Assembly: GCA_903927615.1 (NCBI GenBank)
Contig: CAIYNU010000095.1
Span: 20,651-84,650, forward strand
Direction of reading: 5' to 3'
Length of the DNA: 64,000 nt
DNA from: an uncultured Rhodospirillales bacterium
Lineage (GTDB): Bacteria > Pseudomonadota > Alphaproteobacteria > Azospirillales > Azospirillaceae
This document shows, in pieces, positions 1 through 64,000 of this stretch. Under the pieces are notes generated by a model, which had not been told where the DNA came from, did no database searches, and was given only the letters and a program-made list of their open reading frames with translations. The first letter of the stretch is position 1, and every line of letters starts with the position of its first letter. Position numbers and translations under genes: made by a program.

Positions 1-75
1 CCAAATCGCCGCCATGACGAACCCGACCCAAGCCAACAGGCTGATATTAAACTATTCTTTTTCCTGACCGGCAGT

Positions 76-91
76 TGGCACGGTGGCTGCA
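76..91 (+). promoter_or_regulatory. Sigma-54-type (-24/-12) promoter upstream of flgF
   Basis: The stretch TGGCACGGTGGCTGCA matches the RpoN consensus TGGCACR-N4-TTGCW. It has the invariant GG and GC with the required 10-base interval, and one mismatch in the -12 block. It lies about 70 bp before the flgF ATG. Rod and hook genes in alphaproteobacteria such as Caulobacter are commonly sigma-54 dependent, which fits. No enhancer-binding (FlbD-type) site was identified. Confidence 0.7.
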
Positions 92-158
92 TTGCTTTTC
101 ACGTCCGCCGCACCGCCGGGTGCTTCTTATAACGGTCGAGAGTGAACGAGGCCCTACG

Positions 159-890
159 ATGGAAAACCCAGTCTACATCTCACTCTCGCGCATGGTCGCC
201 TTGCAGCGGCAAATGGATGTGGTCGCAAACAATGTGGCTAACGCCACCTCGACCGGCTTCAAGCGCGAACGGGTGATGTTTTCCGAATACCTCCAGCGCC
301 CGACCATGGGCGAGCGCCTGTCGATGGTTCAGGACCACGCCACCACCCGCGACATGAGCCCCGGACCACTGTCACCCACCAGCAATCCCCTGGACCTCGC
401 CATCCGCGGCAAAGGCTACTTTGTGGTCGATACGCTCAACGGCCCCCACTACACCCGTTCCGGTCGTTTTCAACTGGATCCAAAAGGCCAGATTGTCGAC
501 AACAACGGTCTGCCGGTCCTTGGCTCAGACAACAGACCAATAACCCTCAAGACGGGTGTCAGTGAAATCCGCATCCAGGGCGACGGCTCAATCTTCACCA
601 ATCTTGATCCAAAAACGCCGGCGGGCAAATTCAAACTCGTGACCTTCGACAAAGAGCAGCAGATGAGCGAGGTCGGCAGCGGGCTATTCCTGACCGACGA
701 AAAGCCCCAACTCGCGCCCAATGACACCCGCTTGGCCCAAGGCATGATCGAAGAGTCCAATGTTCAGCCGGTGGTTGAGATGACCAACATGATGGCCGTT
801 CTCCGGCAATATCAAGGGATCGAGAAAATCGTCGATTCAGAGCATAAGAGCCAACAGAACATGATCCAGAAACTCGGCCGGCAAGCATAA
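159..890 (+). CDS. flgF: Flagellar basal-body rod protein FlgF
   Basis: FlgF is a proximal/distal-junction rod subunit exported by the flagellar type III apparatus. The N-terminus MENPVYISLSRMVALQRQMD followed by VVANNVANATSTGFKRER is the conserved flagellar rod/hook helix with its ANNxANxxTxGFK motif. The C-terminus (ESNVQPVVEMTNMMAVLRQYQ) is the second conserved rod helix. The product is 243 aa, usual for the family. The ORF track starts 28 codons upstream at 75, but family alignment and the arginine-rich, non-homologous leader favour the ATG at 159. It is the first gene of flgF-flgG-flgA-flgH, 28 bp before flgG, and is probably transcribed from the sigma-54-like promoter at 76-91. Confidence 0.95.
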   Translation: MENPVYISLSRMVALQRQMDVVANNVANATSTGFKRERVMFSEYLQRPTMGERLSMVQDHATTRDMSPGPLSPTSNPLDLAIRGKGYFVVDTLNGPHYTRSGRFQLDPKGQIVDNNGLPVLGSDNRPITLKTGVSEIRIQGDGSIFTNLDPKTPAGKFKLVTFDKEQQMSEVGSGLFLTDEKPQLAPNDTRLAQGMIEESNVQPVVEMTNMMAVLRQYQGIEKIVDSEHKSQQNMIQKLGRQA

Positions 891-918
891 GGCCCACAAA
901 TTCAGGAGAATTGCAGCC

Positions 919-1704
919 ATGCGCAGTCTCGCCATTGGGGCCACCGGTATGCAGGCCCAACAGCTCAACGTCGAAGTGATCTCCAACAACATCGCCAACA
1001 GCGCCACCAACGGCTTTAAAGCCCAGCGCGCGGAATTTCAGGATCTGCTGTATCAGAACATGCGGCGGATCGGTTCGACCTCGTCCGATGCCGGCACCAT
1101 CGTGCCGTCCGGGGTGCAGATCGGCGCCGGTGTCCGAACCGCGTCGGTCTACCGGATCATGTCCCAGGGCAATCTGACGGTCACCGAGAACCAGCTTGAT
1201 ATCGCGGTCAACGGCAACGGCTTCTTCCAGATTCAGTTGCCGACCGGCGAAACTGCCTATACCCGCGACGGCTCGTTCTCGCTCAATCCCCAGGGCCAGA
1301 TCGTGACCAGCAACGGCTACCCGCTCAATCCCGCCATCACCGTTCCGCCCAACTCCCAAAGCATCACGGTCAGCGCCACCGGTCAGGTCCAGGCAAAAAT
1401 TGCCGGCACCGTCACCCCGGCCATCGTCGGCCAGATCACCCTGGCGGCTTTCCCCAACGACGCTGGTCTCGAAGCCACCGGTGACAACCTGTTTCTGGAG
1501 ACGCCGGCCTCCGGTTCCGCCGTCACCGGCAACCCCGGGGTCCAGGGCTTCGGGTCCATCGTCCAGGGCTCGCTGGAAACCTCCAACGTCAACGTGGTCC
1601 AGGAGATCACCAACCTGATCACAGCCCAGCGGGCCTACGAGATGAATTCCAAGGTCATCAAGACCACGGACGAGATGATGCAAACCGTCGGTCAGATGCA
1701 GTAA
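919..1704 (+). CDS. flgG: Flagellar basal-body rod protein FlgG (distal rod)
   Basis: FlgG is the distal rod subunit that passes through the P and L rings. The 261-aa product begins MRSLAIGATGMQAQQLNVEV and carries the ISNNIANSATNGFKAQRAEF rod signature, the LDIAVNGNGFFQ segment and a C-terminal LETSNVNVVQEITNLITAQR helix, all typical of FlgG. An AGGAGA ribosome site lies about 10 bases before the ATG. It sits between flgF and flgA in the order usual for alphaproteobacteria. Length and motifs are complete, with no sign of damage. Confidence 0.97.
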   Translation: MRSLAIGATGMQAQQLNVEVISNNIANSATNGFKAQRAEFQDLLYQNMRRIGSTSSDAGTIVPSGVQIGAGVRTASVYRIMSQGNLTVTENQLDIAVNGNGFFQIQLPTGETAYTRDGSFSLNPQGQIVTSNGYPLNPAITVPPNSQSITVSATGQVQAKIAGTVTPAIVGQITLAAFPNDAGLEATGDNLFLETPASGSAVTGNPGVQGFGSIVQGSLETSNVNVVQEITNLITAQRAYEMNSKVIKTTDEMMQTVGQMQ

Positions 1705-1724
1705 GGCGGCCCGTTTGACGAGGG

Positions 1725-1754
1725 CCGGACGCAGACAAGCCGGACGCAGACAAG
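1725..1754 (+). repeat. 15-bp perfect tandem direct repeat between flgG and flgA
   Basis: The 15-mer CCGGACGCAGACAAG occurs twice head-to-tail. It ends directly before the flgA start region, and its last bases contribute to the AAGAAGG ribosome site. It probably arose by slippage; no function is evident. Confidence 0.8.
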
Positions 1755-1766
1755 AAGGTGAATGCC

Positions 1767-2708
1767 ATGAAACCGATCATCACCCTGGGCTTCGGCGCCG
1801 CCCTGTCTTTTGTGACCTTCACCGCCCAGGCTGCCCAGTTGCACCCTACCGTGACCGTCACCGACGACCAGATTCGGCTTGGCGACCTGTTCGAGGGCCT
1901 GACCGAGCAGGCCGACCGCGAGGTCGCCCCGGCCCCGGCGCCGGGCCGGCAGGTGGTGTTCGACAGCGACTTTCTGCAACATCTGGCCCAATCCTACCAT
2001 GTGGACTGGCGGCCGGGCAGCGCCGACGCCAAGGTTTCGGTCACGCGCAGCAGCCGTACCGTCGGCATCGACGACCTCCGCGGGCCGATCGTCGAGGCTC
2101 TCGGTCATAGGGCGGTGGGCGGACGGCTGGAGGTGGAATTTGAAAACCCCACCCTGCGGGCCGTGGTCGCCGCCAACCAGCCCTCGACCATCACCGTGGA
2201 GACGCTCTACTACAACCAGATCCTGAACCATTTCAGCGCCGAAGTGGTGTTGGGCGCCGGCGGTTCGGCGCCCCAGCGGGTCACGGTCGCCGGGCACGCC
2301 ACGCTGATGGTCGACATGCCGGTGCTGATGCGGCGGGTGAATCCCGGTGAAGTGATCACCCACGCCGACATCGGCTGGGTTGAAATCAGCGCCAATCAAC
2401 TGGTCGGCAACATCGCCGCCAGCGAAGCGGATCTGATCAACCGAACCCCGCGCCGCAGTCTTCAGGTCAATGCCCCGATCTTCCTCTATGACGTTCTGCC
2501 CCTGAAGCTGGTAACCAAGGGCCAGTTGGTGACCATGGTCCTCCAAACTTCCAATATGTACCTGTCAACCCAAGGCAAGGCGGTGCAGGACGGGGCCAAG
2601 GGCGAGGTCATCCGGGTCCAAAATCTTGAAAGCAACCGCATCGTCGAAGCCACCGTCGTTGGCACCAACCAAGTCGCCGTGCATGTTCCCGGCGCCGTGA
2701 TGAATTGA
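1767..2708 (+). CDS. flgA: Flagellar P-ring assembly chaperone FlgA
   Basis: FlgA is a periplasmic chaperone needed for FlgI P-ring polymerisation. The 313-aa product has an N-terminal signal peptide (hydrophobic stretch ending AQAAQ) and a C-terminal SAF domain with the pattern MRRVNPGEVITHADIGW and KLVTKGQLVTMVLQ, characteristic of FlgA. The track starts at a GTG at 1758. I prefer the ATG at 1767 because AAGAAGG lies 8 bases before it and overlaps the GTG. The partner flgI is not in the window. The gene ends 10 bp before flgH. Confidence 0.93.
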   Translation: MKPIITLGFGAALSFVTFTAQAAQLHPTVTVTDDQIRLGDLFEGLTEQADREVAPAPAPGRQVVFDSDFLQHLAQSYHVDWRPGSADAKVSVTRSSRTVGIDDLRGPIVEALGHRAVGGRLEVEFENPTLRAVVAANQPSTITVETLYYNQILNHFSAEVVLGAGGSAPQRVTVAGHATLMVDMPVLMRRVNPGEVITHADIGWVEISANQLVGNIAASEADLINRTPRRSLQVNAPIFLYDVLPLKLVTKGQLVTMVLQTSNMYLSTQGKAVQDGAKGEVIRVQNLESNRIVEATVVGTNQVAVHVPGAVMN

Positions 2709-2718
2709 GGAGCATCCC

Positions 2719-3516
2719 ATGAACGCCACCTCCACCACCCGCCGGCCCTCCGCCCGCCCGATCGTCAAAGCCATCACCATCGGCGCCCTCATCCTGGCCC
2801 TGCCCGCCTGCAACACCTTCGATCGGTTGTCCAACATCGGCGACGGCCCGACGCTGGCCGGGATCAAGGACCCCCAGGCGCAACCCGGATACAAGCCGGT
2901 CAGCATGCCGATGCCGGCGCCCCAGCCCTCCCAGCGCAACCCCAATTCCCTCTGGCGGAACGGCGCGCGGGCGTTCTTCAAGGACCAGCGCGCCTCCCAG
3001 GTCGGCGACCTGTTGACCGTCACCGTCGCCATTTCCGACAACGCCACGGTGAACAGCACCCTGGCCCAAAACCAGGGCACCGCAGCCAATCCCAACGGCG
3101 AGACCATCGGCCTGCCCAACCTGCCCAGCTATATGGGCGCCGCCTCCTACGCCGCGGCCTTAGGCACCGCCGCCGCCGGTTCGCTGGGCAGCACCAGCAG
3201 CAGCAGTCAGGTCAACAATACCGGCGCCATCGCCCGGAAAGAGACCATCAATCTGACGCTGGCCGCGGTGGTGATCCAGATTCTGCCTAACGGCAATCTG
3301 GTGATCGAAGGCAAGCAACAGGTCAAGGTCAATGCCGAGATGCGTGAACTCACCATCACCGGCATCGTCCGTCCCGAAGACATCGACTCCTCCAACCAGA
3401 TCAGCTACCAGAGAATCGCCGAAGCCCGCATCTCTTACGGCGGCCAGGGCACCGTCAGCGACGTGCAAGCCCCGCGTTACGGTCAGCAACTGATGGACAT
3501 CCTGCTGCCCTTCTAA
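2719..3516 (+). CDS. flgH: Flagellar L-ring lipoprotein FlgH
   Basis: FlgH forms the outer-membrane L ring around the flagellar rod. The 265-aa precursor has a lipoprotein signal with lipobox ILALPAC, so the mature protein starts at a lipid-modified Cys near residue 31. The FlgH core follows: SLWRNGARAFFKDQRASQVGDLLTV, the serine/glycine-rich middle, and a C-terminal YGGQGTVSDVQAPRYGQQL. A GAGGAG ribosome site precedes the ATG. It is the last flagellar gene here. flgI, which often follows in other genomes, is absent, and an unrelated helicase gene follows instead. Confidence 0.96.
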   Translation: MNATSTTRRPSARPIVKAITIGALILALPACNTFDRLSNIGDGPTLAGIKDPQAQPGYKPVSMPMPAPQPSQRNPNSLWRNGARAFFKDQRASQVGDLLTVTVAISDNATVNSTLAQNQGTAANPNGETIGLPNLPSYMGAASYAAALGTAAAGSLGSTSSSSQVNNTGAIARKETINLTLAAVVIQILPNGNLVIEGKQQVKVNAEMRELTITGIVRPEDIDSSNQISYQRIAEARISYGGQGTVSDVQAPRYGQQLMDILLPF

Positions 3517-3546
3517 CCGCCCCCGCTGCTGACCCCTGCCCGTAAA

Positions 3547-3586
3547 CCCCAGTGCCGGCCCCGTGACCACGGGTAGGGCACTGGGG
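3547..3586 (+). terminator. Strong hairpin downstream of flgH, possible terminator
   Basis: CCCCAGTGCC pairs with GGCACTGGGG, and CCCGTG pairs with CACGGG inside it, giving a long compound stem 31 bp after the flgH stop. There is no T-run after it, so Rho-independent action is uncertain. The surrounding 3517-3812 region (296 bp) holds no other recognisable gene. Confidence 0.5.
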
Positions 3587-3812
3587 CGAGGCGTGACAAC
3601 CTTTCCGCACCCGCCCGGCGTCGCTGCGCTCGGGGCCGGGTGACCAAGCCGGGCCAGAGCGGTGTCCAAGTGTTTTTCTTGCATCTCCACGGTGGTTCGG
3701 ACACAAGATTTCCGGGTTGCCTGGGCTATGCCCGGAATGAACCGCAACGATCTCGTGGTGGCGGCGAGTGCTTGACGGTTGGCGCTAACGTGACCAAGGA
3801 GGCGCAAGCGAC

Positions 3813-6800
3813 ATGTATTCGGAGCCAGAGGTTGTTCGCGCCTACCCGTTCCGCGAGGTGGATTTGGGGCGCCGGTATCTGACCCAAGGGCGGGTCCTGG
3901 CCGCGGAGTTGTCAGAGGATGGCCGTCGGGTTGAAGGACGGGTACAAGGGGCAGAGCGGCGAGCCAATACGGTAACAGTGGACATTACCTATCACTCCAG
4001 CGGTCCCCGCAGCTATGCCAGCTTTCGTGAGGCCTGCAATTGTGTGATGGGCGGCCAGTGTAGCCATGCGGTTGCCGTGCTGCTCCAGGTCCTCCGGAAA
4101 AAGGAAGCGCCCGTTCAGGCTTTGGCGGAGATTGGGGACGTGGACGCCCCTCTTGAGAACTGGCTTGACACACTGGCACTGATCAGCAGGCCGCCGTCAT
4201 CACCCAACGAGTATTCCGATACTATCCGATTTCGGGCGCTGTATGTCATCACCCTGAATAACCGCAAGTCGTCCCGGCCCACCGCGTTCGTCACGCCCCA
4301 ATCCATGACCCTGGACAGGGGCGGACGGTGGGGTGATCAGGTCGGCACGGTGCGGGCCTCTAATCTGCTGAACGGCACAATTCCCAAGTATTACCGGCCC
4401 ATCGACAAGACTTTGCTCAGTCTGTTATGGGCCGCCACCGTCACCGCGGCCGGCTGCGTCAGTTTTGACGACGGGCGTTACCCGTTGGTCGGCGACCTGA
4501 GCGACCAAATTCTGCACCTGATTCTGGAAAGCGGGCGTGGCCGGTGGGAGAGCATCCAGGGGCCGCAGTTGGTGGCGGGGGGACCGCGTCCGGGGCGGGC
4601 ATTTTGGGAAACGGACGCCGAAGGTGTTCAACGCTTTCGCCTGGGGGGTGACATAGAGGGGCTGCTGGCCTTGCCGTTGCCCCAGCCCTGGTACATTAAC
4701 CCCAGGTCCGGTGAGATCGGGCGGCTGGAGCTGGATTTGCCGCCGCACGTTTTGATGGCGTTGGTTGCCGCGCCGCCGATTCCGCCGGATTTGTCCACGC
4801 GCTTGCGGCGCAGTCTGGAAAATGTCCTTCCCGGTCGGCAGCACCTTTTGCCGCGGGAGTTCGGGCCGCAGGTTGTTCGCGACGTTGTGCCGGTGCCGTG
4901 TCTGCGGCTCTTTCGACGGTCGGCGACGGAGGTTCCGTGGGACGACCGGAATGAAGCGGCCACCCTGGGGCGCCGGGAGACCACACTGTGTGGCGCCGTG
5001 ACCTTCGACTATGCCGGCAGTCGGGTGCGCCCGGACGATCGGGGGGTGGAACTGGCCGCCACCATCACCGGGACTCTGGTGCGGGTCCCCCGGCAGCCTG
5101 AGATTGAAGAGAAAGCCCTGCGTCACCTGATCACCACCGGTTTCCGGCCCATCAAGGGAGTGGCGAATACGTTTATTCACCTGGCTAACCCCCAGGACCC
5201 GCATTGGGTAGGCGGCAGTTGGACCGTCATGTTGGCCTTCCTTCATCGCGGTGTCGCCGGGCTGCGGGCGGCGGGCTGGCAGGTGGAGTTGGACGACGCC
5301 TTTGATCTAGAGATCACCGAGCCCGCCGAGGATGGCTGGGTGGCCGAGGTGGTGGAAGCCGGGGGCCGCAGCGGCGTCGACTGGTTCGGCCTGTCGCTTG
5401 GGGTGACGGTGGGCGGAGAGCGCATTGACCTGCTGCCGGTGCTGCTTCCGGTGTTGCGCGAGATGCCCGAAGACGGGGCCCTGGAGGGATTCGACCAATT
5501 CGCCGACGCCGGGGGCACCCTGTTCGCGCCCATCGACGCCAAGCGCATGTTGCCCCTGCCGGCGGCCCGGCTCAAGCCGCTGCTGTTCGCGCTCTATGAG
5601 CTGTACCGGGTGGGCAGCATCCTTGATGACGGCACCGTCAAGCTGACCTTGTCACGGGCGGCCGAACTGGCGGATGTCGCCGCCGCCGCCGAAGCCGCGG
5701 GCATGCGCTGGTTCGGCGGGGAACGACTGCTGGACGTCGGGCGGAAATTGCGCGATTTTTCCGGCCTGGACCCGGTGCCGGTGCCCGCGAGCTTCCAGGG
5801 AACACTTCGTGCCTATCAGCGGGACGGCGTGACCTGGCTGCAATTCTTACGGGATTTCGACTTTGGCGGCATTCTGGCCGACGACATGGGACTGGGCAAA
5901 ACCATCCAGACCCTCACCCATCTGCTGATCGAGCAGGAGGCCGGTCGGCTCGACCGGCCCGCTCTGGTGGTGGCTCCCACCACCCTGGTGACGAACTGGC
6001 GGCTGGAGGCCGCCCGTTTTGCGCCCACGCTGCGGGTTCTGGTTCTGCACGGCGCCAACCGCAAGGCCGAGTTCGAGCGCATGGCTGACCATGATCTGGT
6101 CCTGACCACCTATCCGTTGCTGTTCCGCGACAAGGAGATCTTGTGCGCCTGCCCGTGGTCCCTGCTGATCCTCGACGAGGCCCAGACCATCAAGAACCCC
6201 AAGGCCCAAGCGTCGTTGGTGGTTCAACAGCTTTCCGCGCGGCATCGCCTGTGCCTGACCGGCACGCCCATGGAGAACAATCTTGGCGAGTTGTGGGCGC
6301 TGTTCCACTTCCTGATGCCGGGATTACTGGGCAATCAGCGGCAGTTTCAGCGGTCGTTTCGCACGCCCATTGAAAAACAGGGCGACCGTCGCCGCCAGCG
6401 GGACCTGACCCGCCGCATCCGACCGTTCATGTTGCGCCGGACCAAGCAACAGGTTGCCGCGGAGCTGCCGGAAAAGACCGAAATCAACGAGTATATCGAG
6501 TTGGAAGGTCCTCAGCGGGACTTTTATGAAAGTATCCGCCTGGCGTTGGACGCCAAGGTGCAGGCCGAGATCACGGCTAAAGGGTTGGCACGCAGTCACA
6601 TCGTGATTCTGGACGCGCTGCTGAAGTTGCGCCAGATTTGTTGCGATGCCCGCTTGGTCAAGCTGGTGGCGGCGAAAGGAGTCAAACGCTCGGCCAAGCT
6701 GGAACGCCTGATGGAGATGCTGCCGGAACTGATCGAGGAGGGTCGGCGCATCCTGTTATTTTCCCAGTTCACCGCCATGCTTGATCTGATCCAAAGCGAG

Positions 6801-7202
6801 TTGGACAACGCAAAAATCGGCTATGTCAAGCTGACCGGCCAAACCCGCGATCGCCAAACCCCGATCGATCTTTTTCAGGCCGGAACAGTGCCGGTATTCC
6901 TGATCAGCCTCAAGGCTGGCGGCACCGGCCTCAATCTGACCGCCGCCGACACCGTGATTCATTACGATCCCTGGTGGAATCCGGCGGTCGAGCGTCAGGC
7001 CACCGATCGTGCCCATCGCATTGGCCAGGACAAGCCGGTGTTCGTTTATAAGTTGGTGACGGTCGGAACCGTCGAAACCGCCATCCTCGATCTTCAGGCG
7101 CGCAAGCAGGCCCTGGCCGATGGGCTTTACGACCCCGAAGCGGTTGAGGACATCACCCTGACCAAAGACGACCTTACGGCGTTGTTTGCGCCCCTGGCCT
7201 GA
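3813..7202 (+). CDS. SWIM zinc-finger SNF2-family DNA helicase/ATPase
   Basis: This is a 1129-aa Swi2/Snf2-type ATP-dependent DNA translocase. Near residues 60-95 is a SWIM zinc motif (CNCVMGGQCSH; CxC...CxH). A long middle region of unclear fold follows. The helicase core covers about residues 660-1120: Walker A GILADDMGLGKT, DEAQ box (LLILDEAQTIKNPK), motif III LTGTPMENNLGELW, and C-terminal motifs LKAGGTGLNLTAAD and QATDRAHRIGQ. AAGGAGG sits 10 bases before the ATG. Bacterial members resemble RapA/HepA remodelers, but the role of SWIM-SNF2 proteins is not settled; nucleic-acid remodelling is all I would claim. It starts a short collinear run with the next two genes. Confidence 0.92.
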   Translation: MYSEPEVVRAYPFREVDLGRRYLTQGRVLAAELSEDGRRVEGRVQGAERRANTVTVDITYHSSGPRSYASFREACNCVMGGQCSHAVAVLLQVLRKKEAPVQALAEIGDVDAPLENWLDTLALISRPPSSPNEYSDTIRFRALYVITLNNRKSSRPTAFVTPQSMTLDRGGRWGDQVGTVRASNLLNGTIPKYYRPIDKTLLSLLWAATVTAAGCVSFDDGRYPLVGDLSDQILHLILESGRGRWESIQGPQLVAGGPRPGRAFWETDAEGVQRFRLGGDIEGLLALPLPQPWYINPRSGEIGRLELDLPPHVLMALVAAPPIPPDLSTRLRRSLENVLPGRQHLLPREFGPQVVRDVVPVPCLRLFRRSATEVPWDDRNEAATLGRRETTLCGAVTFDYAGSRVRPDDRGVELAATITGTLVRVPRQPEIEEKALRHLITTGFRPIKGVANTFIHLANPQDPHWVGGSWTVMLAFLHRGVAGLRAAGWQVELDDAFDLEITEPAEDGWVAEVVEAGGRSGVDWFGLSLGVTVGGERIDLLPVLLPVLREMPEDGALEGFDQFADAGGTLFAPIDAKRMLPLPAARLKPLLFALYELYRVGSILDDGTVKLTLSRAAELADVAAAAEAAGMRWFGGERLLDVGRKLRDFSGLDPVPVPASFQGTLRAYQRDGVTWLQFLRDFDFGGILADDMGLGKTIQTLTHLLIEQEAGRLDRPALVVAPTTLVTNWRLEAARFAPTLRVLVLHGANRKAEFERMADHDLVLTTYPLLFRDKEILCACPWSLLILDEAQTIKNPKAQASLVVQQLSARHRLCLTGTPMENNLGELWALFHFLMPGLLGNQRQFQRSFRTPIEKQGDRRRQRDLTRRIRPFMLRRTKQQVAAELPEKTEINEYIELEGPQRDFYESIRLALDAKVQAEITAKGLARSHIVILDALLKLRQICCDARLVKLVAAKGVKRSAKLERLMEMLPELIEEGRRILLFSQFTAMLDLIQSELDNAKIGYVKLTGQTRDRQTPIDLFQAGTVPVFLISLKAGGTGLNLTAADTVIHYDPWWNPAVERQATDRAHRIGQDKPVFVYKLVTVGTVETAILDLQARKQALADGLYDPEAVEDITLTKDDLTALFAPLA

Positions 7203-7249
7203 GCATCACCAAGACCTGAACGGCGCGCCCGCACGCCAGGAGCCATCGG

Positions 7250-7699
7250 ATGGACGACAGAGAACTTCGAGACAAGCTGCGAAAGATCGAGGCCTTATTT
7301 GCCGGTGCCGCCACGCCGGGGGAACGGGCGGCGGCCGGCGCCGCGGCGGAACGGATCCGGGACCGTCTGAAACAACTCGGCGGAACCGAACGGGCGGTCG
7401 AAATGACCTTCAGCTTGCGAAATCCCTGGTCCCACCGGCTGTTTGTGGCGCTGTGCCGGCGCTACGGCTTGCAGGCTTACCGGTATCGCCGGATGCGTTA
7501 CACCACCGTGTGCGTCAGGGCGCCGCAGTCCTTTCTCAATACCGTCCTGTGGCCCGAGTTTCTCCAACTGGATACCGCCCTGACCGACCATCTGAGCGGC
7601 ATCACCGACCGCATCATCCGCGAGGAAGTCTATAAGGACGTCGGTGACGCCGAGGAAGTCGAGGAACCGTTGAAAATCGGCAAGGCGCGGGGGGCGTGA
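7250..7699 (+). CDS. Hypothetical protein with DUF2786-like N-terminus
   Basis: The product is 149 aa and soluble, with no signal peptide. The N-terminal helix pattern (LRKIEALFAGAATPGERAAA) resembles the DUF2786 motif, in which KI...LL..A...T...EA precedes a helix. The C-terminal half has a conserved-looking aromatic core (RYGLQAYRYRRMRYTTVCVR). Function is unknown. It starts 47 bp after the SNF2 gene, so co-transcription is likely. A ribosome site (AGGAGCC) sits about 8 bases before the ATG. The DUF2786 link is by eye and only moderately secure. Confidence 0.75.
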   Translation: MDDRELRDKLRKIEALFAGAATPGERAAAGAAAERIRDRLKQLGGTERAVEMTFSLRNPWSHRLFVALCRRYGLQAYRYRRMRYTTVCVRAPQSFLNTVLWPEFLQLDTALTDHLSGITDRIIREEVYKDVGDAEEVEEPLKIGKARGA

Positions 7700-7740
7700 A
7701 CCAGGCCCCCTCGGACCCGAGCAACGGTATCGGGGAAACG

Positions 7741-8640
7741 ATGCCCCGCCCGACCGATCCATCGCATCCGAACCGCACCGCCCTGACCAGCGGCGCCGCG
7801 GCGCTGTCGGCGTTCCTGCTGTGGGGGCTGATGCCGGTCTATTTCAAGGCGCTGGGCGACCTGTCGCCCCTGGAGATCGTGGCTCACCGGGTGGTCTGGT
7901 CGGTGCTGCTGGTGGGGCTGTTCGCGGCCATGGCCTACCCGGTGCAGACCATCATCGAGGCGCTGGGCACCCGGCGACGGTTCGGCATCTACCTGATCAC
8001 GTCGCTGTTGATTTCCAGCAACTGGCTGGTCTTCCTGTGGGCGGTGACCCACGGCCGGATCGTCGATGTCAGTCTTGGCTATTACATCAACCCCCTGGTC
8101 AACGTCCTGCTGGGCGTGTTGTTTCTGGGCGAGCGGCTGAGCCGCCCCCAACTTCTGGCGGTGGCCGTCGCCTTCGTGAGTGTGTTCAGTCTGGTGGTTG
8201 ATGCCGGCACCATTCCCGGGCTGGCGCTGTTCCTGGGCATCACCTTCGGTCTTTACGCGCTGGTCCGCAAGAAGGCCGGCATCGACCCGTTGCTCGGTCT
8301 GCTGATCGAGACCGCCCTGATGGCGCCGCCGGCGCTGGGGTACTTGGTGTGGCTGGGTGTCGAAGGCGGCGGAACTTTTGGCCGCAGTTCGGTCGAAACA
8401 GATCTGATGCTGGCGGCATCGGGTGTGGTCACTTCGGTGCCCCTGGTGCTGTTCATGATCGGCAATCGTGGACTCAAATTATCGACCATCGGCCTGATGC
8501 AATACATCGCCCCCAGTTGTCAGTTGGTGCTGGCCGTCACCTGTTACGGCGAGGTCCTGACCCGGGCCTACGGAATCGCCTTCGGCGGCATCTGGACTGC
8601 GCTGGCCATTTTCAGTTGGGACTTGTGGCGGCGGCGATGA
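7741..8640 (+). CDS. rarD: RarD-type EamA/DMT family transporter
   Basis: This is an inner-membrane drug/metabolite transporter of the RarD subgroup with about 10 transmembrane helices in two EamA halves. RarD-type motifs are visible: AFLLWGLMPVYFKAL at the N-terminus, EIVAHRVVWS, NWLVFLWAV, GYYINPLVNVLLGVLFLGERLS, and near the end LSTIGLMQYIAPSCQL. The product is 299 aa from the ATG at 7741, against about 296 aa for E. coli RarD. The track's GTG at 7696 overlaps the previous stop and adds a polar 15-residue leader, so it is less likely. The substrate is unknown; chloramphenicol sensitivity gave the family its name. Confidence 0.9.
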   Translation: MPRPTDPSHPNRTALTSGAAALSAFLLWGLMPVYFKALGDLSPLEIVAHRVVWSVLLVGLFAAMAYPVQTIIEALGTRRRFGIYLITSLLISSNWLVFLWAVTHGRIVDVSLGYYINPLVNVLLGVLFLGERLSRPQLLAVAVAFVSVFSLVVDAGTIPGLALFLGITFGLYALVRKKAGIDPLLGLLIETALMAPPALGYLVWLGVEGGGTFGRSSVETDLMLAASGVVTSVPLVLFMIGNRGLKLSTIGLMQYIAPSCQLVLAVTCYGEVLTRAYGIAFGGIWTALAIFSWDLWRRR

Positions 8641-8730
8641 CTGTGGGATTCTGCGGTTCACCCGTCCTTCCCCCATGGCCCACGCCACGGCCAATCTTAC
8701 GGGCCAGCGAACGAATGAGTGGTTTGTGGA

Positions 8731-10179
8731 ATGCGTCGCATCTTAGGCTTGCTTCAGTTTCGTGAGGCGATCCTGGCCGCCGGCCCGGCCGTCCTGATCG
8801 CCCTGGTGATTGTCCTTGCCGCATTTTGGTTCGCCGCCCAGTTCATCGCGCCGGCGCCGCCCCGGGAGATGGTGATTGCGGCGGCCGCGAAAGGCAGCCC
8901 GTATTACCAGGCGGCGCAGCGTTATCGCGACGTTCTCGCCGAGAGCGGGGTTGCGCTGAAAATCCTGGAAACCAAGGGATCGGTGGAGAATCTGGCGCTC
9001 ATCACGGATCCCCAGTCCAAGGTCGCCGCCGCCTTCCTGCAAGGCGGTCTGGCCAATAGCCGGGAGGCGCCCGATCTCCGCTCCATCGGCCGGGTGTTCT
9101 ATGAGCCGGTGTGGGTGTTCTATCAGGGAAGCGCCAAACTCGAGAGGCTTGCGGACCTCGCCGGCAAACGCATCCTGATCGGCCCCGCGGGCAGCGCCAC
9201 CGCGGCGTTGGCGACGCACCTGCTTACCGCCAGCGGCGTGACCGCGGACTCCAGTACCCTGATCACCCAGGAATTACCGGATTACGTCGCGGCCTTGGAG
9301 TCGGGCCGGGCGGATGCCGGCGTGCTGGTGCTGTCACCCGAGGCCAAAACGATCAGGCGGTTGCTGGCCAGCCCGAAGGTCAAGCTGATGGACATGGTCC
9401 AGGCCGACGCCTACGTCCAGCGATTCCCGTTCCTCCAGAAAATTGAGTTGAAGGAAGGTGTGGTTGATTTCGCCAAGGACATCCCGCCCGTCGACACCCA
9501 TATGTTGGCGACCACGGCGGCCCTGGTGATTCCCAAGGACTTGCATCCGGCACTGGCCAATCTGCTAACCCAGGCGGCGATTGCCGTTCATGGACGACCG
9601 GTGATCAATGACAATGGCGAGTCGCCGATTTTTCAACGGGCCGGCGCCTTTCCCATTGCCGACGATCAGGAGTTCCTGCTGTCGCCCGAAGCGGCGCGCG
9701 TCTACAAGTCGGGACCGCCCTTTCTGCAACGATATTTGCCGTTCTGGCTGGCCACCTGGCTGGATCGGCTGAGCGTTCTGCTGCTGCCGATGATCGGAAT
9801 TCTGCTGCCGGCGGTGCGGATCATCCCGGCCCTGTACAGTTGGCGGATCCGCCGTCGGATCATCTATTGGTATCATGAACTGAAACGGGTCGAAGCCGAG
9901 GTTGGCATGCACTCGGATCCGGCCGAACTGGCGGTCCCGCTCCGGGAAATCGATCACATCGAGGAAGCGGTGAACCGGTTGCCGATCCCGGTGGCGTTCG
10001 CCAATCAGCTTTATGATTTGCGTGGACATATTCATGTGGTTCGCCGTCGGATGATGTCGTTCAAAGCCCAAGGGACGGTCCACGGCCACCGCAGCCGGTT
10101 GGGAGCGTCGGTCGTACCGCCGCCGGTGCCGGCGGAAATTGTCACAGACCCAAAAAATGTCACAGGCCAAAAAAATTGA
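8731..10179 (+). CDS. TAXI-family TRAP-type solute-binding protein with membrane anchors
   Basis: The product is about 482 aa. An N-terminal membrane helix (AVLIALVIVLAAFWFAAQFI) is followed by a periplasmic TAXI/NMT1-like binding domain (about residues 45-320), with typical blocks such as YYQAAQRYRDVLAESGV, AAFLQGGL, LAGKRILIGPAGSATA and DYVAALESGRADAGVLVL. A C-terminal membrane segment (LSVLLLPMIGILLPAVRIIP) and a cytoplasmic helical tail follow. Most TAXI proteins are freely periplasmic and lie next to a 4TM/12TM permease. Here there is no permease, and the C-terminal anchor suggests a sensory or scaffolding role, which is inference. The track's GTG at 8719 is possible; I chose the ATG at 8731. 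Confidence 0.85.
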   Translation: MRRILGLLQFREAILAAGPAVLIALVIVLAAFWFAAQFIAPAPPREMVIAAAAKGSPYYQAAQRYRDVLAESGVALKILETKGSVENLALITDPQSKVAAAFLQGGLANSREAPDLRSIGRVFYEPVWVFYQGSAKLERLADLAGKRILIGPAGSATAALATHLLTASGVTADSSTLITQELPDYVAALESGRADAGVLVLSPEAKTIRRLLASPKVKLMDMVQADAYVQRFPFLQKIELKEGVVDFAKDIPPVDTHMLATTAALVIPKDLHPALANLLTQAAIAVHGRPVINDNGESPIFQRAGAFPIADDQEFLLSPEAARVYKSGPPFLQRYLPFWLATWLDRLSVLLLPMIGILLPAVRIIPALYSWRIRRRIIYWYHELKRVEAEVGMHSDPAELAVPLREIDHIEEAVNRLPIPVAFANQLYDLRGHIHVVRRRMMSFKAQGTVHGHRSRLGASVVPPPVPAEIVTDPKNVTGQKN

Positions 10180-10265
10180 CGCCCGTTCGACAGTTTGTTA
10201 TCAGTGAGACGGTAGCGGGAGAGGCGCGCGTCACGGGAAACGCCGGGGCGTTGCCGAGTTGGACC

Positions 10266-10362
10266 CGCGTCCTTCCGACGCGACAAGAAACCGAAGCAAC
10301 ACGAAGCAATAAGAAGCAATAGCTCAAGAATCAACCGAAGAGCCAAATAAAGAGCCAAATCG
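10266..10362 (+). repeat. Short imperfect repeats in the leader of the Cache-domain gene
   Basis: GAAGCAA recurs three times (10292-10318 area) and AGAGCCAAAT twice just before the CGGAGG ribosome site of the gene at 10373. The spacing is roughly one to one and a half helical turns. It may be slippage or a protein or RNA-binding leader; no known riboswitch fold is apparent. Confidence 0.5.
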
Positions 10363-10372
10363 GAGGAAACGG

Positions 10373-10840
10373 ATGAAGATTCTTAAAGTGACGGTCGCGA
10401 TTGCTTTGCCGTTCATGCTGATGACGGTGGGGAGTCTGGTGAAGGCCGATGAGCGGGGCAATGCCGCCGAGGCCAAGGCCATGCTCGAGAAGGCGGTGGC
10501 GGCGGTCAAGGCTAACCCGACGGCCGCGCTGGCCGAGTTCGTGACCGATGCCAAGGCCAAGGACGGTCCCTATTTCGAGAAAGACCTGTATGTCTTCTGT
10601 GGCGGCCCGGACGGTAACTTCACCGCCCACCCGTCGCTGGTCGGCAAGAGCATGAAGGCCTTGATGGACAAGGCGACTCCGCCCAAGGCGGTTGGCGAGG
10701 AATTCTACAAGGCCGCCGCCGCCGGCGGCGGGGAGGTCAGCTATAGCTGGCCGTTGCCGGGTGGCGTCGAGCCCCAGAAGAAGGTCTCTATCGTCGCGCC
10801 GGTGGGCGATCAGGTCTGCGCCGTCGGGTACTATCCCTAA
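10373..10840 (+). CDS. Secreted single-Cache (sCache_2-like) domain protein
   Basis: This 155-aa precursor has an N-terminal signal peptide (cleaved around VKADE). The rest looks like one sCache_2-type sensor domain: an N-terminal helix (AKAMLEKAVAAVKANP), DLYVFCGGPDGNFTAHPSLVGKSM, then a C-terminal sheet ending VCAVGYYP. Cache domains normally form the ligand-binding part of chemoreceptors and kinases. Here the domain stands alone in the periplasm, so it may present a ligand to a membrane sensor. A CGGAGG ribosome site precedes the ATG and a clear intrinsic terminator follows. Confidence 0.85.
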   Translation: MKILKVTVAIALPFMLMTVGSLVKADERGNAAEAKAMLEKAVAAVKANPTAALAEFVTDAKAKDGPYFEKDLYVFCGGPDGNFTAHPSLVGKSMKALMDKATPPKAVGEEFYKAAAAGGGEVSYSWPLPGGVEPQKKVSIVAPVGDQVCAVGYYP

Positions 10841-10867
10841 GCCGTTGCGACCGGACGCATGATCGGG

Positions 10868-10899
10868 AAACCCCCGCCGGGCCTGACGGCGGGGGTTTT
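10868..10899 (+). terminator. Rho-independent terminator after the Cache-domain gene
   Basis: AAACCCCCGCC pairs with GGCGGGGGTTT around a 9-base loop and runs into TTTT. It sits 28 bp after the stop codon and is a textbook GC-rich stem plus T-run. Confidence 0.9.
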
Positions 10900-10956
10900 C
10901 GCGTCGGGGGCAGACCGGCCGGGCCCCACCCGAAAGCATCGGCCGAAAGCATCAGG

Positions 10957-10984
10957 TTGCGTTGGCCGCGCGCCAAGCTATAGT
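10957..10984 (+). promoter_or_regulatory. Predicted sigma-70 promoter (TTGCGT-16-TATAGT)
   Basis: TTGCGT and TATAGT are separated by 16 bp, just after a terminator and about 40 bp before the GTG at 11027. The block CAAGCTATAG around the -10 recurs at 11792 upstream of the cupin gene. Confidence 0.5.
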
Positions 10985-11026
10985 TCAGGGCCATTGACCG
11001 GCCAGCGTCATCGGGTGAGACAGCCA

Positions 11027-11524
11027 GTGGTTCACAAGGCAGGCACGACCAAGAAGCGGGGCGAGGTTGTTGCGCCGCCCCCCCCCAAACCGCCGGGCGC
11101 CGTGATGACTGCGCTCGATGGTCTGCTGGGCAACCAGGCGCCGATCCAGATTCCCGGGAAGATTAAGTTCCTGATGGCCAAGTTCGGGCACTGGCTGGTG
11201 ATCGGTCTGATGGTGCTGGTGCTGCCCGGGCAACTGATCTCGCTGGGCTGGCGGGCCGGCATGCTGCCGTTCGCCAGTTTGGGCGGCACCGACAGCACCC
11301 TGCAAGTGGCGTTCGCGCTCGCCACCCTGCTGTTCCTGATCGTGATGCTGATCATGGCGTTGCCCGGGCTTCAGGGCCGTAAGGTGATCGGCTGGCAGTT
11401 GCTGATGCTGTGCAACGTGATCAATACGGTTTATGGCCTGCTGAACGGCGGCATCGTCGGGCCGGTGCTGGGCATGATGATCGGCCTGTACGTGCTGTTC
11501 CAGGTGCGCCGCTACTACACCTAA
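11027..11524 (+). CDS. Small polytopic membrane protein of unknown function
   Basis: The product has three to four predicted membrane helices (HWLVIGLMVLVLPGQLISLGW, LQVAFALATLLFLIVMLIM, GWQLLMLCNVINTVYGLL, GPVLGMMIGLYVLFQVRRYY). A cytoplasmic-looking Lys/Pro-rich N-terminus precedes them (KKRGEVVAPPPPKPPG). The track starts at 10859, but that would run through the terminator at 10868-10899 and the promoter, so it is rejected. A GTG at 11027 (165 aa) or the ATG at 11105 (139 aa) are the realistic starts. I recognise no family. Confidence 0.75.
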   Translation: MVHKAGTTKKRGEVVAPPPPKPPGAVMTALDGLLGNQAPIQIPGKIKFLMAKFGHWLVIGLMVLVLPGQLISLGWRAGMLPFASLGGTDSTLQVAFALATLLFLIVMLIMALPGLQGRKVIGWQLLMLCNVINTVYGLLNGGIVGPVLGMMIGLYVLFQVRRYYT

Positions 11525-11721
11525 GCCGATGGTGGGGGCGGGGTCCCGGGTTCCTCGAAATAGGCATCCTCGAATTCGGTCAGCGTCGCCCGGACGTCCT
11601 TGAGGATGGCCCGGACGATGGTGCGGTCCGGCGTGACGCACAACGTCTCGTTGACCGCCTGCCCCAATTGGCGGATGGCATGAGCCAACAGCTTGGCGGC
11701 CATCTGTTCGGTATAGTCCAT
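11521..11721 (-). CDS. Small conserved-looking helical protein (66 aa)
   Basis: This 66-aa acidic protein starts MDYTEQMAAKLLAHAIRQLG and ends in a Pro-rich tail. It is predicted to be mostly alpha-helical and soluble. It overlaps the convergent membrane-protein gene by four bases at the stop codons. The long ORF in the track (to 12141) is an extension with no coding character upstream of this ATG. It is divergent from the cupin gene at 11825. Function is unknown. Confidence 0.6.
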   Translation of the reverse strand: MDYTEQMAAKLLAHAIRQLGQAVNETLCVTPDRTIVRAILKDVRATLTEFEDAYFEEPGTPPPPSA

Positions 11722-11791
11722 GTCCTGTCCCCGGACCTGCATGACGTGACGGTTTCCAAAGGCCACTGGCCTTGGGTGATGGTGTCCGGGG

Positions 11792-11801
11792 CAAGCTATA
11801 G
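11792..11801 (+). promoter_or_regulatory. CAAGCTATAG element upstream of the cupin gene
   Basis: The same 10-mer overlaps the predicted -10 hexamer at 10979. Here it lies about 24 bp before the cupin start and probably includes its -10 (TATAGC). No well-spaced -35 is evident. Confidence 0.35.
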
Positions 11802-11824
11802 CACAGGATCGGAGGTTGGTCCCC

Positions 11825-12169
11825 GTGGATCGCACCACCCCCGCCGTGGTCTTCGGGCACCTGTTCGCCCCCCTGCCCGGCGCCCTGCCCGAAGAACTGG
11901 TGACGGTGCTGGCCCAAGGGCCGGGCGTGCGCATCGAGCGGATCGTGTCCACCGGCCAGTCCTCGCCGCCGGGCTTCTGGTACGACCAGGACGAACACGA
12001 ATGGGTGGCGGTGCTGGCCGGATCGGCGGTGCTGCAATTCGAAGGCGAAGCCCACAGCCGGCGGTTGGTGCCCGGCGACTGGCTGCTGATTCCCGCCCAC
12101 CGCCGCCATCGGATCGACGCCACCGCCACGGCCGGAGCCACGGTGTGGCTGGCGGTGTTTTACCGGTAA
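11825..12169 (+). CDS. Cupin domain-containing protein
   Basis: This is a 114-aa single-domain cupin. The first motif is recognisable as DQDEHEWVAVLAGSAVLQFEG and the second as VPGDWLLIPAHRRHRID, supplying candidate metal-binding His/Glu residues. There is no signal peptide, so it is cytoplasmic. A GGAGG sits 9 bases before the GTG at 11825, which favours it over the TTG at 11816. The reaction is unknown; small cupins of this type are often described as phosphoribosyl-binding or dioxygenase-like, but nothing here decides that. Confidence 0.85.
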   Translation: MDRTTPAVVFGHLFAPLPGALPEELVTVLAQGPGVRIERIVSTGQSSPPGFWYDQDEHEWVAVLAGSAVLQFEGEAHSRRLVPGDWLLIPAHRRHRIDATATAGATVWLAVFYR

Positions 12170-12268
12170 CCGGTTTCGCCGCGTGACGACGTCCCGGACC
12201 ATGGGCCGCCGGCCTTTACAGCGCCGGCCCGACGGTGCGATAAAAAGCCGGTCCCAGGGAGTACCCTC

Positions 12269-15200
12269 ATGGCGCACCGGACGATGACGGCACCCGATCC
12301 CGATCGATATCATACGTCAGTATGCCCGGTTTCCGATAGAGCCCGGCTGCGCCTGCTGCTGCTTTTCGCCACCCTAGTCTTCTGGTCGCCGCCCGCGCAC
12401 GCCACCGAAAGCCTGCCGCCCCTCATCCCGGAGGGAGAGGTGATGACGGGGACGGCGTTGGCGGAGGTGATAAGAGGGAGCGGATGCAGCACGTCGGTCA
12501 ATGTTGCCACCCCAAGTCCGGATGACAAACAACTTGCCACCGGGTCTTGGGATGGAATGATATGCCTCTGGGACTCCAACAGCGGTCGGGAAATCCGCCA
12601 TTTCGGGACATCCCGTGAGTGGATCAGTTCGATAAAATGGAGTCCTGACGGAACGCAAGTGGCGTCTGGCTCTGGTGACCATACGGTTAGGTTGTGGGAT
12701 GCTGGCAATGGACGAGAGCTGCACCGCCTCGAAGGCCATTCCGGTTCAGTTACTTCTCTTTCTTGGAGTCATAATGGGCAGTGGATCGCAACAGGGTCCC
12801 TGGACAATACAGTGCGATTGTGGAACGTCGCAAGCGGCCAGGAATTCCGTCGTTTCAAAGGCTCTACCGAGGGAGGCGTCTGGTCGGTTGCATGGAGCCC
12901 TAACGACAGCCAACTCATTTCCGGGGCGTCAGATAAAACGGTGCGGTTGTGGGATGTTGCAACAGGTGCGGAACTTCGCCACTTTGAAGGCCACGGAGGA
13001 GCTGTCTGGTCAGTTGATTGGAGCCCAGATGGCAATAAACTCGCCTCTGGGTCTGCTGACCAAACGATTCGACTGTGGGATATCGCTAGCGGTGATGAAA
13101 TATTCCGCTTGGAAGGGCATAGTGGTGAGGTTAATTCCATTTCATGGCGTCCAGACGGCAGGCAAATCGCATCTGGATCTGATGATAGCACTGTGAGGCT
13201 ATGGGATACTGCCAGTGGGGTTGAACTCTTTCGCTTTCAAGGGCACATCTATTCAGTTGATTCGATAGCTTGGAGTCATGACGGTAAACAAATCGTCTCT
13301 GGGTCTAAAGATAATACAGTACTGTTGTGGAACGCCGCTAATGGGGATATTATTCGTCGCATTAAGGGTGGTCGCCGATCGGTTGGTGTTAGTTCACTTG
13401 CTTGGAGCCCGTACAATGGTTCCTGGGTTGCAGCAGCCTCGGAAGACAATACGGTGCGCCTATGGGACACCACCACCGGCCGCGAACTCCGTCGATTTGA
13501 TGGACACAGTAGAATAGTCCGATCGGTGGCCTGGAGTCCCGATGGTAAACAGCTTGCTTCCGGGTCCCTGGACAAAACGGTGCGACTGTGGGACGCCGCT
13601 AGTGGCCGAGAAAATCGTGTCATAAACCTTTATAGGGAAGGCAGAGACATTGCCTGGAGCCCGGATGGCAAACAACTTGCGATCCTGTCTTCCGATAAGA
13701 CGATGCGGCTATGGGATGTCGATAGCGGTCGGAAAGTCCGGGACTTCGATGGCCATGACGGGATGGTTGAGACAGTGGCTTGGAGTCCGGATAGCAAACA
13801 ACTCGCCACAGGAGCCACGGACGGTACAATCCTGTTGTGGGACGCAGTCAGTGGTCAGCAACACCTTCACGTCGAGAGCCACGGCGGTACAGTCAACTCG
13901 GTCGCTTGGAGTCCAGACGGCAGCCGGCTTGCCACGGCATTGGATGACAAGACGATAAGGTTATGGGATGTCATCAGCGGCAGGGAACTCTACAGCTTCA
14001 CGGCCCATGAGGGCATGATCAACACAGTTGCCTGGAGTCCAGACGGCAGCCAACTCGCGACCGGAGCAGAAGACAATACAGTCGGATTGTGGGATGCCGA
14101 TAACGGCCGTGAACTGCACCGCTTGGTGGGACACCAAGGACCAATCCGTTCGGTTGCTTGGAGTCCCGATGGCGGCCGGGTGGTCTCCGGCTCCGAAGAC
14201 AGCACGGTGCGACTTTGGGACGCCCTCAGCGGCCAGGAGTTGTGGCAACTCACCGGAAGCACCGAAGGGCACTGGCTTGGGTGTCGCTCTGAGGGCTCGG
14301 ACAGTAAATATAATTGGCACCGCTGTTGGAGCGATGAGCAACAAAAGCATGAACGACTGAATGCAAGCGGCGAAACAGCAACTCCGGAACCGTCGACCGC
14401 CCCATCGTGGCACTTCGACAGCATTCCAAAATTGATACTGACATTATCATTGGGCGAACCTTCACAGGTAACGATTTCCGTCCAAAATACGGGCCAAGGA
14501 CCGGAGTATTGGGGACGGCTAGTGGCGTCGCCAATGAACATTATTGGCCCTTCTCCAATTCGTGTGCTAAATTCAACTGACAAATGGGCAATTCGGTTTA
14601 ATCCCGGACAGTCAAGAAACCTCTCGCTGGCCCTGATCGGCAGCAGCCGCACCGAAAACCCGCTGTCCGGGTCGGTGGATTTGGCTCTTTCGCTGGTCCA
14701 TGCCTTCGGTACCGAACCGATCGGGCGCGTGACCGCACGGGTGGCGGCGCCGGAGTTGCGGATTGCCGCGGCCAGCCTGGATGCCCGGGACTTGCGCACC
14801 CTGACGCTCAGCCTGATCAATGACGGGGCCCAGGCGGCACCCGGCCTGGTGGGCGACGCCCTGTTGCTGGAGGGTGAGGGCCCGAGTTCGTGGAAAAAAT
14901 CCTTCGAGCAGCGGATTGACCGGCCGGACCCGATTCCGCCCGGAGCCACCGTGTCCCTGGCCCTGCCCTTGCCGACCGCGGTCAGCAAGCTGGATCAGAC
15001 CGCCCGGATCGAAGTCAGTTTGCTCGGGGTGGCGCCGCCGCTCTACCGCTGGCGGCTGGAGGCGCCGGTACTGGTGCCGGGCTGGCCGGTGGCCACCTAT
15101 GCCGGACTGGTCGCGGCGGTGTTGGCGCTGATGACGCTGGCCTATTGGGCGGCGGTGCTGCGCTATCCCGTCCTGGTCGCGGTCAGCCGGCGGCCGACCG

Positions 15201-16762
15201 CGCTGCTGGAGGTGGCGCCCGAGGGGTTGGCGGCATTGGATCGGAGGTTGCGCTGGGCATTTCGCCGCCGGGGCCTGCTGGCCCGGGCCGAGGTGCCGGA
15301 ACCGCGATTCCTGCGGGCCGCCGGCTTCGCCGGTCTAACCGCCAAGGCGCAAGTCCAGGTGCTGGCCGAACGGCTGAACCTGAAATCGGTCCAGGAAGAA
15401 CCGCCGGCGCCGACCCACGGCGTCCGCATCTGGAGCGCCGAGCCGCCCGAAGACTTGCCGCTCAATCTGCCCCGGTTGCGCCTGGCCTTTCCGCCGCCGG
15501 GACTGTCCCAGGACGAGGTGCTGGAGGCGTTGCAGGCCAACGAGCACGGGCGCGGGGTGGTGGCGCTGGTCATCGCCGGTGATCCCGAGCAACGGCAAGC
15601 CCTGCGGGCCTCGGCACTGGATCCCGACGCCATGGTCGCGGTCCCGGACGGTGCCGGCCTGACCGCGTTGCTGCTGGCGGCGGCGCCCCTGGCGGTGCTG
15701 GCCCGACTGATCTCGAACGACGTCCGGGTGACCCAGATTTCGCTGTACAAGGCGAACCATGGCGTCGACAAGACCCTGGGCTTTTTTGGCCGGGAACGGG
15801 AACTGGTCCAAATCCTGAATCGCGAGCCCGGAAACTATTTTCTGATTGCCGCCCGTCAGATCGGCAAGACCAGCCTGATGCAGGAAATCAAGCGGCGTTG
15901 CGGACAGCGGCCGGGGCTCGACGCCCTCTATTGCTCGCTCACCGATGCCGATCCGGTGGCGCCGCTGGCCCACGCGCTGAAACTGCCGGTGGATGCCGGG
16001 TTGGCGGAGGTCCTGGCGGCGCTGCCGCCGCCGCCCGGAACCCGGCGGCTGGTGCTGATCGACGAGGCCGACCTCTTCGTCGCCGCCGAGGCCGGGCGCG
16101 GCTTCCCGCTGCTGTCGGCTTTCCGCACGCTCTCCGCGGAAGGGCGGGTCCATTTCATCCTGGCCGGCTTCTGGGAGTTGTACCGGACGGTCGGGTTTGA
16201 CTATCAGTCGCCACTTCGCAACTTTGGCGACGAATTGCGCCTGGGGCCGCTGGAGCGCGACGCGGCGCTGAAGCTTGCCACCGAGCCGATGGCGGCGCTC
16301 AATCTGCACTATGCCGACCCGGCGCTGCCCGAACGCATCTATGAGCGCACCGGCGGCCGGGCCAATCTGATCGCCATCGTCTGCGACCGGTTGCTGGCCG
16401 GCCTGGACGGCCGGACCCGGGTGATTGACGCCGCGGCGGTGAACAGGGCGCTGAACCAGGACCAACTGTTCTCGGCGTTCCGGGGATGGGATACCCTGTC
16501 CGGGGACCAGTCCGAGCAGGCCCGCGCCGACAACCGGCTGGATCGCCGGATCGTGCTGGCCACCGTGGGCCAGGGGTCCTTCACCGCCGGCAGTCTGCAA
16601 CGCCGGCTGGCCGCGACCGGCGAACCCCAGGAAGTAACCGAGATCGACCGGGCGTTGTTGCGCCTCCAGATCGCCGCCATCGTGCGGCGGGAGGCCGATG
16701 GGGTTTATCGGTACACGGTGCCGCTGTTTGTCGACATGTTGCGGGAGTTCGATCTTCAGTGA
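12269..16762 (+). CDS. Secreted WD40 double propeller, transmembrane segment and STAND-like NTPase
   Basis: This is a 1497-aa multidomain protein. An N-terminal signal peptide (LRLLLLFATLVFWSPPAHAT) is followed by 14 WD40 repeats (about residues 70-665, e.g. VAWSPDGKQLASGSLDKTVR), enough for two seven-bladed propellers. Then come Ig/CARDB-like beta domains (about 700-935), one membrane helix (about 940-970), a cytoplasmic linker, and an AAA/STAND-like NTPase at about 1170-1420. The NTPase has GFFGREREL, a Walker A-like AARQIGKTSL and Walker B LVLIDEAD. A winged-helix-like C-terminus ends the protein. AGGGAG precedes the ATG. The WD40 part looks visibly less GC-rich than its flanks. I infer a transmembrane sensor with an outside propeller and an inside switch; partner and signal are unknown. 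Confidence 0.85.
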   Translation: MAHRTMTAPDPDRYHTSVCPVSDRARLRLLLLFATLVFWSPPAHATESLPPLIPEGEVMTGTALAEVIRGSGCSTSVNVATPSPDDKQLATGSWDGMICLWDSNSGREIRHFGTSREWISSIKWSPDGTQVASGSGDHTVRLWDAGNGRELHRLEGHSGSVTSLSWSHNGQWIATGSLDNTVRLWNVASGQEFRRFKGSTEGGVWSVAWSPNDSQLISGASDKTVRLWDVATGAELRHFEGHGGAVWSVDWSPDGNKLASGSADQTIRLWDIASGDEIFRLEGHSGEVNSISWRPDGRQIASGSDDSTVRLWDTASGVELFRFQGHIYSVDSIAWSHDGKQIVSGSKDNTVLLWNAANGDIIRRIKGGRRSVGVSSLAWSPYNGSWVAAASEDNTVRLWDTTTGRELRRFDGHSRIVRSVAWSPDGKQLASGSLDKTVRLWDAASGRENRVINLYREGRDIAWSPDGKQLAILSSDKTMRLWDVDSGRKVRDFDGHDGMVETVAWSPDSKQLATGATDGTILLWDAVSGQQHLHVESHGGTVNSVAWSPDGSRLATALDDKTIRLWDVISGRELYSFTAHEGMINTVAWSPDGSQLATGAEDNTVGLWDADNGRELHRLVGHQGPIRSVAWSPDGGRVVSGSEDSTVRLWDALSGQELWQLTGSTEGHWLGCRSEGSDSKYNWHRCWSDEQQKHERLNASGETATPEPSTAPSWHFDSIPKLILTLSLGEPSQVTISVQNTGQGPEYWGRLVASPMNIIGPSPIRVLNSTDKWAIRFNPGQSRNLSLALIGSSRTENPLSGSVDLALSLVHAFGTEPIGRVTARVAAPELRIAAASLDARDLRTLTLSLINDGAQAAPGLVGDALLLEGEGPSSWKKSFEQRIDRPDPIPPGATVSLALPLPTAVSKLDQTARIEVSLLGVAPPLYRWRLEAPVLVPGWPVATYAGLVAAVLALMTLAYWAAVLRYPVLVAVSRRPTALLEVAPEGLAALDRRLRWAFRRRGLLARAEVPEPRFLRAAGFAGLTAKAQVQVLAERLNLKSVQEEPPAPTHGVRIWSAEPPEDLPLNLPRLRLAFPPPGLSQDEVLEALQANEHGRGVVALVIAGDPEQRQALRASALDPDAMVAVPDGAGLTALLLAAAPLAVLARLISNDVRVTQISLYKANHGVDKTLGFFGRERELVQILNREPGNYFLIAARQIGKTSLMQEIKRRCGQRPGLDALYCSLTDADPVAPLAHALKLPVDAGLAEVLAALPPPPGTRRLVLIDEADLFVAAEAGRGFPLLSAFRTLSAEGRVHFILAGFWELYRTVGFDYQSPLRNFGDELRLGPLERDAALKLATEPMAALNLHYADPALPERIYERTGGRANLIAIVCDRLLAGLDGRTRVIDAAAVNRALNQDQLFSAFRGWDTLSGDQSEQARADNRLDRRIVLATVGQGSFTAGSLQRRLAATGEPQEVTEIDRALLRLQIAAIVRREADGVYRYTVPLFVDMLREFDLQ

Positions 16763-16834
16763 ACCCGCCTGTGAGTGGGCCGGAAATTGGCATGAACATT
16801 GCTTATCATTAACCAGCCGCGCCGGTGCTTTGAT

Positions 16835-16856
16835 TTTTGATGCGCAGGCATCAAAA
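16835..16856 (+). promoter_or_regulatory. 9-bp inverted repeat upstream of the Nfn fusion gene
   Basis: TTTTGATGC and GCATCAAAA flank a 4-base loop, 40-60 bp before the likely start of the downstream gene. It could be a terminator of the upstream gene or an operator; the T-run is on the 5' side, so bidirectional termination is possible. Confidence 0.45.
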
Positions 16857-16895
16857 CTTGACTAAGAATCGTGCGTGCAGCAGTCGATTTCAGCA

Positions 16896-19800
16896 ATGGC
16901 CAGGCCCGTCATGTATCATATCCTCCGCCGTGAGACGTTTTCCGACACATCCTTCTTGTGGGATGTCCAGGCGCCCGACGTGGCCCAAGCCGCTCAGCCG
17001 GGCCAGTTCATCATGCTGCGGCTGTATGAAGGCAGCGAACGCATTCCGCTGACCATCGCCGATTTCGACGCCAACCGCGGCACCATCACCATCGTGGTCC
17101 AGGCCCTGGGCAAGACCACCCGCCAGATGCGCGACGCCTATCAGGCCGGTGACACCTTCCACGACTTCGTGGGGCCGCTGGGCGAACCCCAGCGCATCGA
17201 GAAAATCGGCCATGTGGTGTTGGTCGGCGGTGGCTTGGGGGTGGCCCCGATCTATCCCCAGCTGCGCGCCTTCAAGCAGGCCGGCAACCGCACCACCGCG
17301 ATCATGGGCTTCCGCTCCCGCGAGATGCTGTTCTGGGAAGACAAGCTCGGGGATTATGCCGACGAACTGGTGGTTTGCACCGACGACGGCAGCTATGGCC
17401 GCGCCGGCTTCGTCACCACGGCGTTGAACGACCTGCTGCTCCGGGAAAAGCCGGATCTGGTGGTGGCCATCGGGCCGCTGCCGATGATGCAGGCCTGCGT
17501 CGAGACCACCCGCCCGTTCGGGGTGAAGACCATCGTTTCGCTGAATACCATTATGGTGGACGGCACCGGCATGTGCGGTTCGTGCCGGGTGACGGTGGGG
17601 AACGAGGTCAAGTTCGCCTGTGTCGACGGCCCGGACTTCGACGGCCATCTGGTGGACTTCAAGGAACTCAATGCCCGGCAAAAGCGGTTCAAAAGCCAGG
17701 AATCCGAAGCCAGCACCCAGTTCGCCCATATCTGCAATCTGGAAAAGCAGCTCTTCAAGGAGGGCAAGCGCAGTTACAAGAAACTGGCCCAGCTTGCGCC
17801 CCATCAGGTTCCGATGCCGGAACGGGACGCGCACGAACGCGCTGCGAACTTCAAGGAAGTCAATCTTGGCTACACCATGGAGGACGCCTACCGGGAAGCC
17901 GAGCGTTGCATCCAGTGCGCCAAGCCCACCTGTATTTCCGGCTGCCCGGTGGCGGTGGATATTCCGGCCTTCATTCGCCATGTCCTGATTCGCGACATCG
18001 ATGGTGCGCTCGATGTGATTTACCGCACCAGCGTCTTTCCCTCGATCTGCGGCCGGGTCTGTCCCCAGGAAAGCCAGTGCGAGAGCCAGTGCGTGATCGC
18101 CCGCAAGATGGAACCGGTGGCCATCGGCCGTCTGGAACGGTTCGTCGGCGACCATGCCCGGCCACCCAAGCCGACCCCCCTGCGGTTCGCCCAACCGTTG
18201 GGCCGGGTGGCCATCGTCGGCTCGGGTCCGGCGGGTCTGGCCGCCGCCGCCGATCTGGTGCGCTTTGGCGCCGAGGTGACGGTTTATGAGGCGCTGCATG
18301 TGCTGGGTGGCGTGCTTCAGTACGGCATCCCATCATTCCGCCTGCCCCGGGAGATCATCGACCGCGAGGTGCAGCGCCTGAAAGACACCGGCGTCCGGTT
18401 CGAGACCAACAAGGTGATCGGCAAGACCTTTACCGTGCCCCAACTCCTGGAACAGCGGGGCTTCGACGCGGTGTTCATCGCCGCCGGGGCCGGCGCCCCT
18501 TCCTTCCTCGGCATTCCCGGCGAATTTGCCGGCCAAGTCTATTCGGCCAACGAGTTCCTGACTCGGGTCAATCTGATGGGCGGCGACAAATTCCCGTACC
18601 TGGATACGCCGATCAGCTTGGGCCAGAGTGTGGTGGTGATCGGTGCCGGCAATACCGCCATGGATTGCTTGAGGGTGGCCAAACGCCTGGGCGCCCCCAC
18701 CGTCCGGTGCGTCTACCGCCGCTCCGAGGCCGAGGCGCCCGCCCGGATCGAAGAATTGCGCCACGCCAAGGAAGAAGGCATCGAATTCTTTTTCCTTCAT
18801 GCGCCGGTTGAAATCGCCGTCGAAGACAATGGCGACGTCCATCACATCCGGTTGGAGAAGATGGCCCTGGGCGAGCCCGATGATCGCGGCCGACGCAAGC
18901 CGATTCCCCAGGGCGAGTTTGTGGACCTGGCCTGCGACACGGTGATTTACGCGCTCGGCACCAACGCCAACCCGATCGTTCCCCAGTCGACACCCGGACT
19001 GACCCTGAACAAATGGGGCCATATCACGGCCGACGAACAGACTCAGGCCACCAACCTGCCGGGGGTCTTCGCCGGCGGCGATATCGTGACCGGCGGGGCC
19101 ACGGTGATTCTGGCCATGGGCGCCGGCCGCCGCGCGGCCAAGGCCATCGGCGCGTACCTGACGGCGGGCAAGCGCAACTGGCCGATCACACCCGACCATC
19201 TGGCGGCCTTCGTGCCGCCGGTGCCGCTGACGGCTGTCGCCAAGAGCCCGACCAAGGACGCCAGTTGTCCGAAATGCCGCCGGCCGATTGAAGGGGGCGA
19301 AGCCTACATCTGCTGCGCCGGGGCGACCCTGAGCTGGCACTGCACGGCGTGCGCCAAGGTCAGCGAAGGCTTTGCCTTCCCCTACGGCGGCTGCCCGCAT
19401 TGCGGCGGCCGGTTGGAGGTGATCGAGACGGACGGCTCGAGTCGACTCGAGAACGCCGCGGCATTGATGGCGGTGCGGGCGGCCTTCGAGATCGAACTCG
19501 GTGGCCAGGCCTTCTACCGCCGGGCCGCGCTGGAAGCCCCCGAGCCGGAGTTGCGCACGCTGTTCGGCAAGCTCGCGAGCATGGAGCAGGAGCACATGGT
19601 GACGCTCTGCGCGCGGTATCACACCGAGGTGCCGGCGCCGTCGGAAGAGTTCCAGTTGGTCCGGGCCGCGGTGTTTGCCGGGATCGGGCATCACCCCGAG
19701 GATCCGGCCAATCTGTTCCGTATCGCCATCGCCTTCGAGCAGAAAGCCCAGGCCTTCTTCGCCGAACGCGGCCTTGCCGCCCCCGAAGGCACGGTGGAAC

Positions 19801-19901
19801 GACAACTGTACCGGGAACTGGCGGCCGAAGAAGCTGAACATATCGCCCTTCTCACCACCGAGCACCAACGCTGGCAAGAGGGAAAGAGCGGTTTGTTATA
19901 A
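16896..19901 (+). CDS. NfnA-NfnB fusion with C-terminal zinc ribbon and rubrerythrin-like domain
   Basis: This 1001-aa iron-sulfur flavoprotein has four parts. Residues about 5-270 resemble the NfnA/ferredoxin-NADP reductase alpha subunit, with a [2Fe-2S] motif GTGMCGSCRV. Residues about 290-765 resemble NfnB/GltD, with Cys-rich CIQCAKPTCISGCP and CGRVCPQESQCESQC, FAD motif VAIVGSGPAGLAAA and a second Rossmann motif VVVIGAGNTAMD. A zinc ribbon (CPKC...CTAC...CPHC, about 791-838) follows. Last is a ferritin-like domain with two E-x2-H diiron motifs (EQEH, EAEH). No gltB lies nearby, so a glutamate synthase role is unlikely; NAD(P)H-ferredoxin electron transfer, perhaps coupled to peroxide or oxygen reduction, is inferred. 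The start is uncertain (GTG 16875, ATG 16896 or 16911). Confidence 0.88.
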   Translation: MARPVMYHILRRETFSDTSFLWDVQAPDVAQAAQPGQFIMLRLYEGSERIPLTIADFDANRGTITIVVQALGKTTRQMRDAYQAGDTFHDFVGPLGEPQRIEKIGHVVLVGGGLGVAPIYPQLRAFKQAGNRTTAIMGFRSREMLFWEDKLGDYADELVVCTDDGSYGRAGFVTTALNDLLLREKPDLVVAIGPLPMMQACVETTRPFGVKTIVSLNTIMVDGTGMCGSCRVTVGNEVKFACVDGPDFDGHLVDFKELNARQKRFKSQESEASTQFAHICNLEKQLFKEGKRSYKKLAQLAPHQVPMPERDAHERAANFKEVNLGYTMEDAYREAERCIQCAKPTCISGCPVAVDIPAFIRHVLIRDIDGALDVIYRTSVFPSICGRVCPQESQCESQCVIARKMEPVAIGRLERFVGDHARPPKPTPLRFAQPLGRVAIVGSGPAGLAAAADLVRFGAEVTVYEALHVLGGVLQYGIPSFRLPREIIDREVQRLKDTGVRFETNKVIGKTFTVPQLLEQRGFDAVFIAAGAGAPSFLGIPGEFAGQVYSANEFLTRVNLMGGDKFPYLDTPISLGQSVVVIGAGNTAMDCLRVAKRLGAPTVRCVYRRSEAEAPARIEELRHAKEEGIEFFFLHAPVEIAVEDNGDVHHIRLEKMALGEPDDRGRRKPIPQGEFVDLACDTVIYALGTNANPIVPQSTPGLTLNKWGHITADEQTQATNLPGVFAGGDIVTGGATVILAMGAGRRAAKAIGAYLTAGKRNWPITPDHLAAFVPPVPLTAVAKSPTKDASCPKCRRPIEGGEAYICCAGATLSWHCTACAKVSEGFAFPYGGCPHCGGRLEVIETDGSSRLENAAALMAVRAAFEIELGGQAFYRRAALEAPEPELRTLFGKLASMEQEHMVTLCARYHTEVPAPSEEFQLVRAAVFAGIGHHPEDPANLFRIAIAFEQKAQAFFAERGLAAPEGTVERQLYRELAAEEAEHIALLTTEHQRWQEGKSGLL

Positions 19902-19909
19902 TCCAGACG

Positions 19910-19930
19910 GGTGTGGGCACTGCCCACACC
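19910..19930 (+). terminator. Hairpin after the Nfn fusion gene
   Basis: GGTGTGGGC pairs perfectly with GCCCACACC around ACT, 8 bp after the stop codon. No T-run follows. It separates the Nfn gene from the convergent chemoreceptor gene and could serve either. Confidence 0.55.
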
Positions 19931-19983
19931 CCCAAAAGGCTCGCCCGGACGTTGACGGTTTGAAGTTGGTTACGCCAAACCCG

Positions 19984-20646
19984 TCACTGATCGCCGATCA
20001 GGCGTTCGACTTCGGCCAGGGACGTCACCAGATTTTCGGCGCTGTGGACCGACTCCTCAATGTGGGCGGCGGCCACAGCCGCCTCGTCCCCTTGCTCGGA
20101 GACGGCATGCGCCAGCGAGCCGATCATCTCGTCCACCGCCGTCATGTCACCTTGCAGGGCCGTCACGGCCTGCCGGGCGGCCTCGGATTCGCCCATGATT
20201 TCCGCCAGCAGGCTGGTAATGCGGCGGGAGGTTTCAGCGACCTGGGTGGCCAGGGCCTTGACCTCGTCGGCGACCACCGAAAAACCGCGCCCGGCATCCC
20301 CGGCCCGGGCCGCCTCGATCTTGGCGTTGAGCGCCAGCATGTTGGTCTGACGCGCGATGTCGCCGATCAGATGCATGGCGGTGGCGATCGCCTGGCCGGT
20401 ACAAGCCAGCGCCGCAATCTGGGTCGCCACGGCCGCGGCGTGGTGTTGGGCCTGCCCGACCTTCAGTCGAGATTGCTCAGCCCCGCTCAGCGCATCTTTG
20501 ATGGAATGACCAACCTGTGCGGTCATCGCCCCGGCGATTCGGATATTCATCGCCAGCGCATCGATGTCCGCTGCCGCCTCAGTCGCCCGCGACCGGGCGA
20601 GGTCCAAATCGTTCCCCACCGGTGCGTTCCCCATTGACAGATCCAC
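19984..20646 (-). CDS. Soluble methyl-accepting chemotaxis protein signalling domain
   Basis: This roughly 220-aa cytoplasmic protein consists of little more than a chemoreceptor signalling module. The hairpin tip that contacts CheA/CheW is clear ([20 protein letters not shown], then [20 protein letters not shown]). There is no membrane helix, HAMP or sensor domain. It may sense through an interacting protein or through its short N-terminal region. GGGAGG lies 5 bases before the GTG at 20646, which favours that start over the track's 20652. The convergent Nfn-ferritin gene and the nearby hemerythrin gene suggest a redox or oxygen context, which is inference. Confidence 0.88.
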
Positions 20647-21201
20647 GCTCACCTCCCGGCTCTCGAAACGTCACCGGGCGCCCCTCGCGACGCGATCAAG
20701 ACCGGGACCCGAATGTCATACTCTCGAAGAGACACTGCATTCACACGCACCGCTAGCAAATACATGATCGATCCGACGCAATGAAGGCCGAGAATGCGCG
20801 AGCCAACCCCACCGGATGATACACCGATCACCATTGCACCAGCAACCCTTCCACCTCAACCAACTTCCCACGTCAGCCATCTCTTTGCGATCGTTCCGGA
20901 CGCACCAAAAAAAACGACCGATTGCCACCGGCGACCAATCTACCGGCACCCCAGCAAGATACCGGCGTAGGATCTGGACACAACTGTATTGCTTGACAAC
21001 GCAAGGGGTCAATGATCCTATGGTCTCCATGCCAATACAGAGGCCCCCTCTTCATCGCCGATCAGTTAACCTTAAACAACAGTTAAAGGTTGAAGTAGGC
21101 GGCAGTGACTGCTCAGTGACACGCGGTGCTATCGAACATTCGGATTTTCCTGATTTTGTTCGTGGCGACATCGTCCTCCGGGAAGAAAGGTAATAGGTAC
21201 T
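20647..21201. other. Intergenic region, about 555 bp, no convincing gene
   Basis: ORFs here (20716-21030 minus, 20816-21193 plus) show no family pattern and are His/Arg/Ser-rich in the way of non-coding frames. The region holds a possible promoter (20993-21021) and an inverted repeat AACCTT...AAGGTT (about 21068-21090) upstream of the hemerythrin gene. Base composition is lower in GC than the flanks. Confidence 0.5.
20993..21021 (+). promoter_or_regulatory. Possible sigma-70 promoter for the hemerythrin gene
   Basis: A perfect -35 TTGACA is followed after 17 bp by a weak -10, TCCTAT. TTGAC and GTCAA within it also form an inverted repeat spaced by 10 bp. It lies about 180 bp upstream of the hemerythrin ATG. 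Confidence 0.35.
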
Positions 21202-21612
21202 ATGCCTCTAATGGAATGGAATGACAAGATGAGCGTTGGCGTCGAAATTTTCGATTCCGAGCACAAGAAGCTGGTCGCTATGCTCAACGCCTTGTTTGAC
21301 GCGGTTCAGGCTGGCAAAGGCAAGGACGTGTTGGGGAAAACGCTTGATGGCTTGATCGACTATACAAAAAGCCATTTTGCCCGGGAAGAGCAATACATGA
21401 CCAAGCATGCCTACCCTGACTTGGCTGCACATAGAAAAGAGCACGAAGACCTGGCCAAGCAGGTGCTCGAGGTTCAAAGAAAATACCACAGCGGCAGCAC
21501 TGCGACCTTGAGCATGGAAGTCATGAATTTCCTAAAGAATTGGTTAATCAAACATATTCAAGGAACCGACAAGAAATACGGCCCGTTCATGAACGCCAAG
21601 GGCGTGAAGTAG
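21202..21612 (+). CDS. Bacteriohemerythrin
   Basis: This is a 136-aa single-domain hemerythrin that binds oxygen at a non-heme diiron site. All ligands are visible in order: DSEHKKL (His), HFAREEQYM (His and Glu), HRKEHEDL (two His) and WLIKHIQGTDKKY (His and Asp). It is cytoplasmic, with no signal peptide. It closely resembles the C-terminal domain of the chemoreceptor at 29041-31170, for example in HFAREEQ and the W-L-I/N-H-I-Q segment. Likely roles are oxygen storage, delivery or sensing. A weak AAGG ribosome site precedes the ATG. Confidence 0.95.
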   Translation: MPLMEWNDKMSVGVEIFDSEHKKLVAMLNALFDAVQAGKGKDVLGKTLDGLIDYTKSHFAREEQYMTKHAYPDLAAHRKEHEDLAKQVLEVQRKYHSGSTATLSMEVMNFLKNWLIKHIQGTDKKYGPFMNAKGVK

Positions 21613-21626
21613 GACGGTTGTTTTAC

Positions 21627-21654
21627 CTCCGCCGGCCGCTGCTGGCCGGCGGAG
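21627..21654 (+). terminator. Hairpin downstream of the hemerythrin gene
   Basis: CTCCGCCGGCC pairs with GGCCGGCGGAG around a 6-base loop, 15 bp after the stop. There is no T-run on the plus strand; TTTTA lies 5' of the stem. Confidence 0.55.
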
Positions 21655-22011
21655 TGTGGCTCAACCGCTGCGCCACTCCGATTCCGGACCATCGGAAGCA
21701 TGCTGGCGGTGATTTTGACTCCACTTGCGACCGCGGCACAGCCATGTCCGGTGCTGTGGAGCACACGCCCATGGCGCCGAAATCACGCCCAGGCGCTGGG
21801 TTCGCAACCAGCGCCCATCGGCGACCACCTGACGCGCGCCTATTTGCTGCTGTGACTCGTCCGCTGGAATGGTCCGGCGCCGGGCGCCGTTGCGACTCTG
21901 GCGGTGCTCAGGGCTGTCCGGGGGGCGGGCGCTCACCGAGTCCCGCCAGCGCCAAGCGGTTTCCGATCAGGTTGCAGAGTCTGGAGCGCGACCGTCCCGG
22001 CCGCAAAAGGG

Positions 22012-22028
22012 GCGGGCGAGACGCCCGC
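22012..22028. repeat. REP-like palindrome GCGGGCG-AGA-CGCCCGC
   Basis: A GCGGGCG/CGCCCGC stem with a 3-base loop, followed by GCTCCCA. A second copy of the core occurs at 23390-23412. Similar GC-rich palindromes are dispersed between genes in many alphaproteobacteria. Confidence 0.55.
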
Positions 22029-22360
22029 GCTCCCAACGGCGATCCAACGTGTTCGGAAACCGCTCGAGGACCGTTGATCGCGATAACGCCAAGGAGGGCG
22101 TCTTTGGCCGCCAAGGCCAACTCGAAGGCTCATCCTGGTGACGCCGGCCTGTGTCCCCGCCACCGCAACCGATACCGTGCTGCTGCGTCCTTGACTCCGG
22201 GCATTTTGCGCGCGCACCCAAAAGAAAAGCCCACGCTCCCCGGCCAGGGTTGATTCGAGCCCCCATGGGGAAAAGTCCCCTTGGTGGATTAGACTTTATG
22301 CACGCTGGTTATCTGACGGGATGACCCCGGTTCGTCCCAGGAGCCTTGCAGGAGAATGCC

Positions 22361-22825
22361 ATGTCGAGTCAACGTTATCTCGAGGATTTTGCGCCCGGCC
22401 AGCGGTTTGCCGGCGGCGCGGTGACGGTTGAAGCCGAAGCCATCATGGCGTTCGCCCGGCAGTTCGACCCCCAACCGTTTCACACCGATCCGGTCACAGC
22501 CGAAGCAACCTTCTTTAAGGGGCTGGCCGCCAGCGGTTGGCATACGGCGGCACTGACCATGCGGATGCTGGTTGACAGCGGTCTCGGTATCTCATGGGGG
22601 ATCATCGGCCGGGAAGTCGAGCAGATCTGCTGGCCGCGCCCAACCCGTCCCGGCGACCGGTTGCGCATCGAGAGCGAGGTGGTGGAGGTTCGCCGCTCGC
22701 GCACCAAACCGGACATGGGGACCGCCCGCATCCGGACCGAGACCTACAATCAGGACAACCAAATTGTCCAGACCATGGTCGCGGCCCTGATCGTGCCCAC
22801 ACGGCAACCCGTGGGAACAACGTGA
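22361..22825 (+). CDS. MaoC-like (R)-specific enoyl-CoA hydratase family protein
   Basis: This 154-aa hot-dog fold protein has the hydratase 2 motif FARQFDPQPFHTDPVTAE, which supplies the catalytic Asp and His. MaoC/PhaJ-type enzymes hydrate trans-2-enoyl-CoA. The later GIIGREVEQICWPRPTRPGDRL segment is also typical of this family. I set the start at the ATG 22361, 7 bases after CAGGAG; the track's 22346 start adds five residues across the ribosome site. It stands alone and is convergent with the next gene (13 bp apart). The actual acyl substrate is unknown. Confidence 0.9.
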   Translation: MSSQRYLEDFAPGQRFAGGAVTVEAEAIMAFARQFDPQPFHTDPVTAEATFFKGLAASGWHTAALTMRMLVDSGLGISWGIIGREVEQICWPRPTRPGDRLRIESEVVEVRRSRTKPDMGTARIRTETYNQDNQIVQTMVAALIVPTRQPVGTT

Positions 22826-22838
22826 GGGCTTGGCCCGA

Positions 22839-23315
22839 TCACGCCTCGGGCAACCCGGGGCGCCGTGGGTGCTTTTCATATTCGGCGGCGGCGGCCCATT
22901 CGTTCCGGTCGCTGGCCGCGTTGGCCAGGACAAAATCGCCAAAATGCTGCCAGCAGGCCAGCAACTCTTCGGTCGAGTCCGCCGAACCTCTAATGAATCT
23001 CTCGGTCTGATCCAGGAATCGGTCGAACGCGCTAAAATCAGCGCCGTCCTTTGGTTTCAGGCCCAGGGGTCTGGCTAATAACGTCTTGAGCAGTGCCGGC
23101 GAGCCTTCCAGTGGCTGGCTGTGGAAAAACACGCTGTCACCGGAAAAAATAAGGGCCAGCAGATTTCCCGTGGTCTCACGCTGATATCGTTCCAGTCGGC
23201 CGATCACCTCGTCATTGAAACTATCCCTGACAAAGGCAGTCACCGGCTTCGGCACGATGTCCTCGTTGTTGTGAAACATGACAATGAACATTTTATCTTT
23301 CTGATACGCCTTCAT
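22839..23315 (-). CDS. Hypothetical soluble protein, 158 aa
   Basis: The protein begins MKAYQKDKMFIVMFHNNEDI after a GAGAGG ribosome site. It has no signal peptide or membrane segment, and includes FFHSQPLEGSPALLKTLL and a Trp/Glu-rich C-terminus. Codon use matches the neighbours and the start is well supported, so I take it as real. I recognise no domain. It is upstream of, and transcribed away from, the dnaJ end. Confidence 0.65.
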   Translation of the reverse strand: MKAYQKDKMFIVMFHNNEDIVPKPVTAFVRDSFNDEVIGRLERYQRETTGNLLALIFSGDSVFFHSQPLEGSPALLKTLLARPLGLKPKDGADFSAFDRFLDQTERFIRGSADSTEELLACWQHFGDFVLANAASDRNEWAAAAEYEKHPRRPGLPEA

Positions 23316-23330
23316 TGTCCTCTCCCGTTG

Positions 23331-23351
23331 CCGCCGCCTCTTGGGCGGCGG
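23331..23351. terminator. GC-rich hairpin between the dnaJ stop and the hypothetical gene
   Basis: CCGCCGCC pairs with GGCGGCGG around TCTTG. It has no T-run and lies just upstream of the start of the 22839-23315 gene. Confidence 0.35.
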
Positions 23352-23389
23352 TCAAGCCTGTGCCCTGCTTGTGCACACAGACCTAAACC

Positions 23390-23412
23390 TTGGCGGGCGC
23401 GACGCCCGCCAA
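23390..23412 (-). terminator. Palindrome just after dnaJ; REP-like and a possible terminator
   Basis: TTGGCGGGCG pairs with CGCCCGCCAA around a 3-base loop, 5 bp beyond the dnaJ stop on the minus strand, and is followed there by GGTTTAGG. Its core matches the palindrome at 22012-22028, so it may be a REP-like element acting as a terminator. Confidence 0.55.
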
Positions 23413-23417
23413 CGGCC

Positions 23418-24563
23418 TCAATCCTTCAGATCTTCCCACAACTCCTTGACCTTGGCGAAGAAGCCTTCGGATTCCGGATGGGTCCCTTCCTTATTGCCGG
23501 CCTTGTCGAACTCGCGCAACAACTCCTGTTGACGCTTGGTCAGGTTGACGGGTGTTTCGACCATGGCCTGGATGAACATGTCGCCCCGGGCCGGACTGCG
23601 CAAAACCGACATGCCCCGCGACTTCAGGCGAAACTGGTGGCCGGTCTGGGTTCCGGGCGGAACCGTCACCTTGGCCCGACCGCCATCAATGGTCGGAACT
23701 TCGATGGTGCCGCCTAGCGCGGCGGTGGTCATGGGAATCGGAACCCGACAATGGATGTTGGCGGCCTCGCGCTGGAAGAAGCGGTGAGGCGCGATGGCCA
23801 GAAAGATATAAAGATCGCCGGCCGGCGCCCCGCGCAAACCGGCCTCGCCCTCCTGGGTCAGACGGATGCGGGTGCCGTCTTCGACACCGGCGGGGATGGT
23901 GACCTGAAGCGTCTTTTCCCGACGCACCCGGCCGGCGCCCCCGCACGCCTTGCACGGGTCCTTGATCACCCGACCGGCGCCATGACAGCTCGGACAGGTC
24001 CGCTCGATGGTAAAGAAACCTTGTTGGGCGCGGATCTTGCCGGCTCCGCTACAGGTCGGACAGGACACCGGCGCCTGCCCGCCTTCGGCGCCGCTGCCTT
24101 TGCAGCCCTCGCAGGCCATCGAGGTCGGCACGCGCACCGTGGTCTGACACCCCTTGAAGGCGTCCTCCAAAGACACCTCCAGATTATAACGCAGATCGCC
24201 ACCGCGACTGCCGCCGCCCCGGCGTCCGCCGCCCACGAATTCGCCGAACATCTCGTCAAAGATGTCGGCAAACCCACCGGCGCCAAAATTGAAGTCGAAC
24301 CCGCCGGCACCGGCCCGACCGCCGCCACCGCCGCCGCTTTCGAACGCGGCATGGCCAAAACGGTCATAGGCCGCCCGCTTCTGGTCGTCCCTCAGGACGT
24401 CATAAGCTTCGTTAATCTCCTTGAACTTGTGCTCGGCATCCTTGTTCCCTGGATTGCGGTCCGGATGGAATTGCATGGCCAGCCGGCGATAAGCCTTTTT
24501 CAGCTCATCCGCACTGGCCGTCTTCGTGCAACCGAGCAGTTCGTAATAGTCCTGTTTGGCCAT
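23418..24563 (-). CDS. dnaJ: Chaperone protein DnaJ
   Basis: DnaJ is the Hsp40 co-chaperone that stimulates DnaK ATPase and delivers substrates. The 381-aa protein has the J domain with HPD (FHPDRNPGN), a Gly-rich linker ([17 protein letters not shown]), four CxxCxGxG zinc motifs ([32 protein letters not shown]) and the two C-terminal beta domains. The start is the ATG of [11 protein letters not shown]; the track adds four residues upstream. It lies about 110 bp downstream of dnaK on the same strand, the classical pairing. Confidence 0.98.
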
Positions 24564-24634
24564 GGGCCGACGCACGCCTCACCTGTGAACGGTTCCCGAT
24601 AACGGGTCCAAGGAGGGGGTGCCACCCCCAGGGC

Positions 24635-24659
24635 GTCCGGGGCGCCAAGCCCCCCGGAC
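24635..24659 (-). terminator. Hairpin in the dnaK-dnaJ intergenic region
   Basis: GTCCGGGG pairs with CCCCGGAC about 15 bp beyond the dnaK stop; a second small stem (GGGGGT/ACCCCC, 24615-24629) follows. These may attenuate read-through from dnaK to dnaJ or protect the mRNA end. Confidence 0.45.
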
Positions 24660-24673
24660 TATCGGGCAACCGA

Positions 24674-26602
24674 TTACCCGTGCTTGCCCTTGTGCCCCGG
24701 ATCAACCTCCGAGAACTCGGCATCGACCACGCCCGGACCCGCGGCCCCCGGACCACCTTCGGCCGGCCCGCCGCCGGCGCCGTCGGCACTCCCGCCGGCC
24801 CCGGCCTTATACATGGCCTCGCCCAGCTTCATGGACACCTGGGCCAACGCTTCGGACTTGGACTTGATGACAGCCACATCATTGCCGTCCATCACGCTCC
24901 GCAGGTCCGCCACGGCCCGCTCGGCCGCCGCCTTGTCGGCTGCCGGCACCTTGTCGCCCGCTTCGCGAATCGTCCGTTCGGTGGTGTGAACCAAAGAGTC
25001 GGCCTGGTTCCGGGCATCCACCAGTTCACGGCGCTTGCGATCCTCGGAAGCATGGGTTTCGGCATCCTTAACCATCCTTTGGATGTCGGCATCGGTCAGT
25101 CCCCCCGAAGCCTGGATGCGAATCTGCTGTTCCTTGCTGGTCGCCTTGTCCTTGGCGGTGACGTTGACGATACCGTTGGCGTCGATGTCGAACGTCACCT
25201 CCACCTGCGGCACGCCGCGCGGCGCCGCCGGAATCCCGACCAGATCGAACTGGCCAAGCATCTTGTTGTCGGCCGCCATTTCCCGCTCGCCCTGGAACAC
25301 CCGAATGGTGACGGCGTTCTGGTTGTCCTCGGCAGTGGAGAAAACCTGGCTTTTCTTGGTGGGAATGGTGGTGTTGCGATCGATCAGGCGCGTGAAGACC
25401 CCGCCCAGGGTTTCGATGCCCAGGGACAGCGGCGTCACGTCCAGCAGCAGAACGTCCTTCACGTCGCCCTTCAGCACGCCGCCCTGAATGGCTGCGCCCA
25501 CCGCCACCACTTCGTCGGGATTGACGCCCCGGTGAGGTTCACGCCCGAAGAACTGTTTCACGGTCTCGATGATCTTGGGCATCCGGGTCATGCCGCCGAC
25601 CAGGATCACCTCGTCGATCTCCGACGCCTTCAGGCCGGCGTCGCGGAGTGCGGCGCGGCACGGCTCGACGGTGCGGCGGACCAACTCGTCCACCAGGGCT
25701 TCCAGCTTGGCCCGGGTCAGCTTGATGTTGAGATGCTTGGGACCGGTCTGGTCCGCGGTGATGAACGGCAGATTGACCTCGGTCTGGGTGGCCGAGCTGA
25801 GTTCGATCTTGGCCTTTTCCGCGGCTTCCTTGAGACGCTGCAAGGCCAACCGGTCCTTGCGCAGGTCAATGCCCTGCTCCTTGTGGAATTCATCGGCCAG
25901 ATAGTCGATGATCTTGGCGTCGAAGTCTTCGCCGCCCAGGAAGGTGTCGCCGTTGGTCGACTTGACTTCGAACACGCCGTCGCCGATTTCCAGCACCGAA
26001 ACATCGAAGGTGCCGCCGCCCAGGTCATACACCGCGATGGTGCCGGAGCCCTTCCGTTCCATGCCATAGGCCAGCGCCGCGGCCGTCGGCTCGTTGATGA
26101 TGCGCAGCACTTCCAGGCCGGCAATCCGGCCGGCATCCTTGGTCGCCTGGCGCTGGCTGTCGTTGAAGTAAGCCGGCACCGTGATGACCGCCTGGGTCAC
26201 CTTTTCCCCGAGATAATTCTCGGCGGTTTCCTTCATCTTCTGAAGGATAAAGGCGCTGACCTGACTCGGGCTGTAGCGTTTGCCGTGGGCCTCGACCCAG
26301 GCATCGCCGTTGTCGCCCGCGATGATCTTGTACGGAACCAGCCCCTTGTCCTTCTGGCTCATCGGATCATCGTAGCGCCGGCCGATCAGGCGCTTGATCG
26401 CGAACAGCGTGTTCTCGGGGTTGGTCACGGCCTGACGCTTGGCCGGCTGGCCCACCAGCCGCTCGCCGCCCTGGGTAAAGGCGACCATGGATGGCGTGGT
26501 GCGCGCCCCTTCGGCGTTTTCAATGACCTTGGCCTGGGAGCCTTCCATGACCGCGACACAGCTATTGGTGGTACCAAGGTCAATGCCAATGACTTTACTC
26601 AT
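24674..26602 (-). CDS. dnaK: Molecular chaperone DnaK (Hsp70)
   Basis: DnaK is the ATP-dependent Hsp70 chaperone of the cytosol. The 642-aa product shows all family landmarks: [17 protein letters not shown] at the N-terminus, the phosphate 2 and adenosine motifs ([26 protein letters not shown]), [11 protein letters not shown], and the substrate-binding domain with a C-terminal Gly-rich tail ending DPGHKGKHG. Length is normal. It is followed by dnaJ. The 680-aa plus-strand ORF in the track is its antisense shadow. A promoter-like sequence lies about 115 bp upstream; no CIRCE element was seen. Confidence 0.99.
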
Positions 26603-26715
26603 GTCCTACCTCTTCATGTTCGGCGAACCCTCGGCGGCCCGGTGGCCGGCACCGCCACGGATCCCCTTGTCGATCCCTGGGAGCGGCGAGAGATTCTGAA
26701 TCCTGTTCGAGGGCA

Positions 26716-26744
26716 CATATAAGCAGGTAATCTACCGGCTGCAA
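26716..26744 (-). promoter_or_regulatory. Predicted promoter of dnaK (TTGCAG-17-TATATG)
   Basis: On the minus strand TTGCAG (26739-26744) and TATATG (26716-26721) are 17 bp apart, leaving a leader of roughly 105 nt to the dnaK ATG. It resembles a sigma-70 site; I did not find a convincing heat-shock sigma-32 match. Confidence 0.5.
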
Positions 26745-26827
26745 CTGCCGCCGTGACGACAAATTGGCCTAAAGCTGAGAAACCGACTCGACCGGCGGCA
26801 TGGCAGTCCGGTGAGCCCGAACCGAGC

Positions 26828-27724
26828 ATGATCGTTTCCGCCAGCTATCGCACCGATATTCCAGCCTTTTATGGGCGCTGGTTCGTCAACCGGCTGACCG
26901 CCGGCTGGTGCCGCACGACCAACCCCTACGGAGGACCGCCGGGGCGGGTCGACCTTACCGCCAACGCGGTCGATGGTTTCGTGTTTTGGACCCGGAATCT
27001 TGAGCCGTTCGCCGCCGGCCTCGACGCGGTTTCGGCGCTCCGCCTGCCCTTCGTGGTCCAATACACCCTTACCGGCTATCCCCACGTGCTGGAACGATCG
27101 GTGATCGACCCTGCCCGCGCCATCGACCAGATGCGCCGCGTCCGCAACCGTTGGGGACCCCACGCCGTGGTCTGGCGCTACGACCCGCTGGTCTTCACCA
27201 GCCTGACCCCGCCGGCCTGGCACCTGGCCACCTTCGCCGGTCTGGCCCGGGCCTTGACCGGCACCACCGACGAGGTGGTGACCAGCGTTCTCCAGCCCTA
27301 CCGCAAAACCACCCGCAACCTTGATGCCGCGTCCCGGGCCCATGCCTTCACCTGGCGCACCCCGCCGCCCGACGAGGCGCGCGCCTTGCTCTCGGACCTG
27401 GCGGAGATCGCCGCCGACCACGGCATGGCCCTGACGCTGTGTAGCCAACCGCCCCTCGCCGGCACCCCCGGCACCCGTCCGGCCGCCTGTATCGAAGCCC
27501 GCCGCCTGTCGACTCTGGCCGGCCACCCGATTCCGGCCCGCCGGAAGGGGAACCGGGTGGGATGCGACTGTGCGGAGTCCCGGGACATCGGCGCCTATGA
27601 CACCTGCCCCCATGGTTGCGCCTACTGCTACGCCGTCTCCGGTCGTTCCGCCGCCCGGCACCGCCTGGCCGCCCACGACCCCGATGGCGACTTTCTGGTC
27701 CCACCCACGGCGCCCGCCCCCTGA
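26828..27724 (+). CDS. DUF1848 family iron-sulfur-type protein
   Basis: This 298-aa protein has the DUF1848 hallmarks: N-terminal IVSASYRTDIPAFYGRWF, and a C-terminal Cys cluster GCDCAESRDIGAYDTCPHGCAYCYA that looks like an iron-sulfur binding site. DUF1848 proteins have a TIM-barrel-like, radical SAM-resembling appearance, but no activity has been established to my knowledge. The start was moved from the track's 26753 to the ATG at 26828, where family similarity begins. It is divergent from dnaK. Confidence 0.88.
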   Translation: MIVSASYRTDIPAFYGRWFVNRLTAGWCRTTNPYGGPPGRVDLTANAVDGFVFWTRNLEPFAAGLDAVSALRLPFVVQYTLTGYPHVLERSVIDPARAIDQMRRVRNRWGPHAVVWRYDPLVFTSLTPPAWHLATFAGLARALTGTTDEVVTSVLQPYRKTTRNLDAASRAHAFTWRTPPPDEARALLSDLAEIAADHGMALTLCSQPPLAGTPGTRPAACIEARRLSTLAGHPIPARRKGNRVGCDCAESRDIGAYDTCPHGCAYCYAVSGRSAARHRLAAHDPDGDFLVPPTAPAP

Positions 27725-27954
27725 TATCAGGTCAGTGAGTACATCATCAACGATCCAACAGCGTACCCGGCATCCTGCCAGGCCCCCACCCTGCACCATT
27801 CAGGACGGTGACGGACTGCCGCACGCTTTCCCCTTGCTCCCCTGCCGGAACTCGGCGAGCTTAGGTTCCGGTGGAGGTTTCGGCCAATCCGCCCACGCGG
27901 TGTAACGCTGTTGTGCCCGCCCCGGCCCTTTCTCTTTTTCGAGGACGATGACCC

Positions 27955-28173
27955 GTGTCCGATACCGACAAGACTGTTGCGGCGCTGCTGGCCGCGGCCT
28001 TGATCGACAAGCACATCGTCGATGACGGCGCAACCCTGCCCGAAAAAGCCGAACGTGCGGTGGACGTCTACCTGGCCTGCTTCAGGGCCATCCGAGCCGT
28101 CGAGGCCCAGTCGGACCAGATCGAGTCCGGGCGCAATCGCGAAGACTTCGCCCCGCCAGGCCGCACCTCCTGA
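27955..28173 (+). CDS. Small hypothetical protein, 72 aa
   Basis: It starts at a GTG with GAGGA 9 bases upstream and encodes MSDTDKTVAALLAAALIDKH, an acidic helical protein with a polar C-terminus. The amino-acid pattern (TVAALLAAALIDK, AVDVYLACFRAIR) looks like two amphipathic helices. It lies 17 bp before the next small gene, suggesting an operon. Function is unknown. Confidence 0.55.
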   Translation: MSDTDKTVAALLAAALIDKHIVDDGATLPEKAERAVDVYLACFRAIRAVEAQSDQIESGRNREDFAPPGRTS

Positions 28174-28190
28174 CGAGGGCAGCGCCGAGC

Positions 28191-28391
28191 ATGCGCACCC
28201 TGTTCTTGATCGGCTTCGGGGGGCTGTGCCTGGTCCTGGCGCTCGGCCATCACGGTTTGGCCGCGTTGGGGGTCGGTGGCCTGCTCCTGGCCCTGATCAT
28301 CCTGGCGCCGTTCATCGACAACATGATCTCCCCGGACACCATCGCGCCCCGCCCTCGCCCACCCGCCCGCCGCCCCCCGCACCGCCGATAA
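28191..28391 (+). CDS. Small membrane protein, 66 aa
   Basis: Two adjoining hydrophobic stretches (LFLIGFGGLCLVLALG and LAALGVGGLLLALIILAPFI) are followed by a basic, Pro/Arg-rich tail (PRPRPPARRPPHRR). It is probably an inner-membrane protein with a cytoplasmic tail. It follows the 72-aa gene closely. The family was not recognised. Confidence 0.5.
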   Translation: MRTLFLIGFGGLCLVLALGHHGLAALGVGGLLLALIILAPFIDNMISPDTIAPRPRPPARRPPHRR

Positions 28392-28427
28392 AGCGGCCGG
28401 CCACACTGCGGACGCCCCACGAAGGCA

Positions 28428-28892
28428 TCAATGGCCCGGAGTCGGCAAGATCTTGGCGAGCGGCTCTGCGGGGATGGCATCGACGATCTTGCCGAACAGT
28501 TTCTCGCTGTTGCGGGCCAACCAAGCCACGCCGGGCGTCGCCGCACTGCCGGTCAGACATCCCGCCATGCTGGCCGCAGCCAACACCGGAACCGCCACCG
28601 TGGTGGTGGTCGCCGCGCCCGGTCCACCGGTGACCACAATCGCCGCGCCGCTGAACACAATAACCGCCGCCGCAATCGCACCGGCCCCGACCAGACATCC
28701 CAGGCTTTGCAGCTCCTGACTGTTAATGGACAGGTTGGTACTTTTTGGCAAACCAAAGACGGTCCCAAGCCACCCGGAATCCAAGTCACTCCGGTCGTCG
28801 GCCGCCCATGCCGGACCTGCAAGCATCAGACCGGCCAGAACCACGACGGCGGCCAAACCAATACGACTGCTGTTGGGGTGTAAAACGCCCAT
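28428..28892 (-). CDS. Secreted/membrane Gly-Ala-rich protein of unknown function
   Basis: The 154-aa precursor begins at the ATG 28892, preceded by GGAGG. It has a signal peptide ending AGPAWA|ADD. The mature part has two Gly/Ala/Val-rich hydrophobic segments, each with a Cys (LGCLVGAGAIAAAVIVFSGA and VPVLAAASMAGCLTG), and a soluble C-terminus. Glycine-zipper-like membrane packing is plausible. The Cys-Gly-rich hairpin resembles the C-terminal half of the protein at 53762-54199. I know no family for it. Confidence 0.7.
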   Translation of the reverse strand: MGVLHPNSSRIGLAAVVVLAGLMLAGPAWAADDRSDLDSGWLGTVFGLPKSTNLSINSQELQSLGCLVGAGAIAAAVIVFSGAAIVVTGGPGAATTTTVAVPVLAAASMAGCLTGSAATPGVAWLARNSEKLFGKIVDAIPAEPLAKILPTPGH

Positions 28893-29040
28893 CGCCTCCA
28901 CTCCTCGGTACCCCCCGGACACGCCCGGTCGGATCAACACCTACCCCGGAGTCCGGCCGCCTGGCAACCACAGCCAGCGGCAACCTGGGCTGCACCAACG
29001 GTCGAACCGGGTTCCGCCTGCCCTTGCCGCGGTTCATCCG

Positions 29041-31170
29041 TCAGCCAACCGCCACCCGCCGCGTGGTCCCCAGATAGGGAACATAGGCGCGATCGGATTT
29101 CTGAATGTGGTTGATGAGCCAGTCCTTGACAAAATTCAAAGTCTCCATAGCCTGGGTATTGGAAGACGAGGTCGAGAATCGCTCCCGAGCCTGTTGCACC
29201 TTGGCAACGAACGCCTCGTGCAACTTCCGATGAGCCAACAGGTCCGGATAACTCCCGGCGGCCATGAGCTGTTCTTCGCGAGCAAAATGAACAGAAGTGT
29301 AGTCAATCAAATTATCGAGCACCGTCGAAATCACTGCCTTACTCTTGCCAACCTGCATCGCTTCGGATAGATCATTGAATAGTGTGAACAGCCGCCGATG
29401 ATCGTGATCCAATACCTCGTGATCGACACTGAATCGATCGGTCCATTTCAACGACGGCAGTTCCGCCCTGCCGTCTTCATCGCCGTCAACCAGAATCCGG
29501 ACTCGCCCAAGGAAGCTCTGCACCAAGGTTTGCAACAACTCCGCTTCGCTATAGACCAGATCCGCAGCACTCGAGACCTTTTCAACAATGCGGGCCGCCT
29601 CGTCAGCGACTCGAGACACGCCGGTGATGCGACCGGACACCTCCAGCGTGCCGTTCGCCGCACTGGCGGCGTTGAGCGCGATGTCTGAGGTGGCGGCCCC
29701 CTGTTGCGACATCGCCGAAGCGATCACGCCGGCGATGTCGTGAATATGGCGAATGGTCTGTGAAATGTCGGCGATGGCCGCAACCGCCGCCGCGGTCTCC
29801 TGCTGAACCTGGCTGATCCGCAGGGCGATGTCTTCGGTGGCACTGCTGGTCTGGTTCGCCAAATTCTTGACCTCCCCTGCGACCACCGCAAAGCCCTTGC
29901 CCGCCTCTCCGGCCCGCGCCGCCTCAATGGTCGCGTTCAGCGCCAGCAGGTTGGTCTGACTGGCGATCCCGGAAATCAGCTTGAGCACCTCGCCGATGCC
30001 GCTCACCGTACGGTCGAGGCGAAGGATTCGCTCCGTGGTCTCGCCCGCCTGCCCGACCGCAGTGGTGGCAACCATGGTTGCGCTTGCGACCTGCCGGCTG
30101 ATCTCTGTGACCGTAGCCGCCAATTGTTCGGCAGCCACCGCCACCGACTGGACGTTAAAACTCGTTTGTTCGGCCGCAGCCGCAACCGACAAACTTTCGC
30201 GACACGTCTGACCGACCCCCAGATTCAGACCGTCGGTCGCTTCGGCGACCCCCTTCACCGCGTCCGTCACGGTCGCGAACAGCCGAGACACCGAAACCGA
30301 GAATTCCTCGGTCAATCCTTCGAGTTGTTTCTGGCGCCGGGACCGTTCGGCGACATCCTGGACCTGATGCTGGGCAAGCCGCGTCCCCTCTTCGGCAGTG
30401 GTCTTGAACACCGCCACCGCCGACGCCATCCGACCCAATTCATCCGAGCGATCGGCACCCGGGATTTCCACCGCCAGATCACCACTGGCCAACCGATGCA
30501 TGGCCGTAGTGATAGAAGCAATCGCTCGGATCATGCCCCGGGCAACCAACAGGCTGATCAGCGTCACGACCAGGATCACAACAGCGATAATAACGCCAAC
30601 GGTCTCCACATCGCGGAGGAAAATGATGTCTATGTCATCGACGTAGATGCCACTGCCGATCACCCAACCCCAAGGGGCGAATCCTTTGACATACGAAATC
30701 TTTCGGATAGGGTCGTTATCGCCGGGGCGGGGCCAGACATACGACACAAACCCACCGCCCTGCCGCTGAACGGTTTTGACAAACTCGGAAAACAGTTTCA
30801 GTCCGGTCAGATCTTTAACGTCCGCCACATTTTTGCCAATCATGGCGGCGCTGGGGTGCATCAGCAGCACCGGTGTCATGTCATTGACCCAAAAGTAGCC
30901 GTTATCGCCATAGCGCAGGCCGTCAATCGCCGAAAGTGCGGTGCGCTGGGCCTCGGCAACAGTCATTGTACCAGCCCGTGCCTGTGCCTCGTAATGGGCG
31001 ACCAGACCATAGGCCGAAGCGACCAATTGCTCGATCTTGTCGCGCCGGTCGTCAACCAAATTGGAATAAAGCGTCGATAAACCAACGGCCGCAATGGCCA
31101 GCATGCCCACAACCGCGGCAGCAACAATCAGCAACGCGCGTGCGCGGACAGTCAGCACTGGCAAGCTCAT
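29041..31170 (-). CDS. Chemoreceptor with Cache sensor and C-terminal hemerythrin domain
   Basis: The 709-aa protein has the order TM1, periplasmic single Cache (about 45-190; [24 protein letters not shown]), TM2, HAMP (about 213-265), chemoreceptor signalling domain (about 300-540; [37 protein letters not shown]) and bacteriohemerythrin (about 570-700; [34 protein letters not shown]). It should sense a periplasmic ligand and intracellular oxygen through the same output, like DcrH of Desulfovibrio. I set the start at the ATG 31170 ([19 protein letters not shown]); the track's extension to 31281 is not homologous. Confidence 0.93.
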
Positions 31171-31285
31171 GGTTCGGAATCTTTGATGGGTCAATCGTTC
31201 GGTGTGTAAGGTCGCATCAACTGGCCATCCTGGCAAGTGTGCCGGTGCAGAAATCGTACGGGGCAACCAAAACCACCCCATAACA

Positions 31286-31318
31286 GCCCTGACGGTACCG
31301 CGGCGGTACCGTCAGGGC
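31286..31318 (-). terminator. 15-bp perfect stem-loop downstream of the Lon-like protease gene
   Basis: GCCCTGACGGTACCG and CGGTACCGTCAGGGC pair perfectly around a 3-base loop. It starts two bases past the Lon-like stop codon on the minus strand and is followed there by TGTTATGGGG, so it lacks a clean T-run. It is probably a terminator or RNA-stabilising hairpin. Confidence 0.65.
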
Positions 31319-31319
31319 G

Positions 31320-33362
31320 TCATCGCCGGCGTTCACCGTCCCGGGCTGCAAGAATACGGTCATACTCGGCAAGACGGATCGCAACCCGGCCGTACACGCT
31401 GTCTACGGGATAATGACCCTGGATATCGGGTTGACCGGCATCCATGCCGGCAAACAGACTCACCGCGTCTTCGACTCGGCTCACCGTCCACAGATGGAAA
31501 CGGCCGGCGGCGACGGCCTCGACAATGTCGTCGTGGAGAATGACATTGACCAGATTCGCGGCGGGAATCACCACCCCTTGGGTTCCGGATAAGCCGCCCT
31601 GCTCGATGCACGCGCGAAAGAAGCCCTCGATCTTATGGTTGACGCCACTGACCGCCTGAATCAAGCCATGCTGATTGACCGAACCGGTAACGGCCAGGTC
31701 CTGGCGCAGGGGCACCCCTGAAAGGTCAGAGAGCAGCGCCAACGCCTCGGCCAACGACGCCGAATCGCCGTCGATGCCGCCGTAATTCTGCTCAAAGGTT
31801 ATGGAGCCGGAAAACGACACGGGCGCGCTGCGGGCAAAGCATCCGGCCAGATAGCCTTGCAGACCCAACACGCCTTTATGTTGAATCGGTCCGCCCAGAT
31901 TAACGTCCCGCTCGATGTTGATCACGCCGAGTTGCCCGATCCAGGTCCGAGCGGTCACCCGGCAGGGCGTGCCATACTGGTGATCAATTTTATTGAACAC
32001 GATCAGGGCATTGACCTGCGCGATGGCGGAGCCGGCGGTCAATACCATCACCGCGCCGTCCATGATTGCCCGATGCAATCGGTCCTCGGTCTGGCTAACC
32101 CGTCGCCGTTGTTCCGCCGCCGCCGCCAGCACGTCAGAGCGACGGACCAGATGGCTATCGGCAACACGGCGGCCGACCAGTGCCGCCTCGCCGATCAAAT
32201 CCTCCAGCAGTTCTAATCGCGACGACAACTTGTTCCGGTGTTCGGCCCAACGCGCCGCAATGCCGAGCAACAACTGAATCGCGCTATGACCGCACTCGGT
32301 TCCATGGTTGACGGCAAAGCGCCGGATCAGCCCGACATACGCGGCGACATTCTCGGGTGTGGCGCCCAAATCGTCACAAATATCCGCTTTGACCTTGAAA
32401 TAAACCCGGGATTCCGGGTCGCCGAGAAACCAGCCATAATACCAGCGCGGCGCGCCCACGATGACCACCTTAGCGTCGAAGGGAATCGAATACGGTCGCG
32501 GAGCACCGGCAATGGGCACCGTCGCCGCCCGGTGCGGTTCCTCGATACGAAGCTTGTTGTCCCGCAAGGCGCCCTTCAGCGCCTCCCACACCAAGGTGTC
32601 CTGCGCCAAAGCTTCGGCGCGCAACACCAGAATCCCCCCATTGGCCCGATGAAGCGCACCGGCGCGGATCATGGTGAAATCGGTCGTGAGGCCGCCCGCC
32701 GAACGCATATATTCGATACTGCCGAACAGATTGCGGTAGGTCGGCGACGGCTCTATTACCACCTTGGGGGACATTTCACCGTCATGATCCACCAACAGGT
32801 TGACCGCATAGCGCCGTTCCGGCGCGTCCAGGCCCTCGGCACCGGCCACGAACGTGCCCGCACGTTCCTCAACGTCCCGTCGAAGGTGGACAAACCAGGG
32901 AGCGAGGTCCGTCGCGTCGGCAAACTCGGCGATCACCGCGTCAACCTGGGTCAGCGCCGCCTTGGTGGTGGCCGTCGCCAATTTCGCGGCTAACGCTGCC
33001 ATGCGCTGTCGCAGTTTACCGCCGACGCCCGGGGGCAGACGATACGGTTGTGGCCGATGGCTCTTGACAAAGTTATTCAGATAGACCCAGTCGGACTGTG
33101 GCGGTCTGTTACGGGCATAGCCATCAAGCAGCTCCAACGTCGCCTTCATCCGACCGCTTCGATCCTCGCCGACCACGAAGGCGTTGAAGCCGATTTCGGT
33201 CATTTCAAGGCCGAACCGAAGCGCCTCCCGCGCCCGTTTGTGGCTGGACAAGGCAAAGAATCCGCCTTCGTCCGCCTGATCGGCGGAATGAAGCGGGTAG
33301 CCGATCTGAGCGGCTTCGAGTTTTTGCAGGACCATGCCCCAACATTCGGGACTGGAGTCCAA
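31320..33362 (-). CDS. Lon-related putative ATP-dependent protease
   Basis: This protein of about 680 aa belongs to the LonB/COG1067 class (AAA_32 plus Lon protease domain). The Ser-Lys dyad is visible: GGIDGDSASLAEALALLS (Ser) and VTGSVNQHGLIQAVSGVNHK (Lys). The N-terminal ATPase-like part has AREALRFGLEMTEIGFNAFV and a degenerate Walker A, VVGEDRSGRM, without the usual Lys; such decay occurs in this family. The start is uncertain: the track uses a TTG at 33362, and the first ATG in frame is 33335. A role in protein quality control is presumed, not shown. Confidence 0.9.
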   Translation of the reverse strand: MDSSPECWGMVLQKLEAAQIGYPLHSADQADEGGFFALSSHKRAREALRFGLEMTEIGFNAFVVGEDRSGRMKATLELLDGYARNRPPQSDWVYLNNFVKSHRPQPYRLPPGVGGKLRQRMAALAAKLATATTKAALTQVDAVIAEFADATDLAPWFVHLRRDVEERAGTFVAGAEGLDAPERRYAVNLLVDHDGEMSPKVVIEPSPTYRNLFGSIEYMRSAGGLTTDFTMIRAGALHRANGGILVLRAEALAQDTLVWEALKGALRDNKLRIEEPHRAATVPIAGAPRPYSIPFDAKVVIVGAPRWYYGWFLGDPESRVYFKVKADICDDLGATPENVAAYVGLIRRFAVNHGTECGHSAIQLLLGIAARWAEHRNKLSSRLELLEDLIGEAALVGRRVADSHLVRRSDVLAAAAEQRRRVSQTEDRLHRAIMDGAVMVLTAGSAIAQVNALIVFNKIDHQYGTPCRVTARTWIGQLGVINIERDVNLGGPIQHKGVLGLQGYLAGCFARSAPVSFSGSITFEQNYGGIDGDSASLAEALALLSDLSGVPLRQDLAVTGSVNQHGLIQAVSGVNHKIEGFFRACIEQGGLSGTQGVVIPAANLVNVILHDDIVEAVAAGRFHLWTVSRVEDAVSLFAGMDAGQPDIQGHYPVDSVYGRVAIRLAEYDRILAARDGERRR

Positions 33363-33476
33363 CCGTCAAGTGCGAGGATGCCGCAACCACCCATTCTCCC
33401 GCTTTTCTGTTGACCGCCGGGCAGCGTGGGCCATAGTGATCGGGTAATTTCCGTTAGCGAGGGTGAAGGGCACGGG

Positions 33477-33860
33477 ATGACCTATTTGCTCGTGGCGTTT
33501 GGCAGCGCACTTGGGGGAACGCTTCGCTACTGGTTGTCCGGCCTGATCGGCAACTGGTTCGGCCAGACTTTTCCCTGGGGAACACTTATTGTCAATATTA
33601 GTGGCTCGTTCCTCATCGGCTTCTTCGCAACGCTGACCGCGGCCGATGGTCGGCTGTTCGTTCCGGGGGAGTGGCGACAATTCTTTATGGCTGGAATATG
33701 CGGCGGTTATACCACCTTTTCCTCTTTCAGCTATCAGACTCTGACGCTGGCCCAGGATGGCCAGTGGTGGTTGGTCAGTTTGAATCTTATATCTTCCGTG
33801 GTGCTCTGTTTGCTGGGCGTCTGGCTCGGCGCCGCGGGCGCGCTGGCGCTGAATAAGTGA
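33477..33860 (+). CDS. crcB: Fluoride ion channel FluC/CrcB
   Basis: This 127-aa, four-helix membrane protein exports fluoride as a dual-topology dimer. The family motifs are clear: AFGSALGGTLRYWLSG, TLIVNISGSFLIGF and MAGICGGYTTFSSFSYQT. The start is set at the ATG 33477 with AAGGG upstream; the track's leader from 33426 is not conserved. It is followed 36 bp later by a DUF190 gene, a common neighbour of crcB. I looked for a fluoride riboswitch upstream and did not find one. Confidence 0.96.
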   Translation: MTYLLVAFGSALGGTLRYWLSGLIGNWFGQTFPWGTLIVNISGSFLIGFFATLTAADGRLFVPGEWRQFFMAGICGGYTTFSSFSYQTLTLAQDGQWWLVSLNLISSVVLCLLGVWLGAAGALALNK

Positions 33861-33896
33861 CACTTGGGGCAGGTGTTAACCGGAGGGCGTGTCGCA

Positions 33897-34238
33897 ATGC
33901 AATTACCGCAAGACTCTGTTCTGCTCCGCATCTTCATTACCGAGCAAGACAAATATCAGAGTCGCCCGCTTTACGAGGCGATCGTCTTTAAGGCCCGGGA
34001 ACTTCATATGGCCGGCGCGACGGTTTTGCGTGGACCGCTGGGGTTTGGGCGATCGAGTAGCGTCCATACCGCCAAGGTTCTGCGGTTATCCGAGGACTTG
34101 CCGATGGTCATTGAAATCGTCGACAGCCCGGAGAAGATTGACGGTTTCCTACCCATTCTTGACAACATGGTCGGAAGTGACTTGGTGACGCTGGAAAAAG
34201 TCCAGGTTCGCCGATACGGCACCGACCAAAATCATTGA
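33897..34238 (+). CDS. DUF190 family protein
   Basis: This 113-aa cytoplasmic protein resembles PII-like DUF190 members: LLRIFITEQDKYQSRPLYEAIV, ELHMAGATVLRGPLGFG and LPMVIEIVDSPEKIDGFLP. DUF190 genes frequently accompany crcB, and the fold is PII/GlnK-like, so a ligand-responsive regulator of fluoride export is a reasonable inference. GGAGG lies 10 bases before the ATG 33897; the track start at 33864 lies upstream of the ribosome site. The stop overlaps or abuts the next gene, suggesting one operon. Confidence 0.93.
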   Translation: MQLPQDSVLLRIFITEQDKYQSRPLYEAIVFKARELHMAGATVLRGPLGFGRSSSVHTAKVLRLSEDLPMVIEIVDSPEKIDGFLPILDNMVGSDLVTLEKVQVRRYGTDQNH

Positions 34239-34255
34239 GTCCATGGGCTGTCGCC

Positions 34256-35413
34256 ATGGTGGCCATTGACACCATTGCCGAATGGGTGCGACGGAACGGC
34301 GCCGTGAACACGCCGGCCTTTTTTGACGCATTGAATGCCCAGAACAGCAAGGAGGGCAAACTCCGCTATGCCCTTGAAGTGGCCGCGAGAACCGAAGCAC
34401 AGGCGCCGATGGAGGCCAATGCGATTCGGTGTTATCTCAAAAACACCGGTTACGAGGTCACGGTTGCCGATCTTTGTACCAACTGGTTTGACCAGCGGGA
34501 AAACAATGGCGTTGTGCAAATAACGAATGATACCCCTTTACTGCCCCATCCGCGCGATGGGGTGACCGCACCATTCGTAAAAAATAAAATTTATGATGAA
34601 TTGGCCCGCGAGTTAGGAACCGATGTCTCATTTTCAGTCATTAAGCGTGAAAGCACTTTAATTAATGTCCGGTGTGTCATTTTCGATAATGAAATTAACA
34701 ATTCCGGTTTACCAATAACGATAATTTATGGCACCCAAAACATCGATCTTCAACTTTCGGCATTGCGCACCGCACTGCGGCATCTCCGTCTGCTCCGCCG
34801 GGTTTATTGTGTTCCAAAAATCCGATTGCTGGTTGATGAGGTGATGGCCCGGGCCTGTGCCCATTTGGCAATTGAGTTTGACGGCGTTCGCAATTTCGTG
34901 AATATTTTTACCGATCTGACCCTCTCTGAAGCCGCAATATGGTCCCAGACCAGAAGAAGCTATCGCCCTTTGATCAATAAATATCGCCACCGCCAAGCCA
35001 TTATCACGAGAACATTTGATGGGGTTGAAACATTCTTTAAAGATAAGTTCTGTCACGATATTTCCATGCAATATCAGAAATATATGATGATCAATAATGC
35101 AGGCGCGCTCTACACGTATTATAATGAGAATGGGCAGCTAAGCGCAATTATCGGTGTGACTGATATTGTCACAGGTCTGCATCATCAACTCTCCTGCTTT
35201 AATATCGGCGCATTCGAGAAATCAGAACCCGGTCATTACGCGCTCTACAACACTTTGCGGCATCTCAAGGAGCAAAACTACCGAAGATTTTATCTCGGAC
35301 TATGCAGCACTGAACAGGCGGTCTCGACCAAGGTCGGCGCCATTAATTTCTTCAAAACAGGGTTTTCGACACAAGTTGAGACGTATCGGGTCGGCGTAAC
35401 GTCCTTGTCATAA
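34256..35413 (+). CDS. Hypothetical protein with GNAT/FemAB-like C-terminus
   Basis: This is a protein of about 385 aa (392 from a TTG at 34235) of unknown function. The C-terminal about 150 residues have the look of a GNAT or FemAB-like acyltransferase fold: ALYTYYNENGQLSAIIGVTD, then SCFNIGAFEKSEPGHYALYNTLRHL and FKTGFS near the end. The N-terminal half (residues 1-100) looks helical. Base composition is more AT-rich than flanking genes, which may indicate transfer. It follows DUF190 closely and may form an operon with crcB. No substrate can be proposed. Confidence 0.7.
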   Translation: MVAIDTIAEWVRRNGAVNTPAFFDALNAQNSKEGKLRYALEVAARTEAQAPMEANAIRCYLKNTGYEVTVADLCTNWFDQRENNGVVQITNDTPLLPHPRDGVTAPFVKNKIYDELARELGTDVSFSVIKRESTLINVRCVIFDNEINNSGLPITIIYGTQNIDLQLSALRTALRHLRLLRRVYCVPKIRLLVDEVMARACAHLAIEFDGVRNFVNIFTDLTLSEAAIWSQTRRSYRPLINKYRHRQAIITRTFDGVETFFKDKFCHDISMQYQKYMMINNAGALYTYYNENGQLSAIIGVTDIVTGLHHQLSCFNIGAFEKSEPGHYALYNTLRHLKEQNYRRFYLGLCSTEQAVSTKVGAINFFKTGFSTQVETYRVGVTSLS

Positions 35414-35465
35414 GAAACCACCGCCCTCGATCTCCGGATGGTGACGGTTCCCGGCCCCCTTCCCG

Positions 35466-38400
35466 TTACGCGCTGCCCGGGGCGCTCTCCGGCGGGCCAA
35501 GCCAGGCTTCGATCGCATCCCAATCAAAGCGGTTAACCAGATGACGGAGGGTGAGGGCCAACTGATCCTGCTCCGGCGGCAACTGATTGATGAGAGAGGC
35601 CATTTCCACATCGTTGGAATGGAAGACGGCCCCTCGCATGGCGTCCAGCAGTTCAGGCTGAAGGTGATTCAGCGCGCTATGCTGTAATGGTACCGGCAGG
35701 GCGGGTTCGACTGCGGCGGTCGCCTCAGCATACTCGTATTTCAATCCGAGGTGAATCGCAATCACCGCCATCAGATCATCAACCAGCGCCGGCTTGCGCA
35801 CGAAATCATTGGCGCCGGTGGCCATCACCGCTTCCCGATCCTCGTCAAAAGCGCTGGCACTGAGGGCCACAATCTTAACGTTATGACCATCCGGATGTTC
35901 GCGAATCCGCCTAGTCGCTTCGTGACCGTCCATGGCCGGCATCACGATATCCATCAGGATCAAATGCGGGTCCCATTCGCGCCATTGGGCCAGCGCCTCC
36001 AGACCATTGGCGGCCTCGCGTAAAGCAAAGCGAAACGGTTCCAACAGTCTTGACAGAAACAAGCGATTTTCGACCTGATCATCGACGATCAGGATACGAA
36101 TCTCGCCCTGGCCCGGTTGCAGACCGATGACCCGACGCTTGTTTACCGGAAGGCAGATGGCATCAGGCAAACCGGTCTTAACGGGAACGTCAAACCGGAA
36201 CAGACTGCCCTTGCCCAAGACGCTTTTCACTGTGATGTCACCGCCCATCAGACGCGCAAGACGGCGACTGATAGCAAGTCCAAGCCCAGTACCGCCCTTT
36301 TCCAGCCCTTGGGAAGCCTGCTGAAACGCATCGAACAAGGGCCCCACTTCATGAGGAGCGATGCCGGGACCGGTATCTTCGACTTCAACAGTCAAGGTGG
36401 GGGGATGGCCGTCGTTGTTGTTGACGGTCCGCGCGCGTAAGACCACGCCACCGGCATCGGTAAACTTGACTGCATTGCCGAGCAGATTGATCAAAATCTG
36501 CCGCACCTTACCCTCGTCCATAATAATGAACTCGGGCAAATCGGCGGCCTTAGCCACCTCCCAATGCAAGCCTTTGGCGTCGGTAGGGACCTGAAAGACC
36601 TGATGCAGATCGCGGAGTAAGCCATGCAGGCTGAATAACTGGGGCACGATGGTGCTGCGACCGGCCTCAATCTTTGACATCTCCAGAACATCATTGATCA
36701 ACGTCAGCAGATTGCGACCACTGCGGAGGATGACATCGAGATTCTCGCGATCACGGATGCCCAGTGTCGAACTTCTCTGCATGATCTGAGCAAAACCCAA
36801 AATCGCATTCATCGGTGTCCGTATTTCGTGCGACATATTCGCCAGAAAGGTGCTCTTGGCATGATTTGCGGCCTCGGCCCGTTCCTTGGCGAGCGCGAGT
36901 TGTTGGTTCGACTCGGTCAGTGCGGCGGTACGTTCGGCCACCAACGCCTCCAGGTGATCCCGATAGCGGGAAATCTCCTGTTCGGCACGCCGACGTTCGG
37001 TGATGTCGTAGAGAACCGAGCGACTCATCACGAACGCCCCGTGCTCATCCCGAACCGCGGTCGCACTCAACAGGACAGGAAGCGTAGATCCGTCCTTGCG
37101 CAGCATTTCATATTCAAGTTCGTGAACAGCCCCCTGCGTCTTGAGTTGGGCAAAGGTTTCATGAAAAATATGATGGGCCTGGGGCGCCAACAGATCCGTA
37201 AATCTTAATTTACCGACCACCTCGTCGCGCCGGAAGCCAAGCCATAATAATTCCGTTTCGTTGACTTGTGCGTAAATACCCTGAGCATCGAGCGAGTGAT
37301 ATCCGCACGGGGCGTGATCGTAGAGATCCTGAATTTCCTCGGCCGACTTCGCCAGTGCCTCCTGATTTTTCAGGCGCTCCAAAAGATTATGCGCCTCCCG
37401 AATGCGCTCCTTCTCCGCCTGTAACAGGTCGGCTCGAATCAAAGCCTCCTTAAACACTCCCATGGCGCGGGCCATGGCGCCGACTTCGTCGAACCGGTCC
37501 AATGCCGGAACATCAATCGCCCGATCGCCGTTCGCCAAACGTTGCATTGCTCCGGTCATAGCGGTCAAGGGCCGGGTGATCCAACGCGCAAACACCATCC
37601 CCCCGGTGCAAAGCACCATCACCACCAAGATGCCGAGAATGATCATTTCATTGCGCATGGCCTGGACCGGGGCAAGAACCTCCTCCACCGCCGCCTCGGC
37701 TATCACCAACCATCTGAGCCCATGGAATTCCAGAGGTTTGATGGCAATCAAGACCCCTTTGCCATGACCATTGACCGCCTCAACGATGCCTTTTCTCGTT
37801 TCCGCATTGGCAGCGACGGCCATAACACCCCGACTATAGCCCCAATAGGGATGCAATATTGCCGCCTCGTCGGAAAACCGCGGCGTACTGCGCAGTAAGC
37901 CGTCGCTGCCGACCAGATACGTGTCCTCGGTCGCGCCCATGCCCTCACCCGACCGCATAATCCCTTCCAACCCGTCCGGCTTCAACCGGAAGACCAGCAT
38001 CGCCAACTGAACCCGACTGCCATCGGGCAGCACCTGGCTGACCGGGCTGGCAAAAAAAGCCGATGGACCGGTGCTGTCCGGAGGGTATGCCGCGAAATCG
38101 ACGACGGACACCACCTCCGTTTGATTATCCCCGCGCATCTTCTCCAGCGCCGTAATCAGCCGCCCACTTGCGAGGGGCAGGCCGAAGTCGGCGCTTTTGG
38201 CCACGGTATAAATGACGGTATTGTCGCTATTGACCAGTTCTACGTCCGCCAGGCGGCGGCGCTTGACCAAATCCGACATCCACCCCTGAAGACGGGCGTG
38301 TGCGGTGTCGTACAGCGTTCCCGTATTTGGGATAATATAGTCCCGCCGTTCCGGTGCGGGCCATGGATTGTCATCAACATAACGACGACGAAGCGCCGCT

Positions 38401-38693
38401 CCGGCATTTCCCGAGCGTTCCTTTTCCACGCGCCAGCCATTGATCAGCGCCACCACCGAGTCTTTTACGGAACGACTATTGGCAGTCAAGACTACGTCGC
38501 TGGCCAATCCTTCCAGATAGGTATGCACCGTCGCGCTCCGGGCATCCGCCAGCGCCACCAACTTGTTTTCAGCAGCATCCCTCAGACGTTTGCTGGCGGC
38601 CACATAAACCAATGTTCCCAACAGTAGCGCCGTCAGCACCGCAGAAGCCGCCAGCGCAAACGGTATCTTGTGACGGAGCAACACCCCCCGCAA
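35466..38693 (-). CDS. Hybrid histidine kinase with Cache, HAMP, PAS and receiver domains
   Basis: The 1075-aa inner-membrane sensor kinase has TM1, a large periplasmic double-Cache-like domain (about 35-345), TM2, HAMP, a PAS domain (about 460-580; YDHAPCGYHSLDAQGIYAQV), HisKA ([19 protein letters not shown], with phosphorylatable His), HATPase (DTGPGIAPHEV; GGTGLGLAISRRLA) and a receiver (ILIVDDQVENR; LILMDIVMPAMDG). The start is a TTG at 38693, 8 bases after GGGGAGG; it encodes MRGVLLRHKIPFALA, matching [15 protein letters not shown] of the chemoreceptor at 48126. The two periplasmic modules are clearly paralogous (for example [17 protein letters not shown]). No partner regulator gene is adjacent. 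Confidence 0.93.
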   Translation of the reverse strand: MRGVLLRHKIPFALAASAVLTALLLGTLVYVAASKRLRDAAENKLVALADARSATVHTYLEGLASDVVLTANSRSVKDSVVALINGWRVEKERSGNAGAALRRRYVDDNPWPAPERRDYIIPNTGTLYDTAHARLQGWMSDLVKRRRLADVELVNSDNTVIYTVAKSADFGLPLASGRLITALEKMRGDNQTEVVSVVDFAAYPPDSTGPSAFFASPVSQVLPDGSRVQLAMLVFRLKPDGLEGIMRSGEGMGATEDTYLVGSDGLLRSTPRFSDEAAILHPYWGYSRGVMAVAANAETRKGIVEAVNGHGKGVLIAIKPLEFHGLRWLVIAEAAVEEVLAPVQAMRNEMIILGILVVMVLCTGGMVFARWITRPLTAMTGAMQRLANGDRAIDVPALDRFDEVGAMARAMGVFKEALIRADLLQAEKERIREAHNLLERLKNQEALAKSAEEIQDLYDHAPCGYHSLDAQGIYAQVNETELLWLGFRRDEVVGKLRFTDLLAPQAHHIFHETFAQLKTQGAVHELEYEMLRKDGSTLPVLLSATAVRDEHGAFVMSRSVLYDITERRRAEQEISRYRDHLEALVAERTAALTESNQQLALAKERAEAANHAKSTFLANMSHEIRTPMNAILGFAQIMQRSSTLGIRDRENLDVILRSGRNLLTLINDVLEMSKIEAGRSTIVPQLFSLHGLLRDLHQVFQVPTDAKGLHWEVAKAADLPEFIIMDEGKVRQILINLLGNAVKFTDAGGVVLRARTVNNNDGHPPTLTVEVEDTGPGIAPHEVGPLFDAFQQASQGLEKGGTGLGLAISRRLARLMGGDITVKSVLGKGSLFRFDVPVKTGLPDAICLPVNKRRVIGLQPGQGEIRILIVDDQVENRLFLSRLLEPFRFALREAANGLEALAQWREWDPHLILMDIVMPAMDGHEATRRIREHPDGHNVKIVALSASAFDEDREAVMATGANDFVRKPALVDDLMAVIAIHLGLKYEYAEATAAVEPALPVPLQHSALNHLQPELLDAMRGAVFHSNDVEMASLINQLPPEQDQLALTLRHLVNRFDWDAIEAWLGPPESAPGSA

Positions 38694-38924
38694 CGTTGAT
38701 ACCTCCCCTTTTGAAGCATAAGCCAATATGACACGCGCAAAACCACGCCGCCAGTACGATAGCAGCTACCTCCTCGTGCGACAATGCTCGCGAAGACGAC
38801 AGGGATAAAAAACTTTCGGCCAAGCTATCGGCCGGTTGTGGCAACAGCCCGGTCAGGTCTCGGAGCCACGGCCAGGCGTCACCCGGTCCGGTGGTCCAAG
38901 CCATTTGAGCTGATTATTCACGGC

Positions 38925-38962
38925 CAGTCGGGAACCCCAAGCCCGATCCGAGTTCCCGACTG
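38925..38962 (-). terminator. 11-bp stem after the periplasmic cupin gene
   Basis: CAGTCGGGAAC and GTTCCCGACTG flank a 16-base loop, 8 bp beyond the cupin stop on the minus strand. There is no T-run. The 38694-38970 region has no gene I can support. Confidence 0.5.
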
Positions 38963-38970
38963 CCGAGCCA

Positions 38971-39450
38971 CTACTTACCGGCACTGTGCCCGGACTCAAA
39001 GTGAACCCCCCACGGGCCCATGGCCGTGACTTCGATAATCGTTTCCTCATCGCCCGTCGCCGAAAATTGTTTGACATTGGCAGGAAGCATATAGAAACCG
39101 CCAGGCGGCAACGCCTGAAGCTTGCTGTCGTCAAAGATGTCGCCGCTGGCGGTCTTCCAGGTCCCCGAGATAACGGTCACATACTCCTGGCCGGGATGGG
39201 AATGGGGCGGGACTCTTAGCTTTGGCGGCCACTTGGCTCTGAAGATGAACAGCCCGGGTTGGCTGGGATCGCCCCAAACCACGGTGGTTTTCACGCCGGG
39301 CGGAAGATTTGGGTTGTCTGTCCAGACCAGATCCGAGGGTGCGATCTGAACGGCCGCATTGCCGTTAGACTCTGCACGCGCGATCCCCATCGTTAACCCG
39401 ACGGCACAAGCAACGACTGTTGCCATCGGTCGATAGTAACGATTTGCCAT
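38971..39450 (-). CDS. Periplasmic cupin-domain protein
   Basis: The 159-aa precursor has a signal peptide (VVACAVGLTMGIARAES) and a cupin of the ChrR/anti-sigma-like type: VPPHSHPGQEYVTVISGTW supplies the metal-binding His/Glu set and LPPGGFYMLPANVKQFSATG the second motif. Secreted cupins of this kind bind small carboxylates or serve as lyases or dioxygenases; the substrate here is unknown. It sits between the hybrid kinase and the tandem binding proteins, all on the minus strand. Confidence 0.87.
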   Translation of the reverse strand: MANRYYRPMATVVACAVGLTMGIARAESNGNAAVQIAPSDLVWTDNPNLPPGVKTTVVWGDPSQPGLFIFRAKWPPKLRVPPHSHPGQEYVTVISGTWKTASGDIFDDSKLQALPPGGFYMLPANVKQFSATGDEETIIEVTAMGPWGVHFESGHSAGK

Positions 39451-39912
39451 TAATGCCTCCCACTTTCACGGGTCTCGGATACGCGGCATCACGCATGACA
39501 TATTATGGTGAGCCGGTTTGCCCGGTCAATATGGCGTCCGAGTGTTTGCGTTGCCCCGGTGGAATAGCAGCATTCACTTACTGATTGCAATCGAAATATA
39601 AAAAAGCTTCTCCTGCGGCCCTTTGTTGACCGTTTCATGATAACAATTTATCTCAATATTCGAAAACTCTTTATGTTTACACCCTGTAAAGATAATTGTC
39701 GCAATATCGTCAGACTCTCTGTTTGAGTAAATCCCAAGCCCCAGTAACGGATGTCATAGGCCCAGTGTTGAGACCGAGACGTTTCATACCCAAAGATCGT
39801 GTCTCGCTCTCAACACATCACCACTCACAAACGCGTGCTCCGGCCCGACGGGCGGGTCCCATGAGTCGGAACGGGTGCCCACCCATCCCCCTGAATCACA
39901 GCACAACACGCC
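39451..39912. other. Intergenic region, about 460 bp, no gene seen
   Basis: This lies upstream of the cupin gene and downstream of the first binding-protein gene. It has an AT-rich core (39560-39690) and no ORF with protein-like character. It probably contains the promoter of the cupin gene. No hairpin or repeat stood out. Confidence 0.5.
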
Positions 39913-41115
39913 TCATTTCTTCACAAGCGGGCATTCGCTTTGGGCCAGCGGAAGGAACGCCTGGTCGCCGGGGATCACCTTGACCAGTTTGTAATAGTCC
40001 CACGGTCCCGTGGACTCAGCGGGGGTCTTAATCTCAAACAGATACATGTCACGCACCACGCGACCATCTGGCCGAAGTTTGCCGTTTTTGGTCATAAAGT
40101 CATCGACCGGAAGTTCCCTCATTTTGGCCATGACCGCGTCGGTCTGGTTGGTGCCGGCTGCTTTCACTGCCTTCAGATAATGGTTGACCGCGCCAGCGAC
40201 ACCAGCCTGGAACATATTCGGCATCAGGTTACGCTTTGCCATAAATCTCTTGGCGAACGCGCGGGTGTCATCGTTCAAATCCCAGTAATAGGCTTCGGTC
40301 AATTCGATACCCTGGGTTACCGGCAGTCCCAGCGTTTTCACATCATTGATGACCAACAACAGGATGGCCAGCTTGTGGCCCGACTGGGTAATACCGAAAT
40401 CCGAAGCCTGACTAATCGCGTTGGTGGTGTCGGACCCCGAAGACGCAATGGCCAGCACATCGGCATTCGACTGCTGAGCCTGCATCAACACCGGCGAAAA
40501 ATCCGGGTTATTGGCAGGGTAATGAACGCTGCCAAGCACCGTTCCGCCGCTATCCTTCACCACCGCGGTCGTTTCACGTTCCAGGGTAGCGCCGAAGGCA
40601 TAGTCAGCAGTCATAAAAAACCACGTCTTACCACCATTCGCCACAATGGCTTTACCGGTGACATGGGCTAACGCATAGGTATCATAGGTAAAATGAACGC
40701 TCACGGGCGTGCAGGCCGCGCCGGTAAGATTAGACGCGGCTGACGACGAGAACATGACGATACGATTTTTCTCCTTCGCGACTTTCTGTACCGCCAGCGC
40801 AACAGCGGTATTAGGGACGTCGACAATCATATCGACGCCTTCGTCATACCAGCGTGCGGCGATCGCGGCACCGACTTCTGGCTTGTTCTGGTGGTCCGCC
40901 GAGAGCACCTCAATCGGGACACCATTGATTGCGCCGCCAAAGTCCTCAACCGCGAGTTGGGCTGCGGCAATTGAACCCTGGCCGGTGTTTTCGGTGTGCT
41001 CTCCAGCGAGATCAGTCAAAACGCCGATTTTAATCGGTTTACCGCTCATCTGGGCATAGGCTCCCTGAGAGATCAGGCAAGCGATAACCGCAAATGCCAC
41101 TCCGAAACGCTTCAT
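39913..41115 (-). CDS. Type I periplasmic binding protein (branched-chain amino acid/amide type), copy 1
   Basis: This 400-aa precursor has a signal peptide ending AYA|QM, then a Peripla_BP_6 fold: IKIGVLTDLAGEHTENTGQGS, ADHQNKPEVGAAIAARWYDE, WFFMTADYAFGATLERET and a C-terminal GKLRPDGRVVRDMYLFEIK. Such proteins feed Liv/Urt-type ABC importers for amino acids, amides or aromatic acids. No permease or ATPase gene is nearby. It is followed in tandem by a close paralogue upstream (41420-42622). It may serve a distant transporter or dock to a Cache-type receptor. Confidence 0.93.
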   Translation of the reverse strand: MKRFGVAFAVIACLISQGAYAQMSGKPIKIGVLTDLAGEHTENTGQGSIAAAQLAVEDFGGAINGVPIEVLSADHQNKPEVGAAIAARWYDEGVDMIVDVPNTAVALAVQKVAKEKNRIVMFSSSAASNLTGAACTPVSVHFTYDTYALAHVTGKAIVANGGKTWFFMTADYAFGATLERETTAVVKDSGGTVLGSVHYPANNPDFSPVLMQAQQSNADVLAIASSGSDTTNAISQASDFGITQSGHKLAILLLVINDVKTLGLPVTQGIELTEAYYWDLNDDTRAFAKRFMAKRNLMPNMFQAGVAGAVNHYLKAVKAAGTNQTDAVMAKMRELPVDDFMTKNGKLRPDGRVVRDMYLFEIKTPAESTGPWDYYKLVKVIPGDQAFLPLAQSECPLVKK

Positions 41116-41419
41116 CAGTGCCTCCGCAAGACGTTATGACTGCATGGCGTATGTCTGGATCATCTCAGAATGGTGACGCCCCAGACAACGCTGCCGCGTC
41201 ACCGTCCCGCTGAGCAAGAAACCTGACGACGCTAACTTATCACGTCTTTCCTACCTTTCGAACGGAATAGTTACCATTCTGGTTCGAGGGTGACCCCAGT
41301 CGGAGGCCCGATCAAGAAGAACCCGGATCGCTTCACCAAACACTTTTCCGGCCGTGATCCGGTGCGTCAGAATAACGCGGCAATCACCTCCGTTGTCCGT
41401 TTGAGCACACTGTCTTTTA
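41116..41419. other. Spacer between the tandem binding-protein genes, about 300 bp
   Basis: No protein-like ORF, strong hairpin or repeat is visible. Its length suggests that each copy has its own promoter. Confidence 0.4.
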
Positions 41420-42622
41420 CTATTTCTTTACAAAGGGGCAATTTCCATCGGCCAGGGGCCGGAATGCCTGGTCTCCTGGAACAACCTTCACGAGCTTATA
41501 GTAGTCCCAACGCCCTTTGGACTCGGCCGGGGACTTAACCTGGAACAGATACATATCACGAACAACACGACCATCTTCGCGCAACTTACCGTTCTTGGTC
41601 ATGAAGTCATTCACCGGAAGGTCCCGCATCTTCGCCATCACCTCGTCGGCCTGTTCGGTTCCCACCGCCTGAACCGCTTTCAGGTAGTGTGTGACCGCGC
41701 CGGCGACCCCGGCCTGGTACATGTTCGGCATGACGCTCCGTTTGGCGAAAAAACGTTTCGAAAAAGCGCGTGTTTCGTCGTTCATATCCCAGTAAAAGGC
41801 GTCAGTCAGCATAATGCCCTGGGTCACCGGCAGGCCCAGACCGTTCACATCATCGATCGCCAGAAGTAAAATTGCCAATTTACGACCAGACTGTAGGACA
41901 CCGAAATCGGCGGCCTGGCTGATCGCATTCTTGGTATCAATACCGGCTGAGGTCAAAGCCAGAACTTCGGCGTTGGACTGCTGCGCAATCATCATCACAG
42001 ACGAGAAATCAACATTGTTGGCGGGGAAGCGCACGCTGCCCAACACCTCTCCACCGTTGGCTTTCACCACCGAGGTGGTTTCCTGTTCCAGAGTCGCCCC
42101 GAAAGCGTAGTCAGCCGTCATGAAGAACCAGGTTTTCGCCCCCCCACTGGCGATCGCCGCGCCGGTGACGTGGGCCAGAGCGTAGGTATCATAGGTAAAG
42201 TGGACACTTACCGGCGTACAGGCCGTGCCGGTCAGGACCGAACCCGCCGGTCCCGAAAACATGACGATCCGGTTCTTTTCCTGCGCGACCTTCTGCACCG
42301 CCAACGCCACCGCGGTGTTCGGCACATCGACAATCATGGTGACGCCTTCATCGTACCAGCGACGGGCGATATCGGCACCAACCTCCGGCTTGTTCTGATG
42401 GTCGGCCGAGATCACCTCAATCGGTATGCCATTGATGGCGCCGCCAAAGTCCTCAACAGCAAGTTGTGCGGCAGCGACCGATCCCTGTCCGGTATTTTCG
42501 GTTAGCATGCCGCCCAGATCGGTCAGGACGCCGATTTTGATCGGCTTGCCGCTCATCGTCGCATGGGCGTCCTGAGCTATAAAACAACCAAAAAGTATTG
42601 CTATTAACCAGAGGCGCCTCAT
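41420..42622 (-). CDS. Type I periplasmic binding protein, copy 2 (tandem paralogue)
   Basis: This 400-aa protein is the same length as copy 1 and nearly co-linear with it throughout. The signal peptide ends AHA|TM, followed by KIGVLTDLGGMLTENTGQGS and VDFSSVMMIAQQSNAEVLAL. Differences are concentrated in scattered positions rather than blocks, so this is an old duplication that has diverged, probably with altered ligand preference. Its start faces the AT-rich region before the aldolase operon, making it divergent from that operon. Confidence 0.93.
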   Translation of the reverse strand: MRRLWLIAILFGCFIAQDAHATMSGKPIKIGVLTDLGGMLTENTGQGSVAAAQLAVEDFGGAINGIPIEVISADHQNKPEVGADIARRWYDEGVTMIVDVPNTAVALAVQKVAQEKNRIVMFSGPAGSVLTGTACTPVSVHFTYDTYALAHVTGAAIASGGAKTWFFMTADYAFGATLEQETTSVVKANGGEVLGSVRFPANNVDFSSVMMIAQQSNAEVLALTSAGIDTKNAISQAADFGVLQSGRKLAILLLAIDDVNGLGLPVTQGIMLTDAFYWDMNDETRAFSKRFFAKRSVMPNMYQAGVAGAVTHYLKAVQAVGTEQADEVMAKMRDLPVNDFMTKNGKLREDGRVVRDMYLFQVKSPAESKGRWDYYKLVKVVPGDQAFRPLADGNCPFVKK

Positions 42623-43639
42623 TACCGTCTCCCCAAAGACTGAGTCACCGGACCACGCGATCCACGATACCCGGTGCGGTTGGTATGAGGCTCATAGCAT
42701 GCTTTTACAGAATCATGATGAACTTTCTATGGCATATCATGGGGTCACGCCCGGTTTTGTGGAACAAGGCGTTGGCGCTTGCCTCGAATGATTCTCATTC
42801 GGCAAGGTAGCAGGCACTATAAAGGGAGCATCGACCACTATGAACATCGATGTCATGCGCTAATTTAGTAACTTAAACGAGTTAAGCGCCCTGACTGGCA
42901 GGCTGATAAGGCATTAATAATGCCCGTGTGCGAATTAATATCTGTTATGCACCGTGATTTCTTCTTCTGATCGGCTGAACAAAAAACAAGTTGGCGAATA
43001 TATATATCAGTGGTTCGTTTGATAACAACATATTGGGCAGGCGATAATCGATAGTGTTCCAACAACCTCGCCGTTTTCGCCTCTTCAAATTTCCTTATTC
43101 GTGCCATCGAAGGCTTTATGCTTAGGTAACGCATTGTTTGCAACGCTGAGAGTGATCGTGTAGACAACTTTTGTTCTCCGATCGCTCTTTTAAATTATTG
43201 TATGATTGATCGGCAATTGTTATCAAGAATTAATAAACTGCGACCTCTCCGAGATTGGGCATACATCTGTATGTATCTAAAATTTATTTCAATTAATGAT
43301 GAAATGTTGTTGCAATGCATTCGATCTCATGATAATTCGCTTGGACAGACAGTAATGGTTCGTTCTCAATAAGGTTATCTCACCGCTGGGCATCGCACAC
43401 TATATGCTCAGTGCGCATTGCGTCAGACTTTGGGGACAGATTATCGCAGTATGCTGCGTCGCTGGGGTACGTGTTCTGCGAGACGCTTGCGTTGCGACAA
43501 CAACGCTGCCGGCACTCGTGAGTATTGTCCACCTCAATAGCACGAACTCCTAGCGAACTCGCCCCTGCCTGCCCCCAGGTGGCATCGGGCATGGTTGAGA
43601 CCACGGACCAGTGCAAAACCACACCTATGGAGACATGAG
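42623..43639. other. AT-rich region, about 1 kb, without a supported gene
   Basis: From about 42820 to 43400 the sequence is markedly AT-rich against a GC-rich background, with runs such as AATATATATATC. The minus-strand ORF 42865-43167 (100 aa) has no family resemblance. The region separates the binding-protein gene from the divergent aldolase operon and probably contains both promoters. It could bind a nucleoid silencer or be a remnant of inserted DNA. Confidence 0.6.
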
Positions 43640-44572
43640 ATGGGCATCACCACCAAAGTTACCAATATCGATGTGACGTTGCGCGACGGCGGCTATCGTA
43701 ATGGCTTTAAATTTAACGAGGACTATGCCAAAGCCCATGTTCGGAGCATGGAGCAGTGCGGCGTGGAATATGCTGAAATCGGTTATCGCAACGGCTCGTT
43801 CAAGCCGATCACAGATATTGGACTGACGGGGCTGACCCCAGATTCATATATTTCAGAAATACGCAGTGCTGTAACGTCCAACTGTATTTGCGTTATGGCT
43901 CATCCTAAAAATATTCTTGGCGAAGAAATTGTGCGCATGCACAAGCTTGGCGTCAATATGCTGCGCTTTTGCTGGGACAACAACCGGATTGAGCTGACCA
44001 GAGATTATGTTCATCTTGCAAAATCCTTGGGCATGACGGTGTGTGTCAACCTCACCCGGGTCAGCCACCAACCGACCAAGCTGTTGCTCGCCAATGCCGA
44101 AGCGGTGCGGGATTTCGGCGGCGATGTGCTGTACCTCGCCGACTCCAACGGCAGTCTGACGCCGAACCGGGTTTGGGAAATGGTCAATCTGGTGCGCGGC
44201 TACACCAACATGCCCATCGGCTTCCATGCCCACGACAATTTGGGCCTGGCGATGGCCAACAGCATCGCCGCGGTCAAGGCTGGCGCCACCTTTATTGATG
44301 GCTCGCTGCGGGGCATGGGTAAGGGGGCGGGTAACCTCAAACTCGAACTATGGCTGGCCTTCCTGCGGTGTGGCCGCGGGGTCGACGATTACGACCACGC
44401 TTCCATCCTCAATCAGGTCGAAGTCCTGGAAAAGGCCGACGGTCAGTCGCGCCCGATTCAGCCCTTGGATGATTTGGTTCTGGGTCTGTTTGATCTTACG
44501 GTCGAAGACAAGGATCGAATCATCGCAAACGCGGAATCGATCGGACAAGTCTTCACCAATGCGGCCGCCTGA
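43640..44572 (+). CDS. HMGL-like (DRE-TIM) aldolase/condensing enzyme
   Basis: This 310-aa TIM-barrel protein is of the HMG-CoA lyase / 4-hydroxy-2-oxovalerate aldolase type. The metal and catalytic motif is NIDVTLRDGGYRNGFKF, and the second metal motif is IGFHAHDNLGLAMANS. It should cleave or form a C-C bond of a 2-oxo acid using a divalent metal. No acylating aldehyde dehydrogenase partner, usual for MhpE-type aldolases, is present. GGAGA lies 6 bases before the ATG 43640. It is the first gene of a four-gene operon. It resembles orphan aldolases of unknown substrate more than leucine or citrate-pathway enzymes. Confidence 0.9.
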   Translation: MGITTKVTNIDVTLRDGGYRNGFKFNEDYAKAHVRSMEQCGVEYAEIGYRNGSFKPITDIGLTGLTPDSYISEIRSAVTSNCICVMAHPKNILGEEIVRMHKLGVNMLRFCWDNNRIELTRDYVHLAKSLGMTVCVNLTRVSHQPTKLLLANAEAVRDFGGDVLYLADSNGSLTPNRVWEMVNLVRGYTNMPIGFHAHDNLGLAMANSIAAVKAGATFIDGSLRGMGKGAGNLKLELWLAFLRCGRGVDDYDHASILNQVEVLEKADGQSRPIQPLDDLVLGLFDLTVEDKDRIIANAESIGQVFTNAAA

Positions 44573-44636
44573 CCCTTCCCCCTCCAACGCCGGTCGGGCC
44601 AATGGCCGCCCGACCGGTTGAGAGCCAGCGACGATC

Positions 44637-46100
44637 ATGAACAAAAAGATTCTCGTTCTGCCCGGCGACGGCATCGGGCTTGAGGTTTGCGCGGCCGCAA
44701 TGCCGGTGTTCGACCAACTCAATCTGCCGCTGACGTTTGAATACGGCGAGATCGGTTGGGAGTGCTGGCGCCGGGGCGGCGACCCGATTCCCGAAGAGAC
44801 CTGGCGTAAAATTCGCGCCAGCGATGCCGTGTTACTCGGTGCCATCACCAGCAAAGGCAAGAATCAGGCCGAAGCCGAACTGGCACCCCATCTTCAGGGT
44901 CGGGGACAAACGTATATTTCACCGATTATCCAGTTGCGCAAGCAACTGGATGCCTATGTCAATGTCCGACCGGCCGAACGGCTGGTCGGCGGCGGCAGAC
45001 CGTTCCGGATGGTGGTGCTGCGCGAGAACACCGAAGGGCTTTATGTCGGCTTGGACCGGCGCGGGGTGCCCGAGAGCCTGCGCGCGATGCTGAACAATCC
45101 CAATCTTGAAAAAAGCGGCGCCGACCAGGCGACGTTCTCGGTACGATTACTGACCCGTTTCGGGTTGACCCGGCTGTTCGCCTACGCCTTCGCTTACGCC
45201 CGCGCCAACGGCCACTCCCGGGTGACACTGGCCGACAAACCAAATGTGCTTCGGGAAAGCGGTCAGTTCTCTGCCGACCTGTTTTCCGCCGCAGCGGCCG
45301 GATACCCAGAGATTGCTACGAGCATCGAAAATGTCGACGCGGTTGCCTTGCGCATGGTGACGCGACCGGAAACCTATGGCGTGATCGTGGCCGAGAACAT
45401 GTTCGGCGACATTCTGTCCGATCTGGCTGCCGGCGTCATGGGGGGACTCGGCGTGGCGCCAAGCGCCAATGTCGGAGGCGGCATCCGCTATTATGAGCCG
45501 GTCCACGGCAGCCACCTCCGGGTTGCCGGCCAAGGACTGGCCAACCCTTCGGCCATGTTCCTGACCATCGCCCTGATGCTCGAGGACCTGGGATTCGCCG
45601 CGGCAGCCCGAAGCGTTCAACATGCCGTGCGCGCCACCATCGCCCGGGGCCGGACCGTGACCTACGACCTGGGCGGCAACGCCTCGACCCAGACCATGGC
45701 CGAAGCCATCCTGGGGGAATTGAAAAGCCCCAAGTCCTTCCAGCGAGCCTGCGTTCTCAGCGTCGGCGATGACCTGCTTGACGGGCGGTCGATGGACACC
45801 AAGGTCCCGGTGATTTGCCAGGCACTCATGAAAAAGGGATATTCCGTCGGCCTGCACCTGAGCTGCGGAGCGCAGTTGGCGGCGGTCAGTCAGGCGCTGG
45901 TCACAAGCCTCGGCCAGTCCGACGTCATCGCCATCAGCGGCGGCGGCGGCGACGTCGGCCTGCTGCGCCACGCCATCGCCTCGACCCTTGGGATCGCCTC
46001 AGACTTCCTCGGTTCGCGTCTGAACTGCCGTGGCAAAACCCTTTACCTGTTGCCCGAATCGGCCGAAGCCGCCGCCGCCTACCTGGAGGATAGCCTGTGA
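44637..46100 (+). CDS. Isopropylmalate/isocitrate-type dehydrogenase fused to a MoCF/CinA-like domain
   Basis: This is a 487-aa fusion. Residues 1-360 form a beta-decarboxylating dehydrogenase: [47 protein letters not shown] and [20 protein letters not shown]. Residues about 368-487 resemble a MoCF/CinA N-terminal fold: [20 protein letters not shown], then [15 protein letters not shown]. Normal enzymes of this family are about 350 aa and lack the tail. The dehydrogenase would oxidatively decarboxylate a 2-hydroxy acid; the added domain might bind a nucleotide or cofactor. The stop overlaps the next gene (GTGA), so the genes are translationally coupled. Confidence 0.85.
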
Positions 46101-46780
46101 CTGTGACCGTCAACGACATCGACGCCCTGCGCGCACGGTTCGTTCGCCTCGACACCCCCGCCGTCAGCGACGCCTTGGACAGTCTGGGTATTCCCGGCGT
46201 CCTGGCCGGCATCCAGGCCCGGGTGCCCGGTCTGATCACCGCCGGCCCGGCTTATACGGTCCAATACCGGCCCTTTGAACGGCTCGGTGGCACGTTTCAC
46301 GGCGCCGGCAACTACATCGACGATGTTCCGCCCGGAAACGTCGTCCTGATCGACAACGAAGGCAGCACCACCTGTACCAATTGGGGCGGTTTGCTGACCG
46401 TCATGGCCGGGCTCCAGGGCATTGTGGGGACGGTGATCCATGGTTCCGCCCGGGATCTGGCCGAGGTCCGGCATCTCAATTATCCCCTGTTCAGCCGCGC
46501 CGTCACCATGGTTTCGGCCAAAAACCGGGCCAAAGTCACCGGCCTTCAAGTTCCGCTGGAGATCGAGGGCGTTCGGGTCGCCCCCGGAGACTGGGTCATG
46601 GCCGACGACAACGGCGCCTTAGCCATTCCCGCGGCCAGCGTGATCGAGGTGCTGGAACGGGCGGAAGCGATCGACCGCACCGAGTCGGATATCCGTGACG
46701 CGATCAAGGGAGGTATGCCTTTGGTCGATGCCCGCAAGCAATTTGGCTACAGTGAGCCCTGGAAGCCAAGGAACGCGTGA
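46097..46780 (+). CDS. RraA-family aldolase/decarboxylase-like protein
   Basis: The 227-aa protein is of the RraA / 4-hydroxy-4-methyl-2-oxoglutarate aldolase fold: LDTPAVSDALDSLGIPGVL at the N-terminus, then GIVGTVIHGSARDLAEVRHL with the Arg-Asp pair and VAPGDWVMADDNGALAIP. True RraA regulators of RNase E are about 160 aa; this longer form is the enzyme type, which cleaves 4-carboxy-4-hydroxy-2-oxoadipate-like acids or decarboxylates oxaloacetate. It starts at a GTG overlapping the previous stop and overlaps the next gene, so it is part of a tight operon. Confidence 0.9.
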   Translation: MTVTVNDIDALRARFVRLDTPAVSDALDSLGIPGVLAGIQARVPGLITAGPAYTVQYRPFERLGGTFHGAGNYIDDVPPGNVVLIDNEGSTTCTNWGGLLTVMAGLQGIVGTVIHGSARDLAEVRHLNYPLFSRAVTMVSAKNRAKVTGLQVPLEIEGVRVAPGDWVMADDNGALAIPAASVIEVLERAEAIDRTESDIRDAIKGGMPLVDARKQFGYSEPWKPRNA

Positions 46781-47658
46781 TGGCCGAGACATTTGCCGCC
46801 TATTGGCGTTCCAGGCTGAGTTTTCTCGACGTTCATTATCACGCCCGACCCGACGCCTATCTGCGACGACGCGGCGTGATCGGCACCGGCCAGGGGTATC
46901 GGGATCTTGGCGGCGGCGTCGTCTTGAAAAATCACCTGGGCAGCAGCGTGGCCGCCGCCGAGGCGGCACGCGAGTTGGACCTGCCCGTGCTGGGGTCCGT
47001 GGTGCTGAACGCCATCGCCGGCGGGCCGGTGCCACGGGTGGTGACTCAGGCACTGGCCCAGGTTCAGGCCCCGCACAGCGGCCGGTTGCTGGTCCATCTG
47101 CCGACCCACACCCGAACTCGCCACGTCAGCACCCTGAAACGGGCAATCAGCAATGATTACGTGAGTCGGGACGGATTCGAACCCTGCGCATTATGCGACG
47201 ACACCGGCCGGTTGACGGCGCAGGTGTTGGAGCTTGTACGCTGGGCCAAGGATCATCCTGTGGTCTTATCAACCGGCCATGCCGATCGTGATACTGTGTA
47301 TCGATTGATCGATGCCGCCAAGAACAGCGGGTTACCGCGCTTGATGCTCAACCAGCCCGCAAGCCCGATGACCGGTTTGAACGCCGCGGATCTGAAGGCC
47401 TTGGCCGGTGAATCCTGGCTATTCATCGAGCAAACCGCGCTCACCTATCTGCTTGGCTATCAGACATGGGAGGATTTCGCGGCCGTCCTGAAAGACGTGC
47501 CTAACGTCGTCTACAGTTCAGACTTGGGTCAGACCAGCCAAATCGATATCGCCGAATGGCGAACATGCAGCCGCTCGTGGTTTCAGGCGACAGGACTGGA
47601 TGCCCAACGGATTCAATCAATTGAGTTGGAGACGCCGCTGGCCATGCTTTCACCGTAA
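46780..47658 (+). CDS. DUF6282-type putative metal-dependent hydrolase
   Basis: The 292-aa protein begins MAETFAAYWRSRLSFLDVHYHARPDAYLRRRG. The DxHxH near the N-terminus is typical of amidohydrolase/PHP-like metal sites, and further candidate ligands are VLSTGHADRDTVYRLIDAAK and the VVYSSDLGQ segment. I match it to DUF6282 by eye. The ATG at 46780 overlaps the previous TGA. It is the last gene of the operon and could open, hydrolyse or dehydrate an intermediate. No reaction is established. Confidence 0.75.
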   Translation: MAETFAAYWRSRLSFLDVHYHARPDAYLRRRGVIGTGQGYRDLGGGVVLKNHLGSSVAAAEAARELDLPVLGSVVLNAIAGGPVPRVVTQALAQVQAPHSGRLLVHLPTHTRTRHVSTLKRAISNDYVSRDGFEPCALCDDTGRLTAQVLELVRWAKDHPVVLSTGHADRDTVYRLIDAAKNSGLPRLMLNQPASPMTGLNAADLKALAGESWLFIEQTALTYLLGYQTWEDFAAVLKDVPNVVYSSDLGQTSQIDIAEWRTCSRSWFQATGLDAQRIQSIELETPLAMLSP

Positions 47659-48125
47659 GTCAGATTTGAAACTACGGTATTTCGTATAACGGCGCGGCGG
47701 TTTGCCGATCAAGGGACTAAAGCGGCCCCCTGAATCCAAGATCGACCGCCCCGACCTTGCACTGCATTATGAACGCCACCAAAACGTGCATCATTAGCTC
47801 TCTCAGGAACTTGCCTGTCGAAACCCGCTGACTTTCATAATCATTGGAGACACGATCATTTCGTAGGTCACAGGAAGAATATCTTATCCCTGTCGCGGTG
47901 CATATATCGATATGCACGCTCATTCTCACAACACATCCCTCCGCATCATAATATTAATGGGTCCCCCTATCCCATCATTGGTAACATCAGCTTGCTTTCA
48001 TCGCGAGCGCCGCTTCGCGATCCGCGAACCTGCTGATGAAGACCACCGCTTGACAGTGAACTCTGTTGACGTTAGGTGATCGGCCGATCGCGATTGTCAC
48101 AAGCCGTTATGAGGGGTCCTGGAAG
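47659..48125. other. Intergenic region, about 465 bp, with an 8-bp stem
   Basis: No protein-like ORF is present. A symmetric element GTGCATAT-ATCG-ATATGCAC lies at 47900-47919 and may be an operator for the chemoreceptor gene. A TTGACA-like box occurs at about 48050. Confidence 0.45.
47900..47919. promoter_or_regulatory. Dyad-symmetric element GTGCATAT-N4-ATATGCAC
   Basis: Two perfect 8-bp half-sites flank ATCG in an otherwise featureless intergenic region 206 bp before the chemoreceptor start. The size suits a dimeric regulator; no family assignment is possible. Confidence 0.35.
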
Positions 48126-50261
48126 ATGCGAGGCGTGTTCCTTCGGTACACCATTCCCGGTGCGTTCGTTCTGACGGTGATATCCACCGCGCTGCTCTTA
48201 GGGATTGCAGTGTATGCCTCATCCAGTGTCCGCTTGCGCGATGCCGCGGAAAGCAAGCTCGTCGCGCTGGCCGATGCCAGAGCGGGCAGTGTGCAAGGCT
48301 ATCTTGAAGGATTAGACTCTGACGTTGTCTTGACGGCCAATACGCGCTCACTGAAAGATTCAGTGGTTGCTTTGACCAATGGTTGGCGGATCGAGAAAGA
48401 GCGGGCTGGCTCCGCTGAAACTGCTTTACGCGATCGCTACGTCACAAAAAACCCATTTCCCGTCGGCGAACTGTCTAAATTCACCATCAATCAAGGTTCA
48501 TTATACGATACGGCACATGCCCGTTTGCAGCCTTGGATGGCTGACCTCTCGGCACGGCGCGGACTCGCCGATGTCCTGTTGGTGACACCCGACGGATCGG
48601 TGATTTACTCCATGGCCAAAGGGACCGATTATGCCGTATCGGCCACCAGCGGTCCCCTTGCCGACGCCATCTCGGCCTTTCGCGATTCACCCAAGGCCGA
48701 GGCCATTCACTTTGCCGATTATGCGCCTTATGCGCCCGATCAATCCTTACCATCGGCCTTTATTGCCACACCCGTCGTTCAGGCCCTTCCCGACGGCAAA
48801 TCACAATTGCTGGCCGTTCTGGTCTTTCGTTTAAGGTCGGAAGCCATTGACCGGATCATGCAGTCGTCGGAAGGGATGGGAAGCACCGGAGATACCTATC
48901 TGGTCGGCACCGATGGTCTGCTCCGCAGCACCTCGCGGTTTTCCCTGCAACCCACGATTCTGCAACCGTACAAGGGCACGATAAAGACCACGGCCACCGA
49001 GGCCAGCGTCGGCCAGGCCCGGAATGGCCGGGGCGAACCGGTCATCGCCGCCCGTCATCCGCTCAAGTTCCATGACAGCCAGTGGACAGTCTTGTGCGAA
49101 GCCAGCGTCGGTGAGATCTTGGCGCCGGTTGACGCCATGCGCGTGGAAATGATAGAAATCGGGACTGTGTTGACCCTGGTCTTCAGCCTCGCCGGGTTGA
49201 TCTTCGCTCGCGGCATTACGCGCCCGTTGTCGGCCATGAGCCAGGCCATGCAGAAAATGGCCGAGGGCGACCGGCAAATTGCGATTCCTGCCGTGGAACG
49301 AACCGACGAAATCGGGCTTATGGCCGCCTCCATGCAGATATTCAAGGAAGCTTTGATTCACGCCGATGCGATGCATGCCAAGGAGGAGGAACAGCGCGCA
49401 AAAAATGCTCAGCGATCGGCGCGCCTGGATCATGTGCTGCGCACCTTTGATTCCGGAGTCGGAACCATCGTTTCCGCAGTGAACGCCGCGGCCTCCGGTT
49501 TGGAAGGGACGGCGCGCTCCATGACCGAACGGGCCGACGAGACGCTCTACCGCGCCACCGAAGTGGCCGCCGCCGCCGAGGAAACCGCGTCCAATGTGCG
49601 GACGGTGGCCACCGCAACGGATCAGTTGCGGACATCCATCAGAGACATCGGCCAACGTGTCGTCGAGTCGGAAAAGGTTACCGAAGCGGCCATGAGCGCA
49701 GCCGCGCGCGCCAACGGCACGGTCAAGCAATTGACCGAAACCCGCCAGCGGATTGGGGATGTGATCAGCCTGATCCATGGCATCGCGGCGCAGACCAACC
49801 TTCTGGCCCTCAATGCCACCATCGAGGCGGCACGGGCCGGAGAGGCCGGCAAGGGCTTTGCGGTGGTGGCGGGCGAGGTGAAACGCCTGGCCACCCAAAC
49901 CGCCCGCGCCACCGACGAAATCTCAAGCCAAATCACCAACATGCAGTCTGTCACGACCGGTGCCGCGACGGCCATCGGCGAGGTCGTGCGCGTGATGGCC
50001 GATATGAAGGCCATCTCCGGCGTCATCAACCAGGCCATTGACGAGCAACAGATGACGGCGGCCGAAATCGCCGACAACGCCCAGCAGGCGTCGCAAGCAA
50101 CCAATGCGGTGACGGTTATCATCAACGATGTCGCCCGCTCTGCCGATGTCAACAAGACGGCGGCAACCGCGGTGCTCACGTCCTTCCGCGACCTGACCCA
50201 AGAATCCAACCGGCTGGGAGGAGTGGTGGAGCAACTGCTGAAAGATGTCCGCGCTGCCTGA
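48126..50261 (+). CDS. Methyl-accepting chemotaxis protein with the same sensor module as the hybrid kinase
   Basis: The 711-aa transmembrane chemoreceptor has TM1, a periplasmic double-Cache-like domain (about 33-335), TM2, HAMP ([21 protein letters not shown]) and a signalling domain with the tip [20 protein letters not shown] followed by [20 protein letters not shown]. The periplasmic part parallels the kinase at 35466-38693 segment by segment ([49 protein letters not shown]). I chose the ATG 48126 ([13 protein letters not shown]) over the track's 48066. Ligand unknown; shared sensing with the kinase is inferred. Confidence 0.95.
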
Positions 50262-50295
50262 GCCCGATCGGGGCGCCCCAGGCGAAGGGGCCAAC

Positions 50296-51453
50296 GTGAT
50301 ACCGTTTCGCCAGAAGGTCGCCATTTTTCTGACCGGCTTTGCGGCCTTCCTGCCCCTTTATGCCCCACAGGCGGTGTTACCCGACATGGCCGCCACCCTG
50401 GGGGTGTCACCGACCGCGGCTGGCTCGGTGATCGGGGCGACCACGTTGGCGGTGGCCCTGGCCGCACCGGCGGCCGGACCGCTGGTCGACCGTTTCGGAC
50501 GAAAGTTCGCCATGGTCACAGCCATTCTGCTGCTGGCGCCGCTCACCCTGTTGCTCAGCTTCTGCACCGGCTTGTCCGACATTCTGGTCGTTCGCTTCCT
50601 GCAAGGCGTCGCACTCCCGGCTCTGTTCGCCGGGATCGTCGCTTACGTCACCGAACGCTGGCAAGGCCATACCGCCGCTGTCGGCATGGGCGTTTACGTG
50701 TCCGGTGGGGTCATCGGCGGATTCGCCGGCCGGTTCCTGGCCGGGTCGTCGGCCGAACTGCTGGGCTGGCAGGGCGCCTTCGCGGTGCTCGCCGTGGTCT
50801 CGGCCGGTTGCGCGCCGGTGGTTTGGCGGTGGCTGCCGGCCGATGCGGCACGGCGCGGTGGCGGGCTGATGACGCACATCGCCACCATGGCTAACCATCT
50901 CCGCAACGTCCGCATCCGCGCCGCTTGCGTGCTTGGCGCCACCGTGTTGTTCGCCCTCAACGGCACCCTGTCCTATATTGGCTTTCGTCTGGCCGGGCCG
51001 CCCTTCGACCTCAGCCCGGCCGGTATCGGTCTGGTCTTTTGCGTCTATCCCATCGGCAGCGCCATCGTTCCGCTGAATGGACGGCTCTTGCGCCGTTTCG
51101 GCTTCCGCGGTGCCGCGTTGGTGGCGCTGGCGGTCTGCGCCGTCGGACAGGCGACGCTGCTGGTTCCCCAACTTGCGGTGACCATTGTCGGAGTCTGTAT
51201 TTTTGTCACCGGCATCTTCCTGTGCCAGTCCCTGGCGCTCGGCTATGTCGGTCGGGCGGCGGCGACCGGTAAGGGCGCGGCGGCCGGTCTTTACGTTTGC
51301 TGCTTTTATGCCGGCGGCAGTCTCGGCGCCGTCGCCCCCGGCCTCGCGTGGGGCAGCGCCGGTTGGACCGGCTGTGTGCTCCTGGTCTGCGCTGCTCTAA
51401 CCCTGGGCGCCGCGGCGTCCCGGTTTATGGACGACGGCGGCACCCGGGCGTAG
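50296..51453 (+). CDS. MFS transporter
   Basis: This protein of about 385 aa has 12 helices in the major facilitator arrangement, with the loop 2-3 motif GPLVDRFGRKFAMVTAI and the matching NGRLLRRFGFRG in the second half. It resembles the YnfM/AraJ-type drug or metabolite exporters. GAAGGGG lies 5 bases before the GTG 50296; the track's ATG at 50245 lies inside the chemoreceptor gene and is the alternative. It may be co-transcribed with the chemoreceptor. The substrate is unknown. Confidence 0.88.
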   Translation: MIPFRQKVAIFLTGFAAFLPLYAPQAVLPDMAATLGVSPTAAGSVIGATTLAVALAAPAAGPLVDRFGRKFAMVTAILLLAPLTLLLSFCTGLSDILVVRFLQGVALPALFAGIVAYVTERWQGHTAAVGMGVYVSGGVIGGFAGRFLAGSSAELLGWQGAFAVLAVVSAGCAPVVWRWLPADAARRGGGLMTHIATMANHLRNVRIRAACVLGATVLFALNGTLSYIGFRLAGPPFDLSPAGIGLVFCVYPIGSAIVPLNGRLLRRFGFRGAALVALAVCAVGQATLLVPQLAVTIVGVCIFVTGIFLCQSLALGYVGRAAATGKGAAAGLYVCCFYAGGSLGAVAPGLAWGSAGWTGCVLLVCAALTLGAAASRFMDDGGTRA

Positions 51454-51484
51454 GCGGGGCGGGGCGTAGGCGGGGCGGAATCCG

Positions 51485-51763
51485 TCAGTGCAGGAAATGT
51501 CCCGGCGGTGGAGCGAGAAAGCCGTCGTCGCTGTCGTCTCCCTCGAACAAGGCGTTCTCCCGATCATAGGGCAACCGGGCACTGATCTTCTCCATGCTGA
51601 CCACAATAGTCCGTAGCAAATGGCGAATTTCGGCGGCGTCAGCTTCCAACTCCTGCAATCGTCGGTCCAGTGCCGAGAACCGGCTGGCCACCAGCTCGGT
51701 TAACTGATCGATCGTTGCCACAAGTTGCCTGTTGGTGTCGCTCATCGAAGCATCGTTGCCCAT
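51485..51763 (-). CDS. Small coiled-coil protein, about 92 aa
   Basis: The likely protein is MGNDASMSDTNRQLVATIDQ onward, with a heptad-like helix (LTELVASRFSALDRRLQELE) and an acidic, Pro-rich tail. It has no signal peptide or membrane segment. The track's 132-aa version adds a low-complexity leader. The start could also be the ATG at 51745. It may be an oligomeric scaffold; the family is not recognised. Confidence 0.6.
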   Translation of the reverse strand: MGNDASMSDTNRQLVATIDQLTELVASRFSALDRRLQELEADAAEIRHLLRTIVVSMEKISARLPYDRENALFEGDDSDDGFLAPPPGHFLH

Positions 51764-52003
51764 GGAAACCGCCCGAGTGCCGAACCGTTGACCTGGGCAA
51801 GCATACCCCACGCCGGGACCGGCCGAAGCGGGATTCGCAAAAGTTTGCCGAGAGTCCGTGTCCAAGACACGATTCCGTCTCACCCTGGGGCGTTACTGCC
51901 ACACCGGTTGAGCAGGTGCCGTCGGCAAAAAATCCGGCCTTGGGTCATGATGCTGTGTCATCAGTGCGTTACGGAAACAAGCTCTAGTGAAATTACACAA
52001 TCA

Positions 52004-52234
52004 TCAGTGGCTGATCCCGTTCCACAGCCACTGGCTCACAATGTGGTGGGCTTGGGCTTCCAACGTGTCCGGATGGTGCCAAAGATAGACCGTCAGGGCT
52101 GCTTCGAACGCGAATCGCTCCGGCTGGCCGCGGTCGCAAAGCTCCCGATACGCGCGCCGCACCGCGGGTTGACAGCATTGACGGGACCCGGTGCAACGGC
52201 TGTGTGCTGGCGGGTTCTGTGCCGACAGGCTCAC
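52004..52234 (-). CDS. Small conserved-looking protein coupled to fur
   Basis: The gene encodes about 76 aa. The C-terminal part AVRRAYRELCDRGQPERFAF followed by EAALTVYLWHHPD has strong protein character and looks like a conserved small alphaproteobacterial protein. The likely GTG start overlaps the fur TGA (GTGA), and the track gives an earlier GTG at 52246, inside fur; either way the genes are translationally coupled. Function is unknown; its position suggests a link with metal regulation, but that is speculation. Confidence 0.65.
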   Translation of the reverse strand: MSLSAQNPPAHSRCTGSRQCCQPAVRRAYRELCDRGQPERFAFEAALTVYLWHHPDTLEAQAHHIVSQWLWNGISH

Positions 52235-52731
52235 GGCTCCTGGCACTCCGACTCCGACTCCAGCCCCGCGGTGGGCTGGCCTCGCCGCAGGCCGTACAGT
52301 TCCAGGCGATGGCCGATCAACTCGTAGCCGAGCGTGCGAGCGATCTTTTCTTTCAACACCTCGAGTTCCAGGCTTTGGAATTCGATGACCCGTCCGGTGT
52401 GCAGATCGATCAGATGGTGGTGGTGGGTATCCCGGTTCTCTTCGAACCGGGCGCGGCCGTCGCCGAAATCGAGGCGCTCGATGACGTTGGCCTCTTCGAA
52501 CAGACGAATGGTCCGGTAAACCGTGGCGATGCTGATATGGGGATCGATCTCCACCGCCCGGTGATAAACCTGTTCCACGTCCGGATGATCGGTCGCGTCC
52601 GACAGCACACGCGAGATCACTCGACGGTGGTCAGTCATCCTGAGCCCCTTCTCGACGCAAAGCAGTTCCAGTCGCGAAGAGGTCTCGGTCGCCACAGAGT
52701 CGGGGGCGGTCCCTTGGGCCAACACGCTCAT
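52231..52731 (-). CDS. fur: Fur-family transcriptional regulator (alphaproteobacterial type)
   Basis: The 166-aa protein has a winged-helix DNA-binding domain (RMTDHRRVISRVLSDATDHP; SIATVYRTIRLFEEANVIER) and a dimerisation domain with the His-rich metal site HHHHLIDLHTGRVIEF. The C-x2-C pairs of enterobacterial Fur are replaced by non-Cys residues, as in rhizobial Fur/Mur. It could therefore respond to iron or manganese. The start is the ATG 52731, about 12 bases after AAGGAGA; the track's 274-aa ORF is an artefactual extension. Confidence 0.92.
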   Translation of the reverse strand: MSVLAQGTAPDSVATETSSRLELLCVEKGLRMTDHRRVISRVLSDATDHPDVEQVYHRAVEIDPHISIATVYRTIRLFEEANVIERLDFGDGRARFEENRDTHHHHLIDLHTGRVIEFQSLELEVLKEKIARTLGYELIGHRLELYGLRRGQPTAGLESESECQEP

Positions 52732-52886
52732 GCCTGTAGACTGTCTCCTTCGCCGTTTGGTGCCGTTACCAACCCGTGGATAAATCCAGTGTACGCGAGA
52801 ACCCGGCTCTGCCCATAAGGAAAAGCCCGTGACCTTGCCCTGCCGCCCGGGCATGGTTCCGGCCGGCACCAAGGAAGGAAGACCCG

Positions 52887-53567
52887 ATGACCCGGCTGTT
52901 ACCACCCCTGCTGATGGCCACGCTGCTGGTTGTGACGCACCCCACCATGATGCCGGCATCCGCGCAGGCCGCGTCGCCGGGTTTGGTCCAGGCCGCCAGA
53001 GCGGCGCCCGTGCCCCTTCTGATCGCCGATACCGGCGGCGCCGATCCGGCCGCACTCTATGGGGTGTTGTCCGGCGTGGTCGCCGCCGATGCTGGAGCCG
53101 CGAACCGCCTGGCCTGGGATATCCGGCGCGGCGAGGTGACGGATGCCGGCGGCAAAGTGGTGGCCACGGTTTCGGGTGGCGACCTCGAAGCCCAACTCGC
53201 CCGGGTTCAGGGGGTGATCGACAAATGGACGGTGGTGCTGGCGCTCACGCATCCCAGCGGCCCGCCCGGACTCGATGCCCGAGTCGAACCCAATGCTCAG
53301 GTCCATCACCAGGGCGACCGCATCACCATAGTCATTGGTGGCTATCGCCACCCCTATTTCACCCTCCTGAATCTCGCCTCCGACGGCACCGTCAACTTCG
53401 TCTATCCCGTGGAAACCGGGACGCTCCACGACAGCTTGACCCTCCCTCCCGGCAGCGAATACCGGTTACCACTTCAGGTCACCCCCCCCTTCGGCGCCGA
53501 CCATTTCATCGCCATCGCCAGTGCCGCCGCGCTGACCGGGTTGCACCAAGCCCCTGAAGGCCATTGA
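52887..53567 (+). CDS. Secreted DUF4384-like protein, apparently frameshifted near its end
   Basis: The precursor reads 226 aa. A signal peptide (LLMATLLVVTHPTMMPASAQA) is followed by a beta-rich domain with GDRITIVIGGYRHPYFTLLN and LASDGTVNFVYPVE, characteristic of DUF4384. In related proteins this domain ends with a longer tail. Here the frame ends at LHQAPEGH, but with one C fewer in the CCCC run at 53551-53554 it continues as LKAIDGQPEAASILELLDHA to a stop at 53667. That is either a genuine frameshift or a sequencing error. The role of DUF4384 proteins is not established. Confidence 0.8.
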   Translation: MTRLLPPLLMATLLVVTHPTMMPASAQAASPGLVQAARAAPVPLLIADTGGADPAALYGVLSGVVAADAGAANRLAWDIRRGEVTDAGGKVVATVSGGDLEAQLARVQGVIDKWTVVLALTHPSGPPGLDARVEPNAQVHHQGDRITIVIGGYRHPYFTLLNLASDGTVNFVYPVETGTLHDSLTLPPGSEYRLPLQVTPPFGADHFIAIASAAALTGLHQAPEGH

Positions 53568-53667
53568 CGGCCAGCCGGAAGCGGCCTCTATCCTTGAGTT
53601 ACTCGACCACGCGCTTGATGGTCAGGATTATCAGTTGGGTGTACAGGCGGTGTTCAGCACCCAGTAA
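53551..53667 (+). other. Out-of-frame continuation of the DUF4384-like gene
   Basis: Reading with one C fewer in the CCCC run gives ALKAIDGQPEAASILELLDH, then ALDGQDYQLGVQAVFSTQ and a TAA. This has clear protein character and the expected position for the domain's end, unlike the short in-frame ending. Confidence 0.65.
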
Positions 53668-53761
53668 CACCCGTGCTGCTGTAGACGTCCTGACCCGTCG
53701 GGGCTGCCGCGCCACGACGGGGCGCGGCGGTCGCAGTCGCCACCACAGGGCGGAGACGGCC

Positions 53762-54199
53762 ATGGACAACAAGCCAAAAGCCATCGGCATCACCCTGATC
53801 GGGATGCTTGGACTCGCGCTGCTCACGGCACTCACCGGGATTACCCTGGGGGTGATCTCCCTGGAAACCTGGCGCAGCAATCTCCTATCGACGCCGATGA
53901 TTGCGCAACCGATGCCGGTGCTACCGGCCATTGATGTGGACAACGTCGCCGCCGCCCGGCCCCCGGCGCCGGCCCCCGGCCGCACACCGGACCACACCGC
54001 CCGCCACGCCGGCGCCTGTGTCCTGGGCGGCCTGGCGGGAACCGGGGTGGCGATGCTCGCAGGTCCGACCGAGATCGCAACCTTGATTGCCGGTGCCGTT
54101 CTGCTTCCGGTTTCGGTGCCGCTGGTCGGCGCCGTATTGGGCGGCGGCTTTATCACCGGGTGCACCATCAGCGCCATGGTGGCACCGATGGTGCGATAG
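53762..54199 (+). CDS. Membrane protein with Cys/Gly-rich hairpin, unknown function
   Basis: The 145-aa protein has an N-terminal membrane helix (IGITLIGMLGLALLTALTGI), a Pro/Ala-rich linker (RPPAPAPGRTPDHTARHAG), then two hydrophobic, Gly-rich segments each associated with Cys (GACVLGGLAGTGVAMLAG and GAVLGGGFITGCTISAMVA). GGAGA precedes the ATG 53762; the track's start at 53564 lies within the frameshifted gene's tail and is rejected. The Cys-Gly hairpin resembles that of the protein at 28428-28892. No family assigned. Confidence 0.7.
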   Translation: MDNKPKAIGITLIGMLGLALLTALTGITLGVISLETWRSNLLSTPMIAQPMPVLPAIDVDNVAAARPPAPAPGRTPDHTARHAGACVLGGLAGTGVAMLAGPTEIATLIAGAVLLPVSVPLVGAVLGGGFITGCTISAMVAPMVR

Positions 54200-54219
54200 C
54201 CTTGCCCCCCCGGGGGGCA

Positions 54220-57200
54220 TCACAACACGGTCCGGATCACCTGCTCAACCTCCATGAACGCGGCCTCCACGTCACGAAGCCGGCTTCGGGCGCCGTCGAA
54301 ATCCCCGTCGACGATGGCGGCCTCGAGAGCGGTGCCGATGGCCGCCAACCGGCGGGTCCCGGCGGTGCGGGCGGCGCCGACCAGGGAGTGGGCGGCAAAG
54401 CGGGCATCCTCGGCCTGGCCGGCCGCCAAGGCGTGGCCCACCTCCCCGAGGGACGGCCGGGTCGTTTCCAAAAAGTAGTCCATCATCGACCGAGCCGCCT
54501 CGCGGTTGCCGAACAAGGTTTCGATGAAAACAAGGTCCACAATCGGAAGGTCCCCGAGACCCGCCGGAACCGGGACGTCCGGCGCCATCGGCGGCGCTTG
54601 GGACGGGGTCACCGGGGCGCCGGGGACAGCCAGGGGTCGCCGCAACGCCAGAGCTTGGGGCAACCAGCGCGTGATCATGGCCTCCAGGTGGTCCAGGGCC
54701 ACGGGCTTCGCGAGATAGCCATCCATGCCGGCGGCAAAGCATTTTTCGGCCTCTCCCGACAACGCCGCTGCGGTCAGGGCCACGATGGGCAGATGGCCAC
54801 CCGAGAGAATCTCGCTGGACCGGATGCGTCGGGCCAGGGCGTAGCCGTCGAGGCGCGGCATGAAGCAATCGGTAACGAGCAGGCCGTAAGCGGTGGCCTG
54901 AAGTGCCGCCCAGGCGGCCTCGCCGTCCTCCACCAAGTCCGTGGCGAAGCCCAGACGCTTGAATTGCTGGCGGATCACCTCCTGGTTGGTCGGATTGTCT
55001 TCCGCCACCAGCACCAGCACGCCGGCGGCCCGGGCTTCCTCGCGGCTCGGCGGTGCCACCGCTCCAATGAGTGGCGCCGACACCGGCACTCCGTCGCTCT
55101 CGGGCGCCAGCAACCCGGCCGCCCGCGCCACCGCCCGCACCAGCACCTCACGGCGCACCGGCTTGAACAGCACCTCGGTCACGCCCAGCCGCCCGGCGGC
55201 GACGGGAATCCCGGCATCCTCCAGATGGGTGGTCACCACCACCCGCAACCCTTGAAACCGCGCCGTGTCGCCCAGACTGCGAACCAACCCCAGACCGTCC
55301 AGCATATCCGGATCATGGTCGACCACCAGCACCCGAAACGGATCGCCGGCATCGACCGCCCGTTGCAGGGCATCCGAACCGCAGGCGGCGTCAGGCACCG
55401 AAACCACCCGGGCGCCGCAGCCGCTCAGGATCGCATCGTAAGCCCGGCAGGCGGCCGGCGCATCGTCCACCACCAGCAACCGCACGCTGGAAAGATCGAC
55501 GGCAACCGCCCGCGGCGATACCACCGCCTCGGCATCGGCCAACGCCATGGGCACTTCGAACCAAAAGGTCGAGCCGAACCCGATCGCGCCGCGGGCCCCG
55601 ATATGCCCCCCCATCAGCGCCACCAGCCGCCGGCAGATCGACAACCCCAGGCCGCTGCCGCCAAACCGCCGGGTGGTCGAAGCGTCGGCCTGGCTAAACG
55701 GCACGAACAGCTTGGCCTGAATGTCCTCGGACAGGCCGATGCCGGTGTCCACCACTTCGAACCGCACCGTCGGCACGCCGTCGGGTTGAGGCTCCCGCCC
55801 CTCCGCCACCATCACCGCAATGTACCCGCGATCGGTGAACTTAAGGGCATTGCCGATCAGGTTCAGCAGAATTTGGCGCAGGCGCACCGGATCGCCGACC
55901 CGGGCGTCGGGCAATGCCCGGTCCAGATCGACGATCAGATCCAGGCGCTTCTCCCGGCTTCGGGTCGACAACAGGTCGGCCACGCCTTCCACCAGCGTCC
56001 CGACCGACATCGGCACCGCTTCGATCACCAAGCGTTCGGCCTCAATCCTGGAAAAGTCGAGGATGTCGTTGATGATGGTCAGCAGTGCCAGCGCCGACTC
56101 CCGGATCACCGCGACGAATTTGCGCTGCTCGGCATCCAGGGCGGTCCGTTCCAGCACCTCCAGCATGCCCAGCACCCCGTTCATGGGCGTGCGAATCTCA
56201 TGGCTCATGGTGGCCAGGAAGGTCGATTTGGAGTGGGCTGCCGCCTCGGCCTGTTCCTTGGCCAGGCGCAACGCCTCTTCGGCCTGCCGGCGCTCGGTAA
56301 TATCGGTGCAGGTAAACAGATAACCGCCTTCGGGCCGGTGGGTCCCGCGGAACTCCAGAACCCGCCCGTCGGCAAGCCGGGTCTCGCCCACCAGGGGCAG
56401 GCCGCTGCCGATGTAGGTCGAAATCTCAAAGATCACCGAGTCGGCGCTGCGCCCGCCCAAGTCGCCCTGCCCGGCCGAGCGCCGGATCAGCTCCGCAAGC
56501 TGCGGCCGGGACGCCAGCAGCTCGGCCGGATAGCCCCAAAGCTGAAGATAGCGTTCGTTGTGGATCACCACCCGTAGTTCATCATCGAACAGGCACAGGC
56601 CATTGGGCATCACGTCAAAGGCGGCTTGGAGCTGCTGCGAGGTTTCGGCGGCTTCCGCCTCGGCGCGGACCCGATCGCTGATATCGATCACCGTCACCTG
56701 GATCGCCCGGCTCCCCATCCACTCGATGACCCGTTCCAGCACCTCGCACCAGACCGGTGCCCCGTCGCGGTTCAACCGGCGCACCCGGCGCAACTCCGGA
56801 ACTTGCGCTCCTTCCATCATCTGGAAATAGGAGCGCCACGCCCGCGGCGTTTCCTCGAACGCCATCAGCGCCTCAAGAGTCGGCAATCCCAGCAAATCCT
56901 CGGCTCTTTCGAAGCCGAAGATACGGGCATAGGCATCGTTGGCGAACAACGGCACGAAGTTACGGTGAATCAGAATGCCTTGGATCGAGCCTTCGATCAG
57001 GCCGCGAAACCGGGCCTCGCTCTCGGCCAGGGCGGTCTCGCGCCGTCGCCATTCGGTGACGAAGTCATCAACCACGGTCGCCATCTCGGCGATGTCGTCG
57101 GTCCCCCCGGGCAACAACGCCCGCCGGCCCGCCGTCAGGGCACGCAGACCCCGACGCAGTTGACGAAGCCGCCTCACCACCAGCCGGTGGCTGGCGAAGC

Positions 57201-57465
57201 CGAACACCAGCAGCCCGACCGCCGCAACCACCGCCAGCAGCGCCGCCAGCCGGCCCCACTCCGCCGCCGCCTGGGCACCGGCGCCAAGCCTTTGCGCTTC
57301 GGCCGGCTCAACCACGGCCAACCGGGCGGCCATCGCCGCCAGGGTGTCCTGCATCTCCAGGCCCGACACCAGCGCGACCACGCCCACCAGCAGCGTCGCC
57401 ACCGCCAGGCCGACCAGCGCCACCGCCAGCCGGGCAGTCATGCCGAGCCTGAATCCGTTCACCAC
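54220..57465 (-). CDS. Hybrid histidine kinase: HAMP, two PAS, HisKA, HATPase, two receivers, Hpt
   Basis: This 1081-aa protein contains a full phosphorelay. TM1 and TM2 flank a short periplasmic stretch (about 38-70), followed by HAMP, PAS 1 ([18 protein letters not shown]), PAS 2 ([19 protein letters not shown]), HisKA ([19 protein letters not shown]), HATPase ([23 protein letters not shown]), receiver 1 ([16 protein letters not shown]), receiver 2 ([31 protein letters not shown]) and an Hpt domain with [16 protein letters not shown]. This is the BarA/EvgS-like layout, ready to pass phosphate to a separate response regulator. The 805-aa plus-strand ORF is its antisense. It starts at a GTG, with ATG 57441 as alternative. 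Confidence 0.95.
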
Positions 57466-57519
57466 GTCACGCCCCCGGCGGCAGCGGCGCCCCGCCCACG
57501 CGACGCCGGCCCGAGCATG

Positions 57520-58251
57520 TCAGGGCAAGGCCCCTGCGCTTCGCAGCCGCTGGAAACTGTGTTCCAACCGCGCCAGCACGTCCGCAGCGTCGGGCGCCTT
57601 CTTCGAAACCACGAAATGGGCCTCAACCACCGACATCGGTGTTGCCTTGAGATTCGGTAGAGTCCGACCCGCCAGGGCCAGCTTCATGGGCAGGGTATAT
57701 TCCAACAGGAATGTGTCGCGACGGTTGCGCAGTGCCGACAGGCCCTGTTCGGCCGAATCGACGGAAATCAACGTCACCCGGTTGGCCGGATTCTCGAGGA
57801 ATGGACGCCAGCCGGCATAAGAATACCCGGCGTGAACGATCACGGTACGACCGGCCAGTTCTTCCATGTGTTGAACCGGCGGCGTTTCGTCCATGGCATA
57901 GACGTCGAGTTCGATCCGGGCAATCACCGACTCGCCAACCAGGGTGGTGCCTTGAAACTCGGGTGGCGTGGTCAACCCCATGAACAGGTGCAGGCTGCCA
58001 TCGGCGATCGCCGGATACAGGCTGGGCGCCGGCACCGCCCGGGTTTCCAGATCAAGACCGGCCCCGGCGGCGACCGTCCGCACCATCTCGATCAGGGACC
58101 CCTGGGGCCGGCCTTCGGAATCGGTATAGGTGAACGGCAGGAACTCGGCATAGCCCAGGAGGACCGGCTGATTTGCAGCGAGCACAGGTAACGGCGGCAC
58201 CAGCAGAGCAACCAGCAGTCCCACCATCACCCGAATCGGCGGCACTCTCAT
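57520..58251 (-). CDS. Periplasmic family 3 solute-binding protein
   Basis: The 243-aa precursor has a signal peptide (VGLLVALLVPPLPVLAANQP) followed by a SBP_bac_3 (PBPb) domain: YAEFLPFTYTDSEGRPQGSL, LEELAG-type RTVIVHAGYSYAGWRPFLE, and VVSKKAPDAADVLARLEHSF at the end. Such proteins bind polar amino acids or opines. No permease genes are adjacent. It directly precedes the kinase at 54220-57465 on the same strand, 54 bp away, so it may be a ligand-presenting partner. I chose ATG 58251 (MRVPPIRV), one codon inside the track's TTG start. Confidence 0.87.
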   Translation of the reverse strand: MRVPPIRVMVGLLVALLVPPLPVLAANQPVLLGYAEFLPFTYTDSEGRPQGSLIEMVRTVAAGAGLDLETRAVPAPSLYPAIADGSLHLFMGLTTPPEFQGTTLVGESVIARIELDVYAMDETPPVQHMEELAGRTVIVHAGYSYAGWRPFLENPANRVTLISVDSAEQGLSALRNRRDTFLLEYTLPMKLALAGRTLPNLKATPMSVVEAHFVVSKKAPDAADVLARLEHSFQRLRSAGALP

Positions 58252-58307
58252 CAATCCCCCTGCTCCCCGGTGAACCCGGCCCCACGATAAGCGTTTTTAC
58301 CGGCAAT

Positions 58308-58341
58308 CGAAAGTCCTTCGCGGGCGAAAGTCCTTCGCGGG
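58308..58341 (+). repeat. 17-bp perfect tandem repeat upstream of the binding-protein gene
   Basis: CGAAAGTCCTTCGCGGG occurs twice head-to-tail between the divergent ends of the binding-protein and gshA genes (both minus strand). Each unit contains the small palindrome CGAAAGTCCTTCG. Slippage is likely; a protein-binding role is possible. Confidence 0.75.
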
Positions 58342-58431
58342 GCCTGGCGGACACCGATCCCACGCACCAGCCCCTGGCCCCGACGCTCAACGCGCCCTCA
58401 TCCGATTCGGACCTTCCCGCCCCAGGGTGGA

Positions 58432-59796
58432 TCAATAGGCGAAATCCCGGAACACCGGATCGACGCTCTCCCCCCAGGCGCCATGGTAGAGCTTGAGTAA
58501 CGTCGCCGCGGGGGTTTGTCCGGAATCCGCGATGACCCGCAACGGCTGGAGAAACACGCTCTCATCATCGCCACAGTCACTATGGCGCGCCCGCCGTTGC
58601 AAGCCCGCCGCCGCAATATCCAGAACGTCCAGCGCCACCTCACGGACAGTGCGGGTGCGGAACGGCGCGACCAGGGCGTGGCGTGGGACGTCGCGACGCA
58701 ACCCGGCCCGCTCCTCGTCGGTCCAGTCCCTGACCAAGTCCCACGCGGCGTCCAAGGCCTGCCGGTCGTACAGCAGACCCACCCACAGGGCCGGCAGAGC
58801 GCACAGGCGCTGCCACGGCCCGCCGTCGGCCCCACGCATTTCCAGGAACCGCTTCAACCTGACCTCCGGAAACAGAGTGGTCAGGTGATCGCTCCAATCG
58901 GTCAGCAACGGCACCTGACCGGGCAGGGCCGGCAGGCGACCGGCCAGGAAATCGCGGAAGGACTGACCGGAACAGTCGATGTAACGGCCGTCGCGGTAAA
59001 CGAAGTACATGGGCACGTCGAGGGCGTAGTCGACGTAGCGTTCGAAGCCGAAGCCGTCCTCGAACACGAACGGCAGATCGCCGCAGCGATCAGGGTCGGT
59101 ATCGGTCCAAATGTGACTGCGGAAGCTGTGGAAGCCGTTGGGCCGGCCTTCGGTGAACGGCGAGGCCGCGAACAGGGCGGTGGCAATCGGCTGAAGCGCC
59201 AGACTGACCCGGAACTTCCGGACCATATCGGCCTCGTCGGCGAAATCAAGATTGACCTGCACCGTGCAGGTCCGGGTCATCATGTCCAGACCAAGGCCGC
59301 CGCGCTTGGGCATGTAGTCCCGCATGATCCCGTAACGACCCTTGGGCATCCAGGGAATTTCGTCCCGTCGCCACTTGGGCTGAAAGCCGAGACCGATCAT
59401 GCCGATCCCTAATTCATTATCCACCGTCCTGATTTGGGCCAAATGCTCATGGACTTCGGTACAGGTCTGGTGAACGGTGGCCAGCGGCGCGCCGGACAAC
59501 TCGACCTGACCACCGGGTTCCAGGCTGATACTGGCCGCACCCTTGGTCAGGGCGATGGCCTGTCCGTTCTCCAGCACGGGCGCCCAGCCGAACCGGGTGA
59601 GACCGGCCAGCAACGCACCGATGCCATCCGGACCGTCATAGGGCAGCGGTCGCAGATCAGACAACCGGAACGCAAACTTTTCATGTTCGGTGCCGATGCG
59701 CCAGTCATCGGCCGGCTTGCCGCCACCGTCGAGCCAGGCCGTCAATTGACGGAGATCCGTGATCGGCGCGCCGGGCGCAGTCGGGGGAGCAGACAT
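58432..59796 (-). CDS. gshA: Glutamate-cysteine ligase (alphaproteobacterial/plant type)
   Basis: GshA catalyses the first, ATP-dependent step of glutathione synthesis. The 454-aa protein has the plant/proteobacterial class 3 features: [53 protein letters not shown] and [19 protein letters not shown], with [16 protein letters not shown] and [16 protein letters not shown] further on. The start is the ATG 59796 ([11 protein letters not shown]), after GAGAGG; the track's extra 100 residues lie in the rsmE gene. It is 14 bp downstream of rsmE, so they form an operon, an arrangement common in Rhodospirillales. Confidence 0.96.
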
Positions 59797-59809
59797 AAGG
59801 CCTCTCGAT

Positions 59810-60712
59810 TTAAGAACAGGGATCGCCGGATCGGAACGGTGGTCGACACTCCACCGCAACCCCGCCCGACCAGTCACCACGAAGCGCTTGCCAGCAGGCG
59901 ACCGCGGCCACGGCCGCCGTCTCGGCGCGCAAAATCCGCGGACCGAGACCAACCGCACCAACAAAGGGCCGTCCGGCCAGTTCGTCAAGCTCCGCAGCGG
60001 AAAAACCGCCTTCAGGGCCGACCAGAATCGCCGCCGGACCGGCCGGCAGCGCCGTGACCGCGGCGGCGATGGGCCGAACCGCCCCGGCTTCGGCACAGAC
60101 CAGCAGCGGGCGGCCGGTCACGGGCCAAGTGTGCAGCACCTGCGCCAGCGGCTCGGGCCTGCACAGTTCAGGCACCGTCAACCGCTCGCACTGTTCCGCG
60201 GCCTCTTCGGCGATGGTCACCAGACGGTCCCGATTCAGGCGGACGACATCGGTGTGGTGGGTGATGACCGGCATCAGACGCGCCACCCCCAACTCGGTAG
60301 CCTTTTCAACCAGCAATTCCACACGAGTCCGCTTGATCGGCGCGAACAGCAACCACAGATCGGCCGTCGCCGGGGCGAGCGGTGCCCGTCGCAGCCGGCC
60401 CACGGTCAGCCGGCAACCGTCCTTGGCATAGGCCGCGATACCGGCTTGCCACTCGCCGTCGCGTCCGTTGAACACCGCCACCGGGGTTCCCACCGGAAGG
60501 CGCAAAACGTGTCGCAGATAATGGGCGCGCTGAAGCCCCAGCTCCAGTTCCGCCCCCGCCGTCAGCGGTTGGTCCACAAACAGACGAACCCGCCCGCTCA
60601 CCGCCGGCGCCGTGTCCCCATCTCCGTCCTCAGCTTGGACTTGGACCTGGGCCTGGACCTGGGCCTGGACCTGGGCCGTCCGCTCTCTTCGCCGCCCCAC
60701 CGGCTTCTCCAC
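59810..60712 (-). CDS. rsmE: 16S rRNA (uracil1498-N3)-methyltransferase RsmE
   Basis: RsmE methylates U1498 of 16S rRNA with SAM; it is a SPOUT enzyme. Motifs include [57 protein letters not shown] and [16 protein letters not shown]. The core starts near [17 protein letters not shown]. Upstream in frame is an unusual stretch [20 protein letters not shown] encoded by a 12-bp tandem repeat. I set the start at the GTG 60712 (AGGAAG upstream); GTG 60601 just before the core is an alternative, and the track's 60907 is unlikely. It precedes gshA by 14 bp. Confidence 0.92.
60634..60680 (+). repeat. 12-bp tandem repeats (CCTGGGCCTGGA-type) in the rsmE 5' region
   Basis: About four units of a 12-mer such as GGACCTGGGCCT follow one another. 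On the minus strand they encode an AQVQ repeat if the longer rsmE start is used. They could change copy number by slippage without shifting the frame, since the unit is a multiple of three. Confidence 0.8.
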
Positions 60713-60940
60713 TGCCGCCGCTTCCTGGCCGGAGAGAGTGCCTCCGAATGCCGCGCCGCGCAAGCCGCGGGCCGGCCGCCGACCGGCCAATGCACGGGCA
60801 ACGGCCCAATCATCGGGCAGGTGTGGCCCGGCACGCTGCTCCCCTGAATTATTCGGTTCTTGATCAGGGCTGGCGCGGCTGCCGCCCATGGGATATGGGT
60901 GAGGCAAACAGGCTCAACGGGCGGAAGGGACACGCAAACC

Positions 60941-61546
60941 ATGGCTGGCAGCGTTAATAAGGTGATCCTGATCGGAAATGTCGGTCGGGATCCGGAAATC
61001 CGCACCCTCCAGAACGGCGGCCGGGTCGCCTCTTTTACCCTTGCGACCTCGGAAAGCTGGAAAGACCGGACCTCCGGGGAGCGCCGGGAGAAAACCGAAT
61101 GGCACCGCATCGCGGTCTATAACGATTCCCTGATCGGCGTCATTGAACGATTCGTCAAAAAAGGGTCGCGGATTTATGTCGAAGGTGCCCTGGAAACCCG
61201 CAAGTGGAACGACCAGACCGGCCAGGAGAAATACACCACGGAAGTGATCCTCAAGCAGTACCGCAGCGAGTTGACCCTGCTCGACGGCCGCGGCGAAACT
61301 GGCGGTGGTGGTGGCGACCGGTCCGCACCTGACGGCTACGGCGCTTCCCCCGCCGGCGGCTACGGCCGGGGCGGCTCCGGAAGCGGGCCGGCCGACGGCG
61401 GCGGCTACGGCGCAGGCAGCGGTGGCGGGAGCGGTGCCGGCGAGCCCGGCGGCTACGGCGCAGGCAGCGGCGGTCATGGGGGTGGTCGCAGCGGCATGCC
61501 GGCGCCCCGTCCCCGCGACGACATCGACGACGATATCCCCTTCTGA
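60941..61546 (+). CDS. ssb: Single-stranded DNA-binding protein
   Basis: This 201-aa protein coats single-stranded DNA in replication and repair. The OB fold is plain: MAGSVNKVILIGNVGRDPEI, RVASFTLATSESWKD and YVEGALETRKWNDQTGQEKY. A long Gly/Tyr/Ala-rich linker follows (GGGYGAGSGGGSGAGEPGGY), then the acidic interaction tip DDDIPF. GGAAGGG lies about 11 bases upstream of the ATG 60941. The track's earlier start at 60860 is in non-homologous sequence. It is divergent from rsmE. Confidence 0.97.
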   Translation: MAGSVNKVILIGNVGRDPEIRTLQNGGRVASFTLATSESWKDRTSGERREKTEWHRIAVYNDSLIGVIERFVKKGSRIYVEGALETRKWNDQTGQEKYTTEVILKQYRSELTLLDGRGETGGGGGDRSAPDGYGASPAGGYGRGGSGSGPADGGGYGAGSGGGSGAGEPGGYGAGSGGHGGGRSGMPAPRPRDDIDDDIPF

Positions 61547-61959
61547 AATACGGTAAGAGCGAAGACGTTAACCGCTCTGATTGAACATGAGATCAGGATT
61601 CTTCCGTGCCTTAAGCTCCCATATCCGGTCCGCTCATCCGGAAAATCCTGTCGCCACCATAATATGTCTCTTTTTTTTCGAGGGTTGGCCGGAAAGCTGA
61701 CACATCAGGGGCATCAGCCCGGTCAAACCTGCGCCCCTGAACACAGGAGCGCACAAGGGAAGTCCACCAAGGCGGCCCAGGGGGCATTGACAGGATATCG
61801 GCGTCAACTTTACAGTCATACCATTCCGGTGGATGGGCGGGATGGCGTTGAACCGGCGGGGCTGGATCGATCCGCTTCACTGTTGCGCCCCACCGAACCG
61901 ATCGGCAGCAGAGCGGGTGCGGTGTTGCGCCCCGCCGTCAGTCATCAATGGGGAAACCT
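61547..61959. other. Intergenic region between ssb and the hemerythrin gene, about 410 bp
   Basis: A 6-bp stem AGAGCG...CGCTCT lies about 20 bp after the ssb stop (61556-61580 area) and may be part of a terminator. TTGAC...GTCAA occurs at 61788-61808, upstream of the hemerythrin gene. No protein-like ORF was seen. Confidence 0.45.
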
Positions 61960-62373
61960 ATGGACGAAATTTTCTCGCCGATCGACCTGACCGATGCCTA
62001 TAAGGTGGGCATCACCACCATTGACCGTGAACATCAATTCCTGATCGGACTGTACAACGGACTGGTCTCTGCGGTGCGACGCGGCAACGCTCGCGACATG
62101 TGGGACGACGCCTTCCAAAAACTGGTGGCCTACGCCGATCAGCATTTTGCCAATGAAGAACGGCTGATGATCGCGCGGAAATATCCCGATTACGACAACC
62201 ACAAGCGCCAGCATGATAACTTCATCCAGAACCTGAATCTGCTCGCCACCGAACGTGCCAACCGCAACGAAGAAGCAGCCCTGGAACTTCTGCTCGCGTT
62301 TATCGGCCAGTGGATCCGCGGCCACATCCTGATTACCGACAAGCAACTTGGCGAGTATGCAAAGCAGGATTAG
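61960..62373 (+). CDS. Bacteriohemerythrin
   Basis: The 137-aa hemerythrin has diiron ligands in the expected order: DREHQFLIGLYN (His), HFANEERLM (His, Glu), HKRQHDNF (two His) and WIRGHILITDKQL (His, Asp). It is more divergent from the other two hemerythrin domains in this window than they are from each other. GGGGA lies 6 bases before the ATG 61960; the track's ATG at 61948 overlaps the ribosome site. It is cytoplasmic and probably binds oxygen; its partner is unknown. Confidence 0.93.
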   Translation: MDEIFSPIDLTDAYKVGITTIDREHQFLIGLYNGLVSAVRRGNARDMWDDAFQKLVAYADQHFANEERLMIARKYPDYDNHKRQHDNFIQNLNLLATERANRNEEAALELLLAFIGQWIRGHILITDKQLGEYAKQD

Positions 62374-62424
62374 CCTTTTTTCGCGGCAGCATCCGCGTCC
62401 TCACCATCGGCTCGACTCCCCGCG

Positions 62425-62796
62425 TCAACCGTCCGCCTCGACCGACGGCGAGAAGGTTGATGGCGAAGGTGTGGGGTTGGCATCGCCATCGGCCGTCATC
62501 ACGGCGACCTGGGCCAGCATGGTGCGTCCGGCCTCGGTCAGCCGGCAGATTTCCCAGCCGGGTTTGATCGGATTGGCAAACCAAGGCTCGATCCAACCGG
62601 CGGTCCGGCAAGTGCGGATCACCGCCGGCCTCACCCGCCGACCTGTCTCGTCGAACAGCGGCACCTTGCCCCCGGGCTGGATCAACCCCCGACGCAACCA
62701 CGCCAATTGGGCTCCAGTGGGTATCCGGCCGGCCTCTGCACCCGGGGGTTGCCCCGTGCCGGCCTTGCCGGATTTCGGACGAGCAGACGGTTTCAT
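62425..62796 (-). CDS. Hypothetical protein, 123 aa, winged-helix-like pattern
   Basis: This basic protein contains AQLAWLRRGLIQPGGKVPLF, then DETGRRVRPAVIRTCRTAGW and a LTEAGR-type element (EICRLTEAGRTMLAQV). The final part resembles the recognition helix and wing of small DNA-binding proteins, and the type appears familiar from Rhodospirillales. There is no signal peptide. The ATG 62796 has good coding character around it. Function unknown. Confidence 0.72.
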   Translation of the reverse strand: MKPSARPKSGKAGTGQPPGAEAGRIPTGAQLAWLRRGLIQPGGKVPLFDETGRRVRPAVIRTCRTAGWIEPWFANPIKPGWEICRLTEAGRTMLAQVAVMTADGDANPTPSPSTFSPSVEADG

Positions 62797-62941
62797 GGCG
62801 GCTCCCGACCGGTCGGAACCCGAACACGGGATTGGCCCGCTCGGGTCCCTTCAATTTCGGATCGTTTCAGTATAGACGAAGCCGCACGCCGGGAGAATTG
62901 TCCACACGGCGAGACCTCTCTGCTTTTGAAAGGGGCCTGTC

Positions 62942-63280
62942 ATGAGCAACACCGCCATGATTTTCGTTTACCTGACCGCCGGTTCGGTGGAAGAGGCCCG
63001 CCGCATCGGCCGGACGCTGGTCGAGGAGCGGCTGGCGGCCTGCGTCAATCTGATCGACGGCATGGTTTCGATTTACCACTGGCAGAACACGGTGGAAGAG
63101 GCCCGCGAGACCGTGATCATCGCGAAAACCCGGGCCGACCTGTTCGACGCCCTGGCGGCGCGGGTTCAGGCGTTGCACAGCTACACCACCCCATGCATCG
63201 TCGAACTGCCCGCCGGTCGCATCGAAGCCGGTTACCTGACCTGGCTGGCCGCCGAGACCGCCGCCCCGAAGCTCACATAA
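62942..63280 (+). CDS. cutA: Divalent-cation tolerance protein CutA
   Basis: This 112-aa trimeric ferredoxin-like protein is of the CutA1 family: AMIFVYLTAGSVEEARRIGR, LVEERLAACVNLIDGMVSIY, then HWQNTVEEARETVIIAKT and HSYTTPCIVELPAGRIEAGY. CutA1 binds Cu(II) and other divalent ions and was named from a copper-tolerance locus; its physiological role is debated. GAAAGGGG lies before the ATG. It is followed by an unrelated MFS gene. Confidence 0.95.
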   Translation: MSNTAMIFVYLTAGSVEEARRIGRTLVEERLAACVNLIDGMVSIYHWQNTVEEARETVIIAKTRADLFDALAARVQALHSYTTPCIVELPAGRIEAGYLTWLAAETAAPKLT

Positions 63281-63406
63281 CCGGCATGCGCCGGTTCCGG
63301 TTGCGGCGGTCCTGGCAAGATGCCAACCAGAGTCAAATCTTGCTGGAATCGGGGCTGTCCGCCCGCCCCCGGCCATGACGGCCGCGCCGCCAACACAGGA
63401 GTCCGC

Positions 63407-64000
63407 ATGCCCGATCTGTCCGCCCGCCTGTCGATCGGGTTCTCCTGGGCCGGCCATACCACCATGCATATCCTCTCGGCCCTGTTCCTGACGGTGGTGC
63501 TGGCCCTGGAGCCCGCCTGGTCCATGACCTACGACGACCTGATCCGGCTGTGGACGGTCGGGTCGCTGATGATCGGCCTGGGCGCACCGCTCGCCGGCTG
63601 GCTTGGCGACCGCTGGAGCGACGCCCGGATGATGGTGCTGTTTTTCCTGTTGACCGGCGGCGGCGCCATCGGCGCCGGCCTCACCAGCGAGCCGGTGGCC
63701 CTGACCCTGGCCTTGACCGTGCTCGGCCTCGGGGCGTCGATCTACCATCCGGTCGGCATGTCCTGGCTGATCAAGAACAGCGTCAACCCGGGCGCGGCCC
63801 TGGGAACCCAGGGGCTATTCGGCAGCCTGGGCGTCGCCTGCGCGGCGCTGGTGGCGGGTACGCTCACCGATCTGATCAGTTGGCGCGCGGCGTTCATTAT
63901 CCCCCGGCTTGTTCAGCGTCGCCGTCGGTGTTGCCCTTGCCGTTTGCATCGCCATGGGTTTGGTGGTCGACCGCAACGTTGACGTCCGGCCCCAGCCCAA
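63407..64000 (+). CDS. MFS transporter, 5' part only, frameshifted
   Basis: CAGGAG precedes the ATG 63407 (MPDLSARLSIGFSWAGHTTM). Several membrane helices and the motif PLAGWLGDRWSDARMMVLFF indicate an MFS protein. At the C5 run 63901-63905 the frame changes: as written it continues RLVQRRRRCCPC, which is not membrane-like, whereas with one C fewer it reads IIPGLFSVAVGVALAVCIAM, a normal helix running off the window. The gene is thus either broken or carries a sequencing error, and its 3' end lies outside. Confidence 0.82.

Follow-up and report, generated by a model that had tools for sequence, protein, structure and literature searches.

A conserved four-gene module of two aldolase-type enzymes, a dehydrogenase and a DUF6282 protein, very probably acting on a hydroxy-carboxylic acid

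We describe four neighboring genes, encoding an HMGL-like aldolase, a beta-decarboxylating dehydrogenase with a CinA-like tail, an RraA-type enzyme, and a DUF6282 protein, which form a conserved module that very probably oxidizes and then splits a hydroxy-carboxylic acid. They were found in the window, a 64,000-nucleotide stretch of a contig from an uncultured Rhodospirillales bacterium. The whole is best explained, tentatively, as the four-gene core of one undescribed pathway handling a malate-like (2-hydroxy-3-carboxy) polyfunctional acid. A reading of this DNA made from sequence alone (hereafter, the sequence-only reading) knew of no described pathway with this set, and a search of the open-licence literature likewise found no paper on it. 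None of the cluster proteins reached the curated cut-off for a known enzyme.

Gene order and conservation of the module

The four open reading frames proposed by the sequence-only reading were recovered at 43640–47658 on one strand, and all matched their named Pfam families above the cut-offs: PF00682 for the HMGL-like protein (111.8 bits), PF00180 (Iso_dh, 266.2 bits) and PF00994 (MoCF_biosynth, 29.7 bits) for the dehydrogenase, PF03737 for the RraA-like protein (113.7 bits), and PF19799 for the DUF6282 protein (143.1 bits). The "extra domain" previously noticed in the dehydrogenase is indeed present and corresponds to the PF00994 match. The features of the locus are as follows:

35466..38726, minus strand: hybrid sensor histidine kinase (PAS, HisKA, HATPase, receiver)
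39913..41115, minus strand: Peripla_BP_6 solute-binding protein 2, a close paralog of solute-binding protein 1
41420..42622, minus strand: Peripla_BP_6 solute-binding protein 1, divergent
43640..44572, plus strand: HMGL-like (DRE-TIM) aldolase, DmpG branch (gene 1)
44589..44618, plus strand: G+C-rich stem-loop without a T-run, in the gap between genes 1 and 2
44637..45716, plus strand: Iso_dh domain of the beta-decarboxylating dehydrogenase (gene 2)
45717..46100, plus strand: shortened MoCF/CinA (COG1058)-like tail, dehydrogenase C-terminus
46097..46780, plus strand: RraA-type class II pyruvate aldolase/decarboxylase (gene 3)
46777..47658, plus strand: DUF6282 protein, predicted TIM-barrel metal-dependent hydrolase/lyase (from fold prediction; gene 4)
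48066..50261, plus strand: methyl-accepting chemotaxis protein (weak dCache_1 match, HAMP, MCPsignal), syntenic in all three genomes
50245..51453, plus strand: MFS transporter that travels with the operon

The stop-start overlaps attributed to the whole cluster were found between genes 2 and 3 (46097–46100) and genes 3 and 4 (46777–46780), 4 bp each, whereas there is no overlap between genes 1 and 2: the HMGL stop at 44572 and the dehydrogenase start at 44637 leave a 64-bp gap. A hairpin lies at the same place in this gap in two related species (three species in total), with a differing stem sequence. In all four genes dN was far below dS, less clearly so in the MoCF-like tail. Neither tRNAs nor known RNA families were found in the window. 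A defense system was considered and rejected; PADLOC gave no match.

The module was detected in three of the five genomes of the window genus and at 16 loci of actinomycetes; further copies lie in Legionella adelaidensis and two additional Pseudomonadota genomes, and the gene order is nearly identical in every carrier lineage. Actinomycetota, Legionella, and the window genus share the order HMGL, (alpha/beta), Iso_dh, RraA, DUF6282. The bracketed element is an alpha/beta-hydrolase-fold protein added in most other lineages and absent from the window. The two other Pseudomonadota clusters hold the order HMGL, Iso_dh, RraA and carry DUF6282 last, behind extra genes. Pairwise identities of the four proteins were correlated at 0.91–0.95 over 16 loci. 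This distribution is a lower bound, since the GTDB scan relied on two peptide patterns only, which would miss the Legionella and other-Pseudomonadota types. Searching plasmids with the dehydrogenase returned the Legionella copy only, and with DUF6282 the Legionella copy and one distant archaeal relative. Within the window genus conservation is patchy, the operon being missing from two congeners.

Streptomyces and Actinopolyspora encode the dehydrogenase and RraA as a single fusion protein, which indicates that the two enzymes probably act in succession; Lentzea and Kutzneria join the dehydrogenase to a CinA domain that is intact. To our knowledge, neither the fusion of Iso_dh to RraA nor that to CinA has been described. 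The sequence-only reading had named poor conservation as one of two observations that would speak against it; instead, the four families recur together with their order held in Actinomycetota and Pseudomonadota, and this order, together with the dehydrogenase–RraA fusion, supports that part of the reading in which the genes constitute a single pathway unit.

Active sites and divergence of the four proteins

In the HMGL-like protein, Arg15/Asp16 and His196/His198 are invariant in 19 sequences and align with 1nvm, so that the class II metal site (Arg-Asp, HxH) is present; these residues and the fold are common to DmpG/BphI, the class II 4-hydroxy-2-oxovalerate aldolases. However, Tyr19 stands where DmpG/BphI carries a His: the LRDGGY motif of the window protein and of all actinomycete copies aligns to LRDGSH of 1nvm, and the His of LRDGxH is the catalytic one. 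Unlike DmpG/BphI, the protein is approximately 35–45 aa shorter than DmpG-type aldolases, has an unaligned C-terminal part, and lacks an acylating aldehyde dehydrogenase partner; no gene for such an enzyme was found among the genes examined beside cluster copies. It scored below the NCBIfam models for HOA aldolase (163.4 bits, cut-off 229; 142.9 bits, cut-off 286) and for 2-isopropylmalate, homocitrate, and citramalate synthases (≤99 bits, cut-offs ≥413). Since the His of characterized HOA aldolases is missing, its aldol role is uncertain. The solved structure nearest in sequence is 3dxi (E 2e-40), an uncharacterized "putative aldolase" that also carries LRDGGY, the alignment being limited to residues 10–249.

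In the dehydrogenase, the Iso_dh catalytic residues Arg101, Arg111, Arg129, Tyr136, Lys201, Asp234, Asp258, and Asp262 are invariant; the substrate Arg triad, the Tyr/Lys pair, and the metal-binding Asp residues are all present, as in LeuB, homoisocitrate dehydrogenase, IDH, and tartrate dehydrogenase. The NAD-type motif GSAPDIAG has an Asp that is a determinant of NAD specificity and is missing here: the window protein reads GSHLRVAG, and the aligned cluster members carry Arg, Ala, Gly, or Lys instead. The cluster dehydrogenase is unlike those four enzymes in this motif, as well as in its CinA-like or RraA fusions, and may use NADP. Against curated equivalogs of these enzymes, its best score was 276.8 bits (cut-off 540), with 207 for the TTC model (cut-off 470) and 188 for the leuB model (cut-off 353). 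Cluster members matched at E values of 1e-187 to 1e-189 and leuB-like paralogs at 1e-44 to 1e-50; by sequence comparison, the cluster dehydrogenase is a subfamily of its own. The lack of leuCD-like and citrate-synthase-like partners stated in the sequence-only reading is correct for the cluster. Outside it, the same genome has a distinct leuB-like gene as well as five more genes with an HMGL domain. A housekeeping role in leucine metabolism or the TCA cycle was rejected, given this separate leuB-like gene and the distinct subfamily of the cluster dehydrogenase.

The tail of the dehydrogenase diverges faster than the remainder of the protein. The COG1058/CinA N-terminal domain is marked by the motifs GXEX3G and GG(L/I)GPX3D (PMC3680494). 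Both are intact in a Lentzea fusion and lost in the window, where GDDLLDG and SGGGGDVG stand in their place. The tail is homologous to the CinA/COG1058 pyrophosphatase and is a decayed copy of this (MoCF) domain. We consider it an evenly balanced proposition that a new cross-phylum pathway is built on the dehydrogenase–aldolase and dehydrogenase–CinA fusions, the CinA part of the latter acting on the nicotinamide cofactor of its own dehydrogenase or on a turnover adduct.

Arg119/Asp120 and Glu196 of the RraA-type enzyme are invariant, the Arg and Asp being aligned with 3noj and the Glu assigned by similar spacing. They correspond to residues with active-site roles in HMG/CHA aldolase (Arg-123, Asp-124, and Glu-199; PMC5065237) and are shared with LigK and the RraA-fold structure 3k4i. 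Nevertheless, the cluster enzyme scored far under the LigK models (70–73 bits, cut-offs 179–304; equivalog 72.9 vs. 304.5). The uncharacterized 3k4i matches the cluster RraA profile with E 3e-93, so that the structure of a close relative is already available. RraA-fold enzymes can also be dehydratase/decarboxylases (PMC8563752), which runs counter to an aldolase step.

The DUF6282 protein has invariant H20xH22, K51, H53, H168, and D249, and its predicted structure (pLDDT 91.4) is a TIM barrel. It is tentatively predicted to be a metal-dependent hydrolase/lyase of the amidohydrolase superfamily, which is marked by a TIM barrel with HxH, Lys, His, and Asp as metal and acid residues; the fold matches, to COG3618 and similar amidohydrolases (4do7/4dlf, phosphotriesterase, dihydroorotase), are only moderate (TM 0.5–0.6), and a sequence search against solved structures gave no credible match. 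Other DUF6282 genes, from the same bacterial family (L006 and L007) and from Natrinema, share 22–30% identity and lie in catabolic-looking but different surroundings; being distant and differently placed, they were left out of the function assignment. No paper on DUF6282 was found.

Proposed pathway and rival explanations

The sequence-only reading had suggested that the substrate may be a branched or hydroxylated dicarboxylic acid, either broken down or made. Pyruvate-type chemistry on 2-oxo/hydroxy acids fits the dehydrogenase and RraA, whose catalytic residues are intact. In the proposed pathway, DUF6282, as a metal-dependent hydrolase/hydratase, may open or hydrate a precursor to give the free hydroxy acid. 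The dehydrogenase, judging from its intact catalytic residues, would oxidize the hydroxyl, the beta-carboxylate leaving as CO2, to yield a 2-oxo acid. RraA, as its conserved residues suggest, might then cleave this acid by retro-aldol into pyruvate and a second carbonyl fragment, or decarboxylate it, and the HMGL-like enzyme could perform a second metal-dependent pyruvate aldol/retro-aldol step on the product or the precursor. Streptomyces-type clusters also contain flavin enzymes, and the other Pseudomonadota clusters an SfnG-like monooxygenase; these may be side reactions that individual lineages have added to a common core. If true, this pathway would give DUF6282 and an uncharacterized solved RraA structure their first functional context and add two Iso_dh fusion architectures to those known. 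Since the module is compact, has culturable carriers in Streptomyces, Lentzea, and Legionella, and includes a natural dehydrogenase–aldolase fusion, one or two purified proteins would be enough to test the reaction.

In three genomes of the window genus, and at two distinct sites, the operon is accompanied by the kinase, the binding proteins, the chemoreceptor, and the MFS transporter, and it sits there inside a larger mobile unit. The N-terminal sensor parts of the kinase and of the chemoreceptor at 48066 share approximately 54–56% identity. No permease gene was found beside solute-binding protein 1. The unit most likely lets the cell sense an external acid and consume it.

A somewhat less probable alternative is that the core uses pyruvate aldol addition and oxidative decarboxylation to make a small specialized metabolite, which each lineage would tailor and export in its own way. 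Besides the patchy distribution, several neighbors are in line with synthesis and export rather than breakdown: an ATP-grasp ligase resembling cyanophycin synthetase, which opens the Legionella copy 8 bp upstream of HMGL; an A-factor-type AfsA domain gene in the vicinity of the S. actuosus copy; TetR- and LysR-type regulators around several of the actinomycete copies; efflux-pump-like MFS proteins in the Pseudomonadota and Lentzea copies; and tailoring-type genes (flavin monooxygenase, FMN reductase, ABM, NMO) beside cluster copies. However, NRPS, PKS, or other assembly genes were not seen beside the copies, the characterized RraA-fold enzymes in PMC5065237 and PMC8563752 belong to breakdown pathways, and the chemoreceptor, sensor kinase, and two binding proteins beside the window-genus operon fit an external ligand better than biosynthesis.

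It is unlikely that the module is a diverged known route missed by curated models, such as tartrate/malate, 4-hydroxy-2-oxoglutarate, or protocatechuate-4,5-cleavage (LigI/LigJ/LigK) catabolism. Although RraA is related to LigK, COG3618 amidohydrolases are among the best DUF6282 fold matches, and the dehydrogenase gives matches to models of tartrate and homoisocitrate dehydrogenases, all equivalog scores are far under their cut-offs, the dehydrogenase is a group of its own, and neither a ring-cleavage dioxygenase nor other signature genes were seen in the copies examined. That unrelated genes are neighbors by chance is scarcely credible: each family is common individually, but the recurrence of families and order in Actinomycetota and other Pseudomonadota, the fusion protein, and the joint absence in congeners contradict it.

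The alpha/beta-hydrolase-fold protein was predicted with AF2 from alignment rows without the Legionella row (pLDDT 87) and has many fold matches at E ≤ 1e-9. Where the nucleophile would stand, the aligned copies carry Ala, except for Legionella with Ser.

Gene content and conservation of the operon

Each of the four genes scores well past the Pfam cut-off of its family, confirming the families named in the sequence-only reading. The extra domain ascribed to the dehydrogenase was likewise recovered, as a MoCF_biosynth/CinA-like region (29.7 bits). The reported stop-start overlaps are real for genes 2/3 and 3/4 (4 bp each), whereas genes 1 and 2 are separated by a 64-bp gap that holds a stem-loop:

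43640-44572 (+), gene 1, HMGL-like aldolase
44589-44618, stem-loop in the gap between genes 1 and 2
44637-46100 (+), gene 2, dehydrogenase with extra domain
46097-46780 (+), gene 3, RraA protein
46777-47658 (+), gene 4, DUF6282 protein

The stem-loop recurs at the same site in two related species with a different stem sequence, and could serve in RNA processing or attenuation.

The proposal that these genes belong to an unassigned pathway not only held but was strengthened by gene content and order kept across lineages and by gene fusions. Within the window genus, the cluster is present in three of five genomes; the other two lack it and have only a leuB-like gene. A GTDB scan with an HMGL alignment recovered two Rhodospirillales MAGs and 16 actinomycete loci, and at 14 of these 16 the remaining three families lie downstream of the HMGL gene, in order. 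At one scanned actinomycete locus (L022) all families are detectable in broken frames, and at another (L016) the fetched stretch stops short of the other three families. Legionella adelaidensis encodes ATP-grasp, HMGL, alpha/beta-hydrolase-fold, isocitrate/isopropylmalate-type dehydrogenase (Iso_dh), RraA and DUF6282 proteins in a single run. Two other Pseudomonadota genomes of one family (G186 and G1024) carry HMGL, Iso_dh and RraA along with an SfnG-like monooxygenase, a RutF-like FMN reductase and an ABM protein, and then DUF6282; LysR and MFS genes accompany both clusters, and an NMO gene and an alpha/beta gene were seen only in G186.

Overall, the module is rare. It was found in one more genome among 399 Pseudomonadota and in 2 of 199 genomes of the G186/G1024 family, and a search of 397 Actinomycetota yielded no module except in the centre genome. 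When the four proteins are compared between 16 loci, their pairwise identities correlate at 0.91-0.95, as expected under co-inheritance, with species relatedness also contributing.

Protein fusions and a candidate central reaction

In Actinopolyspora and Streptomyces, a single protein combines the Iso_dh and RraA domains, and the two enzymes therefore very probably act in succession. The cluster dehydrogenases form a distinct subfamily (E-values of 1e-187 to 1e-189, versus 1e-44 to 1e-50 for leuB-like paralogs) and retain every residue that oxidation and beta-decarboxylation should require. NAD-specific members of the family typically carry an Asp at the cofactor motif; this residue is absent from the cluster dehydrogenase, and use of NADP is thus predicted.

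Lentzea and Kutzneria possess an intact MoCF domain (106-108 bits) fused to Iso_dh, with both described COG1058 motifs (PMC3680494) retained. Both motifs are lost from the CinA-like part of the window copy, which also diverges faster than the Iso_dh part (dN/dS of about 0.25-0.6 versus about 0.05-0.15). Very probably, then, the window lineage can dispense with the CinA-like part or has modified it.

A close relative of the cluster RraA is the uncharacterised structure 3k4i, presumably a Pseudomonas syringae protein. The RraA protein retains the active-site Arg, Asp and Glu of HMG/CHA aldolase, where they serve the pyruvate enolate and the metal (PMC5065237); dehydratase/decarboxylase activity also occurs among RraA-fold enzymes (PMC8563752). 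Within its family, the HMGL protein groups with the DmpG branch, although the DmpG His is a Tyr here, as it is in 3dxi. Gene content, order, fusions, residues and predicted folds are what the analysis shows; all reactions, the succession of steps, the cofactor and the pathway direction are inferred, including the central sequence that we commit to: the dehydrogenase would catalyze an oxidative decarboxylation, and RraA would then cleave the product.

The predicted DUF6282 structure is confident (pLDDT 91), and its best fold matches, with moderate TM-scores, are TIM barrels of the amidohydrolase superfamily. Distant DUF6282 genes at three compared loci, two from the same bacterial family as the window (L006 and L007) and L036, adjoin HpaI-type aldolases, other amidohydrolases or CoA-transferase genes.

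Accessory genes, direction and genomic setting

Two accessory genes mark copies outside the window genus:

L018 8939-9709, alpha/beta-hydrolase-fold protein, with relatives at other loci
L033 9334-10419, cyanophycin-synthetase-like ATP-grasp gene, first gene of the Legionella copy

The alpha/beta protein and its relatives gave zero Pfam matches; at the nucleophile position the aligned copies have Ala instead of Ser, whereas Legionella retains the Ser. The L033 record is labeled a plasmid, yet contains eno, rpoH and ftsX.

The ATP-grasp ligase of the Legionella copy, together with an AfsA gene and MFS genes of the efflux type in copies outside the window genus, points towards synthesis. For the window genus itself, we favor breakdown somewhat over synthesis. 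Five further genes accompany the operon in the three genomes of this genus that carry it: one encodes an MFS transporter, and the other four, for a hybrid kinase, a chemoreceptor and two solute-binding proteins, are located in the window as follows:

35466-38726, hybrid histidine kinase
39913-41115, Peripla_BP_6 binding protein
41420-42622, Peripla_BP_6 binding protein, close paralog of the preceding one
48066-50261, chemoreceptor

The kinase and chemoreceptor, which flank the operon, have a common sensor part (about 54-56% identity). No permease gene was found adjoining the Peripla_BP_6 pair, which possibly has a sensory role.

The position of this block varies among genomes of the genus: in G002 it lies on a different contig, apart from the downstream genes that adjoin it in the window, and in G001 and G003 it is missing from the corresponding site. 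G+C content drops to about 0.50-0.57 at 34000-44000, versus about 0.60-0.69 across most of the window, a compositional shift that suggests acquired DNA. Taken together, the sensor and binding partners, the shifting or vacant site and the low G+C content point to a mobile unit for detecting something outside the cell.
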